A stretch of 64,000 bases of DNA, taken from NCBI GenBank assembly GCA_001630475.1, contig KV419399.1, positions 704,552 to 768,551 of the forward strand, written 5' to 3'. The notes under the pieces were generated by a model. It was not told where the DNA came from. It searched no databases and was given only the letters and a program-made list of their open reading frames with translations. Of this stretch, positions 1 through 64,000 are shown one piece after another. How positions within the stretch are numbered: position 1 is the first letter of the stretch; each line of letters begins with the position of its first letter. The position numbers and the translations under genes were made by a program. This DNA is from Sistotremastrum niveocremeum HHB9708 (Eukaryota > Basidiomycota > Agaricomycetes > Sistotremastrales > Sistotremastraceae).

Positions 1-1350
1 ATCATCTAATCCGAGTTATCTGCCGGACACGAGGCATTTAAAGGGTCTTGACTATATGGGGTTTTCGAGATCATGCTATCTTTACATATATTCCCTTGCA
101 CCACGGGTAAGAGCAAGAGGCGGTGACTGTCCTGCCTCTCGTCGACTCCTCCGCCCCAATAATACAGCGCTGTCGTTTCAAAGGACTGCATCACTGGAAA
201 GAATGACCGATGGCGTGCCATCAGTCATCAGCCAAGCTATACAACCTGGGTATGTGTGCGATCGGGTGCAAGGTCCAGCTCAGACTAATGTCGCTGATGG
301 TAAGTTTACTCCTTACCGCAGCACCGACTCTCGAACGCTGAGATCACTCGTAGTCTTGAATATAGACTATCCAGGACGTAACCATCTCCGTATAGGATTG
401 CTGGATCACAGACGTAGCTCAGTGAAGACTCTCAATCCTGCGCGCAAGACAGCGATCGCTGCATCATTGGAGACGAAGACTTTGATACATTAGCGCTGCG
501 GTTGTCTCGAGCGTCTAGCATCGCCACATCACATCCTTGGCTGCCGATATCGTTGATTCGCCCCGATGCTTTGTCTGTCAACTCTTCGCGGGAGCTTGCG
601 GTGAACTGAGATGGTTGTGCAAAGACACATCGTCATGTGAGGTCATGCTAAAGGACCACCAAAATATCAGTCTCAATTGTTCATCGCTCATCAACCTCTT
701 GATCCAGTCGACAACGCCGCTGCTTGGCAATATCTTCCGACTCGCGCTCATTCACGTTGTGACGGCGTTTGCAGTATTGGTCTTCGATGTTGGCGTGATC
801 CATGGCGGACTTCATCAGGAGTGGCGTCCTCGGCTTGTTGGGATCAATGACTCCCAAGAGTCAAAGTCTGCTATCTCAGTTCTTGCAAAATCGCTTCGGC
901 GCATCGGAGAAGCATTCCCTGTCACCATCGCTGGTGATAGCGTAGAGATCGATGGTGCTTTTGATGAGAATTATCACGGGAAATTTCGATGTGAACGCCC
1001 AGAATGCTGATGGTTTCCGAAGGACGCTAGTCGAAGCATTAGCCAAGGACCTAGCATGATCGAGACCTTTCTCATCTTGGACATTGCCCTAGAATTTTGC
1101 TATCGAGTATAACTGCTGTATGCATTTGAATGACTGTATAGCTTCACTCGACTGCGATCTGTGAAAGCAAAACGACCTGGAATATTCTCCATCAGTAACG
1201 CCACAAACAGACATAATGAATAGCAAAGCCTGACAAACCTTTGACGTCTCCTAAAAGGCGCTCTCCGTATTCCGCAAGTCCCCTCCGAAGCACTTTTCTC
1301 CCAGCGAGACCATCCTTTGCAGCCTTTCACTCGTTATCTTTTCACTCGTT
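1..1350. other. No supported gene
   Basis: I found no exon chain with consistent phase here. Plus-strand open frames of 145 codons (56-493) and 157 codons (537-1010) exist, but neither resembles a family I know and neither has a convincing start and splice context. The stretch could hold a decayed gene or the 5' untranslated region of the gene beginning at 1351. Confidence 0.4.
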
Positions 1351-2349
1351 ATGAACACCAATGGAAGACAGATTCGTCCCAGGGGCAGTGCCCAAGGACC
1401 ATATAGCCCGGGCAGAGCGCAAGCAGGTGAGCGTCTTGTCGTCGGCGCGACACACCCAGGAGGGAGGTTGACGAAAAGCGCGCGTATGTAGCTCAGAATG
1501 AGACAGCGGCGCTCATGGAGGGCGAGGCCATAGCGAGCGGTGCTATAGCAGGTCTTCGTCCCTCGGAGCAAGCAGGAATGGTCCAAGATGCGGCCGAATA
1601 TGTCGAGAGGACAGATCCTTTGGATTATGAGAACCGAGCACGAGGCGAGCTTCATATTCTGGGATACATGTCCTCGCGACTTATAATCTGCATTAGGCTT
1701 GAGACGAAGGTCTAGCATCAGCCAAGGTGCATTTGAGATGCCGAACGCTGAGACCGGAAAAGGTGGCATTGAGATTAAAGCATTACTGATCAATTACTGA
1801 TGCACCAGAAGGCAATGTGACCTCAAATATGACCGCTGAGATAGGTGGCACAGTCTTGAGGGCTGGAAGTGGCTCCGTTCGACGCGCTGGTCAAGTCAAG
1901 CAATCGCGCCACGGAAGACGGGTCGTTATGGAAGGCACAGCCTCTCCCATAGTCGTGAGGGGGCAAGTGACAAGCGGACACGAAATCAGTGGTAGGAAAC
2001 TAGAGCTTGAGCATCATCTTCGCTTGGAGTCTGACGCGTTCTGCTAGACAATACGGCCGATCAGTATCAGGATGGATCCGCGATGCAATACGGAGCCCAC
2101 CAGACAGGCGCCATCCCCTACGCTCACTTCGTCAATGCCACCAACTCTCGTCTCGCTAATGACTACTCTTCGACTCCCAATGCATCCTTTGCCTCCTTCT
2201 CTGGAAACGCGATAGACGCCGAACACGTGACCTTCAATGCTCCGGGGTCCGATTCCGATGTTCGAGTGCGCCACGTTGCGGGCTATAGCAGCTGTGGCGA
2301 CAGAGTCGACGACAATCGCGACGCGGTTTTCAGTACGCGCAGACAGTGA
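1351..2349 (+). CDS. Hypothetical low-complexity protein, multi-exon
   Basis: I do not recognise this gene. A start at 1351 (MNTNGRQIRPRG...) opens exon 1, 1351-1426. A GTGAGC...GTAG intron joins it in phase to an exon starting at 1492 (AQNETAALMEGEAIASG...). Further on, the exon 1809-1991 joins 2048-2349 across a 56-nt intron in phase and ends at TGA. The splice between the exon from 1492 and the one at 1809 is not resolved; a short coding patch near 1700-1780 may be a separate exon. The product is rich in Ser, Ala, Gly, Asn and Arg, looks intrinsically disordered, and shows no transmembrane or catalytic motif. Splice phase, rather than similarity, is the evidence that it is real. Confidence 0.5.
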
Positions 2350-4008
2350 GGACTGGATAAGACTGTAATGGATGGTGGATGAGGTCTCTTGGAAAAGGGG
2401 TTGGACACGTTGAAACACGTCCAAGCGTGATGTGGACTGCTGGTCAGTTCGACATGGCACGCAGGATATTCTGCATGGATTCGGGTCTCGGGGAACTGCA
2501 TAACTCTCGTTAATTTCTCGTTTTTCTTTTGAATAATATTACATTCGTTACTCACCTCTGAGTCTTGATGCCACTACGACTCAAACATTGGGCTGCGCTT
2601 GCTTCGCCAGAGGATTTCAGGCCATAAGCGCATCAAGAAAGGCTGCTATATATGAATTCAGCAGTGAAATCGTCAACGTTAGAAAGTGACCAACTGGATG
2701 CGAAGTGGCAGGGCATCGACGTGGGTGGAAGAGGTGAAACAAGGAGGAACGCGCGGATATTCGTGAGGTGGGCTGCTTACGTGAGCACAAGCGTTTTCTT
2801 TTTCCCGCCAATATAGCCGAGCAAGACCTTCTCAACGTTGAACACCTTTATCCTGTCTGCTATCGTTTGAACATCCAGTCAGCCTGTTGAAGGAAGACTC
2901 AGAGTCGTTGGAATCCATACCGGCTCGAAGCAGAGCCTTTCGGCGCCCGGACTTCTTTTTGTCACTGACCCAATTTCTTCATCCAATTGTTCTTCTCAGA
3001 GATATGCATGTGCCGGACTTGATAAAACCAGTGAGCCCGATGTCAGTTCATGTTCCAGAATACTGTGAGCTCAACCGGACATATCTATCAAGAATTAGGT
3101 TTTTCTTTGATTTTCTGCACATCCTCGGTTGCCATGTCTGCTCTGTCCTAAGATTTAGAACTGGCTCTTTCGCTCACTTTCTGGTGTTTCTCGTTTTCTG
3201 AGCGTGATAACTGCTCTAGCTCTAAAGATCCTGGATGTTCCACTGCTCAGACTACTACCCGCTTCGCTCTCACCCTCCTGTTCCGAAGGACATCAAGATT
3301 GAGCTGCCAAAACTGCCGCCAACTCTTCAGTATCCCTACTGTGCTCTTCAATGAACTGTGTGGTCACATTAACGCCCTCGGTGCTCGAAAACCGCCTGAT
3401 GTTGACCTTCCCGGGCTGAATTTTCTGTGCTCTTCCCCCGACAAAGCGAACAAAGCCTTATCTGAGTCCATGGGAAATCTTGCTCTAATGAATCGAGATT
3501 GACTCTCTCTCTCACATGATGATGGCCATCTAAATTGAAGCCGGTCTGCTGATACATGGGGGCTGATTTAAGAGTTGCTCCCCAATCGAGCCCACTACGG
3601 CTTCTGGAAGCCCCTCGTCCGGATTCGTCACCATACACCATCATACAGGAGATTGTTCGGAACCTTCAAACTCAATCGTGCTCAATTGCGGCAGCTCCGT
3701 CTTCAGAGAACAGATACCTCGTGCTTTGTTCAGGCACAAATACGACTATGCATGACCCCGCCAGGGCTATCGTCGGACGAGATTAGCATATGATAGTATT
3801 TGATACTGGGGATCCACAAACATACTTCAATGCGGCAAACTTGTGGCAATACAGTACTTCATAAATGGCAATCATCTTCGGACGTCGTTGAATGCGAATT
3901 ATTGATTACAAACGAGAAATAAAGCTATAGATACAGGGTGGCGGGAAGAGAGTCGTGAGTTCGCAAGAATGAGTAGTTTGGAGAATTATGGAGGGATAAT
4001 GAATTGAT
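2350..4008. other. Intergenic, no supported gene
   Basis: Several frames of 60-100 codons occur on both strands, but none has family resemblance or a consistent splice chain. The right end is presumably the 3' region of the Hsp20 gene, which is transcribed leftwards. Confidence 0.4.
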
Positions 4009-4580
4009 TTAATTGATGGCGATGCGAGCTGGTGCTTGCTCCTGTCCAGTCTTCGGGAACGTGACAGTCAGTACACCATCTTCCATCTTGGCGCCTATGT
4101 CCTGCGGCTAGCGAATAGTCAGCATCATACCTCTGCGAACTAAGAGACGTGAAGAACACACCTTTATTCCCTTGGGTAGGTTAATGCTCCGAGAGAACTT
4201 TCCAAAGCTTCTTTCCTTGACAGCGTAACCTTCCTCCTTGTGTTCAGGGGACCGTTCAGTCTGCCCCGAGACGGTCAAGCGTGAATCAGAGACGTCAATG
4301 TTGACATCCTCCTTCTTCAGGCCCGGAAGCTCGAACGTCGCGGTCACAGTGTTGCTTTCCGCGTTCTCGTGAATGTCCATCCTGTGAATGACGTCATCAT
4401 TCGAATTTCATTGAGCAATAAGGAAATGACATACCTTGGTACCAAAGAGGACGGGCGTTTGGCGCTGGAGACTGCATTCGAGTTGTTGGATTGACTACGA
4501 GTCTCGAAAGCTTGGTCGAACAGACGGTGGAAGTCGTCGACGCTGAAGAAGGGGTCGTAGTAGAAACGGCTCAGAGACAT
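4009..4580 (-). CDS. Small heat shock protein Hsp20, copy A
   Basis: ATP-independent chaperone that binds unfolding proteins and forms oligomers through its alpha-crystallin domain. Three exons: 4580-4435, 4381-4162 and 4101-4009, with introns of 53 and 60 nt, give 152 aa. The N-terminal arm begins MSLSRFYYDPFFSVDDFHRL. The alpha-crystallin domain covers roughly residues 50-145 and contains FELPGLKKEDVNIDVSDSRL and the sheet region KEEGYAVKERSFGKFSRSI. The C-terminus has the strand DGVLTVTFPK and a short tail ending RIAIN, which carries the I-x-I motif. The length is normal for fungal class Hsp20. It is transcribed leftwards with a perfect heat-shock element 168 bp upstream. A paralogue with the same exon lengths lies at 19326-19900, as part of a larger duplication. 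Confidence 0.95.
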
Positions 4581-4747
4581 TTGTGTGTCGAGATATCGAG
4601 GGATGAGAGATGATTTGCGATGCGCAGTGAGGAGTAGTAGATTTCTGGAGAGACAGAGACGGCCAACGCGACGTTGCTTTATCCTCGAAGAGGTTGTCGC
4701 GAGTGTTCCAGACTTTTCCACGCAGACACCCGTTTTGGCAATGGCGA

Positions 4748-4760
4748 GAAAATTCGAGAA
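4748..4760 (-). promoter_or_regulatory. Heat-shock element upstream of Hsp20 A
   Basis: The sequence GAAaaTTCgaGAA is three perfect alternating nGAAn/nTTCn units, the binding site of a heat-shock factor trimer. It lies 168 bp upstream of the Hsp20 copy A start codon. Function is inferred from the perfect match and the downstream gene. Confidence 0.75.
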
Positions 4761-5447
4761 ATGTGCTGCGTCTTCAGGATACAGCCCCGGGATCGCCGTA
4801 TGTCAGGTGACTCCTATGTTTTCCAATATCCTAAGAAATCCTTCGAATAAGTTTCTTGAGGGCCTGCGACGTAGAAGATGCTTTCGTCTGTGAGTACACG
4901 TGTTCGGGTTCGACAGTAAGGGTCTGGATGTCGACTCAGGTCGTTATGTTGGCCGACCAGAGCTCGGGCTGTTAATGCCGGACGTGATGATAGCACTTAT
5001 AGGAGCGTACTTTCTATAGGGGGAGAAAGCAAGCTTCGGACGAGACTCGGGGTGAGGGCTGCTGACGCCGGCCTAACGGCAGATTTATGGTCGCCCATAG
5101 CCCTCAGTACTATTATCCAGAGTATAGCTTCAAAACAAAGATTCGACTGCAGCAAGGACTGCAGCGTCAAGGACTTGTGCGCCGTTCCACAAAAGTAGAC
5201 CAGATGTGGAGTCATTTTTTCCAACTCCGACGGATTCACTCTCGATGTTGTCGACGCGCCGAGCCCGACATGGTCGATGGCTGGGAGAGATAACATACAT
5301 TGCTTCAATGATCCGTCCACAAAAAACACACTAGAAATCTCCTCCAGACACTCTCACCCATCCAGCCTCCAGCGAAACTCGTCCGGGTACTTTTCAACGA
5401 AACTATCTTTAGTTTATCCTTGATTGGATGTCGACAATTGAGCTCTC
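4761..5447. other. Intergenic, no supported gene
   Basis: I see nothing I can name. Short frames on both strands (for example about 4997-5329 on the minus strand) lack a consistent splice context. The right end probably serves as the 3' region of the gene ending at 5448. Confidence 0.4.
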
Positions 5448-6273
5448 TCAGCGCCATCCCGAGTTATCTTCGTCCGTCTCTCCGACAGGTTCGATGGGTG
5501 AAACGCTTGGGCTGCCTCCTCCCTTTGATTCGGGCGCAATTGCAGTAGAGCTCGTCGGGGCACAAATCAGACCTGGACTCAGAACACGTTAGAAGTGGCC
5601 AAATCATAAACACTGAAACTGGGATACCTGGGTGATTCATCCAAGGCGAATTAATTGATCGATAGTAAATCATACGCTCGCGTTGGCTGAGTTTGCGGAA
5701 AGCCTCTTCGCGGATATTTATCCGAATCAGGTCTTGTTCATGCCATATCACCTGCTCTAGGAATGGGGATTTCATAGGAGGACCCATCTTTGTCTCGATC
5801 TGGGATGGATCCCGTGCGCGGAGGGAGAATTGCTTCCTCAGTGTTTGAACACTGAATTTAGTCTTGAGCTCCCAGACACTGCAAATTCTGAAGGCGAAAG
5901 GCAGGGAATCCATGAGAGGGTTGTCTGTATCGTTGAATTCCGCGTTCAAGACTCCATCTTCGATGAGTGGCGCCAAATATGGCCTTCGCATTCTCACCGG
6001 TCCAACCTCGCAAACAAAAGCCAGAGATCGCGACAAACGAGCGCGTGTAGGAGTGGGATGACCTGACACAAGGTACCAGATGCGCTGGACCCGGCGTCCA
6101 GGAGTTTCTTTCAGAAACTGATAGTTTCTTATTCCGGTCTTTATCTGATTCATGTCGTCCTCCGTGATAGACATCATGAAATCGTGGACCGGCTCAGGCC
6201 TTAGGACTGAGAATGGGGGGTACGGCGTCTCGCAGCCCGAGACCGACGCTGAATCAAGATCACCGAGTTCCAT
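5448..6273 (-). CDS. Hypothetical protein, two exons
   Basis: Unrecognised 256-aa protein. Exon 1 is 6273-5628 and exon 2 is 5572-5448; the 55-nt intron changes frame and restores a Ser/Pro/Gly/Glu-rich tail (APESKGGGSPSVSPIEPVGE) ending at TGA. Without the intron the tail would be an arginine-rich frame unlike the rest. The body has a charged, mixed alpha/beta composition with several Arg/Glu-rich helices (IREEAFRKLSQRERMIYYR). No signal peptide or membrane segment is seen. It sits between Hsp20 and U2 in duplication copy A; copy B has nothing at the equivalent place, so it was either inserted there or lost from B. Confidence 0.6.
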
Positions 6274-6696
6274 GATTATGCTGTATGGCTCTGGATTCCT
6301 CCTGTGTCCAATGAGTGGGAGGAGTGGTTGGGTCGTAGCAGAGCGAAACGCAAAGGCTGAGTGGCGGAAGAAGAGAGGCGCGTGGGATAATTAACAACGA
6401 GATATCATCATCTCGGCAACGCTCATGAACGGAGTTACATGCTTTCATCCACTTATTGAACCCGTCCGACGCAACCGCTAGCATCTCAAGATTGCGAATT
6501 GGGCCCACAGATTGAGTTTGGGCCCAGGCGACGAACTGAGCCGGAAGTTCCCCAGGCTAAAGATATACTTTACGCACATGAAACTAGAGCGCGTTGGGTA
6601 CCCCAAGCAAATGGAATTATCATGAAAATTCACATGACCGCGAGGGCACGTACAGGGATATTTCTGTCATCAACCTATCTAATCTGCCAGTCATTA
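6274..6696. other. Intergenic, no supported gene
   Basis: Short stretch between the hypothetical gene at 5448-6273 and the first miniature transposon. I see no coding or RNA feature in it. Confidence 0.5.
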
Positions 6697-7057
6697 GGCC
6701 CACTCAATTCTAGTTCTCGGGGCAGTTCTTCAAGATAATATCATAATTATACGAACCCCGGTACTTGGTGAAACCTTAAATATTCCCTTTCTTGGACGCA
6801 CCGAGGTTTCACCGCAAATACTTGAAGAACTGAACAAAACGGCCGTTCTTCAAGTTAATTATTGTCGGAGTGTGAAAATCAATTCGCGGCAGCCTCGGCA
6901 CTGCCTTGTATGGTATCGTGGAGCTGATTTCCGCTCCTAACGCCGAAATGCGATGCAAATACGCGAACAAAGAACTGCGAGCCGCTCAATTCTTCGAGCA
7001 GTTCTTCGTTTATAAAACTTAATATCTGAAAACTCAAGAACTAGAATTGAGTGGGCC
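6697..7057. mobile_element. MITE with TA target duplication (Tc1/mariner-like)
   Basis: A 361-bp element bounded by perfect 21-bp terminal inverted repeats: GGCCCACTCAATTCTAGTTC plus T at the left, mirrored at the right. It is flanked on both sides by TA, the target duplication typical of the Tc1/mariner superfamily. It has no transposase and is AT-rich inside, so it is a non-autonomous miniature element. It abuts the end of the larger inverted-repeat structure at 7060-10179, separated only by its TA duplication, so it probably landed at that element's edge. The superfamily call rests only on the TA duplication. Confidence 0.75.
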
Positions 7058-7059
7058 TA

Positions 7060-10000
7060 TTATGGAAACGATTAGCGTTCATGTTCGGAATTGCCACGTT
7101 TTCGGGGACTGCCATTGACGGAGTGCCAAAACGTTCTAGACATGGTCTGAGGACCCCGTCGACTCTTGGGCTCCGATATTCTGCCGATCTTTGCTAATTT
7201 CATTTCTTGATTCCCTTTGCCGAAGATATCGACATCACCCTCACGCAAGGCTTCACGTACTACTTCCCTCTGTCCTATGTTGCTGTGACTTCAAATCTGA
7301 AAGCATCTTCAGTAGTCCCCAAATCAAGTCACTGCGATATCTTTTTCACGAGGGTCCGCGAGACTTCCGAAACAAAATACATGGCTTAACACATGGGGGA
7401 CGTGAACCGGTGAGCCCCAATTGAATGCTCTCTTGATCTACGTGCCCCGGGCAAGCGTTGTATCTAACCAATGTTAAAGCGTAGTCACACTAACCATCAT
7501 AGCTGCAGAATATTCTGAGTCAGCTGCACCCTCAAATTTGTACCTGAAGGTGGCAATAGGGACTATTCCACATGTCGATCCGGTGGAGGGAAGAAATTCA
7601 ACACGATTCCAAGATTTTGGTGATATTTCAGTTCCATTTTATCCACTAATCAACTTTTAATCGCTGGGATAGCCGGACTTACGATTTACAAAGACATCGT
7701 CGAGGACTTCGAGACTTCGACACGATCGGCAACGCAGGGTCAGGACGCCGAGTCGGGAGAATGACGAGGATATGATGAAGAGAATCGGGCACGATGAGGA
7801 TGAGGACGCGCAACAAAAGCAGAATGGAAGGGACATAGGTGTGCTACCCAACGTTACCACACGCCTTTGCAGTTCGTGGATTTGACAATTCTGATCGTTG
7901 TTAGGTTACCTGTAACGCTCCAGAGCTCGCCGCCACATCTCAGATTCTTCCTTCGACATCGTGATCACCATGAACTCGTCCCGTCGGAAGGTTCGGCTAT
8001 TAATGTTCAGCTCACTTGCCGTGAAAGTCAAACTGTCAACGTAAATACCTCCATTCAATCCGAGTTTGATCTGCCCCCAGCAAGACCCCCAGCATGTTGT
8101 CGTTGATCAATGATCTTTGCATCTCGTTTTTGCGCCCACCTGTGATTCTTCAGCTTTATATCAATTATGTGATCATCTGTCTTCCCTTGATTCGGTGTTC
8201 CTCCTCGCAAGCCTCTTCGCTCTCATCCTGTTTCGTATCATTTTCTGCTTGCTCTGACTTTTGGACTTGTCTATCACATAGTATCAAACAATATCAAGCA
8301 CTATCTCGTAGTCTCCTGAAACACCTTGTGAGTGCTTTCTTGAGCTCATGATGTTGACTCGCGTATTGTTGAGGGTCCTTCACAAGCTCTCGAATTTCAT
8401 GGTAAAACGAATCAAGAGGCTTATGTTTTGACCATGATAACTTTGATTTTGGTCGGTCAAGCTTGGTCGTTCACGCTTCAGAGGAGTCACTGGACCAGAA
8501 GTCGAAAGCATTGACAGTCGCGCAAAGGTTGGCGAATGGGTTACGAGAGCATAAGACTCGTGACGAGAGTCCGGCAAAAGAATATGTCCTTATTGTCGCT
8601 TCGAGTAGCAGCAGTCAAGCGAGAGAATATTTGGTAGCATCAGTTCTGCCAGTACGAAGAGCACTGGCAAACAACAAGCACCATGGTTCTCGAATCAAGG
8701 AGTTTGAGTTGTTCAACGAGGCACCTTGACATCCTTATCTCGAGCATGTGGGAGCCAGCGCTGCCAGTGGAGACTAAGAAGATCGAGAGGGTTGGGGGAG
8801 ATCTTGTTTCCGGATGTATGCGACTCTTCGTTATTAATAAAGGGGATCATCGACGTTGCTGTGAAGTGCTGATGTTCTCGAGAATATATTCACTCGGACA
8901 GAGAGTTGCCTGGCCATAGAACAAAACTGCACAGTTTATTTTAGCAAACGGACACGACATACAGTGCGCACGACAGGTGTCGCTACACATCTAGATTTGA
9001 AGGTCACGACGCATCCTGTGCACCTCCACCGTAGCTTCACTGACAGTTCTTCAAGATATTCCAGTCGGTTGAAGCCGTGCGAAGGGAAGAGCTAGCATGT
9101 CTTGGGATTCGCTCATATGAGTGCAGTTGATGTGATGCAGGTAAAGAAGCCAAGGGAAATGATGTGATCGGACGAGAAAGTAGGGGTAAACGAAGTTGAT
9201 ACAAGAGCGACTTCGAAGTTGAACTCTTGATGGCTATTTTCCCCAGCCTTCCAACTTCGATGCATGATCTGCGATATTGCGTTTGATTAAACAAAAGAAA
9301 AGACAATATAGAGTGCTTAATGCTTTGCCAGGCTAGGACAAAGAAGAAGTGGTTGGGCATCGCCGCTTCGGTATGCTATGATATTATGGGACTACCAACA
9401 ACCATTCAGATGAGTCCGAAACATACCTGAGCGTCCACGAAGCGAAACTCAAGGTCGATCGGAGCAAATTTTGCAGACGTAAGATCTATCGCGATTCGCG
9501 AAATTGAATCTTAAGCAACACAGCTCAATAGGTTGTCGAAATTTAGCGGCCAGGAATGCAAGATCTGCGAATTCGAGTTTGGTCTCGTCGACCCGAGAGT
9601 CTGCCTCTAAGGATTAGAACGATCTGGCATGCTGCTATCGTGTCCAAGTTGTTGTGCATCTTGTTGAGAACCTGAGCGTCTTTGTTGTTAAGCCCGCTGC
9701 AGTATCAGGCATCCTGATTTGGCAGGTTGGATAATTGAGCAGGGTTATAAGAGATATTACAATGTAAAGGATAATGCTGCGAGTCCTCGGGGTCCAAACC
9801 CTTGCCGACCAAATGCCGTTGATGCCGGCACGGCACTGAGGTTCTGAGTTCCAAAGGATCCGAAATTCCGAACATGAACGCTAAGGACCCGTGATAGCGC
9901 TTATGGAACCCGGATCCCTAAAATCCGGGTTTTGGGCCTATTTTACCCTAACAAAAAACCATAAATCCTGAATTTAAAAATTCCCTAATATAGCCATGCT

Positions 10001-10179
10001 CTCAAAAGTAGTGGCAATCGAACGCTGTTACTATTGCGCTTCGGATGGGCCATACAGCTTTCCTCAAAACCCCGTATTAAGCAAATTTTGCCCTTTTTTT
10101 GGAGCCTATTTTACCCGTCAGCCGGGATCCGGGTTCCATAAGCGCTATCACGGGTCCTGAACGCTAATCGTTTCCATAA
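7060..10179. mobile_element. Putative DNA element with 33-bp inverted termini
   Basis: The left end reads TTATGGAAACGATTAGCGTT and continues CATGTTCGGAATT. The same 33 bases appear in reverse complement at the right end once the nested MITE at 9885-10157 is removed. The ends lie about 3.1 kb apart (2.85 kb without the nested element). Open frames inside (for example about 8463-8729 plus, 7657-7860 minus) do not resemble any transposase I know, so it may be a degenerate or non-autonomous DNA transposon. Flanks share AGTCAT near both ends, but no clean target duplication can be fixed because the left flank is disturbed by the adjacent MITE. An alternative is that two copies of an unrelated short repeat happen to lie in inverted orientation. 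Confidence 0.4.
9885..10157. mobile_element. MITE with 10-bp target duplication (Mutator-like?)
   Basis: A 273-bp element with perfect inverted repeats of about 34 bp that begin GGACCCGTGATAGCGCTTAT and continue GGAACCCGGATCCC. It is flanked by a perfect 10-bp direct repeat, TGAACGCTAA, at 9875-9884 and 10158-10167. Removing the element and one repeat restores a sequence identical to the reverse complement of about 7060-7092, which confirms the insertion boundary. Duplications of 9-11 bp are typical of Mutator-like elements. It has no coding capacity. Confidence 0.8.
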
Positions 10180-10546
10180 GTCATGTCTGTCATTGTACCG
10201 CGTACATTGGGGAATCGTCTCCCGTTGTAACTTTTAGTCACAGGCAGGACACACATATAATGGGGCGACAAGACCAATAAAACCGAAAGATATTCGTAAG
10301 ATCTAGTTCAAGAGATTTCGATGGACTTTGGGTAGAATTCAGCATTACTCATTGTACTGAGGGTCCAGACGATGACTTAACATCCTAGATTCCGTCTAAA
10401 GAACGCATTCGAAGACAAAATGTCTAGGGAATAAAAGAGGAAAGTCCTCCTTGCAAACCGCCAGCCACTAACAGTCCCCAGTTTGATGAATGGAGCCAAA
10501 AAGTCTAATGACAATTCAGCTCAATACCCAAAGAGAAGAGTGAACG
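10180..10546. other. 3' flank of U2 copy A
   Basis: No gene seen. The part next to the U2 pseudogene (about 10440-10546) is partly similar to the 3' flank of U2 copy B (about 20990-21094), for example the shared AGTTTGATGA stretch, so it belongs to the segmental duplication. Confidence 0.5.
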
Positions 10547-11257
10547 TTCCCCTGACGACACAAGCCAATAGTGCAGTAGCAAGGTCATCTTGTCCTCCGA
10601 GTTGCAAGCAGAGCTCGAAGGACAGGGCGACAAAAATTAGATAATAGGCATGACTGGGCGGTACTAGAGTTTGAAGGTCCAGTCCATGTGACTGCAGGCA
10701 ACCGAAGGTCGTGGTGGGGTCGTGACTGGACTGCAGTTGCCGGTCATCCATATTTCTGAAAATTAGGCAACCGGCAACTGCAGTCATGACCAGTCACAAC
10801 CATGGTCGTGACTGAGGACCCTTAAGGGTCCTGGGAAAGGGCATACCCTGGGTATTTTGGGTGTCAAGTGGGTATTTATGGCCATATATTCATCATATAT
10901 TGTATTATATAGTGTTCCTATGTGTTACTAGACACTATATGACCACTAATAAGACCTAAAAGTAATATATAATTGATTAAAATAATGATTTAGACCAGTT
11001 GTGACCTCAGGTCGTGGCCATGACTGGTCAGGCAACTGGTCTTTTTGGCAACTGGTTGCTGGACCGCAACTGCAGTCCTGTTGCCAGTTGCCCAAAATTT
11101 TGGCAGGCAACCGGACCGGCAGTTGCCAGTCATGGGCAAAAACGGAAAAAGTCCAGTTGTGACTGGACTTTAAAACCCTAGGCGGTACCCAGATAAAAGC
11201 TATTATGCTTTCAAGAACAGATACTACACTTGATCTAAGCCAAAAGGCCAGAGTGGT
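10547..11257 (-). pseudogene. U2 snRNA copy A, split by a transposon
   Basis: The minus strand carries the U2 5' region from about 11257: GGCCTTTTGGCTTAGATCAA then GTGTAGTATCTGTTCTT, which includes the branch-point recognition sequence GTAGTA, then stem-loop IIa. The remainder of U2, including the Sm site AATTTTTG and stem-loops III and IV, resumes at about 10664 and ends near 10547. Between them is a 516-bp hAT-like MITE (10665-11180) that breaks stem-loop IIb. A TATA-like box (TATATAA, 11285-11291) and the upstream GTGCACAGACC stretch are retained. With the insertion, a normal U2 RNA cannot be made directly, so I call it a pseudogene. The intact homologue is at 21095-21281. Confidence 0.85.
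10665..11180. mobile_element. hAT-like MITE inserted in U2 snRNA gene
   Basis: The element is 516 bp long. Its left end reads TAGAGTTTGAAGGTCCAGTC; the right end in reverse complement reads TAGGGTTTTAAAGTCCAGTC, giving inverted termini with only a few mismatches over 20 bases. It is flanked by a perfect 8-bp direct repeat, GGCGGTAC, at 10657-10664 and 11181-11188. The 8-bp duplication and TAG-type ends point to the hAT superfamily. The interior is full of short subterminal repeats (variants of GGCAACTG and TGACTGGAC), common in hAT elements as transposase binding sites. There is no transposase frame, so it is non-autonomous. Confidence 0.9.
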
Positions 11258-11291
11258 AAGGAAAAGTTGATGGTCGAGCGAGGCTTATATA

Positions 11292-11980
11292 CTACTGTGA
11301 AGTCGTGCACAGACCATTTCTCTGCACGTGCTCGCCTCACATTTGGCGGAGCACAGATATAGAGTTCCCACGTCAACCAAACTAGCCGAAGTGTTTTGCG
11401 ACTTCTCTTACACTGTGTCTCGTAGCTCTACTCCCTGCTGCTTTTAAAATCGTACTCTACTTCCATAGTCAATGGTGGAAGAAGATACTTGACAGGCTCG
11501 AGGTCCTATGACCGAATTTATTCTCTGATTTTCATCCGAATATCTGTTCATCATTCATGCAATATTCACGGCACAACAAGGATTGACGCCAGCATCAAAA
11601 CCGCTGATAGTACGATGGGACTACATAACTTGGTACTAGTGGTACCCACGCCCATCACTGGCACTATGGCGGCGTTTGCACGATCCACTTCGCTGCTCTG
11701 CCGCAGATCCATTTCCTCGCATTCGCCGCCGAAAGACTTGATGACTGGGGAACGCTAGCATCCGGACGCCCCGCATAGTCCTATCAATGATTCGATGGTC
11801 AAGATTTGGGTCCCAAAATGTCAATTTCACGGAGATCGCTTGACTAGCCCGACCGCCTCCGAGTCCTGCCCCATCATCGGCCTCTATACTATAGTATAAC
11901 CTTGGAGCTCGCACCATTGCCGACATGACATTAAGCTTCCCATCCTTCTCTAACCCCGAGGATATCCAGACACTCCAAGA
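11292..11980. other. Shared spacer between U2 and DUF6533 gene, copy A
   Basis: No gene seen. The left part is the U2 promoter region and the right part the 5' region of the membrane-protein gene starting at 11981. Short patches resemble the equivalent spacer at about 21316-21824. The U2 and membrane-protein genes diverge from this spacer. Confidence 0.5.
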
Positions 11981-13465
11981 ATGGGTCTCAGTAGTTGGTT
12001 GGAGCACTACCTCATTGCGGAACAGACCACAGGTACGGTGTGGAACCCATTATTTATGAGTCGACGAAGACCGGAACCCAGCGGTCTCTCTGACACTTCT
12101 GATTTATGACTGGACGCTGACGCTGGATCGTGAAGTGAAGTATTTCTGGGTGGGACTGCGATGATGTGACGTGAAAACTCAGAACTTACCGTCGATTAGG
12201 TGAAAACTCTGACAATCCCGAAAGCTCTGTACTTTTTGGTATGCATTGGTGATTTGTCTGATCACCGCCGGCATAAGACTTCAATAGAGTCGATACCTCC
12301 CTATCATCGCTGAGATATTCAATGTTATTGGTGAGTGACACGGTTATAATACTACCAGCAATTGCTCACTCCCCTCAAGTGCAATCTTTGTCGCAACCAT
12401 CGCTCGAGGTACCGAAAAATGGATCTAATTCTTTGCATTGCGAGTAACTGGTCCCTAGATGTACGTTTCAAATCAATATTTTCCGACAATTGATCACATA
12501 TGTTTGTGTTCGCTTTCTCCATAGATGTAAGCCCTTGCTAAACTCCAAAAGAGCCGTACCTCTGGTTGAACACGCATCAGGTCGATTTAAAAATTCGGTT
12601 TGGATTCCGGGAACCCGTATGCTTCTTTTCCTCTGCTCCCTGACCTCATTTTCATATCTTTCTTCAAAGTCTGCCGAGATATTCATCGTCCAGACGGTGC
12701 TGGCATGTCGCGTTTACGCACTGTACAGCCGCAATAAACAACTGCTGGGATGGATATTGTCTGTACTTCTGTGTACATCCATCGCCGCAACAGCTACGAG
12801 TATCGTCCAGTTCAAGTCAGCTCATGGTCAGCAGATCAATAATATTCTCTCAACGATTGGCTCACCGTTGCACAGAAGCGAACAATATAGGCCATGGAAT
12901 ATATCTTTGCGATGTAAATACGAAGCTCGAATTTCAATGGGCATACTGGTCAGTCGTTGACCCGGCGTAGAAGTCGCAACGAGCTTGACGATCTCGGTTG
13001 ATCTGTAGGGTCCCAATTCTGACTTTCCAAGTCATTGTTTTCGCATTCGTGGCGCATCAAGCGCTCAAGTTACGGAAAGAGATCGGTTTCTGCATCAGCA
13101 TACTGTCTGTTCTATTCTACGACTCTTTGATTCATTTTGTCAGGTCAGTGTTGCCCAGTAAAGATCTTTCCCTTGCAGCACGAGAGGATGGCTCGCTCCC
13201 TGAAATCTTTCAGTGTTATCTTTGTATCCATAGTGGTGGTTTTCATTTTTCGTCTCGAGTCGGTAAGTATGGTTCACTCTGGATCACCCTCGGGATAAAT
13301 CCAAGTTTTAACTATTCTCAGGAAAATGTCCCCGCTATCATGGGGAGCCCCTGTTTCGCGATTATGTCAATCCTTGCGAGCCGTATGCTACTCAACATAC
13401 CCACCGCATATGACGAGGCAATATACGATCAACAAAACAACATAGCAACATTGCCGATCCCTTAG
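11981..13465 (+). CDS. DUF6533-type multi-pass membrane protein, copy A
   Basis: Basidiomycete membrane protein of the DUF6533 type, predicted to have about seven hydrophobic helices; function unknown. Exon 1 is 11981-12032 (MGLSSWLEHYLIAEQTT). Exon 2, 12082-12149, encodes the family signature LIYDWTLTLDREVKYFW. Exons 12200-12238 and 12288-12330 follow in phase. Downstream membrane segments include IFIVQTVLACRVYALYSR and WILSVLLCTSIAATATSIV (about 12680-12820) and FQVIVFAFVAHQALKL (about 13030). The last exon ends at TAG 13465. Exon borders between about 12330 and 13320 are not all fixed. Exon phases match copy B at 21825-23396, which supports this start over a longer in-frame ATG at 11925. 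It may be active or drifting; I cannot exclude a disabling change in the unresolved middle. Confidence 0.7.
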
Positions 13466-15835
13466 TCAATCTCGTAGCCGTCCAGCTTGCGGCTCTCAAG
13501 GTCGGAGCATCTGATGACAAGTACTATGTAGGACATGAGGTGTATACAGGTTGAGAGAGCGCAAATTCAAGCTGGAAGATTATTGGTAGCTTGATATGTA
13601 TGTTCCATTTCCCTCTCAGATTTACTTCCAGTGTGCTCAGGCACGCACGGCTCGGGCCGCAGCGTCCGTTTCTGCTTCCGTCATGAATTTTTGTCGTACA
13701 CAAAACATGACGATGCAATATTTGAAAAGTCAGCATACTGGATCACTGACACTCGACGCTTTCATACGTTTCATCGGCCGAGCTCGCGCAAGCTCGATCA
13801 ATCCCTGGCAGTCTTATCTCCATCCGTCCTCGAGGCTAGATTGATTGCCTTTTCCGCTACAAAGGCCTGTATGCTGTCTGATCATGCGTTATCTTGCTCC
13901 GGGCCCCAGCCTCATGCTCTTACCGAACACGAGGTCGCCCTCTGAATGTATTCGGTTAAATGGGGTTTGTGGCCATGGGAGCTCTGTTATCGGTCGGTAT
14001 ATAATGGGCCCCCGAGTTGCACGTAGCAAGAGGTGGGTCCTGATGGGACGACTGCTACTGCTCTGGGTCCTCCTCGATATTACTGCTCTCTGACTGAATG
14101 ATGATGCGACGTTCGCTTGACATTTTGAACATGTGGAGAACGGATTTGTGAGCGGGCTCGCTGTGGGTCCATCGCTTCAGTTCGCTTCAAGTTGGTCCAT
14201 CGGTGGGCGCAACTCTGGACAGTCTGGTCTGATCGCTAGTCAACCTCAATGAGAGCCTATGTGGACCGTCTTGGACTATTTGCTCCGGAGAGCTTCGAAA
14301 GGCTCTTGGCATTTGCAACCCTCTGCTCAATTGGACACGATTGAATCTCTGTAAGCGTCTTATGACCTCTTACTTTCAGTCTAATGATATTCGGTGCACA
14401 GGAGGTTCGGAGGAGAGTGGCGCCTGTCCTGTTTCTGCTCTCCCGAGGTAATCATTATCACAGAGATCCATCAGAACGAGTTCTGATTTTGTTCTGCCAG
14501 CTCGATTTTCCAAGGCCGGACTCACGTGTTAACTTCAGACGATGGCAATGTTTGTACGGCCTTGTACTCTGGGACACCGCCGCAAGCTCATGGTCTAATT
14601 CATCGTTGTTCCTTTGGCCTCGATGAGAATCGGGCAATACGGAGGTCGCGGTAGGGGAGAGTGTGGCTTCAGCTTGGATGATGAAAGGATTGAGAGGCGA
14701 CGTATGGGGACCATTGAAATCAGGATGATCTAGCTGGGGCCTTTCGGTGCGTCGCATTGCTTTCATTATATTATGCATGTTTAATGACCAGCAATTCCGC
14801 AGTTCGACCCTTCTAAGCAACACGATTGCCAAACACCCCTCCAATCCCTCCCCACTTCAATCTTCGACCTTCGGTTCGACTCTTCGGTCCCGCTCAGCTT
14901 CCTAAAGAAGGACAAGATCGTCCGGAAATTCCAATTCGATCGAAGTATTATTGAAACGTGGATATATAATCAGTGTCACTAATTTACGGTCAATATCAAC
15001 TGCATTCAATCCTTGCTTCATCCCTCGATCCTCTCCCGGACAACTTTGACCTCAACGCGTCTCCTTCGTCTCAGTCCCTTTGCGCGCTCGAGACGCGAAG
15101 AGCTGTGAACATCGGGGAGCACTCTGTCGAGCGGCTTTCCTGCGCCGATTTCCGTGTCCTTTCGCATCCTTCACCACGGTGTGAATCCATGACTTGCTAG
15201 TAATCCGACGGTCCAGAATTTCGTTGAAATCGGTAGCCGGGATTTCGCACGAAGAGAGTGGTCCTATGGCAGGACTGGTGTCCAAAGAAGAGAGGCGAAA
15301 ACTGAAGCGAGAGTCAAGTGAGATAGGATATTCGGAGAGCCCTACAAATTCAAGTGATGCAAGCAAGTTGACGTATTGCTGGATATTTGGACGCGGTGTG
15401 CTGGTATAGATCTCGACGGGCTAGTCAAATATTCAATTGAGTTTCGCCATTTCGATTAGTCTTTGCTAGCGGAGTGCTGCAAAGCGTCCTGGAGCGCGCG
15501 AAGTATTCCGGCTGAGGAGACAAGCGGACAAAGGCAGGAAATATTCGGTAAGACTCGTTGTGAGCCATAGGCAGAGCCGAAGCCGGGATATATCGCCAAA
15601 TCCGTCAGATATCTTCCCCTTTGCGAAGATTTATTCTGTGAAGTTCTCTGTAGCTCGTTCAGTCAGTCAGTCTCAATGCACAGACATGCAAGACGTCGGA
15701 GTCTGCACAAAAATTTCTGTAGCCGATAAAAGCGCTCTCCGTCTCCCGCTCATCATCTTCCGTACCACCGTCTCCTCCCCGTCCCTCCCTCTCCATCGCT
15801 CTCTCAACCTACACTCACTCACATAATTATCTCTC
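13466..15835. other. Long stretch without a supported gene
   Basis: Frames of 70-130 codons occur on both strands (for example 14458-14844 minus, 15052-15366 minus), but I find no start, splice chain or motif that convinces me. It lies between the two copies of the segmental duplication. Decayed sequence is likely. Confidence 0.4.
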
Positions 15836-16579
15836 ATGTCTTGCTATAATGATAACTCTGGCTCGAAGAGCACTCCTCAGCGCTCTGGAAGCGCGAATTT
15901 GGGAAATGAAGGTGTGTCGCGCCGCATCCTGGATTGGTAGGGATGGGACTGACGATATTTCGTGACTGGGTGTAGATGGGCGCGTCGATGTTGTTGGAGA
16001 AGTCAAGGGAGCTGTAGCATATGCTATTGGGGAAGTCAAGGCCGCTCTCGATGGCGAACAAGTCCAGAAGGGAGCTGCCGGGGGGACGGTGGCACACCGC
16101 TCTGCGTCGCAAACTCTTAGAAGAGGTGAGCTTTGGACATTCTCAATCGTCATTTTAGACACTTACATGTATATTAGGCCTGCACAAGAGAAGCGGGAGC
16201 TTCCAAGGAAGGATCGATGATTATTCTGCTCATCGCGGCAAAGGTAAGCGCCATATTTCCCGGTAATTTAAATATAGCTGACCCTTTTGAAGGCGAAAAG
16301 TTCATGGGGGGCTCTCGTACCGATTCGAGCATGACCCGCAAGGGCTCTTCCACGTCTTCTCACAGAAAGCCCCTCACCCAAATGAGCTCCTCGTCTGGAC
16401 TCGCGACCTCGAAGGACCGCGACGAACGCGGTGTGACGGATGTGACTGATGACGCACTACTCAAAGCGCGAAGAGTGCGAATGGCGCGACGACGCGTCGT
16501 GTATGAGACCGCCGATAACTCCGGCGACGCGGGTTATAGCAGCGGTGGCAAGGGCAACGCAAAGAACGACGCTGCCTGA
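15836..16579 (+). CDS. Hypothetical disordered protein, four exons
   Basis: Unrecognised 192-aa protein. The exons 15836-15911, 15976-16125, 16178-16243 and 16293-16579 all join in phase with GT...AG introns of about 50-64 nt, which is strong evidence of a real gene. The product is rich in Ser, Gly, Arg, Lys and Asp (MSCYNDNSGSKSTPQRSGS..., later TRKGSSTSSHRKP and KARRVRMARRRVVYE) and is probably intrinsically disordered. A short amphipathic stretch around VVGEVKGAVAYAIGEVKAAL may form a helix. It has no signal peptide, membrane span or known domain. A basic patch near the C-terminus could bind nucleic acid or act as a nuclear signal, but that is a guess. Confidence 0.7.
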
Positions 16580-19325
16580 ACGTCAAACACGCGACTATTG
16601 GTCGGATATCATCACGCACGCATCAAAGAGACTGAAGAATGGACAACGACGCGTCTGGGTTTTGTGATTACGGTTTTCTTGGTGGCCTGCCTGGCGTGGG
16701 CCTAATAGGGGGGCGAACCCCTGCATCAGAGCCATCCTGAAGGGAGATTTGGCTGAGCGGTCTTGGGCTGTATTATTCCTGTCTTAGGTTTAATGTGGAT
16801 TGAACTGTATTGAACACGCACTTATTGACCCAAATGCCACGAAAAACTCGAACATGGAGCGTGCGATGACCCGTACTCGACGTCGAACTTCTGTGTCTGG
16901 GAGGTCCCATCGTGACCTGGAGGGTTTTGTCGAAGAGAGCACTGGAGTTTTCTGAGCAAAGAGCACGATGAATGAGCGTGTGGTGATGGGAGAGGATGAG
17001 GTGGCCGAGGAACAAGGTCAGCGGGTGAATATGCAGGCGCATATTGAGCGGCGATAGTGAAGGGTTTACGTAAGCTATCATTACCCGGTAGTAGGGAATG
17101 CCGAGATTTATTGTAACTCATCTAATTTTAGTGGAAAATATTCGAGGAATGTTGGAGGATTTGAAGACGGTGTGCGCTGAGAATAAGGACTTTGGAGAGT
17201 CTTTTGTGTGGTCAAAATGCGACTTACATTTTGAACGGCGGAGATGGTCGAGTATTGCCGAAGCTCCTATCGGAGTCTGAACCTCTTCTGATGGACCTTT
17301 TGGAGCATGGATGCTGTATCACACCGGCTTGCTCTTCACATCAAAGGGACGGCGTATATGCACATGCTTTCCATGGTCTTGATAAGAAACAGTCATAAGC
17401 CACAGAAGTCGGAAACTAGCACCGAAAGGTGTTTTTGTAAGTGACACACAATTTTCTCTGGATTATCTTCTCATTTCATTTTGTCGTTATCTAGGACGAT
17501 GTTCGACACCCATACGTGTTGAATACGTTGCATCCGAATATTCCATGTGACGCATGAAGCTTGAAGAAGGATCCAGGCAGCTTGGGCGAAAATGGCGCTG
17601 CTTGTGTAGCCAGCCCTACCTGACTGCAGTGGTATAGGTGCGTTTACCTGTAGGAAAAGTCAAATTGCTCATCGTCTGACCTTGAGAATTATCTAGGTAT
17701 CAATTGCCAATTCCCCGTCGTCCTCATCCATATGCCCCTGACGTCTTCGCGAACTGCTCTCCCTTTCACTTTTCGAGGTTCCCCGACCAACTCCCATCGA
17801 CCTTGCAGCCTAGCAGCGTTTCATCGCAACGTCACCCTCGCTCGTACACACGAAGACGTAGCCTGTCTGACCTGTCAGCTAGACGACGCTTCGAAGCGCT
17901 CAGAATGGATGCCATCTGTCGTACCAGGCTTGCTCGTTACGGCGATGAAAAGTGAATTCTACTATGCGATGGCAATAACACGAAGATCCGAGCGCCGTCC
18001 TATTGTCTTTTGGGAGATTTGGGACGAAGTTCGGATAGCGATAGCTCGAAAAGATGAGGACATTGAGCAGCCGTAGCCGGGCTTTGTCAGAGCCAGGACT
18101 TAACGATGATGCTGGGAGGATGAAGGAGCCCAGACATCGAACTTCCCGCTCCCCATATCTGCGGGGTACGTGATTCTACGAATCTGGTACAACTTATCCT
18201 CACCTCCGTCGTCCAGCTAAACCCACATATTCGCTTTCAAACTGATAGCCATGTACTCTCTCTTCTCTGGCCAGTCGCCCTTCGCACCTCCCGTCAACTT
18301 CTCGTGGCCCGAGTCGTCGAGCGCTGCCACCTGAGCAACATCATCATTCTATGCAGTTGTCGCCTGCGACTCGACCCGACACATGAGCAATGATCATCCC
18401 GGTCGTGCGGCCTTCCCATCATGGACGTTGTCCTTCCTTATCATGCTCTCAGCGGAAGTCTCTAGTTTATTCTCCTCCACCTCCGTCAACGCACAAAGTC
18501 AATCTCAGATCAAGAGCAGAAATGCCATGGTCTATGCGTGGATATCGCTTGAAGTACCCTACCGTTCGCAGGTCCTTCGCAGACTATGATGGAAGGCACG
18601 GGTCCGGCGATTTTTCATTGACAATGAAGAAGTGTGAATGATGCATCATTTTCCTCATCCGCAGAAGGAGGAGATCGACCCCAGACCTCCTGTTCAGGCT
18701 TGGTAGCCTCGGATCTCCTCCGATTGGGAAACGTGTCACATTGCTAGCGTGTGGGACACGTTCTCTTGCCCCCGATCACACCTTTCCACGGACTACGGCC
18801 AAACGAGAGACAGCGAGCACCCGCCTATCCTTCACTCTTCCAGCACACGCGTCGTGCAGAGAAAGAGGCATTGTATCGCCATGGCGCACTCTCCGTATAC
18901 CGCTTCTCAGAATATACGGCATTATCGACAGCTGCTTGGCCACTGCGAGTCTGAAACACGGTAGCTCTGGCTTGATCGATGCAGCGCTGTGCGGCGGAGA
19001 AATGCTATCGCTATAGCGCGACGGGACCGAGATGAGACTCGTCGATGAGCTGCACGGTTGAGCAGATCATACGAAATTACCGGTCTACATAACGTCCTAT
19101 CGTCGTTGCCTTGTCAAACGAGCTGACTCTCTTAATTCAACATCACTCCTTCCATCTTCAAGCGCGTTTGACTCGGCATGCAATTGCCAGGCATAATTGG
19201 ACTATCATTGACGACAAAACTGGATATCATTACATTGGGACGAAGCTAGTTGATACACGAAACGAAGACGAGGAGATAGAGTGTTTCCGAGAGAAGATGG
19301 TAAAAGGAACGGAGGACTGATTGGC
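16580..19325. other. Long stretch without a supported gene
   Basis: I could not build a gene here. The most coding-like patches are 17192-17398 and 17732-18076 on the plus strand, but neither has a start with a matching splice chain, and neither resembles a known family. The right end is the 3' region of Hsp20 copy B. Confidence 0.4.
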
Positions 19326-19900
19326 TCAGTTTATTGTTATGCGAGCGGGACCTTGTTCGGGCCCATTCTTTGGGAAGATCACAGTCAAGACACCGTCCTC
19401 CATCTTAGCGCCAATATCCTGTGGCTATCGCAGAGTCAGCATCATCTCGCACCATCTTTCCAACGGCTGTACATACCTTTATCCCTTTCGGAAGTCCAAT
19501 CGTCCTCGAGAACTTGCCAAAACTCCTCTCTTTGACAGCATACCCTTCCTCCTTGTGTTCCGAAGATCGTTCACTCTGCCCAGAGACCGTCAGGCGTGAA
19601 TCAGAGACGTCAATATTGACGTCCTCTTTCTTCAATCCTGGAAGCTCGAACGTGGCAGTGACCGTGTTGGCTTCGGTGTTCTCGTGAATGTCCATCCTGT
19701 CGATGACGTCATCAGTTTCGCGAACTCGAATCAAACCGAGATGGAGTTGCTTACCTTGGCACTAAGGATGATGATCGTCTGGTGTTAGAGACTGCATTCC
19801 CACTATTAGGTTGCGTGCGCGTCTCGAAGGCGTCGTTGAACAATCGGTGGAAGTCGTCGACGCTGAAGAATGGGTCGTAGTAGAATCGATTGAGAGACAT
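19326..19900 (-). CDS. Small heat shock protein Hsp20, copy B
   Basis: Hs­p20 chaperone, 152 aa, paralogue of the gene at 4009-4580. Exons 19900-19755, 19696-19477 and 19418-19326 have exactly the same lengths as in copy A (146, 220 and 93 nt); both introns are 58 nt. It starts MSLNRFYYDPFFSVDDFHRL. The alpha-crystallin domain is nearly identical to copy A, with conservative changes (SRTIGLPKGIK for SRSINLPKGIK). The tail ends RITIN, again with an I-x-I motif. Differences cluster in the N-terminal arm and the C-terminal extension (NGPEQGPARITIN), the parts that tune oligomer size and clients. Two perfect heat-shock elements and a TATAAATC box (about 19987-19994) lie upstream. Confidence 0.95.
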
Positions 19901-20019
19901 TGTTTGTGGGGAAGTGTGAGTGGTCGTTGAAGATGTGGTTAAGACTTGGGTGAGTTTCTGAAGACACAACGAGCCCAACCGATGCTGATTTATACTCGTA
20001 GAGATGGTGTTGTGAAATA

Positions 20020-20073
20020 TTCTAGAATATTCTATTGGGATCCACATCGGGAAGACCTCAGAATATTCCAGAA
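20020..20073 (-). promoter_or_regulatory. Two heat-shock elements upstream of Hsp20 B
   Basis: TTCtaGAAtaTTC at 20020-20032 and GAAtaTTCcaGAA at 20061-20073 are each perfect three-unit heat-shock elements, 120 and 161 bp upstream of the start codon. Copy A has one perfect element, so copy B may respond more strongly to heat; that is an inference from site number only. Confidence 0.8.
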
Positions 20074-21094
20074 CTGGGTCGAGTGTTCGAGTACTCTTTC
20101 TCGCAGCGGCGCTGTGTCAGCTGACTTGGCATCTTCGACCACTGAATACTGGGTGCTCCCTCTCAAAATGACCAAGAGTCAAGCCGAGATTGTCGGGCGG
20201 TGAAACTTTGGTTTCCATTCTTTGTGTCGGACGATTGGTGAGATCACTAGATCTTTGAAGGTATCAAAGACGACCGACAATATGGTGTTCGTCGGTTGGG
20301 TCAGTATCGTCGGCGCCCGTACTTGACTTCGACTGCCTTGTCGACTGCCGCAGCATTCATTTGAAACTCCGATATGGCGTCTGACATTTGTTGAAAATGG
20401 CTCTATGTAGCTGCATTCCTTCGCGCGAAGCAGGAGACAGGCTGATTAGCGTAGGTACATGCCGTCATCAACATGTGGAATTATTCTAGTGCAATCGCGA
20501 TCATCTGGAGATGACCTGGATGGGACTCAGAGCCCGAGTTTAGGTCCCGTGACGAATTCAGCAGGGAGTTCCCCAAGATGGTACCAAGACTGTACGCAGC
20601 GTTATACTAGAGCTCGTGCCTCTTTCACTCGTGCGAATGAGATGTCAGAAGCTATTATGAAAATCGTCAAACCGCTAGGGCACAATCAGCTGCATTCCCG
20701 TTAGCAGCCTATTAATATTTAAGTTGCCACACAGGTCTGTCGCTTCACCCGCATACTGACATCGTCCCCGTCGTCTATCTCTTCGCCGTAGATATGAGCA
20801 AAATACAGACAGTGGGATAACAGTTCAATAAACCCATGGGATATTTATGAAATCTGTTTCGAGGGAATTCGGCTCGATTTCATTGTCCGGAGTGTTTAGA
20901 ATGTGAAGCTTGTCGAATCATAATTCAACCAGAAAACAACCTAATACAAACTCATAATATATATCTAATAGAAGGGGACAAGTCCTCCCTTGTAACCTTG
21001 TAAGACTCTGGTTATTGACACTTCTCAGTTTGATGAAGAGAATCAGAAAGTCCAATGACTATCCAAATCCCAACCCAAAGAGAGAGGTGAAGGA
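20074..21094. other. Spacer between Hsp20 B and U2 B
   Basis: No gene seen. The right end (about 20990-21094) is the U2 3' flank shared in part with copy A. In copy B the Hsp20-to-U2 distance is about 1.2 kb, against about 6 kb in copy A. Confidence 0.5.
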
Positions 21095-21281
21095 TTCCCT
21101 TGACGACACAAGCCGATAGTGCAGTAGCAAGGTCATCTTGTCCTCCGAGTTGCAAGCAGAGCTCGAAGGGCGGGGCGACAAAAATTAGATAATAGACATA
21201 ACTGGGCGATGCCCAGATAAAAGCTATTATGCTTTTAAGAACAGATACTACACTTGATCTAAGCCAAAAGGCCAGAGTGGT
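21095..21281 (-). ncRNA. U2: U2 spliceosomal snRNA, copy B (intact)
   Basis: U2 snRNA pairs with the intron branch point in the spliceosome. The minus strand from 21281 reads ACCACTCTGGCCTTTTGGCT then TAGATCAAGTGTAGTATCTG, including the nearly invariant branch-recognition GTAGTA. Stem-loop IIa (AAAAGC...GCTTTT) and stem-loop IIb (CTGGGC-ATC-GCCCAG) are perfect. An Sm site, AATTTTTG, follows. Stem-loop III (CTTCGAG...CTCGGAG) and stem-loop IV (GATGAC...GTCGTC, with an ACTGCACTA loop) follow in turn. The length of about 187 nt fits fungal U2. The exact ends are estimated. Copy A at 10547-11257 is interrupted, so this is the only uninterrupted U2 gene in the window. Confidence 0.9.
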
Positions 21282-21308
21282 AGGGAAAAGTTGAAGGTCG
21301 GGCGAGGC

Positions 21309-21315
21309 TTATATA
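21309..21315 (-). promoter_or_regulatory. TATA-like box of U2 copy B
   Basis: TATATAA on the minus strand begins 34 nt upstream of the estimated U2 5' end. The same box and the upstream GTGCACAGACC and CACGTG stretches are conserved in copy A, although the surrounding sequence has diverged. This suggests these are the promoter elements. Confidence 0.6.
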
Positions 21316-21824
21316 TTGTGAATTCGTGCACAGACCACCATAGGCACGTGTGTGCCGCGAACCGAGGGATGCAGTCAATGTCATGGCGCTTCCATCAAGT
21401 TCCGTAACTGCGGTCTTCACTGTCAACTTCGGGAACATCACACGACATTCCTTGAGCGTAAATCAGGATCTCAGTGACGCTCTAACAAGTCCCATGAGCG
21501 CTAGATGGATAGCACCATCACTATCCTGTCAACGAGCCGTCGTGCTAGTGGGGCCACTCGTTCAACCGCTGATCGATTTGTTGGCGCTATAGGACAATCA
21601 CTACGCGAATCAATTTTGCCATTGATTTCAGCAGTACGCCATCAGGCCCGTCTGGGGGACCCATGAAGGTTTCCGAATAAGAAGGCGGAACGAATGCCCC
21701 AATCCAAACGTCCATTACAGTCTCGCTCTACCCTAGCTGTGACCTTCATTTATTAGAAGAAAGCGTACGATCATCCTCCAAAACTCTTCTCTCGAATTGA
21801 ATCGTCGCGGCTGGGAGTCCGAAC

Positions 21825-23396
21825 ATGAGCTCGATCTCTTCTTTTGCCAATCGAAATATAGGAAAACAGACCAGGGGTTAGTACAGACCGAATCATCCAC
21901 CTTTCCAGGACTTAATCATTCATTAGCGGCAGCTCTTACCGTGCTCATATACGACTGGACGTTGACACTGGACCGCGAGGTCAGATATTTCTGGGTCAGA
22001 TATTCTCCCACCGAGTCTCATTCACATGAGCTGAATCGCGTTTTATTTAGGTAAAGAAGCTCAGTTTTCCAAAGGTGTTGTATTTCGTCGTACGTCCAAT
22101 CCAAATCTCAAGTACAAGGTCTGGTCGGTGAGGCAATGACCCTTGTTCATTTATAATAGGGTCGATACATCGCTATCATCTCCGAAATTTTTGACATAAC
22201 TGGTAAGTACAAGTCGGATGCTAAGAATTTTCACTGAGGGTTCTCTAAGTGCAATCTCTCTCACGTCCTCCAGCCAAGGTATGAGTTTTGCTAATGGACT
22301 GGAACGTCACTGAATCACCTTCAGTTGTAGGTCTCCATCCACTGGCATTCGATGTCGTCATTACCAATTGGCTATGACCATCATCACCTGATGCTTTATT
22401 GTGTAGATGTGAGTGATTCATGGTCCCGACGACCGGAATTCCATGGTTGAATATTCCTTAGGTCGGTTTCGAGATCTGGCCTGGATCACCGGGACTCGTA
22501 TGTGTATCTACGTTGTCCGATGGTTCACTCTGAATATGCAGTCCAGAAACGGCCGATATATTCCTCATCCAAGTAATCTTGACATATCGTGTCTATGCCG
22601 TCTATGAGCGGAATCGACGCATCCTTCTGCTTTTGAGCGTTTTTCTACTGTGTACATCGACGGCCACCACAGCTATGATCATCGCCTCGCTGAAAGGAAC
22701 ACGAGGTACAGTATATGTCTCTGAGATCTTCCATTCTTGGCCGAGATTAAATATAAACCTCGCGACTCCAGATACAAATCAGCCATCTCCAAACCTTTAT
22801 GTCTGTGAAATCACATCGAGTATCAGCCTCTCATGGGCATGGTGGCAAGTTCTTCGGGAATTTTATGACACTTCTTCTTGATATACCTTCAAATATTTGC
22901 CAGGATCCCAATTTTAACCTATGAAGCCGTTGTTTTTGGGTTTATGGGGGTTAAAGCCATGAAACACTGGAATAACGTCAATCTATTAAAACACAATAAC
23001 AACCGGACCGTCGGGACACGACTTGTCGCTGTCATGTTCTTCGACTCATTCACATACTTTGTCAGGTAACCCGATCTCTTATCGCCATTGAAGTTTGCCC
23101 TGTTGAGCGTTTCCTAAGCGTTTCTGTGCTATTTGTCATGCTTGCTTTAGTGACCAGATATGCCTCGGTAAGTATTAAATTCGGCGGTCAATCAGTTTGT
23201 GCGTTGAATAATTTGACTCCAGGAGGCGATTTTTGACATCGTCATCACTCCCGCCTTTGCCATAACCTCGATCCTCGGAAACCGTATGCTGTTGAATATC
23301 CCATCGACGTACGAGGCTGCTCTTCAAGACCAAGAGAAAAATCTTCCGTCTCTAAGAATGACAAGAGATTCGGTTGTTGATAGACAAGAATTATAG
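21825..23396 (+). CDS. DUF6533-type multi-pass membrane protein, copy B
   Basis: Paralogue of the gene at 11981-13465. It starts MSSISSFANRNIGKQTR and splices in phase (GTTAGT...TTCCAG) into LNHSLAAALTVLIYDW and the family signature TLTLDREVRYFW. A short exon VKKLSFPKVLYFV and the segment GRYIAIISEIFDIT follow, matching copy A exon for exon. Later membrane segments include IFLIQVILTYRVYAVYER and LLSVFLLCTSTATTAMIIA, then ILTYEAVVFGFMGVKAMKHW. A TAG at 23394-23396 ends a short polar tail. The layout suggests about seven helices with a cytoplasmic tail, like a receptor, but no ligand or partner can be inferred. Some exon borders between 22270 and 23240 are approximate. Confidence 0.7.
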
Positions 23397-23678
23397 CCAG
23401 CTAATCGCAGCTGCAGTGGATGTGTCGACTCGACGTGGAATCAACTTGGGATCTGGGGTCGGGATGCTGAATTTGATTTTGTAACGATGTAAACCATCTA
23501 GGTCATTTTTCTTATATCATGCCACATCTTTGATTTCGACAACCCAAAGCCCGATATTGATTTTGATCGGAAAGTAGTGTAAAAAACAAACTTGGCAAGA
23601 AACCGAAGGAGAAGAATGTGTTTGTGCTTATTTGTCAAAGGCCTCAATCAGCCTCGACTTCTCACTTTACACTTGGCA

Positions 23679-24609
23679 ATGGCTCGAAAGCGCACTGCTA
23701 CAGAAATGCGTCCTGTTACAATCCATTTCGAGAGGCTTGATCGTGTTGATGGCTCCGCGCGATTTGGATTCGGTGAGTAGTCAAGCCTACATTTTTATTG
23801 ACTGTTCGCTTGCGCTATTCGCGTGAATACTACACCGACGACGATTCCTGCTTTGTCTTTCTCTATAGCCTGTTCATACGGTCGTTGACAATCTCAATGT
23901 TGCAGGTGATACCACGGTGTTAGCTTCGGTGTCGGGTCCTATCGAAGTCCGACTCGCAGCTGAACTGGCTTCAAAAGCGACTTTCGAAGTTACTGTCAGA
24001 CCTCTCTCAGGCATACCAGGTGCGTTCGAGTCAACATCATATTATATCTCTGATTAACGACATATCAACCTAACAGGAACGGAGTCCAAGTCTCTCGCTT
24101 CCTCAATTCGATCGCTCCTCTCCCCCATATTCATATTCACCCAAAATCCCCGTTCACTAATCCAACTCGTAATCCAATCACTCACCCCATCACCTCGGTC
24201 ATCGCCTTCACAATCATTCTCACCATCATTAGTGGCAGCGATGATAAACGCATCCATGCTCGCTCTTCTTAGAGCATCGTCGTTTCCACTCAAAGGCGTC
24301 ATTTGTGCTGTGGCAGTCGGCAAGAAGTCATTTGGAGATCATGAGTTGGTGCTTGATCCTGAAGGAGAAGTAGCTCAGGGTGGATGTTTCGCATTCTTGT
24401 TCGGGGGCGGAGGGAAAGAAGAGGAAGTGGTGTGGACGAATTGGAAATCGGGGAGAGGATGGGAGGCAGATATGGCTGTCGATGGTGATGCTGATGCGGA
24501 CCTTGACGACGCGAGAGAACTGGCGAGGAAGGCTGCGCGGGAGGTTTATGCTTCAATTCGAAAGGCTATCGCCCAAGAAGGGGGCGAGGTGGTTATGGAT
24601 GTGGATTGA
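23679..24609 (+). CDS. RRP46: Exosome RNase PH-type subunit Rrp46
   Basis: Subunit of the nine-protein ring of the RNA exosome, which guides RNA to Rrp44 and Rrp6 for 3'-5' decay and rRNA processing; members of the eukaryotic ring are catalytically inactive. Exons 23679-23772, 23906-24019 and 24077-24609 give 246 aa. The RNase PH fold begins in exon 1 with RVDGSARFGFGDTTVLASVSGPIEV, here given in parts: GSARFGFGDTTVLASV then SGPIEVRLAAELASKATFEV. The second half has LVAAMINASMLALLRASSFP, LKGVICAVAVGK and a strand DHELVLDPEGEVAQGG, as in Rrp46. The phosphate- and metal-binding residues of active RNase PH are not evident. The start at 23679 is chosen over an in-frame upstream start because it sits directly before the family N-terminus. 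It converges with the DUF6699 gene ending at 24740. Confidence 0.85.
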
Positions 24610-24739
24610 AATAATCTCAGTGCATAGTAAGTTATACATTCTTTTTATTTACTACAACATGCTCAGTCCTACACGTAGTACAGATTGCATAGGCGACCCT
24701 CATATATCCATATATCTGTCTTGCGGACCACGACATCAC

Positions 24740-25871
24740 TCATGCCGGCAGTAATTTCAGCTCGAATGTCATCATCATATTCGACACCTGCACCAGCCCG
24801 CCAAAAGTCTTCCGATTCAACGTGAAATCCACTCGCTTCAGTCCTCCTCTCAAATTAGCATCCCAAGCAGCCTCATCGGGAATGCTATAACATCGTCGAT
24901 AATACGCCTCTTTCATCTGTTCCTTGAATCTCGGCGAGAAGCTCTCATACGCCTCTCTTCCAATGCCCTTCCGTAACGAATGGTAAATGTCACCAAGAAG
25001 ACTCATGACGGTGATATATCCATGCGTTGGTGGGGCTTTGACGTCGATGACCCACGGGAAGAGTTCGCATATGATCCGGGCGCTGGAGAGTTCGGGATCG
25101 AAAGCGGATGTGTGGGGGTCTGGAGCGTTGTTCATCCACACTGTGAAGGGTGGATGTGAGATGTTCCATTGAAGGAGCTCGCCGCGTCGATCCAGGCATC
25201 GATGGAGCGCGATGTCACGATAAAACTCTTCTGTGGACGTGGATCTAATAAGCATCTTGTTCCGACGTGGATAGACTGAGAAACCACATACCATGGGTGT
25301 CGAGCTGGTTGTTCCGCCCACTGAACCAATCTCTCATCCTGTCCGTCCAACTTCTCTCCGGCTCCGGGACACTTTCGATCCATGCGAAAGGATTAGTGTC
25401 TTCGGGTAACAACGTTGGTCGTGAATAAGGAGAAGCACGAGGCGATGGAAGAGAGATCGTCCCTCGATACGGGGACGTATCGCTATGAAGCATTACGCCA
25501 TTCCCGTACGGTGTCCCTTGTGGATAATAGTATCGATAAGCATTCTGCCATGCTGGATCGACATGTGGCAGAGCGACAGTCGTGAGTCCTGGCGATCCAC
25601 CGGTCGTCCATGGGTATGAGTTCCCGACGGGTGCAACGCCGGCGGGCAGGGGCGATATGGGCGATATGGGGGCGGGTTGGATGTTGGGTGTGAGATATGT
25701 ACCTGGATAGTATCCTGCGTAGTTGTACCCGTATGGAGGGGCGAAGACGGGTTGAGGGTAGAGTGCGATTGGGACGACGTTGGGGGAGCCCGAGTTGCGC
25801 CTGACGCGCGAGTTTCGTCGTCGGGGTGCACCCGTGACGGGGTCATATTCGACTTCAGATGCGGCACACAT
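24740..25871 (-). CDS. DUF6699 domain protein
   Basis: Basidiomycete protein of unknown function with a C-terminal DUF6699 domain. The N-terminal half is Pro/Tyr/Gly/Ser-rich and disordered (YPQPVFAPPYGYNYAGYYPG). The domain has the usual order: LLQWNISHPP near its start, then ITVMSLLGDIYHSL (the VTV-x-DVL-x-IY helix), and LKRVDFTLNRKTFGGLV (the R-x-DFL...F-x-GL end). The two halves are in different frames. A GTGGGC...TCTCAG intron of about 46 nt (near 25345-25300) joins them in phase; the more obvious GTATGT donor at the join leads to an early stop, so the intron choice is tentative. Three more members lie at 54.1-60.5 kb. Confidence 0.7.
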
Positions 25872-26762
25872 GTAGATCGTATTGTGCTAGTGATCGAAAT
25901 ATCAGGGTAGGTCGAGATGGGATGGCCCGTTTGTGTTATCGCGTGAGATTGTGAGTCGAGATGAGGTGGTGATGGTGAATGGCAAGTGGTATGGGACGTT
26001 CTGTGGGGGGATTTCAAAGGTTAAATCGAAGATAGAATGGGGCGGTCAAAGGGTGGGCGGGCACAGTCCCGACTGCGCCTCCCTCAGTAGAACTGGAAGG
26101 AGAGAAATATAGGGAGATCGGGTCCGAGTGCTTGCGAGTCAGACGGCGGTCAAAGTGAGCGGGGCCAGCCTGTGCGTGCACTAGGAGCTGGGGACAACAA
26201 TCGTCAGCAAGGCAATAAGACAAGCTGGACACCGATCAACGTCGCGAGAACATCGATGGATGCTTTATCTGGAAGCGGATCGCGATCCGGATCCGGTATC
26301 TTGTTTAGTCCCCCAAGCGAAGCCCTTTGTCCCCGTCTTCATGCCCCGTATGGATCATATCTAGCTGGTGTGCGGGTAGAGGGATACTCGGAGACCAAGA
26401 CGCGGCTTCGCTGATCAAGAAGATCGGATCGACTGAGTCGTTTGCACCGCTCTGCGTAAATATTCTGGATCGGTTCTGTTTTGACCATGCAGTGCACCAA
26501 ATTGCTCAGTGCAAGATTGTCGAATCATTGTCGAATCCTGAAGAGCAGTTCTCGTATCGGATGCAACAGACCGCCGGTGGTCACGCTACTGTTCTGTTTA
26601 ATTTACTAACTTGATACCGCCGACTGCGGATGCTTACATGGCCACCGTAAATGGAAGGAACAGTGAAATTCGATACGTTTCGACGTCCCTAACGTGAAGG
26701 TAATAAGTTTGTCGCATAGTAATTATGCATCCAGACCTGAACCCGATGATGTGTCCGTAAGA
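25872..26762. other. Intergenic, no supported gene
   Basis: This probably holds the 5' region of the DUF6699 gene and the 3' region of the STAND gene. Plus-strand frames at 26172-26414 and 26327-26614 have a coding-like composition, but no splice chain or family match. Confidence 0.4.
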
Positions 26763-29700
26763 CTATATATCTTCAGTCGTTGCAATCAGTTCATCTATTC
26801 TCGCGGTGCACTTGGCTTCTCCGATAGGGTCTTCTGCACGTTTGAACCAAAGACAAGCCTTCTCCAAATCTCGTCTGGCGTCATTTCGATCTTCCTGGAC
26901 ATCCGCGAGCCTCATCAAGCATTCAGCGATCTTTTTGCGGACACCGGTGTATTTGATGAGATCCAGGGTCGCTTCGTAGCAAGCTTTGGAAACGCTCGAT
27001 TCCTGCTGCTGCAGAAAGAGATCCCCAAGCCCTTGGATGCTCGAGGAAAGAGCCACCCGGTCAGAGATCTTCCGGAAGACAAGAGACGCCACAATAAAGC
27101 AATTTCGAGCATCGTCCAGCTTTTCCAGCTTTAAAGCTACGTTTCCCATCTTCGCCAGTGCTTCCGCGTCCACCATCACTCCCAGATGGCCGTCTCCTCG
27201 ATACACGCGTCGCACTTCACACAAATGTGCCCATGCAGTGGAGTAATTTCCGAGCGTATATTCGACATCTCCAATTTCGGTGAGACATTTGGCTTGCTGA
27301 ATGATCCACTTGAGTTTCGCATATTGACGGAATGCAGCGTGAAGATAAATCTTCCCCTTCTCGGCGTCTCCACCGGCCATGGCAAGGCTGCCAAGTGCTT
27401 CCGTAACCGTGGCGACCCAGCCCTCATGTCCGAGTTTAACTGAGACTCGTTCAGCCAGGAGGAGCACGCGATGCGCCTCAGCTAGAGATCCTTGATAGCG
27501 GAGAACTTCCCCCCACGAATAGAGATTGGTCACATAGTCCTGTGATTCTCCCGTTATCGGTGCTTGCAGCTGCTCCGCTTTTCTAAAGTATTCTTCCGCG
27601 AGTGGGAATAGGCACCGGGAGGCGTATATCTGGGCTAGACGACTGTAGAGTGCTGATCGAATAAGAGGCATATCGTGCTGATCGGTCAATGATAGGGCTT
27701 CTTGCAGTGTCTGCATGACTTCATGTGGCTCAGCTGAATATAGTTGAGTCCATGCCAAGGTTCGCAATGTGTCTGCGTGATGGCGGTAGTCATCGTGAGC
27801 GCTGTATATAGCGATCGCCCGCTTCGAATATTCGATGGCTGAGTCGAATTGACCGAGGCGCCGAGCGCAGTCGGCTAAGATTTTCATCGTACGAGCTTTG
27901 CTCAAGGCCAGACTTCGTTCATCTACATCTTCAAGGGCATCCAATATGGCTAGGCGATCCTCTGCGTCCTTCAGGCCTATAGATGCATCCTGATGATACA
28001 ACCTGTAGCCCGTATTGATGCAATCTATCTCGAGCCGACGATCGCCGAGATTCTTCGCCGCCGCGGTCGCAAGTGGGAGGAGTTGGCGTGATAACGAAGA
28101 CGTGTAAATGAAGTCGCCCATCCGAAGGACACTTAATATGGCTTCCGTTGGGGCATCCGCTCTCTGAAGTGCGGCGAGAAGGACCGTGAATATGTTCGTG
28201 GTTTGCGAACGAAGAGCCGAAAGGTTCTCTTTGTTGTCGAATGTACCCGACTCATCCACAGTCTTCGTTAACCTGAAGAAATAATCTTGCAAGATCGCCA
28301 GGTCTTCCCCGGGGATTGGCTTATGCTTCTGCATGTATTCTCGGATGGGCGATAGCGCTCGGATTCTATTGGAGATAGGTTCCATGTATGATAGCGCAAC
28401 TTGTCGCAACGTTGAGATAGCAGGTGCTATTCCGGTTTCGTCCCGCAGAATGCGAGAAAGATCGACGGTTGTCACACCATCTGGAAGGAGAGACAGGACC
28501 TGAAGGACCTTCACAGCAAGGGGTGCTTTGGCTAGTCGCTGACTCGAGAGCGAGACCTGGATGGATACCTCAACGCTAGAGAGGCGTCCATCAAAGCCCC
28601 TGGTCAGCATCCCGATCTTCTGTTGAGTCCATTCGTCAAGCAAGGCCTTGCAATCGGTGTGTTGAGCAACGTTGCCCATTAGTGTGACGGCAAGAGGAAC
28701 ATAATCCACTTCTTCCAAGAGTTTAGAAAGATATATATCGTCTTCTGGAGCGTCTGAAAGGCTAAGAAAGAGCTGCTTGGCAGCGTCGGGTTGCAACGCG
28801 GGCAACGGGGCAACGAAAGGTCGTTTCCACGCAATACCAGCTGGTCTCTCGGCGCCTCGGATGGTGATAAGAATGCTCAAGTTCGGTATATCAGCGAGAG
28901 CGGATAGTATTTCTTCGACTTTCACTCTTTCGGCTGTCGGCTCCCAAGGAGTTTCGAAATTATCGAGGACGAGTAGCGTCGGATTTGGGCCCTTCAATCT
29001 GGCGATTATACGGGGCATCGAAATGTTTCCCTTCAGGTCGAAGTAATCCCCAAGAGTGGCCTGCAAATTTTCCGCGGTCGGCACAGTCTCGCAGGAGATC
29101 AAGTGTCGATTTCGTCCATAAACTGACGCGACTTCTCCATCATAGAGAACAGCCAATGCCACAGTCGTCTTTCCTATCCCGGGAGCTCCAACCACTGCTA
29201 CATGTGCCTGATCGGAAGCGCATAGTTGGCCCACGATCGTCGCTATGATCGTGGATCGACCAAAGAGATGTTGGGGCTCTGGAGGTAGGGTTGCATCGCC
29301 ATTTGCCTGGATAATAGCTCGGGTCAGTCCAGTTTCAAAACAATGATAAGCTTTGGAAATAGGGCTTACATCGTGGTTCGCTTGAGCGTTTGACTGTGCT
29401 GCTTGTTCCTGGTAAATTTGCAAAATGGCAGCCTCAAATTCGTCTTGATGATGCGCTGTGGCATGACTTAGCGAACCAGAAAGAGCGACGTTGGCCAGCT
29501 GCGTTTGTTTCAAGAATATGGACATCGCTCGGTCCAGATCATCTTCAAGTTTCCGGACTCGGATGACGTCAAAGCCTGCTCCTAGCAGTCGACTGAATCC
29601 GCCCCGGGACGAAGGGGATCGCAGATCATCCAGAATGCTTTGAAGCGTCGATAGAAGCTGGCCGACATTTCGTACTAGTGCTTCGGATGGGTGAGAATCG

Positions 29701-29987
29701 GTGTCGACTAAGGCACTTGCAATATTCCACCCAATTTCGAGAACTTTCTCGACCAATCTACGAAGATCATCGCTTTTGGATCGCTGATTCTGCGAGGATA
29801 CTTTAGCCACCAGGCGTGGAACTATAATCAAGACACTTACATCAGCTTCTTCGTATATCAACACCGCTGAGGATGCTATCGCCTGAGGATACGGCAGAGA
29901 CGAAGTTGCCGCGATGGACTTGAGAGCCCTCAGTACAGAGGTCATGGACGTGCGAGGCCGTTCTTCTCTGCCCTGTGAAGCGGCCAT
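26763..29987 (-). CDS. STAND NTPase (NLR-like) with TPR-like repeats
   Basis: A 1036-aa signal-transduction ATPase of the type used in fungal non-self recognition. The start is the ATG at 29987 (MAASQGREERP). Two in-frame introns, 29840-29790 (51 nt) and 29369-29307 (63 nt, with a CTGAC branch point), would otherwise be read through. Residues about 10-160 form a helical N-terminal domain reminiscent of the MLKL/HeLo-like bundles on agaricomycete NLRs. The NTPase domain has Walker A GAPGIGKTT near residue 229 and Walker B TLLVLDNFE near 300, followed by ILITIRGAERP (sensor-like) and a winged-helix-like region. The C-terminal half, roughly residues 570-1030, is all-helical with TPR-like pairs (SAIEYSKRAIAIYSAHDDYR, AEEYFRKAEQLQ). 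The repeats are diverged and not tandemly identical. Ligand and effector are unknown. Confidence 0.9.
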   Translation of the reverse strand: MAASQGREERPRTSMTSVLRALKSIAATSSLPYPQAIASSAVLIYEEADVSVLIIVPRLVAKVSSQNQRSKSDDLRRLVEKVLEIGWNIASALVDTDSHPSEALVRNVGQLLSTLQSILDDLRSPSSRGGFSRLLGAGFDVIRVRKLEDDLDRAMSIFLKQTQLANVALSGSLSHATAHHQDEFEAAILQIYQEQAAQSNAQANHDVSPISKAYHCFETGLTRAIIQANGDATLPPEPQHLFGRSTIIATIVGQLCASDQAHVAVVGAPGIGKTTVALAVLYDGEVASVYGRNRHLISCETVPTAENLQATLGDYFDLKGNISMPRIIARLKGPNPTLLVLDNFETPWEPTAERVKVEEILSALADIPNLSILITIRGAERPAGIAWKRPFVAPLPALQPDAAKQLFLSLSDAPEDDIYLSKLLEEVDYVPLAVTLMGNVAQHTDCKALLDEWTQQKIGMLTRGFDGRLSSVEVSIQVSLSSQRLAKAPLAVKVLQVLSLLPDGVTTVDLSRILRDETGIAPAISTLRQVALSYMEPISNRIRALSPIREYMQKHKPIPGEDLAILQDYFFRLTKTVDESGTFDNKENLSALRSQTTNIFTVLLAALQRADAPTEAILSVLRMGDFIYTSSLSRQLLPLATAAAKNLGDRRLEIDCINTGYRLYHQDASIGLKDAEDRLAILDALEDVDERSLALSKARTMKILADCARRLGQFDSAIEYSKRAIAIYSAHDDYRHHADTLRTLAWTQLYSAEPHEVMQTLQEALSLTDQHDMPLIRSALYSRLAQIYASRCLFPLAEEYFRKAEQLQAPITGESQDYVTNLYSWGEVLRYQGSLAEAHRVLLLAERVSVKLGHEGWVATVTEALGSLAMAGGDAEKGKIYLHAAFRQYAKLKWIIQQAKCLTEIGDVEYTLGNYSTAWAHLCEVRRVYRGDGHLGVMVDAEALAKMGNVALKLEKLDDARNCFIVASLVFRKISDRVALSSSIQGLGDLFLQQQESSVSKACYEATLDLIKYTGVRKKIAECLMRLADVQEDRNDARRDLEKACLWFKRAEDPIGEAKCTARIDELIATTEDI

Positions 29988-31460
29988 GCTGAGGGTGAAC
30001 AATACTGTCGTCTTCCTTCAGCTTTTGATGAGAGCCCTCCATTTTCAAGACTACTGTTGGTGGAGTGAGCAGAGGGCGAAAGGTTGACGTGTGAGAACAA
30101 CATACTTCTCGTATCGTCTGTCTACGGTATGTCTACCGAGCGCATCAGCACGATCAAGCTAGGCTTGCAGACCCGGGTAATAGGCGCACGCCCCGCACTC
30201 GCACGCAGGTGAGACGAAAGTGCATACAAGAGATGCTGCAAGCATACAAGGGCCAAAACGTGAGCCGCATGTAGTACCAGTTGACATGGTCGGCAAGAAT
30301 ATTTCTTTGAATGATTATGAATAGATTGAGATACGGTGACAGCGAAGACGAGCTCGACTTTTAACTTGAAGAGATCTTGGATGTATACCGCATATGTCTG
30401 ATAGAATGAGGTGCAGCGGTGGGAGCAAATAAGCCGAGCTATTCGATCAAGACGATGACGGCACTTGGTGGGTGTGCGATGCTCGCCTCATTCAAGAGCC
30501 TTGGATTGCGACTGTGAGGAGATACACATCGTGGGCTGTCATGTGGGAGTTTGTGCCTGATCTTTAGATCGGCTGATGGCGCAGGGGTAAAACCGGAAGG
30601 TTGCCACGATGAGTACAATGATAGAGTTCTAGGGGGGAACGGCTGAATGATTGAGACGCGCTTATCTGTCGGCGCAATCAGAGGTCCAGACGGGGCTTGA
30701 GAAGAATCAACATTACTGCAAGAATCCCGTCCTTCTTCTCAGACTCTTCCTTCGTTTGACCGCTGTGAGCTGATGGCGCGACGATGTGATGAAAGAGCTG
30801 AGAGAATCTATGCTGGTTTGGACTGCGCACCCAAGCCCGAGTCCTGTGAAAAGATAAGGGACGGACGACTCATGCTGTACCGTAGGGGACTCGGAATTGT
30901 AGGGGCGTCATGGAAATGCGCTTTCGAGTCAGAGAATGGTCAAGTTATGACCTGTATGAGTATGAGCCAAGAGCAGATATCTACAGGCAACGGGGACTCA
31001 CGAAGCATTCTTGCGACGTGGGGGTCGGGATCCACAGTACATGTAAGACTCGTCATTGAGGTCGACGCGGTATCATTGAGATATCTGAAGTCTAGAAGTC
31101 TGCCCCGAAGAAACTCCAGTCGTTAGCACACGATCAGCGCGATACCAGCAGCATAGGCCGACGCACCTGTTGCCTCGAATCAAACACCTCAAGTCATTAA
31201 TTCGCAGAGGTAGAGTACGGTGATCGCGAGCACGTCAACCATGTCAAGATCGACGGATGAGATTGTGAAGCTATCTTGAAGGGAATCATTGGCGCGGCAT
31301 GTTGATGATGCGATGATGGATGAATAAAAAGGAGCAATTGAACATCTGATGAAGGCCTTGGTAAACAAAGCCAAACACATTCGAATATTCTCCCAGAGTT
31401 TATGACTGATGTCACAGTAGCAAAGAAACTATTGAACACTCTTCAAAACTGACTTCTAAC
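29988..31460. other. Intergenic, no supported gene; dispersed repeat fragment
   Basis: A plus-strand frame at 30773-31126 (117 codons) is the longest, but I recognise nothing in it. At about 31348-31376 is GAAGGCCTTGGTAAACAAAG followed by CCAAACA, a fragment also found downstream of KEP1 (about 45381) and KEP2 (about 48867). Confidence 0.4.
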
Positions 31461-33383
31461 CTATTCTTCCCCATGGCCAGTGATGGGCCTTCCGTCCGTC
31501 TCAATAAGGATACCACGGATCTCACCACCTCTTACTTCCCTCGACACGAAGATGCTCCTGAACTGTGCCACTTCAATTTGAATATGGTTTACACCCTCGA
31601 ACCTTGCTTCTGTAGGAAGCGTTCTCAGCTCCTCGGGATCCCTACCCTGATTGTTGACGACTTTATACTGAACATCGTCGTTGGGGCCATCAGCCTGCGC
31701 AATTCCCGCATCAGGACTGGGTCGAATAGGAGTCTGGATTCATCCATGTTTCAGCATCGGAAATGTATAATGAATAACGTCGTACCTCGTAAACCGCATG
31801 TCCTTCCGGGGTTGTCTCGGGATTTCCACGATTATCGGTTCGCCTCTCCCAAGTCTCAGGGGAGTCTCTATCTGGCATATTTGCTGCAATATCTCTCTGG
31901 GAGAACGTTCTCGTCGATGCAGCAATGCCATCACCCGCGGCTTCTTCCCTCTTCAAGTCTTCTTCGCTGGGGTCTTCCTTCTTTGAGTTCTCCCTCTTCT
32001 GCTTGATGTATTCAACCAACTTCTGAACGGTTTTGAAGAGCACGACTCCCATGAATTCGAAAGGAATGGTGGTGCCCAAATATCCGACCATGAATGCCAC
32101 AATGATGTCGACATCCTTAGGTGCATCCTGAGTAAACTAGTGAATATCGGAAGCCTATCACGGCGAAGAATGAGAACTTACGGGAGTATTCTGAGTTCCA
32201 GAAATCACGATCGATGCATCGAGCTCCTTGTCGTAGATGGCACCCTGGAGTTGACGAACCAGCTTTGGGTCAGTGTGCTTGTCTGGATTTCCTCTGAGTA
32301 ATCGTAAGTACCCTTCTCAGGAATGTGGCACGTATACTGACGCGACGTATTGCCAGGTGAAGTTTAGATATCCTTGCCTCCATTCTATTGTCTCGATGAG
32401 CCTCCGCGCCATTCACATATAACCAATGTGACTCACTTGCATTGTCATCATTAAACTTGGCATCCTTGTCGTCTTCTTTCGACCACGAGACAGTGTTTTG
32501 TGGGGCGGGGGCATTGGAGATCAGGGTGATCGAATCCCCAGTCCCATCGTGGTTTCGCACTTTCAAACTTGCGCGAGACTGTCCCGGCAGTGCGCCCCGA
32601 ACTGACACCTCAACTTTCACATCAAGGTCGGCAGTCTCAGATGGAAGGCCACCATTTTCGGGATAAACGATCTTACTATAGTCTTGCATGATCAGCTCAC
32701 TGTAAAAGGCTAGTAAAACGTCACAAACGTTGAATTATACGTTCCATCAAATTGTTGAATATCATCAAAGAAATCTCCTCCCACGTGGGTGTCACCATCG
32801 GGTTCGTCTTCACCATCGGCCCAGAACTTGGCGTGCAAGACGCGGTTGCCGATAGAATCATCACCACTTTCCGAATTGTCGTATTTGAATGTAATAGAGC
32901 CATTGCCAGGAGCGTTAGTCTTGCCGCTCTGTTTGGAAGCCCAAGTCACTGCGCCCGGAAAGCCGTTTTTGAGACCGACGATGGTGGTATTTTCGTAAAG
33001 GACGGTGATGCTGCCAGACTTTGAGCCGATGATGATAATTGTATGGGATTCTTTGTCTCTGGCCAGATCGGTGGGATGGACGATGTAAACGGACTGCCAG
33101 GCGATAGTTGATGTGAACAAAAATTCTATTTCACGCATATGAATCGTGGGATATTGTGAAAACGAAATGTCAGCTTACTCTGGTATCCACCTTTGAGATC
33201 ATCGGTCGTGCAACCATATGGTTTCAACAATGCATCGATCTTAGTCGTCCTTTGGTTTACGGGAACGCTGGTCGCATCGGCCTGGAATTTTTTGCGTAGG
33301 ACTGGGTTGTAGCATAAGTCCTGCAAGAACTTGGCAACGCCATCGGCGGGATCGACTGTCTGAGTAGTGCTAGTTGTATACAT
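31461..33383 (-). CDS. Unrecognised 530-aa protein, seven exons
   Basis: Exons 33383-33179, 33125-32741, 32699-32437, 32384-32342, 32293-32182, 32136-31786 and 31694-31461 all join in phase and give 530 aa. The 41-nt intron 32740-32700 removes an apparent stop; without it the locus looks like two genes 20 bp apart. The N-terminus has a small helical module, VAKFLQDLCYNPVLRKKF...KIDALLKPYG, reminiscent of the short LigA/NHLP-leader-like domains in bacterial small proteins (weak resemblance). Residues about 75-330 are beta-rich with Gly, Asn and Asp (SKSGSITVLYENTTIVGLKN). A hydrophobic segment, IIVAFMVGYLGTTIPFEF, lies near residue 342, followed by a Lys/Glu-rich coil and a polar tail. There is no signal peptide. 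It diverges from the giant gene at 34067 and may act with it. Confidence 0.75.
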
Positions 33384-34066
33384 TGTGGTTATGTATTGGA
33401 ATTGTGATGTGTTGGGAGGCTGAGTGTCGTAAAATCTCACCTTCTTTGTAGCCAATTTATGGACATCTTTGTCTGTACATCGGACTAAGCCTATCAATGT
33501 GAACTTGAAGCGCCTTTCGATTGGGACATCCTCCGTGCCGTTCCGCTTTTGCTTGTTGTTCTTGGCCAAGTTCTCGACGGCGTGGCACTAGATGGCTCAT
33601 TGCAGCGAGCTGTGATGAGGATGATTTGAATTCCCGTGATTGTAAAGATACACCCCTTAGACCCACAAGTCATGTATGTTGCTCGACATACATTTACGGA
33701 TCATCTCGCAGAAATTCGAAGCTCTGGACAGGGAACATTAGACGCACTCTGATGTAGATAAGAAAATTTACTCAGAAGGCTCTTCGGCATGGAAAGTTTC
33801 AGGAAGTGAAGTTCTGCTGATTGGCCACTCGAGGCTTATTTGGTCGTTCGCACACAGTTGTCGGTGCACTATCACCCAAAATGCTTCCGCTTAGACGCTG
33901 AACGCTGACCGAGCTCGGCAACTGCTCGGCAGCCTTCGGAACGAGAGCGGAATCGGATACCGCGCTTTCGCGTCCTCAATCGACTTGGTCGTTCCCTGCA
34001 GACGCTCCGTTCATAAGGGCTAACCTGTAGTGTACACAAGTAAGTCTTGCGCTACCTTGCTCAGCC
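33384..34066. promoter_or_regulatory. Probable bidirectional promoter region
   Basis: About 680 bp between two divergently transcribed unrecognised genes. Open frames here are short, and none begins with ATG in a useful context. The region presumably holds both promoters; I see no clear TATA box. Confidence 0.4.
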
Positions 34067-37000
34067 ATGTCGTCTAATAAAGCGAACTTTGCGTCTTTCA
34101 GTCCTACCCAGTTCTCTATATCCGATGCAGTAAAGCTTACCGTCACCGGTGGCACGAACTTCGCCAACACAGGCTCCCATCTCTGGTTTCAGTTCAGAGA
34201 TGCCGACTCGCCTTCTGTCGACCCAAAGACAGTACCATCATACAAGCCAGATTCCATTACTCAAAAAGGCCAGACTTACGATGCCACATTCATCGTCCCA
34301 GCAGGTTCTTTCGTCCCAAACGCTGCATCCTACCAACTCTGGGTCGGGACGACCTCGTCAGCGACGGAGATACCTGCTTACGAGGACTGGCTGAGCAATC
34401 CTAATGCTCCTCAAGCCATCATCTACCAATTGACGAGCGGCGTGGGTACCACGATCCCAGTTCAAGGTGGCACGAACTGTATTGTTGGTATATTCGGCAT
34501 CCCAGACGGCACCGACGGGGCGACGGTCACATTGGTCCCAGACACGAAGAATCTTCGCAGCAAATCTTGGCATGATGCGAACGCAAAACCTGCGAACATC
34601 GTCATCACCGCTTCTGTTCAAGTCACGAACAGCCGTAACCAGCAAGGTCTCATTCATTGGACTTCGCCCTTGATTCCGTTTGAAGGTACAGTTTGCAGTC
34701 TTTAGCATACCATGCTTCTTTCCTCACTGTCGTGCAGGTCATTACAACATCACAGTGCTGTTGAAGAACAAGGACAGCGAAGAGCCGCTTCTGACTTCGG
34801 CAGTCCCAGGCCCAGGAATCATCACTTACGTTCCGATACTTGGATCTCTTTCTGAAACGACAGAACCCTCTATTCCGACAATGACTTTGACATGTTCTTT
34901 CACCGCAACTGCTCCTGCTCCCGGCACGTTGTACGACCAGGTACTGATATCTCACGATTATTTTTTGAGCACATTTTACTCATTTTATTTCACATAGGAC
35001 ATTCCTGACACCACTGCTGATGATAGCATGCCTCAGTGGGTGCAAGATCTACAACCAGCCACCGGTCCTCGTCCAGCTGGAGCCGTAAGTCATCGCGTCA
35101 TCGCTTAACATTTAAAAAATTAATCAAACCGATCCAGGGCGATTATTTCGATTGGGACAATTACGGAGCGGGACTCGTTGTGAACGAAGATGGCTTCGCT
35201 CTTGTTGACGATACCGACGTCCGTGTTCAGCTCCTTCAACTCGAGGGCACCGGTATCCTCTTGAACGGCGCTCCCGTCGCTCTACGCGTTTGGACTGGCA
35301 AGACCACCGGATGGAAGTGCGCCAGAATGGACACCAACTCACTCACCTACTCTCAAGCCGGGAATCATCCCACATTGCTTGTTGTGGACAAGCACAGCTT
35401 GGCTTATCCTACCAGGCGAGAAGAGATCTTTGGCATCTATCAGTTGGTAAGTGCCGCTCTATCGTTGCGAATATATATCTAATCTTTAACCAGGTGCACA
35501 ATCCAAAGTATGGTGTACAGCCTTCGATCGACTGTGTTGATACTGAGATCACTGCAGATATGTCGTCGGTGATGATATTAACAACGCGAAGAACCGCGCC
35601 GCGCCTTGCCTGATTGAAACACAACCGAACGAAATCATGCTAGGCATCGATAAGGTAATTCTTGTGTCGACATCAGGATGTTATCCGAGATCTAACACGA
35701 TATCTGGATCAGGTGATTATGGTGCCCACTGCCTACGCTAGACCAGTCGGTACGCTCTCGTCTCGCGTCAATAACTTTCAAATACTTATGAGCGCAATCA
35801 GATCCGTACTACATTGATATTGGCGTCACCCCCTCTCTCCTCGAAACCCGCACTTACCCGCCTCAGAGTCTGGTATACGGCCAAAGTGGATTCTTGGACG
35901 GTGTGAAAGTCGACACTGACGTTTACACCGTCTTCATCACCGGATACATCAAATATGCCGTTCCTACTGACGACATGGTCTCAGCCCAAGTACTTCCTGC
36001 TCCCAATCAAAGTAACAAGATGTCTTGCCGGGTGAGTCTTCATGTGACTTTGGATGCCTTTCCATCCTGACGATACCGTAGTGCATCAGCGCCGTTGATA
36101 TTACTACCTCCACTTCGACCCCGACAAAATATGTCTTAACAATTGGCAGCGAACCATCGCCGGTTTCTCGGGTCTCGAACCTATTTTATTCTTTTTATGT
36201 CGGCGACGGAGATGGCTCTATCCCGGCAGACGGGGCCTGGAAGCCGCTTATGGATAATTCGTTCGTCTTCAGCTTCATAATCAAACTCATTGGACGTTTA
36301 TATTTTTGATCAGTCTTGCTGCCGCTGTCGCCAGCGGGACAGGCCCGGGCACGGTGGTTCAGATATCAGAGACCTCCGTTCTGATATTCCAGCGCAGCCG
36401 TTCAGCAGTTCTCGAAATTTACGTTTGCACCATCGATCTCGCACATCAGTCCCTCCAATTGTCCGACCCGAAGGGAGTGAGAGAGAAGGGTGTTCTCGCT
36501 CTTCAATTAGACGACATCCTTGATTCTATCTTGAAGGCATACACAGCTCGGTTTGGCTTGACCTTCAAGTCAGGCTATCAGTTTGGTCCGATCTATGACG
36601 TTTGGGTATGCACCTCTATGCTTGACCGATAGCGTTGGCTGATGTCATCTTTGATACAGTTCACCGTCGAATATCAACCGACCGCGGGAGCTAGACCCGC
36701 TGGCTTCCATATCTTCACCGTCCCATTCATGTACACATCAACCATCATCCATCTTTGGTTTCCGCTCCTGAAGTCTGCACCCTGGATTGATACTCTCGGC
36801 GGTGTCTGCATCGGCGTCTACGGATCCATTCCGGCTGCGATCACGTCGGATCAGAAGAACCCTCCTCAACTCCAAATCATAACTGGGCAGCTAGGATCTA
36901 CTGCCGATCTTGTCATCGAGTCGATTACATACCCAGGCTCGGAAACCCTGTATCTTGAGGTTCAAGCTTCCAATAAGGACGGTGCTCCCACTTTCGGTAT

Positions 37001-40000
37001 TCGGGAGTGGGGACAATACGATAAAGGATTCGTCCAATATCCCAGCAACAAGATTACCGCTGACACAAGAACCGTCACAATTCAAGCTGCTGGGACGACG
37101 TGCGGACTCAAGTTACATTGGCAAGGCACTACCGGCACCTCACGCTCACCGCTTACGGTAATCGACGGCGACACTTGGTTACTTCAGGTGTTGCCGTACG
37201 AGATTCAGAAACTTACATCCGGGATTAGCAACATTGGAACGGGTACCGTCTATCTTGACACCTCAGGTACCCACATTGTCAAAGACCGCAAGTTCTCGTA
37301 CACCTTCACTTTGACGTACAATGAAGGCACAAATGGTATGTATTGAAGACGTTTGCAACTCTCGATTTAATCTTCTTCGCAGGCACGAGAGGCTATCTGT
37401 CTGTCAGCAACTCTAAAGATACCTATGATCAGACGGGTACTCCGACTATCAAGAATGAACAAATACCACTGACTAAAGACAATCAGGTCACTCTTGCGCA
37501 GTCGTAAGTGGACACACCTTTTTATCTTCATGAATTGACCGTGAGTAGGACTGTCAACATCGTTGTCACGTTGACTGCCGGCGCTGCGGATGGCGATCAG
37601 TGGCAAATTGTGGGTTAATCAGCCGTCAATCCTTTCACTATCTGATTGTCGATTAGACCATTCAAAACGGATCTGTCTACACCCCCATCTCCGGGACTAC
37701 CAACTCTGGAGATTGGGCTTACCCAACCATCTCCGGCCTTTACAATTCCCAAACAACCTCTCGCGTGTCCGTTGCCTGCAGCGACATCGTCACAGTCGCA
37801 AATGCTTGCCCCTCGGAAATCAATTTCACCTATTCAATCAACAATTCTCCGGACCAAGAGTTCATACTCAATGTCATTACTACCCAAGACGGAGGCCATG
37901 ACTACATCACTGGCTGGGGAACTGCTACTTTGCCCAACGGACTAGTGTTCGGCTTTGAAAATCTGCAGGGAAATCCTGTAAGTACCGCTGTATTTTTTTG
38001 CTGTTTAAGCTTTCACTGAAGTCTAACCGTATTCAGGCCAAAGGCGATCACTGGACCTTTGATGTCGCCCCATCACTGCCAACCATTGAGATATTTGCCC
38101 AGCGACCAGCAGCGAAGCTTGCCTCCATATACGACTCAGCGTGGATCGTGGCGCCCACTCATTCTGTCGGTGGCCGTATCCAGCAATACAAGATTGCGAT
38201 CCCCACATCAAACTCCGCTGAAGCTAATTTGCCCTCCACGGCTACGCTCCTGCCATATCGAACAACACTCGAGCCTTACTTGAGTCGCGATGCATCACCC
38301 GCTCTCTGTTTCAAGGGTGTTAAGACTGCTGGTGTATCGTGGTCTCAAGCGATTGCAGCCGAAGTTCCCACTGATTCTCAGAATGTTCGCATGTATGGAC
38401 TCCTCCGCGCCCTCAACGAAGATTATCGTCCTGCACACTCCGGATCTTTCTATTCAGTCGCGCAAGGGACCAATGGCTGGGCAGACTCATCGTCTGTCGT
38501 TTCCGTCAGTACTTTTGACAACAATGATCTGTTGAGTGAACCGCGCCTTCCCAAAGATCATATTGATCAGCTTCCTCCAATTGACTATGTGCCTCCTGGA
38601 TATTCCACTTCACCCCCCATGTACATGAGCACATCCTGGCTTGCGGTATTCCCTCAGGTAAGCTTCATTTGACAACTCAGGCAATCTAACTCATACAAAC
38701 TTGTCAGTTCCGATTCAACTTCGGCATGGTACAAGTTGTTTCCAATCTAGTCAAGACGTACGGCCTCGACATCAGCAGTGTTGGAAAAGCCTTGCACTTC
38801 CTTATCAATGCAGGTTCCGGACTGACACTCTTGGACGAGTCATTCTTTGTGAACGTAACTATCCCGGCAACAGATATTGCGACAGTCAGTAATTTCAATG
38901 CGGCAATTAACGACAAAATATATCGCAAGTGCATTCATATCTGTCACATTGGGCTGTGTACTGACATCACTCTAGAAAAGTGTGCTATTCCTTGGGGTGC
39001 GTTTGCATGTGATTCACCCTGTTACCACTCGTCATGACTATTTGCAGCGATGAACGCCGATGGCACAAGGAAAGACGATCCTTTCGACAATCAAGACTTC
39101 TACCTGAACCCGGAATGGGATCCCACATGGGTGAGTCCAGTACTTTGTTTGTCCGATCGTCCGTCTGAATCCAGGCTAGACAAAGGCCGATTTTCCTAAA
39201 TTGGGCAAATATATCATTCAGCTAATGGTGTGTGTTTTCTCTCTCTCGAAGCTTTGCCACCTGAAATCCGCCAAGGTTCTGCGATCATTATGGGAGTTCC
39301 CGCCGTTTTGGACGGGCAACAACACGGAGGGTCGCCATTGCCCAAATTACTGGAAGTTCCGGTTGTCGGGAGTAATTTGCGATCAGTTTCTTCAGACCGC
39401 ATTTAGTGTGCCGTGCTATCAAAACACTTTGCACGACGTTCGGGACGAGATAGCAAAAGGCTATTTCCGGAAGACCGATTATTTCAGGCAATCTTCTCTT
39501 GGTAGCGGCTATGCAGCGTTCTCAATGGCGCTCTCTGACTCTCGTCTTCTTCCGTCTTACGGTCAATTAACTTCCCGTGGGCGTTCGAAACTTGTTGACT
39601 CAATCAGTCAACTTGTAAATGGTGGCGGACCTGTACTTGGCAATGCAGCAATGAGGTATGACGGCGATGTCCTCGTTGTATTTTCTACTAAAATTTGAAT
39701 CAGTTACCTTGCCAATAGCAATCTTGAGACGACTTTGACGCCTGTCAATTACAACGCCGTAACAGAGATTCCAATCTCAGCTGACAAAGATAGTGATAAG
39801 AATTCTCCGGCTCCTGAGGATTGGGAGGTGCATGTATGTACTACTTATTGATCATCAAGTTGTTGACGGTCGACACTCATCACTGCCTGTTACCAATAGC
39901 TCGCTCATTATAGTGGACCAATCTTGTGAGTCAATATGCTCGTTTTCGGAGCCTCTCTATTCTTATGTGTATTTAGACAGATCGGCCTTACTGTACAGTC

Positions 40001-41459
40001 TATCCAGTCACTCATAGCTGCAATCGGAAAGTCAGGACTACCGAAGGACGCTTTGACGAAGATCATCGAGGCCCTGCAAGCCCGGGGACCCATCAGGTCT
40101 GCCGCCGGGGCCAACTCGCGTGTCATTGGTTCTAGTCCTTCGGGTGGTTCTCCGCGAAACCGAAGTCGCGCTGGATCGATTGAAGAAGATGAGATACAAG
40201 TTATCCCTGAAGCAGAAGCTGCCGTCAGTCTCGGAGTTTATGCATTGACGGACGCTGAAAAGGAATTACTTGGTCTGATCTTTGCTGTCATTATGCCGCC
40301 TTTACTCAGTTTGTCTGAACTTGTAGGAAAAGTGCAAAAGGCCCAAGGGATCAAGCTGAATGTGGGGCTTAACGGCATCATGGCACGTATGTAATCCGTA
40401 TTCACACGCCTCTTGTGCCCCTGACCATATCTTTGCTACAGTCGCATTAACGGCCGGCACTGCTGCTGCTTGGACTCAGAACGAGAAGACGCGTCTTGGA
40501 AAAGCCATAAACGCAGTCAACGTCATTATCGACACCGTCGCATTCGCCCAAATCGGCGTAAAGATATGGGGTTCGCACATGATTGCACCAAATTCCGCTC
40601 CTGCTGATCAGCCTCCGCAGAGTACAAGACCAAGATGAACCTCATTAAAGGCCTCCAAAGTGATGCTAATGCTGTCGCTGAGAATGCTGCTAGAGCGCAG
40701 GCGACTTTAAAGTATGTCGATCCACATGACGTCATGAATCACGTTCTAAACAAATTTTGCAGACGGTTCGAGAAGGCTAACAAAGCCCTTTCCGGCGGCT
40801 TGAATGTCGCATTTGGCGTTCAAAGTATTCTCACTGGTGCTCAAGAGATTCATAGTGGGGGTTCACAACTGTCTGCCGGTCGCTTGGATGTTACAACTGG
40901 CGCCTTTTTTGTGGCAAGTGGTGTCTACGAGCTAGGAACTGCGATCGAAGGCTTCGCCGTTCTGGATGCGGTTGGTATCGGCGAGATTTTGTCTGCAATC
41001 GCTTTTGAACTCTGTGAGGAGACCTCCTTGGAATGTCTTCGGTTTGCGCGCTGACTATCTTCGCAGCCATCATCAGGATCTGGATGGGGGGTGTCAAATC
41101 TGTGGCAGCATTCGGCGAATCAATAATTGAGGTCAGCAAATTCAGTACATCGCTCGCCTTGTCTCTGACCTTCCTTCAGCTCATTCCCTTCCTGCATCTC
41201 GACGGAGGAGATAGTCAACGAGATGCTATCATAAATAGGTCAGCGTAACCTAACGCGCGGAATGACGTCCTCAACTGAATCGTGTTCTCTTATCAGAATA
41301 CGCGAAGCAAAGGGTCTTGCTGTTGGCCTACGAGTCGCTCGAAGAATTGAAGATCAGGAGAACTACTCTCCCGACCCTCGCGACAATGGCATCGAGCTTT
41401 CAAATTACAAGATAACAACACCCGACGCTAACGTCCGCGATATCCCCGACAGTTACTAA
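34067..41459 (+). CDS. Giant unrecognised protein, about 1,950 aa, about 30 exons
   Basis: I do not recognise this protein. Eighteen exons from 34067-34685 to 39048-39130 and nine from 39704-39833 to 41297-41459 join in phase without exception. The stretch 39131-39655 is coding in at least three pieces, but its splice sites are not resolved. The first roughly 1,500 residues are beta-rich and soluble-looking (DAVKLTVTGGTNFANTGSHL, VNEDGFALVDDTDVRVQLLQ) with no signal peptide. The C-terminal roughly 400 residues are helical, with Gly/Ala-rich hydrophobic stretches (LLGLIFAVIMPPLLSLSEL, ALTAGTAAAW, GGLNVAFGVQSILTGAQEI) and a coiled coil. An N-terminal IPT/TIG-like Ig fold is possible. Microexons of 14 nt (35494-35507) and 21 nt (38976-38996) and a GC-AG intron (38925-38975) occur. 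Two genes rather than one cannot be fully excluded at 39.2-39.6 kb. Confidence 0.75.
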
Positions 41460-42529
41460 AAGCAAATCTAGCGGTCTTATGCTGGCGTGTTTCGTGGAGT
41501 GCTCTTATCTCGCACACGTGCAATAAGTCGCCCATGACATCTGTTGTTCTTTCGGCTTTACTCGAAATTCAAGTCATTCGGATATACTCTGTAGTGTCAA
41601 ATACGAACATCATGCCGATACTAGGCGTTTGAAATACTATCTGTATTACTGCCATCTCTAGTGTGATTGAAACAGAGCTCGACGTGCCACAAAAGTACTA
41701 GTGCTCAGTTAAAGCAAGGAAGAACCACGCGCGCTTATTTTGACCGTGATCACGTTCATTTTGCCAGCTGCTCGACTTTGTGCTATGCGACTCTGAACCG
41801 GGCTCCTTGACCTCATGCTACCTGGTCCTATCAATGTCCATCATAGCATGGCCCTCTTTTCTTGCCACTGTTCTCGAAGGCGACCATCAATGCTTCTCAC
41901 AGGCGAAACTTAGACCACCATTCGCGGGGATACCGATACAGGCGATGCAGCCTTGACGCACGCTTCCTAGGACAATGAGGGGTCTATTTATTATTGCTAT
42001 GGGAAATATGAAATATCTGGGAAGCAGGGAAGTTGGTAGCAAGGTGTAGGAATTGGCAGGATGAGGACACAAGGCGAGAAAGGAACGAGCAAAATTGATT
42101 GTCGTATGTATCGTTGAGTTTCGCAGAACGAGCTGATATACTGTATACAGGCCAGAGCCTGCGCTATTATACGTCACCTATCAATGTATTTCCCTAATTC
42201 AAGGTCCACGAACGTTTGATCCGTCAATTATTTACGCTTCAACTTGTCGACCTCGAATTGTTCCACACACCGTGCGGTCAACTTCACTACCCTCAAATCA
42301 ATCAGCATCTTCCTGTCTCTCGCCACCTTGAAGCTCGCTTCTTCCATTCTGAAGGATTGATCTCTGCTTTCCAATGAACAACGTGCGGCTAGACTACTGT
42401 GACAAGCGCGTGCACAATGGATACGTCCATACCTGATCGAAAACCTTATCACTCGATTTCACACCGACAAGAGTTGGTTCGCCGGAAAAGCGTTATTGTC
42501 AATGTCACGATGAGAAGAGAGGTATAGAG
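41460..42529. other. Intergenic, no supported gene
   Basis: I see no complete gene. A minus-strand frame at 42228-42452 has a charged, coding-like tail (KVARDRKMLIDLRVVKLTA), but no start codon or upstream exon I can defend. It could be the end of a small gene that begins inside the tandem array. Confidence 0.4.
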
Positions 42530-43710
42530 GACGAAGTGCGGCGAAGAATACCAGAAGGCGGCCGATCTTCTCACTCAGTCTCAGTAAGCCGGGGCAACAG
42601 TGAACGCCATAGCTCACCAAATTTCAATATGCCTGCTCGTTATCTCCTCTCAGGGAGCTGTACTCGGATGAAATAGACTTCAAACGCGTCCATGCTACAA
42701 GTCCAAGCTCGTGGAAGCTTTACTAAGGCTGATATTAGCATTGAGGAAATGTTCTTTGGAGCATCTTCTTTCGGAGATCTCCTACAACAGTAAGATGTTT
42801 CTCGTGTCAATAGAAGATGTTGGTCAGTCAATACGAGCATGCCGAAGGATGAAGGCATCGACCAGCGGGATGGTCACGGTTCGGCAACTTCCATATCCGG
42901 TTGAGTCGACTGTGGTGATCTCAGACGTCAACTTGCGACAACTCCCCATTCGACCTCAAAGTGTCACACCTTGACCTCTCATAAGCATCTTCTTTGGTTT
43001 CCTCTGGCTATGTCAGACTTCTACGTTATCTCTATTGCCTTCAAAATCGTCCGTCATTCGGAATCCTGCCGATCGTCGATGTATACGCGAATCACGACAT
43101 TTGGGTGGGAGACCGCTGCGACCTTGAACGCAGTCAAGGCTATGCTATCTTTCCGGACCTGCATAAGTAAGATAGAAGCTGAGAAGCTTGACGTCAAATC
43201 AGCTTCACCGTCGAATGCGCCCTGTGGACAAGGTAAATCACTTCCTTTCTTAGAAGATGACGTCGGTGCCTGACTGGCAGCTTCTTCTACAGTGCCTATG
43301 TTCTCCTGAAGCTTCTTTCAGCCATAATCTTGCTATAGAGTTCAAGGCCTATCGCATGGAATCTTCTGATGTCATCGATGCATTTCACGGCACGTTGACG
43401 GTATCTTTGCAATTTCTCCAGGGCCCTGTCGCAATCGGATTTTGTCATGCTTCATCGCTACTGTATAGCAGGAGCTCTGACAGACACCTACCCGTGCGTA
43501 ACCATCCTTTTCGAAGTTCAGAGAAGCTGCAAGGTCTTCGTGTTTTGTGTGGGAATTGGAGAACGTTGTGGAGTGCGACATCGAAGCTTCATCGCTCTCG
43601 TGGTGCACGCGAGCAACTGGCCACCAGGCCATGCCGATCTGAGAGGTGCTCTGCTCAAGATAGGATGGATGTGGTCTTCGTCATAGGACAAATGCCACCT
43701 CCTTATCTGA

Positions 43711-43718
43711 TATAAATA
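43711..43718 (+). promoter_or_regulatory. TATA box of KEP1
   Basis: TATAAATA lies 86 bp before the start codon. About 25-30 bp further on is TTCAGCATCCTTCACCGGAC, conserved in all three paralogues and probably covering the transcription start. Confidence 0.7.
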
Positions 43719-43796
43719 CTGGGCCGTCGCTCGAAGTTCAGCATCCTTCACCGGACACCCTCAGTCCTCACCGACTCTCCAATCACTTCTCTAACG

Positions 43797-44859
43797 ATGT
43801 CCATCAAAACTCTCCTCCCCATCCTCCTTCTCCTCAGCGCCTGCGGTGCTCTCCCCACTGCAATCAAGGCACCTTCCGACGTCGAAGAGTCCCTCGGCGT
43901 ATACAGTAGCTACTCTAGCGAGAAGCGCGCTGTTGCTGCTCCTGACACTGAAGATTCCCTCGGAGTGTACAGCTCATACTCCAGTGCTAAACGCGCCGTC
44001 ATTGCCTCTCCCGACACCGAAGAATCTCTCGGTAAGCCCGTATCCCGTACCACATAATCAACATCACTGAAATGACGTATTGTTCAGGTGTCTACAGCAG
44101 CTACGCTAGCCAGAGGAGGGCTATCGCACCCGACACCGAAGATTCGCTCGGCGTGTACTCGAGCTATTCCGACGCGAAACGTGCCGTTGCTGCCCCGGAC
44201 ACTGAAGAATCTTTGGGTGAGTAGTTTGTCTTCTGAATAACACGAAAATCTCTGACCGAACCTCTCTTACAGGTGTCTACAGCAGCTATGCTAGTGAGAA
44301 GAGAGCTATCTCTCCCGATACCGAGGAGTCCCTCGGTGTCTACAGCTCCTACGCCAGTGAGAAACGCGCCATCAAGCCTGACACCGAGGACTCGCTGGGC
44401 GTGTACTCCACCTATCGTGACGACAAGCGTGCTATCGCCCCCGATACCGAGCCATCCCTCGGTGTCTACGACAGCTACAAGCGAGCCATCTCTCCTGACA
44501 CCGAGGATTCTCTCGGTGTCTACAGCTCCTACGCCAGCGACAAACGCGCGATCTCACCCGATACCGAGGAGTCTCTCGGAGTCTACTCCAGCTACGCTAA
44601 CGAGAGACGTGCTATCACCCCCGATACTGAAGAATCCCTCGGCGTCTACTCCAGTTATGCCAGCGAGAGACGTGCCATCAAACCCGATACGGAAGACTCC
44701 CTCGGGGTATATTCGAGTTACGCCAGCGAAAAACGCGCCATTAAGCCTGACATTGAGGAGTCCCTCGGCGTCTACAGTTCCTACGCTAGTGAGAAGCGAG
44801 CCATTACACCCGACACCGAAGACTCCCTTGGTGTGTACAGCCAATATTCCAGCGCATAA
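43797..44859 (+). CDS. Kex2-processed repeat protein 1 (14 repeats)
   Basis: Secreted peptide precursor of 316 aa. Exons 43797-44031, 44088-44216 and 44273-44859. A signal peptide, MSIKTLLPILLLLSACGALP, is followed by a short pro-region and 14 repeats of about 20 residues. Each repeat has the core PDTE[ED]SLGVYSSY and ends in KR or RR, the cleavage site of the Golgi protease Kex2; the last repeat ends the protein without a dibasic site. Residues before PDTE vary (AIS, AIK, AVAA, AIT), as do those before KR (ASE, SSA, RDD). One repeat is shortened (VYDSYKR). Processing should release about a dozen similar tyrosine-containing peptides. Both introns split the glycine codon of SLG-V. The class includes dikaritin RiPP precursors such as UstA and fungal signalling peptides, but no tailoring enzyme is recognised nearby. 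Confidence 0.9.
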
Positions 44860-47024
44860 GGCCGCGGATATCTTAGTAAGCTCTCGCCTTCCCCCCTATA
44901 CACCCTTAGCTGATTCAATTCCTTTTTAGCGACTACTATAGATCAAAAATATTCCTTTCTGCTATAGCTCTCAGTGTCCATATATACGTAACGTACCCCA
45001 TGTATCTCTACCTGTAAATACGCTACAATTTATTTCACTTATGTCCTTCTACGTCTGCCCTCATTGTGATGTCATCCAACTGAAGACCTCCTCAATACAG
45101 TTTTGTCCATATCTGTCAGCAGAGCTATCCCAGACCATATCATTGCGGTAGTACGGCTAGTAAAAGACTATCGACATCATTGAGACACGTCATGGATTCA
45201 GACCGCGCATGCTTTATATTATCGGGATTCTAGTAACGCATGTGAGCTTCCTAAGTCGCGGGATATTGGCTGAATAGATATAAGTGCAGGCATTCCGATC
45301 GAATCATAGATCGCAATCAATTAGATATGGGGCCTCTGAGTCAAAGCGTTGAGTCACACAATGATAGGCGCTGGAGGATGAAGCCTTTGGTAAACAACGG
45401 CAAACAATATCGACACTTTCCGACCTGGGGTTCTAGAAAATCTGCCTACTTCGCGGTGAGGTAAAAGTTGACCGGTTGACCTGTATAGTCCAATTCAATT
45501 CAGGTAAACGGTAGCGAGGACTGGAAGTGCGTCGCAATCTCGTATAATATCGGCAAGTCGAATGATGGCTGTTGGTGATTGTGAACTCACTGGGAGCTGG
45601 CCACAAGGTCTATCTTGCCATTCAAATCCATATAAGATCCCCTAAGTTCATTTCCAGCTGTACGGTCCTGAAATGATGATCAAGTCTGTTGTCAGCTCGA
45701 GTAACTTGAGCCTTATGGCGTCATACAGTTGCAGAGGTATCTAGCAGTGCCATCGAAGGTGTTTAATGACTTGAATATCGACGAAGAATTGTCATTGGCA
45801 GATATCCAGACATTGGGAACCTTTCGGCCAATAAAATACTGGAAAGGTCGCAGTGCGGAGAAGAACACCAGAAGCTGCTCGATCGTCGTGTTCAGTCTCA
45901 GTAAGCCGCAGAAACGGGTTGGGAAGTTTCTCACGATGATATATACCGCGAGAAGTTGGGACCGGATGAAGTAGGTTTTAAACGTGCAGATGGCGCAAGC
46001 CTTTCCACTATATCGGTGGTGTGAGTAGAAGCACTGGCAAGGGTTGACTAACCCAGAGGTTAGCCTTGAGGAAGACTTCGTGTGATTTTCGTTGAGCTGT
46101 CAACCGCTGTACATTATGATATACGATGGCATGGTCAACGTATCAGTGTGTCTTGTAATTGGGTGAGGCAAGATGAGGCACTGATGTTGTTCGAGGAAGG
46201 CTGTTTCGGCATTTCCCTTTTCGTGTTTGGTTCCGATTCCGGAAGCAAACAAGCGCCGAGCCGATTTTTCGTCCGCAATAACGACAACACCCCGCACTCG
46301 GTCGATCGAGCTTATGTGCCTTGGCTATCATAAGCGTATCCTTATATTGAACTGCTCTGTCAGATAACTTTCTGCTACTATCCGGTCCCACGCGCTCTGA
46401 AATGTCAGAGCTTATCAAAGTTGAAAGAATTGTTATCTCGAAAAAACGCGACATCGTTGTGAGAAACCGATACGAAAGGATGCGGCATTCTCTGTGCCTG
46501 GAGAAGTCATCCGGAAGTCGAAGCTTGACGTCAAGCGATTCCATATTCGAGGTGGCCATCATTCTTCTGTGAATTCTTTCCTTGCTTCTGAATGACGTTG
46601 TTCTAACGCGCTTTCCGTCAGTTGGAATGACCCCCGAAACTTGCTTTGATACGCTTTGAAATGGCAGAACAACGATCCACTTCGATGAAACACCATGGCG
46701 TCAAATATGCAATCTATGAACTAACACAGTCCTCTTTGCGATTTCTTCGCAGCCTAACATAGTCGGAGTGTGCAAATCACGACTCCTATTGCCTCAGCGA
46801 ACCACTCTTGCGTTCGTGCGAACTTGGCAATCACAAGCTCCAAGATGACCTAAATGTCTTCTGTTTCATGTGAAATGTGGAAAAGGATGTCAGGTATGTT
46901 TTTGATACGTATCGCAATCGTCCAGTAAGCTGATGATTGCTCGCCAGCGTAGAATGCCACAGCTCTGTTCAATGTGAGACGGATTTGACATTCGTCATAC
47001 GACAACCTCATACCTCTTGTGAGA
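44860..47024. other. Spacer between KEP1 and KEP2
   Basis: Contains the end of unit 1 and the 5' part of unit 2. The minus-strand frame at 45713-45934 includes the conserved peptide GLLRLNTTIEQLLVFFSALR, found in all three units, and may be an exon of a second duplicated gene. Otherwise I see nothing I can name. Confidence 0.4.
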
Positions 47025-47032
47025 TATAAATA
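47025..47032 (+). promoter_or_regulatory. TATA box of KEP2
   Basis: TATAAATA lies 92 bp before the start codon, followed by the conserved TTCAGCATCCTTCGCCGGAC stretch. Confidence 0.7.
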
Positions 47033-47116
47033 CAAGACTTTCCATCGGTGTTCAGCATCCTTCGCCGGACACTCTCCTCCATCCTACCCACCCACCTTCC
47101 AACTCCAACTCTCTCG

Positions 47117-48377
47117 ATGTCTGTCAAAGCACTTCTTCCCATGCTCCTTCTCCTCAGCGCCTGCGGCGTCTTCGCCCTTCCGACTGTCAAACCACCATCC
47201 GACCTCGAAGATTCTCTCGGCGTGTACAGTAGTTACTCGAGCGAGAAACGCGCTGTCGCTGCTCCCGACACCGAAGATTCCCTCGGAGTCTACAGCTCAT
47301 ACTCCAGCGCGAAGCGCGCCACTATCGCGTCCCCCAACACTGAAGATTCTCTCGGTGAGTATATACTACTTCTATATGGTCCGTTACGGAGGATTGGTCT
47401 TTCTGACAATGACATTCAGGTGTATACAGCAGCTACGCCAGCGAGAAGAGGCACATTGAGGACCCCTTCGAAGTCTACAGCCACTACTCCAGCGAGAAAC
47501 GAGCTGTATCGAGCGCATCTCCGGATACTGAAGAATCACTCGGTACGGGCACTGCTTGTGATGCAAAATCATCTTCTGACACCGATTATTCTTAGGCGTA
47601 TATAGCAGCTATGCCAGCGAGAAGCGTAGAGCCATCGCCCCGGATACCGAAGAGTCACTCGGCGTATACTCCAGCTACTCTCAAGACAAGCGTGCCATCC
47701 ATCCCGACACTGAAGAATCCCTTGGTGTCTATGACAGCTACTCCAGTGCGAAACGCGCCGTTCACCTTGATATCGAGGAATCGCTGGGTGGCTACGAGAG
47801 CTACGCCAGTGCCAAACGCGCCATTCGCCCTGACACCGAATCCTCTCTCGGCGTTTATGAGAGCTACGCCAGCGAGAAGCGTGCCACTCCCGACAACGAG
47901 GAATCCCTCGGTGTCTACTCCAGCTATCGCGACGAAAGACGCGCCATCTCCCCAGATACCGAATCCTCCCTCGGTGTCTACGACAGCTACTCTCAAGCTA
48001 AACGAGCTATCTCTCCTGATACCGAAGAGTCTCTCGGCGTCTACAGCTCGTATGCTAGTGAGAAACGCGATATCCACCCCGATACTGAAGCATCTCTCGG
48101 AGTGTACGACACCTACCGCAACGAGAAGCGCGCTGCCCCGGATACCGAGGACTCTCTCGGTGTATATTCCAGCTACGCCAATGAAAGACGCGCCATCAAG
48201 CCTGACACCGAAGAGTCTTTGGGCGTATATGAAAGCTACTCTAGTGCCAAGCGTACCATTTCCCCTGACACCGAAGAATCCCTCGGAGTCTACAGTAGCT
48301 ACTCCAGTGAGAAGCGAGCCGTCGCACCCGACACTGAAGAATCCCTCGGTGTCTACAACCAGTACTCCAGCGCGTAA
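47117..48377 (+). CDS. Kex2-processed repeat protein 2 (17 repeats)
   Basis: Paralogue of the gene at 43797, 380 aa. Exons 47117-47354, 47420-47542 and 47596-48377, with introns in the glycine codon of SLG-V as in the other two. The signal peptide is MSVKALLPMLLLLSACGVFALP. I count 17 repeats with the core PDTE[ED]SLGVYSSY ending in KR or RR. This copy is the most varied: one repeat is reduced to HIEDPFEVYSHYSSEKR, others have VYDSY, VYESY, GGYESY or VYDTY at the tyrosine pair, and one junction has KRR. An in-frame ATG at 47048 exists but lies between the TATA box and the initiator region, so the start at 47117, which opens the signal peptide, is preferred. Confidence 0.9.
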
Positions 48378-50522
48378 ATCGTGCCGTTTTCTTTTGTAAG
48401 CTTTCGTTCTGACTCTACAGCAATGATTCTGACTCGGATTTCCTTCTCAGGCCCCTCTGTATAAATAAAAGCTCTCGTTAATGTCTCTTCCTTGTGTACA
48501 TAGAATAGCTCTCCTCGAATGTATTCTTCCCTGTAGCTGTTCACAATTTATTTTACCATTCTCCTCTTTCATACTCGACTCAATTGAGCTGGCGTAACAA
48601 AACAACAATCGAAAATGACCTACGGCACCATTAACGGAAGATGGTCAGATGCCGGAGACCATTTTCGCACTGGCGGTTGAAATTTCGCGAATCTGAGGAG
48701 CTTTCAACCTCAAAACCGGTGCTGGGCTCTGTACCCTTAGACTGCGGTTAGGTCTCCCTCACATGAATTTGAAAAGTCAAAATCGATACTGGACCAGTCG
48801 ATCAATCAAATCGATGTCTTCACAGCTCAGCGCAAGAAGCGGTGGATGCTAAGCGCCCGTGATTGAAGCCTTTGGTCAACAAGGCCAAACAATCGCGAGT
48901 GCGTCCGGGTCTGCGCTTGTCGCGGTGCTTCGTGACGGTTTGGAGAAATACGATTTTGGGAAAAAAAAATCTGACACTGAGTGACCTGGGTGTTTTCGAT
49001 TGCTGGCATTCTCTCAGATATATCTTTTTGACTACGTTTCGCTAAGAATATGCATGCAGCCGAAATAGAGTGGGCCATCTTCACGTTTTCAGTCACGATT
49101 CGTCTTGTCCGTGTGTCAAAATATTCATTCTTCATGAGTCGCCAGACGAGTTGCCGGGAGTTTGCTTAGTTGAACAGAGTTCCTCGTGCGACTGCTATCG
49201 CCCTGCTTAGAGTTCTGTTAGCGTGCATTACCAAAAGAAAAAAAACATCTCTATGACCCTCGATCCAGCGGAGTTCGACCACATGCGTATAACATGCGAC
49301 CAGAGCACAGAAATTCAGCAAAGGACGAAGAGCGGAGAAGAACACCAGAGACCCGCCGATCGCCTGGTTCAGTCTCAGTAAGCCGAAAAGAGGATCAACG
49401 GTATATCCTACTATCTCTTCCCATTACCTGGCTTGACGGATGCTTTAATGACAATCAGATGAAGTATATTGAGACTTGGAGATGCAATCCGTAAGACTGG
49501 TTGAAGAAGCGTTGATAACTCATCCTGTGGGCCACCGAAGGAGATAGCCTCGAGGAAGTCTTCTTTGTTATCGTCTTCGCAGGATTCTCATGTATCGTGG
49601 TAAGAGCTATAGTAAGGTGTTTGATTTGAATGAATGGCGATGGCTGATGATGGTAAGAGTTGATTTTCGGATTTCCCCTTTCACTCCGGATTATTCGGCT
49701 ATGCCGGGTTTCGGTTGATTTTCGGTTTCAGGCTTCCGGGTGCAATAAGCGCCGACACGACTCTCTTTCAACCCACCGCCAACCCGTCGAGCTCAGTGTG
49801 CCAAACGCAGCCACGTTGGCTATCATAATCTTGAAATGGCGTGGAACTTGTATGTCAGATATTAGTCCTGCTGCGAGGGCTGGATCGGCAGGTCAGCGAT
49901 CGGACATGCAAAAGCAACTGTCAGCGAACTGACGACAGCTGTATAGGAAATTGGAGTAAAGCGTACCGCATTCTCTGTGCCTGGAGAAGTGAAATAGATC
50001 ACGAGGATTGACGTCGACGTAGCTTTGATCTCGCAATCGCCGTAAGTCTTCTGTGAATCTTTCCTCTATTGATGACGTTGAATTCAAGATTCGGCTTCCA
50101 GTGTCATTGCCAGTACGGCAGGGATCGGAAAATCATACCACCAGCTATTGCGATATCAGCATAGTCGGGTATGAATAGTCACTCTGACGTCAAGCCCGCG
50201 TTGCTCGACCTGATACGGTCGTCTTTGCAATTTTCTCGACACCTATCGCAGTCGGATTGCCACCTGACTGTTGCTCTCATTTCAAGACACGGATAAGCCG
50301 TCATTCTTCGGAAATTTTGACTTCCAGAAGTTCAAAGAAGTTGTGGATCTCTTGTCCTTCACGCGGGATATGCAGAAGACCTCGAGGCACGTCTGTGAAC
50401 CTTCGTCACATCCGTCAGGCACGCTGAAAATAACTCTCCAGGACATACGAACCTCCGGTGCTTCTTGTAAATTAGCATGAACTGCATCTGCGTCAGTGCA
50501 CAAGTTTGTTTCCCTCCAGGCA
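48378..50522. other. Spacer between KEP2 and KEP3
   Basis: End of unit 2 and 5' part of unit 3. On the minus strand at 49322-49388 is the third copy of the GLLRLN...SLVFFSALRP peptide. No complete gene is seen. Confidence 0.4.
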
Positions 50523-50530
50523 TATAAATA
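50523..50530 (+). promoter_or_regulatory. TATA box of KEP3
   Basis: TATAAATA lies 103 bp before the start codon, followed by the conserved TTCAGCATCCTTCATCGGAC stretch. Confidence 0.7.
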
Positions 50531-50625
50531 CAAGCCTTTCGCTCGCTGTTCAGCATCCTTCATCGGACACTCTCATCTCACTCAACTCCTTCAATCTTCT
50601 CAACACCCCATCCACTTCCCTAGCC

Positions 50626-51878
50626 ATGTCTGTCAAGGCTCTTCTCCCCATGCTCCTCCTCCTCAGCGCCTGTGGCGTCTTTGCGCTCCCTACTATCAAA
50701 GCGCCATCCGACGTTGAGGACTCCCTCGGCGTGTATAGCAGCTACTCTAGCGAGAAGCGTGCTGTTGCCGCCCCCGATACCGAAGAATCCTTGGGAGTGT
50801 ACAGCTCGTACTCCAGCGCCAAGCGTGCCGTTATCGCCTCCCCTGATACTGAAGAGTCTTTGGGTGAGCACCTATTCTTCTTTGAATATTCGACATTACT
50901 GACATCAAATATACTTCAGGTGTCTATAGTAGCTACGCCAGCGAAAAAAGAGCTGTCTCTCCCGACACCGAAGAGTCGCTTGGTACGAGTACAAATTTGT
51001 GCTGAAGGATCATCTTCTGATGACAATTATTTTTAGGTGTATATAGCAGCTATGCTAGCGAGAAGCGCGCCGTTTCTGATACCGAGGATTCTCTCGGCGT
51101 CTACTCCACCTATCGCGACCAGAAGCGCGCCGTTCCCGACACGGAGGATTCTCTCGGTGTCTACTCTACCTATCGCGATGAGAGACGCGCTATCTCTCCA
51201 GATACCGAGCCTTCCCTCGGTGTCTACAACAGCTATCGTGACGAGAGACGTGCCATCTCTCCTGACACTGAACCCTCCCTCGGTGTCTATGCGAGCTACT
51301 CTAGCGAGAAGAGAGCCATCGCTCCCGACACCGAACCATCCCTCGGCGTCTACGCCAGCTACTCTGAAGCCAAGCGAGCCGTCTCCCCCGACACCGAACC
51401 CTCTCTCGGTGTCTACTCCACCTATCGCGACGAGAAACGCGCTATTTCTCCCGACACCGAGCCGTCCCTCGGTGTATATAGCTCCTACTCCAGCGAAAAG
51501 CGAGCTGTTGCGCCCGATACCGAACCTTCTCTTGGAGTCTACGCGAGCTATTCTAAGGAGAAACGTGCTGCTCCAGATACTGAAGATTCCCTCGGCGTCT
51601 ACTCAAGCTACCGCGACGAGAGACGTGCCGTCGCCCCCGATACCGCGGAATCTCTCGGTGTCTACTCAACTTATCGCGATGAGAGACGCACCGTGTCACC
51701 CGATACCGAGGAGTCATTAGGCGTGTACGCAAGCTACTCCGATGCCAAGCGAGCCATCTCTCCCGATACCGAAGAATCACTGGGAGTGTACAGCAGCTAT
51801 GCGAGCGAAAGACGTGCCAGTCCTGATCTTGAACGCGCTGGCAGCTATGCCTCGTACGAATGGTATAGCAGCAATTAG
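50626..51878 (+). CDS. Kex2-processed repeat protein 3 (16-17 repeats)
   Basis: Third paralogue, 380 aa. Exons 50626-50863, 50920-50982 and 51037-51878; the middle exon is exactly one repeat (63 nt), against two repeats in the other genes. The signal peptide is MSVKALLPMLLLLSACGVFALP. Sixteen regular repeats end in KR or RR. Several carry the sub-type PDTEPSLGVYASY or PDTEPSLGVYSTY with RDEKR or RDERR endings, a flavour rare in KEP1 and KEP2. The C-terminus is a degenerate unit, SPDLERAGSYASYEWYSSN, without a cleavage site. The repeats are probably released by Kex2 and trimmed by a carboxypeptidase. Whether they are then cyclised or modified cannot be seen here. Confidence 0.9.
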
Positions 51879-52353
51879 AGAAAGATTCGTGGTCAGTTCT
51901 GACATTTTCTTCTCCGATACTCGTCTAACATCGATGCCTTCCAGACTAGCGACTAGTCTGACGACGAAAAAAATGCGATTCCATGGGGCGCGACGCGATA
52001 TCACTGACGCCTCTCATGGTCATAGTAACATAGATACCGGTTCTGGGGCTTTCTTTTGTCCTTCATTCCTATTACTGCTTAGTGTAGTGTACATATAATC
52101 CGCCTTTTTTCACTCAGGGCCTTCAAATTCATCTTTTTACCCATCCGTCGTGCCTGAGTCATATAGTGTAAATAGTGTAAAATCCGGGAGAAGGCGAGCA
52201 AGATCGTGATTGACAATCCGAATTGATGAATCGGAACTTCATGATCATCCTACTTCATTACCAAGAATCTCTGTAACTATTAAGAAATAGCAACTGATAT
52301 AGGCCGATGTAGTAGTAGAAAGGAACAACATTCTTTGGTAGCCTTCAGCCAGC
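51879..52353. other. Spacer after KEP3
   Basis: 3' regions of KEP3 and of the convergent TIM-barrel gene. No gene seen. The GAAGCCTTTGGT block found after KEP1 and KEP2 is missing here. Confidence 0.5.
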
Positions 52354-53704
52354 TCATGGCCCAGATTCTGCCAATCGACGGCGAACTTCGTCCAACAATT
52401 TCTTATGACATTCTTGTGCTTCCTGAGTCCACTTCGCGGGGACGTCAGGATCATCTTTCGCCTGATCCGCAGCGTAAAAGACCTGAGTTTCATAGAGCGA
52501 TCAGGGCTAATGTTTCTTATGGATCAGACATTGTACGCACTTCATAACTCCACGGTCCCCGCCAACCAGTCCTCAAGACAGCCTCGACGACATCAACGAC
52601 CGGTAGGTACCCCTTCCTCACTGGCGGTCCGTAGGGTAAAGGTCGCCATTTATTGCTCCATTCGTACAAGGGCGGGATGCCGGCTTTCTCAGCATCTGAA
52701 TGTAGCTCATCGGGATCTACTCGCGATCCGTCTGATATTTGGAAGTAGAATATTTGAGCTGGCTTGATAATCAGTGATAGTTCTTCGAGCGACTCGTGGA
52801 ATTTTGATGACTTTGAGGATAGGCCCATGGAAGCGGTAGGATCGGCGTATTCGCGAGCTTCGGATCGGAATGTCAGCGAGGAGAGAAGGATGTACGAGAC
52901 ACAGTTCATACCGGCGATCTGGAATGTATCGAGGCAAAGCCCGAAGTTCGGTCGATTGACGAGCTTGCAGATTTCCCAGGTATGTTTCCACGTATTGACG
53001 TGTGTTCCCCATGCCCACATTTCGTAAGCGCTACAGAGATACTTTAGCATATGATGCTTTCAAAGCGGTGAGAACGACAGACAAACGAAGTGGAGGGTCC
53101 TCTTGGGCCCCTAAGTCTGCGAGCTCCTGGAGGTCGTCTGCCATGGTCCGGAAATCTGAAGTGATGGTGCGGTCATTCGAGGATCCAACTTGGATCATGG
53201 TGCATTTCAGAGCCTAAATCATGTCTTAGTATCCTGTGCGTGGACTATCCGAGGTAAATAAACGCACTTTCACTATGCGGAACCAGGTCTTTGCTCGATT
53301 GAACGCTGCGCTTCTCTTAGCAGGGTCCTGATGGCCTTCAAACTGCGAGAACCTGAGCTTGAATTTAATACCGTCGAGATATACAATCGAAATAAGATAC
53401 TCAACGGATGCAGAACGAATATCTCCAGGTCCAGTTCCCTCGCAAGCTTCGCGACACCTTCCGCCGCCTTGATCAACGTCTCGATATCACCATCACCATT
53501 CTCATCTATCTTCTTATACGTCGCGTCCATACTCGTCGCTAGCGCCTCGAGATCTGGTAATGCAACCTCTGCCAATTTGAATCCGGCATCTGCTATCGCG
53601 CGTAGCTTCTTAGGAAGGGTGTGCGATGGATGCATCCCAGCAGAAGGCGATGCGTAACATGTTTGGATATTGTCAAGGGAGTCTGATAGGGTGGGTTGGG
53701 CCAT
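52354..53704 (-). CDS. TIM-barrel dehydratase/isomerase (3-dehydroshikimate dehydratase-like)
   Basis: Member of the AP-endonuclease-2/sugar-phosphate isomerase TIM-barrel family; fungal members include 3-dehydroshikimate dehydratase (qa-4/QutC), which makes protocatechuate in quinate breakdown. Six exons, 53704-53406, 53352-53268, 53213-53083, 53030-52912, 52857-52541 and 52482-52354, join in phase to give 359 aa. Motifs in order: FKLAEVALPDLEAL, IFVLHPFSQFEG (restored by splicing at an unusual GTTGAG donor), IQVGSSND, then FAYEMWAWGTHVNTW, NRPNFGLCLDTFQIAG (metal-binding Asp), YFQISDG and WSYEVFYAAD at the end. Length and motif order fit the family. The exact substrate is not certain. It converges with KEP3, but nothing links their functions. 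Confidence 0.85.
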
Positions 53705-54141
53705 TGTGGTAGTGAACTAAGACCATGGTTTTGGAGGTAGCCCAGTTGAAATATGAACCGATGGATGACGTCGACTTGTCACTGGGGCCCACTTCTTCTC
53801 TGGGCGGTTGAGCGGCATGGTTGGATAGGGGTTGAATTACTGGAACTTTAATTTCAGCCATATGAATTATAGCTCATGTAAAGCGTTTGATATTTTATGG
53901 AATAATCAGAGGTTAGCACACGAGCATGCTGGTCAGGTGGGCGTAAAGTAATTCGGAATCGGAAGTCGGGTCACTTTTCTTATGCCGGTTCTCGATTTAT
54001 TCTTGTGGTGTCACAGCATAAATATTCCATAAATACTACTTATAAACAAAGGGATACAATGCATGATCTTATCGAAGGATATTCGTCCATGGTTCGTAGA
54101 CGGCACGAGGTCCGTGCATCTCAACATGGAGGGAAGACGTT
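53705..54141. other. Intergenic, no supported gene
   Basis: 5' region of the TIM-barrel gene and 3' region of the DUF6699 gene. No feature recognised. Confidence 0.5.
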
Positions 54142-54684
54142 TTATGGGCATACGGTCTGTAGTCTCCAACAGCCCGGATATCCAGGTTCTGGCAGCATGC
54201 CAGCCAGCACGGTCCGTCTGCCAAGGAAGTCTATCCTACGGACACCGCATGACCGGGGATCAATCGGTACTGGTGAATGTTGACAATCGGCGGTATGATG
54301 AGCATGACTCTCGACCTGAGCCGAAGATTCGTCAAGACCATCCTCAAAGGCTTGTCCCTGAAGCTGACGGTAAAGGCCCTCAATGACATCGTGACAGGTG
54401 ACATTCCCCGCAGGTCCCTGACGAATGACAATTGGAATGTGGATATTGCAGTAGAAGATGACGAAGTCCTCGCCACGACGATTGGTGGCTTTGTGACTGG
54501 CAAATTCATTCCAGAGGTCCGCACGACTGGAAAACTCGTCGGGGTTACAGTTGAGGTTGAGCTTCCACGACCTTGGAGCTCGACGAAGGCAGGAGTGCAA
54601 TGTTGGGTAAGGGAGAGTTATGGTATTCCGTGGAGACAGGAGAGGGTGAGGTGTTGAAAGTTCATGAGAGAGATGCAGAGGATT
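54142..54684 (-). CDS. DUF6699-like protein, partial model
   Basis: One long exon with the DUF6699 order: STPHPLLSPRN, then SWKLNLNCNP (the WxL strand), IVIRQGPAGNVTCHDVIEGL (VTVxDV-like helix), and SCGVRRIDFLGRRTVLAGML with CWRLQTVCP at the end. The stop follows directly. No ATG lies upstream in this frame, so at least one 5' exon is missing; a GTGCAG acceptor at 54685 is the likely border, with a possible short first exon containing MNNAFTQKKHKD about 30 bp further on. It is one of three DUF6699 genes on this strand within 6 kb. Confidence 0.6.
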   Translation of the reverse strand, partial: NPLHLSHELSTPHPLLSPRNTITLPYPTLHSCLRRAPRSWKLNLNCNPDEFSSRADLWNEFASHKATNRRGEDFVIFYCNIHIPIVIRQGPAGNVTCHDVIEGLYRQLQGQAFEDGLDESSAQVESHAHHTADCQHSPVPIDPRSCGVRRIDFLGRRTVLAGMLPEPGYPGCWRLQTVCP

Positions 54685-55625
54685 CTGCACTGGTATCAAG
54701 GCCGAATCAAGACGTCTTTGTGTTTTTTCTGGGTAAATGCGTTGTTCATCCACCAAATTCTGGAACGAGAGTATTGTCGCGTGTAGAATAAACGCTATAA
54801 ACGAAGAAATGAGCGATGTAGACGGTACCACGAAAGAAAACCTCTACCGGTCATTTTCGTTATTGGTAGAAGATAGTCCGGGCTCATGGATTAGGGGCCT
54901 ACGGCGATTCTGGAGAAGGATTTAAGGAGCTTGCCAGAGGCAAGTTCTGGTCTTCCAACGGGAGTCGATTGACACAACCCGTCGGCTGTGCATGATTTGA
55001 TTGGAATAAAAACAGACTCAGCCTCTTCCAGACGCGAGATGACGCCTCAATCAGTGATCCCTCTCATGTTACCCTGACATCTCAACGTGTAATGAGTCAC
55101 TGGTCGGGTAAATCCAGCCGCTACACAGAATGACCCCCGCAGCTGATGTTACCGGAGAAGAATGACGGCGAAGCACTGGTAAAGTTCAGAGTAAGATTTG
55201 AAATAACGCAATGTTTGTACTGCATCAGCGCAGGCACGTCATCCATTGAGAGGCGAACAGACACAGCCACCGGGTATCATGTATGTGATCTGGAATCGAC
55301 GACAGAGATGGAATCGCTGCTCCAGTGTTTTGGGCGGGGTGGAAGCTTGCTGTTGAAATCGTGAGTTCTCTTGTCTGGCGTGCTGCCACTATGGGTGTTT
55401 GAGTCGCCAGGGCCGCAGTCACTTGGCATGTGTCTTCAACCTGAAGTCGCCTTCCTTCTGCTGAAACCCATTTTGTTTTATCTCCAGGGTCCGATTAGAA
55501 CACGTTTTGACTGAGCCATGCAAGAAGGATTCAGTGAATCAGGTCAAAGCCAGGACGTCCACCAGTAATCAAGGTGACAAAACGCAAGCAAAACTCATCA
55601 CAAGCAAGATGGAGCCCAGAGCTTG
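54685..55625. other. Intergenic or 5' region, no resolved gene
   Basis: It probably contains the missing first exon of the DUF6699 gene at its left end. Apart from that I see nothing I can support. Confidence 0.4.
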
Positions 55626-56142
55626 TTACACTTCCCTATAGCGACTTAAAAAAATTAGAAGAGGGCTCAATGAAGTCAGTCTAAAAATCCAGTCAGGCTG
55701 CCCCATATCCTGCGTGATGATCACGAATTTGAGTCGTTTGACGAAGGAGAGGTTCTCGCCAGGTCGGAGTTTTAATGCGCGTTCATTCGGGCGCCCAACT
55801 TCAACGACCTTGGGCACATCCAACTCTCTTCAAACACTGTACGGGTAGCTTGGACTTCGGAATATGCCAAAAATCTGGTTCAAGATTGCTCAGCATGCGT
55901 CGAGATTCCTTGGTTTGGATTAAGAGTGGCTCTTCGTGGTTGACGCAGCCGTTTCCTATCCACTTCAGCTTAACATGATGATAGTCATCGACTTGCATAG
56001 AGGTCATCCTTAGTGCATCAATCTTGTAGCAATGGACTTTGAAGGCCAACAGTTCTAACTGCTGCATGCTTCGAGGCTTCGTTTTTCTTCGATGTGTCGA
56101 CGTCACCCATGACCGTATGTTTCCATCATCAATTTGGATCAA
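55626..56142 (-). CDS. Doubtful hypothetical gene
   Basis: Two overlapping minus-strand frames have coding-like composition: one reads QQLELLAFKVHCYKIDALRM and then WHIPKSKLP, the other GRPNERALKLRPGENLSFVK and RLKFVIITQDMGQPDW. A GTACAG...CCAAG intron of about 34 nt near 55800 could join them in phase, but that is shorter than other introns here. No known family. It sits between two DUF6699 genes on the same strand. Confidence 0.3.
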
Positions 56143-56169
56143 TACTCATATAATGTGGCAAGACCAGAT

Positions 56170-57076
56170 CTAGTGACTATCGACATCCAATGTGTGCAAT
56201 CGCCATACTCCTTCTCTTCGAGCATCGACTGTCAGACCCCCGAATAGCCTCCTACTTCCTAGGAAGTCTCCCCGAGAGATAGGAGGCACCGCGTTTGAGG
56301 ACTGAACGGTGTGCGGTGCTCTATCTCTGAGCGCTTGTGCTGCCCTGGATCTAGCGCGGGTCGATGCTCGAGCCCATTCGCCCGTACTCACAGGTTGAGA
56401 CATGCCGGCCGCAAGTGCCGCAAAGACATCCCAGACCGTAATGGGCCCACCATCGAAACGCTCTACCACAATCGGCCAGTCAACGCTAGAGCATGAAATG
56501 ATACGCCGTCGTGACGGCGGATTTGTTGCTGGCTGGTTGATTTCTTCTGCGAGCGCCGGATTGAAGAAGATGATCTCATTGATAGGCCTTGTTAGATCGA
56601 AGCGCCAGCTTCTGTCGACCAATGAGAGTAGAGGATGTAGCTCCTCAGATGCCTGAAGGTGTGTGGATTGCGATGTCGGACCTGTTGCCATCGAACGTAA
56701 TTAGTAAATCTCACAGGTTTTTGTAGAGCAACCTACCACCCAGAGTATAACTCGAAAATCGGTCCGCAAGCAAAGATTGTGGGGCGAGGCTTGGCGGAGG
56801 CCGCGCAGATGATATCACCGCATCTTCGTGTGTGTAGTACGGCGGTGGAGGGACAAGATCCGTCGGCATAATCTGTGGAGGGAGCAGAGCTCCTCCTGCG
56901 GTGGTACGTGGGACGCGGTACGGAACTTCATGTGTTGCATAACTCGGTATCGATGGCTGATCTTGGAATAGAGCGTATGAAGTCGGGAATGTGGAAACCT
57001 GAGACGATGCATGTGAAGGCGCAAAGTCTTCAGCCCTCCACGTCCACTGGCGATGATTTCCTCGATGTTTGCCCAT
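56170..57076 (-). CDS. DUF6699 domain protein
   Basis: Exons 57076-56737 and 56681-56170 give 283 aa with a 55-nt intron. The N-terminal third is Pro/Ser/Tyr-rich and disordered (TTAGGALLPPQIMPTDLVPP). The domain follows with ELHPLLSLVDRSWRFDL, then DWPIVVERFDGGPITVWDVF (the VTVxDVL segment), and PPISRGDFLGSRRLFGGLTV with VWRLHTLD at the end. All DUF6699 landmarks are present. The start at 57076 (MGKHRGNHRQWTW) is the first ATG in frame; the open frame continues upstream without an ATG, so an additional 5' exon is possible. Confidence 0.7.
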
Positions 57077-59531
57077 GTTTGGCTTGCTAAAAGTGCTGTC
57101 GACGTCACCATCAATCGTGTCATGTGGCTGAGTCAACCACGTGGCGTACCTGGAATTACGAGGATCCTTGTTCACGGTGGTGAATGTTTGCGGAAGTTGC
57201 GCGCACTGCGGGGAAAGGGAGACGATGGTGTTGCGGGCACCTATTGAGCTCTTATACTCGAAGAGGGGTGCATCAACCTGCTCTCTTGTCTGTTACGTCG
57301 CGCGCCGGGTTTTTGATTCCGGCTCCTTGGCCAACGAAGAGGATTGACCACCAATGCCAACCCCTGACATTGCACTCCCCGGAGCTCCGCATAGGGAAGG
57401 ACCCTGCAGTTCCAGGGGCCGACCATAGCTTACCGTTCGCTTGGAGAGTCAATCCTAGGCGCCACCACCTGTCTTGCCAGGTTTCTCAATGGCATTCATC
57501 CATTTGATGATTCCAAGAAACCTTATTGGACGAACCGAAAGTCTGTAAATGACTTTGCCAATCTCGATTAAGTGATTGTGACACGAGAACGCTCTTCATG
57601 AGCCATCCCCGTGGTTCAGGCACTTGGGTCTTGCGTTCTAGATGTCCCCATCCCCCACCCCACTCTATCCTTGCTTGTAAACATCAATCACTCCTCATGT
57701 GACCAGATTTATTGAGGGACTTAGCGTAGACGCCGAGCATGTACCGGTACGGGTGGGCGAATACCGAACACAAGGCGACGATAGTCATTCTATCTGCGAT
57801 ATGAGGTGCTCTCCTCTACATTCGACCTGTCTTCGCTGTGCGGCCACTGCACGGGATACCGGCATGCCATCCTATTCGCCACGGGCGAATAACCACTCTG
57901 CTGCACAACACGGCGCAGCACAATGCCACCCTCTAATGTTACTATGCGTGCCACCCTACTTGCCATCCAGCCCCTATCCTCATCTCCGCGCTTGCTTTCG
58001 ACCACAACTCGTACTTTCAACCCCTAAGTTCGTCCGTCTCAACCTTGTGGCCGTTATAGAGCGCTTTCAGACCATCAAGCCCCTATTGTATAACATCCAG
58101 GTTCTTGTGCCGAATACTGGTTTCTCAAAAGAATCGTTCAAGTAAACACAATCCTTTGCTGCGTGCTTGCCACAAGACATCCAAGATGACTATGTGCGGA
58201 CTCAATCATTGAAAAGGGCCTCGTCCTTGTACGCGTTTTATTCTTCCGTCTCTCAGTATTCTTGTCTTCCGAAAAGTGTGCTCGCAACATCGTGCTCTTG
58301 GCGCTAAAGGTTCCGCTCCATCGCCAACTTCAATCATAAGCTCATAATAACGATAGACTATCTTAGATCCCCGATAAACATCTTCATTCGGTCAAATACT
58401 ACTCCCCGACACTCTACAGGACTGATACGATGCGTGATCGCGTCAAAGCCCACGCGTGGAGCCGCCCCGGTGTTCCGTCGTCATTTACACTTCATTCGAA
58501 CGCTGAAACGGGTTTCATGTTTTCCCCTCCTTTCTCCGCAACCTCAACAACCCCTATACGAAAGTAGAGTTACATATCCTTGTCTGTTCATATGGCCCTT
58601 ACCCCGGTTCCCTCTTTCCTCGATCCCGATGCTTTGGCTTTCTCCGGGGTTAAGATAGCCGAGCGAGCCTAAGAGTGCGTGAACTACTTGCCTAATTCAG
58701 TTCACGTGCTCATTCTTGTCACCAGTCCGCTATGCGCGGCGACGAGCCCTACGAGCATATGGACGTTATGGCCCTCTGATCCCGTTGCCTCTCGGACGTC
58801 CTGCATTACTCGTCCGCGAATTCTTCTCAAATTGCTCGTCGAGGGTCTTGGAGAATCCACTCAGGGATTTGGTTGCCGTGCTATTCACTGGGCTCTTGGG
58901 CTACTGTGTCTGAATCAGCGTGTTGGCGCAATCGACTGCGGATGGAGACTCTCTAGGCCTTTCTCTTGTCTATGCCCGGGGCTTTCTTGTTCCATTCAAT
59001 GCACAGTGAACAATCTACGTGGAGGCGTATAGAGACTCGGCGCTAACTGCATATTATACTGTGACCTAATTTGTATCCAGGGGAAGTGGGAAATTTCCGA
59101 CGCCTGACTCAGCTGTGCTGCACCGCCTTCGCTCTCTTCGACTCGAGTCAGGGTAATGCAGTGACTTCTCGTTTGTTCATTAATGGTGGCAATGTGATAA
59201 GATTGGGTGTGAAGTTCAGATTGAGTATTAGGACTATTACATGAGTTTCTCGCTACAAGTGCACTACTACGTATGAGATAACATATGCGAAACAATGAGA
59301 ATACAATCCAGAGAAATGGGATGAGTTTATGCAAATAAATGTGGAGACATGGGGATAAGCAGAATGCGAGAGACGGAATGTAATGTGGTATGGGGTTGTG
59401 ATGCTTAGAGGATGTGAAGATGAATGGATTATGGGGAACAAAGACAAAGGAAAAGGGAAAGCAAGTGGTGTGAGGGGACAATGGAGGGGGGGATAGGGGA
59501 AAGGTTGTAGCAACCAGGCGCTGCGCGGACG
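57077..59531. other. Stretch without a supported gene
   Basis: A plus-strand ATG at 58430 opens MRDRVKAHAWSRPGVPSSFT..., and around 58716-58913 a frame reads YGRYGPLIPLPLGRPALLV with LVAVLFTGLLGYCV. These might be exons of one small gene, but I could not join them in phase. The rest shows only short frames. Confidence 0.35.
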
Positions 59532-60467
59532 TCATGATCTGAGCTGCATGCGGAACGAGGGTTTCTCGTCGCTAGCTGACTGTCGCGAAGTCTGGGTGAT
59601 CCCAGCGAACGGCGATCCACGACTTAGTAGATCTGCGGGCCGCCGAGGAACTCGGACGTGTTGCGTTTCCCTCAGGCCGGCGCCCAGGACTCCCGGAGCG
59701 GGCGCAGTAGCATTTGCTAGTAGAGTCACCGCAAGCCCTTGGCTCTCCTTCTCAGAGAATTTGGATAGAGTGATGTATTCGGCCGCTCGGCGGAGAACGT
59801 CGATGCATCGCACACCCTCAGATCGCTCGATGAGGATGGTGTTGGAGTGCAGTGACTGGGAGGATGTGCAATGTGCAATGTCGATTGATAGTGACAGCTG
59901 GCGCACTGGTGGATGGGTCGCGGGTGCGCGGAGGTCGACTTGGGATAGGTGGCGTTCCGGCAAATCAGGGGGCAGCTGAGTGAGATCGATGGGTATGGAA
60001 GGTCGGACGAGGAAGGGATTCAGACGGAGTGATGATGAGCCGGAGGAGAAGGAAGAGTATGAGGGTGAGGGCGACGACGGGATATAGGCGGACGATAGCG
60101 ATGATAGGGAGGAGTGCGATGAAAGTGCTGAGGGTGTCCGAGTAGGATATCCGCGGTGTGAACGAGTAGATGAGTGATTGGAGGACGTCGCAGACGCTCC
60201 ACTGGCAATCACATTGTGGTATGGGTAGTATGAGGACGAGCTCATGCCTGCTTCGTCGTGAGCTTCCATCCCTCAGTACTTGAAGGGACGAGGGGAAGGC
60301 TCACCAGCGACCCGAGACCCATAGTACGACGAGGAAACTGGAGGTAGTGGAATGGTGGGTAGTCGTGGGGTGGGGGGCGGGTAGTGTGCGCAACCACCGA
60401 TGCAGGTGGGGCAGGCCACCATCGAGTATGCAGGGGGAGGGGAGTTGGCAATTGTTCGAGCGGGCAT
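59532..60467 (-). CDS. DUF6699-like protein
   Basis: Exons 60467-60305 and 60247-59532 join in phase over a 57-nt intron with a TACTGAG branch point, giving 292 aa. It starts MPARTIANSPPPAYSMVACP and has a Cys-containing, proline-rich N-terminus (PTCIGGCAHYPPPTPRLPTI) followed by a long serine-rich linker. The domain reads LRLNPFLVRPSIPIDLTQLP, QLSLSIDIAHC, GVRCIDVLRRAAEYI and TQHVRVPRRPADLLSRGSPF-AGI, which fits a diverged DUF6699. An in-frame ATG in the intron (59.5-60.27 kb frame) is not needed once exon 1 is included. Confidence 0.65.
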
Positions 60468-62926
60468 TGTAGCAGTTGTGAGCTGTTGGATGTGGAGAGG
60501 AGAGTAAAGCACCAGCTACTGGTGACTTGGAGTCTTATAGGAGCCGTCCGCAGGCTAGTCATATTCATGAGAGAGGCGGTGGGTCCACCAGGGTAGTCAC
60601 TGCATTCGGTAATTTCGAAATTGGCCGGTTTTACGTAATCTCTGCTTTCGGTGCCGCAAGCTCGCTAAGGAATGCTACTGCTGCGTTCCGCAATCTTCTT
60701 AGCTCTTCTACGCTGATGAGTTGTCTTGACACGTCTTCAAACCCTGCCTTGGCTGCGAAGATCAACTGTGCGCAAATCAATCTTTTAGTCAAGACTCAGA
60801 GTCGTTCAAATTCGCTCTCACGACTCCAAAGAAGCCTTATCATGACTCCGGGGTCGGGTTTTGCCCGCGGTTGGGTAGACTGGTATAAGCCGATGATAAT
60901 CCTAGATTCGGAAATGAGCTCTTGAGATTACCACGAATGTTCAGAGGCGCGCGAGAAGAGCAGAGCCTTCAGTCGTTGTGCCAACCAAATCCGTCAGCCA
61001 TGAGAACCGCAACCTCACCAACCCCGTCACCCTCGCCCTCATCCAGATTTCCAAGATTCGTGCAACGGCATATGTCGCTCAGTGTGGTTGAACACGAGGA
61101 TATGTTGTTGTGCTCCTAGAATGCGTAGTCAGACAACTCAGGATAAGAGGAACGGGATCATCAAGACGATCCGGAATGACGATCCAATGGAGCGACAGGG
61201 ATAAGGCGGGAGGTGGTAGTCAAACAGAGTATACCCAAATTCGATTGCTTTCGATCGAAGTCACTGTATAGCCCCGATGTAATCCCTTGGGAACGAGGCC
61301 GATGATTGGTGAAGTTCCGAAATCTTGCTGTTAGGAGTAATTCCGTCGGATTGCCGCGCGTGTTGGATGTGCTTTAGCTCACCGGAGCCTCGTGGAGATT
61401 TCGAGATCTGTTGATGTTCCACCGAGTGCTCTCGAGGTGACACCGTGCTCGATGCTTGAACTGCAGCTACACGTGTAACATAGCCAAGTGCGTCTGTGGA
61501 GACCGACGGGGAGAAAACTCGAGGCATTGTGGAGATGAGCCTTGCGGAATGGAGAGGTCGCCCAAACATTCTGAGTATTCGCGACGATGGTACCTCAGTG
61601 GAGCAGGGTCGAAAATGACGCAAAAGACCCGGGCCAAAATGAAGAAGGCGGCCGGCAAAGTGTTAGCCTCATGCGTTTCCATAGCATCGTGTGGTTCCCC
61701 CTAACGGCGGATGGCATCGATTGCAGACGTACCAGGCGTCTACTCGGCAAGATCACCGCCACGATCCCAGATTTCTTTTGGGTTTGCATCCGATAGGTCA
61801 GATACACGTTTCCTCGATAATCAGTAATTCATCACCGACGACGCCGACCCTAGATAATCTTTGCTGCAATAAGGGCGGACGGAGCAAGAGGTGGCATTTA
61901 CACGTGTGGCGATATCAGATGGATGCGTTGTAGTAGAACGTTTTGCAGGAGTGCGCGATGTCAAATGGTTTTTCTGGAGAAGAGTATCCACGAAAATCGC
62001 GAGCTTCGAAACTGTCGTAATCATCCTGAGAAAACCGATGACAGGGGCACCTGGGCGAACACGAGGATCTTAGACGCCGAAATGAATTTCACGCTGCGCG
62101 CATGGCATCGAGGGGTAAAGAAAGAAGGGTGCCGGTAACTTGAGAACTGAAAGGATCAGTGAGATCACTCGGAGTCTTTCTCATTGCGAGGAAATGAGTG
62201 CATGACAGGCACAAGAGTCAAGTCTAGAGTGAGAAGGATGAGTGTGTGAAAAAGCACTGGCTCAATGAGTCTAGCTCCTCCTAAGAGTGGATATGACATT
62301 TTCATATCGTTATTGAGAATAATGACAGACGACGTCAGGAAACGTGGTCTTGGAGTAGAGGCGCCGAGTAGAAGACCGAAGGAGCTGACGCCTGAGTTCT
62401 CGGCCTTGAGAAGGCACTTGCAACGTTGTTGGTGTCAGGAAATCAGAGTATCGATGACGATGCACGGGTCCAGGAGATGCAAATGTCGGTGGCAAAACGA
62501 AGCCCAGAGTGAACCTGCCACTGGGCGTCTCGGCGGCCTTCACAGCATTGAACGCGTAGAGTCAGGGAATATGAACGCGAGGCGACATGATTCCATGGTT
62601 GAAATCGCGTGCTTACTGTGGATGGGAGCAATGATGCAGTCGTGCACCCACTGGAGGCAAGACTGGAGGCTCAATGAAAGTGGCAGTCAGGATGACGGTG
62701 TACAAAGGACAACAAACAAAAGGATAATGGAACGATCACATGACTTGCCGACGGCATCGATTATCTTTCGATTTTCTGGGTACTTCCGAGATTATCTGAT
62801 CTTCATCAGCGCCGCTAACGGAGTAACTTTCGCTGTTAGTTGTGACGCAAGAATGCTGAAAATACCACTTACAGAGCTATCCATCCCGTCCAGCTCCCGA
62901 TCAAGGTCATTCGCCAGCACACGACC
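60468..62926. other. Stretch without a supported gene
   Basis: Coding-like patches occur on the plus strand near 61610-61700 (MTQKTRAKMKKAAGKVLASC) and 61890-62070 (VERFAGVRDVKWFFWRRVST), but they could not be chained and resemble no family I know. A long frame at 62265-62942 has the high Arg/Ser/Cys content of non-coding sequence and overlaps the gluconokinase start. Confidence 0.35.
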
Positions 62927-63646
62927 ATGTCCAACGATGTAGGGACCGATTCCGAATCTGTGCCTTTAGAACCTAATCAGAATGTAATGCTAATCGTCGT
63001 CATGGTTAGTCTTGGTCTTGTGCATTGAGCTTTGACTTGAAGTGCTAATCGTGGAGCTCCGGAATTTTATCAGGGAGTCTCGGCTTGTGGAAAGTCGACG
63101 ATCGCCAGCGAGCTCGCTAAGAAACTGGATATTCCAGAAGTGGAAGCCGACGAGCTCCATCCCAAGTCCAACATCGAGAAGATGTCCCATGGTCATCCTC
63201 TGACTGACGAGGACCGTGAACCATGGCTCGAATTGGTTCGCAAGAGAGTCGAGCACGTCGCTGCGGAACAGGAACATTTCGAGGGGAGAGGCAAAGAGGG
63301 CAGAAAGGGAGTTGTGGTGGCTTGTTCGGCGTTGAAGAAATATTACCGCGATATTCTGAGAGGAACGGAGAAGCCTAGATCAGTCCCCGAGCACATGGAT
63401 CCACCTCATCCCAAGCTATTGCCTACCTACTTCGTCTTCATCAGCGGAAGCAGGGATGTGCTATGGGACCGGATCTCCTCGAGGAAGGGTCACTTTATGA
63501 AGGCAGCGATGCTTGACAGTCAATTGGCGACTTTAGAAGATCCTACCGGGGAGGATGGGGTAGTTGTCGTTAGGCTGGAGGATACAACGGAGGTGCAGGT
63601 TGAAACTGCTATCGAGGGCCTGCGAAAGTTGGGAGCCGCTGTATAA
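62927..63646 (+). CDS. Gluconokinase
   Basis: Phosphorylates D-gluconate to 6-phosphogluconate with ATP, feeding the pentose phosphate pathway. Exon 1 is 62927-63004 (MSNDVGTDSESVPLEPNQNV then MLIVVM). A 69-nt intron joins it in phase to exon 2, 63074-63646; total 216 aa. The P-loop GVSACGKST spans the splice junction region. The gluconate kinase signature DELHPKSNIEKMSHGHPLTD-EDREPWL is complete, followed by VVVACSALKKYYRDILRG and the lid-adjacent GSRDVLWDRISSRKGHFM. The C-terminal helix pair ends at TAA. Compared with bacterial GntK (about 175 aa) there is a fungal N-terminal extension of about 20 residues and an insertion before LLPTYFVFISG. Confidence 0.93.
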
Positions 63647-63814
63647 GCCGTTCGGACGACTTGGACAGTCCTGGCGAGTTTTGTTGTAAAGTCATATACA
63701 TCGCAGTAGTTCCTCGATAAGGAATTAGAACTAGCCGGATATGCAGTACCCCAGCCCCTCGATTTTGGAGTCGCTGTCGCGAAGGAAAGCAAAAGGAACG
63801 CATTGCAAGAATTC

Positions 63815-63819
63815 AAAAA
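63815..63819 (-). terminator. RNA polymerase III terminator
   Basis: Run of five T on the minus strand, six bases after the tRNA 3' end; the normal Pol III stop signal. Confidence 0.8.
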
Positions 63820-63824
63820 TGTAT

Positions 63825-63907
63825 TTCCCCTGCCGGGAGTCGAACCCGGGCCGCCGGTGGTCAAGTATCTTGAAAAACCGGTATCATAGCCGTTAGACTA
63901 CAGAGGA
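63825..63907 (-). tRNA. tRNA-Glu (anticodon UUC) with 11-nt intron
   Basis: The cloverleaf is complete on the minus strand. Acceptor TCCTCTG pairs with CAGGGGA (one G-U pair), and the discriminator is A. The D-arm region contains GTCTAACGGCTA. The anticodon stem is CCGGT/ACCGG with loop T-T-TTC-A-[intron]-C. The T-arm is CCGGG-TTCGACT-CCCGG. The 11-nt intron, AGATACTTGAC, sits directly after position 37, the canonical tRNA intron site. A five-T terminator follows. Confidence 0.93.
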
Positions 63908-64000
63908 CTTGTTCTAGACCCCTGCTAATGTAACAATATATTCTGCCCTGCACCAAGCGCTCAATAATACTACTACTAGTACAATTACTCTTCCATTCCT

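Follow-up and report, generated by a model that had tools for sequence, protein, structure and literature searches.

The question raised by this locus is what kind of peptide is made from three adjacent genes whose products are built from tyrosine-containing repeats. Within the window, by which we mean the whole 64-kb stretch of DNA that was analysed, three intron-containing KEP genes (A, B and C) lie on the plus strand and share the core PDTE[E/D]SLGVYxxY (Table 1). From their sequences, we lean towards the view that A-C encode precursors of a family of secreted peptides that arises through a dikaritin-like pathway, in which a UstYa enzyme would cross-link the tyrosine pairs. An earlier note on this DNA had described a tandem triplet of Kex2-type repeat precursors with 14, 17 and 16-17 repeats, and our models, whose splice sites are predicted from sequence alone, bear this out with 14, 17 and 17 units. 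At the N-terminus of each protein is a hydrophobic stretch that by eye resembles a signal leader (MS[IV]K..LLPxLLLLSACG...), and every unit except the last of each gene is closed by KR or RR. The introns of gene A are phase-1 and divide the Gly codon of the SLGV motif. Arrays with a 63-bp period were located by Tandem Repeats Finder in A, B and C (9.2, 10.6 and 10.1 copies, respectively), and an Rfam search across the window returned no match at their locus. With the leader unit excluded, A-C have 45 units, of which 42 are distinct in sequence, so the further claim that more than 40 peptides, many of them distinct, could be released also stands. Gene B contains aberrant units (HIEDPFEVYSHYSSEKR and one GGY), and the last of the 17 units of gene C is degenerate (ASPDLERAGSYASYEWYSSN).

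Table 1. Positions in the window of the precursor genes, their upstream elements and the duplicated segments.
Feature	Start	End	Strand	Remarks
9.7-kb block	31780	41513		Inverted duplicate (72%) at contig C6 834244-843934
A and upstream region, paralogous to D and upstream region	42526	44211	+	78% over 1.7 kb, inverted
Distal conserved element of A	42526	42610	+	~1.2-1.3 kb 5' of ATG
TATA box ATATAAATAC of A	43710	43719	+	Followed by conserved TTCAGCATCCTTC
Precursor gene A	43797	44859	+	Exons 43797-44031, 44088-44216, 44273-44859; 316 aa, 14 units; spliced model
Distal conserved element of B	45843	45908	+	Whole-genome DNA search, alignment
TATA box ATATAAATAC of B	47024	47033	+	Promoter alignment
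Precursor gene B	47117	48377	+	Exons 47117-47354, 47420-47542, 47596-48377; 380 aa, 17 units; spliced model
Distal conserved element of C	49320	49405	+	Whole-genome DNA search, alignment
TATA box ATATAAATAC of C	50522	50531	+	Promoter alignment
Precursor gene C	50626	51878	+	Exons 50626-50863, 50920-50982, 51037-51878; 380 aa, 17 units; spliced model

The family extends beyond the window, as three further paralogs (D, E and F) lie on the same contig (C6), 28-93 kb past gene C. The similar units separated by KR or RR number 14, 17, 17, 19, 21 and 21 in A to F, respectively. In all six modelled precursors the frame is intact (316-509 aa) and a hydrophobic leader is present, as judged by eye; their post-leader units total 104 and comprise 88 distinct peptides. 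Examples of the commonest units are AISPDTEESLGVYSSYASE and AISPDTEDSLGVYSSYASE. The genome thus holds at least six such genes. This family has probably been catalogued already by Umemura 2020 as type S-5 (#80), which comprises 12 Y-rich KEPs in two Sistotremastrum strains with DUF3328 within 15 genes in 8 of the 12, and for which the Pfam names DUF4170, Eryth_link_C and DUF3756 are listed, each once in the text (PMC7329392). Genes A-F share with type S-5 the number of six KEPs per strain, the richness in tyrosine, the origin in Basidiomycota and a partial proximity to DUF3328, and all three Pfam names were matched among the four precursors scanned (A, B and C whole, F in part): DUF4170 by all four, Eryth_link_C by three and DUF3756 by one. 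We used these matches solely as a signature to compare with the table of Umemura 2020; as homology, the matches to DUF4170, TX13_rpt, Eryth_link_C and other entries were rejected, though some pass the curated cut-off, because they are confined to short stretches of the repeat. The identification with type S-5 is inferred from gene number, DUF3328 proximity and the Pfam names. Two Pfam families mentioned for Sistotremastrum species (PMC6980582), PF13164 and PF10645, matched neither this genome nor any control genome, and so carry no weight as to genus. Since type S-5 fits, the statement that no described family has this core is probably wrong at the family level; the string SLGVYSSY and four variants of it were not found in a text search of 5.39 million open papers. 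The passages on type S-5 in PMC7329392 offer counts and point to a repeat-profile figure, and gene arrangement, divergent UstYa pairs, duplications and upstream elements do not come up in those passages.

The strictest conservation within the tested stretch is that of the tyrosine pair. Both tyrosines are kept in all 107 units of the six precursors that were anchored on the SLG or GLG motif, a search pattern that does not require tyrosine, and YxxY occurs in 109 of the 110 segments obtained by splitting at Kex2 sites, the exception being the leader piece of F. The repeat core is under purifying selection, with a dN/dS of ~0.13 (0.09-0.17 within genes) as against the value near one across the repeats that the earlier note had named as telling against its reading. 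When A-E are considered, omega is 0.12 for the 12-codon core, whereas the two positions that separate the tyrosines have an omega of 0.53. Synonymous sites are nearly saturated among the core units of any one gene (pS 0.57-0.69), yet pN is low (0.11-0.16), and recent DNA slippage is therefore not the source of the repeats.

UstYa/DUF3328 oxidase genes stand beside some of the paralogs. Gene Y1 starts 1726 bp from the start of D and gene Y2 starts 1760 bp from that of F, both divergently, and E adjoins D. Each oxidase was modelled as four exons encoding 271 aa with a membrane segment (by eye), matches PF11807 (E = 1e-52 and 4.2e-52 for Y1 and Y2, respectively) and contains both HxxHC motifs (HQLHC and DH[S/T]DHC). 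The two enzymes are under purifying selection, with a dN/dS of 0.14 overall and 0.055 over residues 87-271. Because the 53 PF11807 matches of the genome fall into 32 loci in 34.7 Mb, the chance of a UstYa locus lying no more than 2 kb from any one chosen position is small (p ~0.005). DUF3328 proteins act outside RiPP pathways too (PMC12048977), and when 10 stretches flanking other UstYa loci were crudely scanned, no repeat precursor was seen. Among solved structures, nothing related to Y1 came up at E up to 0.1. A tblastn search of the window with Y1 and Y2 found no UstYa gene there (best match E = 0.72); the nearest is 35-43 kb from A-C, and tblastn at E up to 10 detected no UstYa remnant near A between C6 746064 and 747077. 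None of the genome's 24 matches to PF00264 (tyrosinase) falls on contig C6. Two kexin-like loci are present in the genome, both with the P-domain of kexin and with frames that by eye belong to a subtilase. A scan of 10 open frames out of 193 kb of sequence located frames for an ABC transporter (E = 4.2e-5, which only just passes the cut-off, and 4e-22) at 5.5-8 kb downstream of F.

The two oxidase-precursor pairs (Y1-D and Y2-F) are 73% alike over 2.9 kb, and because both are copies of one duplicated block, the pairing of UstYa with a KEP gene counts as one event, not two. The copy of this segment in the window is paralogous and has no UstYa; the homology between the A and D segments ends ~440 bp before the start of D's UstYa gene. 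The inverted duplicate of the window's 9.7-kb block directly adjoins Y2 and precursor F, and five open frames tested in the 31.8-41.5 kb block had no Pfam match at 0.01. The start of the locus in the earlier note, 42530, coincides with the edge of the duplicated A segment (42526). A whole-genome DNA search with A's distal stretch returned six matches to an element of ~60 bp, one 5' of each precursor gene; this element was aligned with all six genes, and a second alignment was made with five, F being omitted. The TATA decamer is identical in all six precursor promoters. Hidden coding sequence in the upstream regions was considered and rejected, as mismatches between the paralogs there are spread over the three codon positions with no general bias (81/88/81; 59/54/64; 114/117/116), whereas those in a UstYa exon are phased (6/8/33); single 120-base upstream windows have up to 53% of mismatches in one phase, on 17-21 mismatches.

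In the dikaritin-like route that we favour, the precursor proteins would enter the secretory pathway, Kex2-type proteases would cleave behind the KR or RR that closes each unit, and Kex1-type trimming would take off the basic residues to yield acidic peptides 15-22 residues long (AISPDTEESLGVYSSYASE, for example). The invariant Tyr-x-x-Tyr would then most likely be oxidised by a UstYa/DUF3328 membrane oxidase, forming a cross-link within the peptide, and the product may be a secreted chemical or signalling agent. UstYa genes stand beside D and F but not A-C, so the latter would depend on an oxidase acting in trans. Architecture, the two kexin-like loci and purifying selection on the core support the original reading of A-C as Kex2-type repeat precursors, with cleavage itself predicted. 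The suggestion of tyrosine cross-linking fared less evenly: UstYa/DUF3328 genes adjoin D and F, but none was found in the window, and the single duplication event, the lack of a tyrosinase match on the contig and the commonness of UstYa (32 loci) also count against it. Only tentatively do we extend the scheme to one in which both copies of the UstYa oxidase work in trans on all six precursors, these being co-regulated through one shared distal control element, giving a library of cross-linked Tyr-x-x-Tyr peptides and a basidiomycete dikaritin system.

The genes could instead be ordinary linear KEPs, whose acidic peptides, freed by Kex2 and Kex1, carry minimal or no modification and act as secreted signals or interaction factors, with UstYa serving otherwise or acting only on the products of D, E and F. 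The agaricomycete KEPs of Coprinopsis (497993), Lentinula (2599) and Pleurotus (1091723) have the same precursor design and, if this fungus is a Sistotremastrum, come from the same taxonomic class; the products detected for agaricomycete KEPs are reported as linear with minimal modification, pyroglutamate being present in several (PMC9769878). The Pleurotus precursors carry Ste13-type XA/XP repeats, and the strings GVY, YSSY and SLG are absent from the main text of that paper (PMC9769878). Moreover, DUF3328 is nearby in only 103 of 1680 basidiomycete KEPs (PMC7329392), and the window segment has no UstYa. However, both duplicated copies keep UstYa beside the precursor with the enzyme under purifying selection, and both tyrosines are retained in every anchored unit. 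We consider this explanation rather unlikely.

Kex2 products or uncut proteins could also self-assemble as structural peptides on the surface of hyphae, possibly fixed by inter-chain tyrosine oxidation. The Rep1 precursor of Ustilago maydis likewise comes from a basidiomycete and contains Kex2-cut repeats, but we know of no UstYa partner of Rep1, which weakens the parallel. Rep1 peptides form amyloid-like fibrils (PMC9769878), and the units described here are rich in Ser, Gly and Tyr and high in copy number; against such a role, they are acidic (D/E-rich) and diverse, with short, hydrophilic ends, and we judge it improbable. That the arrays are functionless decaying repeats maintained by unequal crossing-over, as the degenerate last unit of C and the aberrant units of B might hint, is very hard to credit given six intact modelled frames, low within-gene dN/dS at near-saturated synonymous sites, and conserved promoters and distal elements.

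Reading A-F as sources of cross-linked peptides places them beside the dikaritins, those named in the literature cited here being ascomycete. Ustiloxin (UstA/UstYa/UstYb/UstQ) and phomopsin have a signal leader, which the hydrophobic leaders of A-F resemble by eye, and share with the A-F system many KR-separated Tyr cores and DUF3328 proteins. Their clusters contain a tyrosinase and a methyltransferase (PMC6514808), of which tyrosinase had no match on contig C6. Their cores are Tyr-Ile linked, whereas the units of A-F contain Tyr-x-x-Tyr. Tyrosinase belongs to the older five-gene definition of dikaritins, and asperipin-2a does without it: as described in PMC6514808, its four genes include one DUF3328 protein and no tyrosinase, and its core, FYYTGY, carries ether links from Tyr side chains. 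Asperipin-2a (AprA precursor, AprY DUF3328 oxidase) comes from the ascomycete Aspergillus flavus and has one precursor gene, a hexapeptide core, and a reductase and transporter in its cluster, whereas here there are six precursors with units of ~20 residues. If the peptides are cross-linked, dikaritins would extend to basidiomycetes, and the many natural variants of the unit would serve as substrates with which to chart what a DUF3328 enzyme tolerates between and around the two tyrosines. The relation of oxidase to peptide is directly testable at D and F, where the genes are head-to-head and selection acts on an oxidase whose frame is intact. A natural comparison is also at hand between D, E and F, which have an oxidase nearby, and A, B and C, whose copy of the segment has none. 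The spacing of the tyrosines in the YTGY of asperipin-2a (PMC6514808) is the same as in the YSGY of gene F.

The repeat-peptide system encoded in this 34.7-Mb genome is real and well preserved. The three precursor genes for Kex2-type repeat proteins (KEPs) that the earlier note claimed in the window (A, B and C) yield spliced models with short GT-AG introns, in which a hydrophobic leader is continuous with the first unit, and AISPDTEESLGVYSSYASEKR is typical of the units that follow. With the leader unit excluded they hold 45 units, 42 of which are distinct in sequence, in agreement with the more than 40 peptides, many of them different, that had been anticipated. Six-frame searches of the whole genome returned at least 54 matches to one stretch of A and at least 51 to the variant units of F (both counts are lower bounds), exclusively on contig KV419399.1 (C6), of which the window covers 704552-768551; together the matches resolve to six genes, namely A-C and three paralogs beyond the window end (D, E and F; see table). 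All 13 modelled introns of the six genes, whose splice sites were picked to preserve the repeat frame, are phase-1 introns that interrupt one and the same glycine codon, in the SL-G-V of a unit, which suggests that intron-bearing blocks were duplicated along with the units. A donor-like GGTGTC is also present within units at this position, and we speculate that it might permit repeat-skipping splicing.

Features of the window and of contig C6 (KV419399.1)
Feature	Location	Strand	Description
Precursor A			316 residues, 14 units (spliced model)
Precursor B			380 residues, 17 units (spliced model)
Precursor C			380 residues, 17 units (spliced model)
Precursor E	C6 784308-785829	minus	21 units (model)
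Precursor D	C6 788203-789604	minus	19 units (model)
Precursor F	C6 847582-849266	plus	21 units following leader piece; variant unit GVYSGYGGQAKR (model)
UstYa gene Y1	C6 791331-792328	plus	start 1726 bp from D start, divergent (model)
UstYa gene Y2	C6 844826-845821	minus	start 1760 bp from F start, divergent (model)
Duplicated 9.7-kb block	window 31780-41513; C6 834244-843934		inverted, 72%; copy adjoins Y2/F pair
Noncoding ~60-bp element, in window	window 42526-42610, 45843-45908, 49320-49405		DNA search
Noncoding ~60-bp element, past window	C6 790805-790889, 787166-787230, 846259-846338		DNA search
ABC transporter frames	C6 854816-857296		5.5-8 kb downstream of F
U2 snRNA matches	window 21095-21283, 11146-11259	minus (both)	
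Sequence like U2 match 21095-21283	C6 797873-798224, 857943-858294		
NLR-like open frame	window 26763-30017	minus	1084 aa; TPR repeats

The tyrosine pair said to be fixed in each unit is indeed invariant: both tyrosines of the Y-x-x-Y occur in 107 of 107 units anchored on SLG or GLG, an anchor that does not require tyrosine, and YxxY is found in 109 of 110 Kex2-split segments, the exception being the leader piece of F. Several synonymous codons are used at core positions. Rather than lying near one, the outcome that the earlier note had set against its own reading, within-gene dN/dS over the 12-codon core is 0.09-0.15 with the SLG/GLG anchor and 0.09-0.17 with the first anchor used (degenerate last unit of C omitted). 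Over 82 units of A-E the core value is 0.12, as compared to 0.53 for the residue pair that separates the tyrosines, 0.21 for the four-residue head and 0.13 for the three-residue tail, but the tail dS of 2.96 exceeds the reliable range; unit pairs are non-independent, and all ratios are rough because synonymous sites are near saturation (pS ~0.6).

A genome search for UstYa (DUF3328, PF11807) gave 53 matches, which a 600-base rule merged into 32 loci, two of them on C6. These two genes, Y1 and Y2, are modelled with four exons and 271 residues each, are 81% identical, match the profile at 1e-52 and 4.2e-52, and show a dN/dS of 0.14 overall and 0.055 over residues 87-271. Each carries HQLHC together with a second motif, DHSDHC in one and DHTDHC in the other; such HxxHC pairs are suspected of making up the active site (PMC12048977). 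Because D with Y1 and F with Y2 are copies of a single duplicated unit (73% over 2.9 kb), the pairings count as one line of evidence, not two. Near other UstYa loci, a crude scan of 10 stretches (eight of ~3.4 kb, two of 9.9 kb) revealed no single-frame repeat precursor; the same scan detected known precursors in four control stretches. The loci are partly grouped, with several on contigs C33, C37, C43 and C52, and their number is twice the 16 UstYa-like genes given for Pleurotus, which are termed probably involved in dikaritin production (PMC8893723).

The whole cluster is dikaritin-like by gene content; A-C are not so by their immediate neighbours. No UstYa gene was found in the window (best tblastn match, E = 0.72). 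A and its upstream region match those of D, in inverted orientation, at 78%, and B is likewise an inverted match to E; C has only short upstream stretches in common with B, E and A. The A-D homology extends to ~1.27 kb upstream of the ATG and breaks off ~440 bp before the UstYa gene would begin. Most simply, the window copy lost its UstYa gene during rearrangement; gain of UstYa in an ancestor of D and F would be the less simple alternative. Five open frames scanned in the duplicated 9.7-kb block have no Pfam match.

In the mechanism we propose, a signal would lead the precursor into the secretory pathway, Kex2-type proteases (two kexin P-domain loci are present in the genome) would cut it, KR would be removed, and UstYa would oxidise the two tyrosines of each peptide. 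The parallel for the last step is asperipin-2a, which is made with one DUF3328 protein from four genes without tyrosinase, has the core FYYTGY, and has tyrosine side chains joined to beta-carbons by ether links (PMC6514808); its YTGY is spaced like the YSSY of A-E and the YSGY of F. None of the 24 tyrosinase matches in the genome lies on C6. DUF3328 proteins also work in non-RiPP pathways (PMC12048977), and other agaricomycetes have documented KEP peptides that are linear (PMC9769878). The ABC transporter frames downstream of F could possibly encode an exporter.

The family has probably been catalogued already. The Umemura 2020 survey describes a type S-5/#80 of 12 Y-rich KEPs from two Sistotremastrum strains, with DUF3328 within 15 genes for eight and absent for four, and with the Pfam names DUF4170, Eryth_link_C and DUF3756 (PMC7329392). 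Four of the six precursors were scanned here, A-C in full and F in part, and gave the same odd matches (4/4, 3/4 and 1/4, respectively), and both sets comprise six precursor genes per genome; this agreement is with the description of the type. The earlier claim of no described family probably does not hold for the family as a whole; the core string itself was absent from a text search of open papers. The main text of Le Marquer 2019 is without Sistotremastrum (PMC6339444), and no functional study of the family was among the literature matches listed. The locus is an informative gene arrangement within a known kind of system, not a new kind.

A ~60-bp element, GCGG.GAAGAA.A.CAGA....C.ATC....TCAGTCTCAGTAAGCC, lies ~1.2-1.4 kb upstream of each precursor and may act as a control element. 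Queried against the whole genome, A's copy found six matches, one beside each of A-F, and C's copy found five of the six, missing that of F; as the search skips very common words, six is the number found rather than proof of rarity. In the core promoters of all six genes ATATAAATAC is identical and TTCAGCATCCTTC nearly so. The upstream regions have no overall coding phase, whereas a UstYa exon shows one. Elsewhere in the window, the NLR-like frame has weak, below-cut-off matches to NACHT/STAND-type NTPases, and the U2 snRNA copy at ~10.5-11.3 kb appears to be interrupted by ~0.5 kb.
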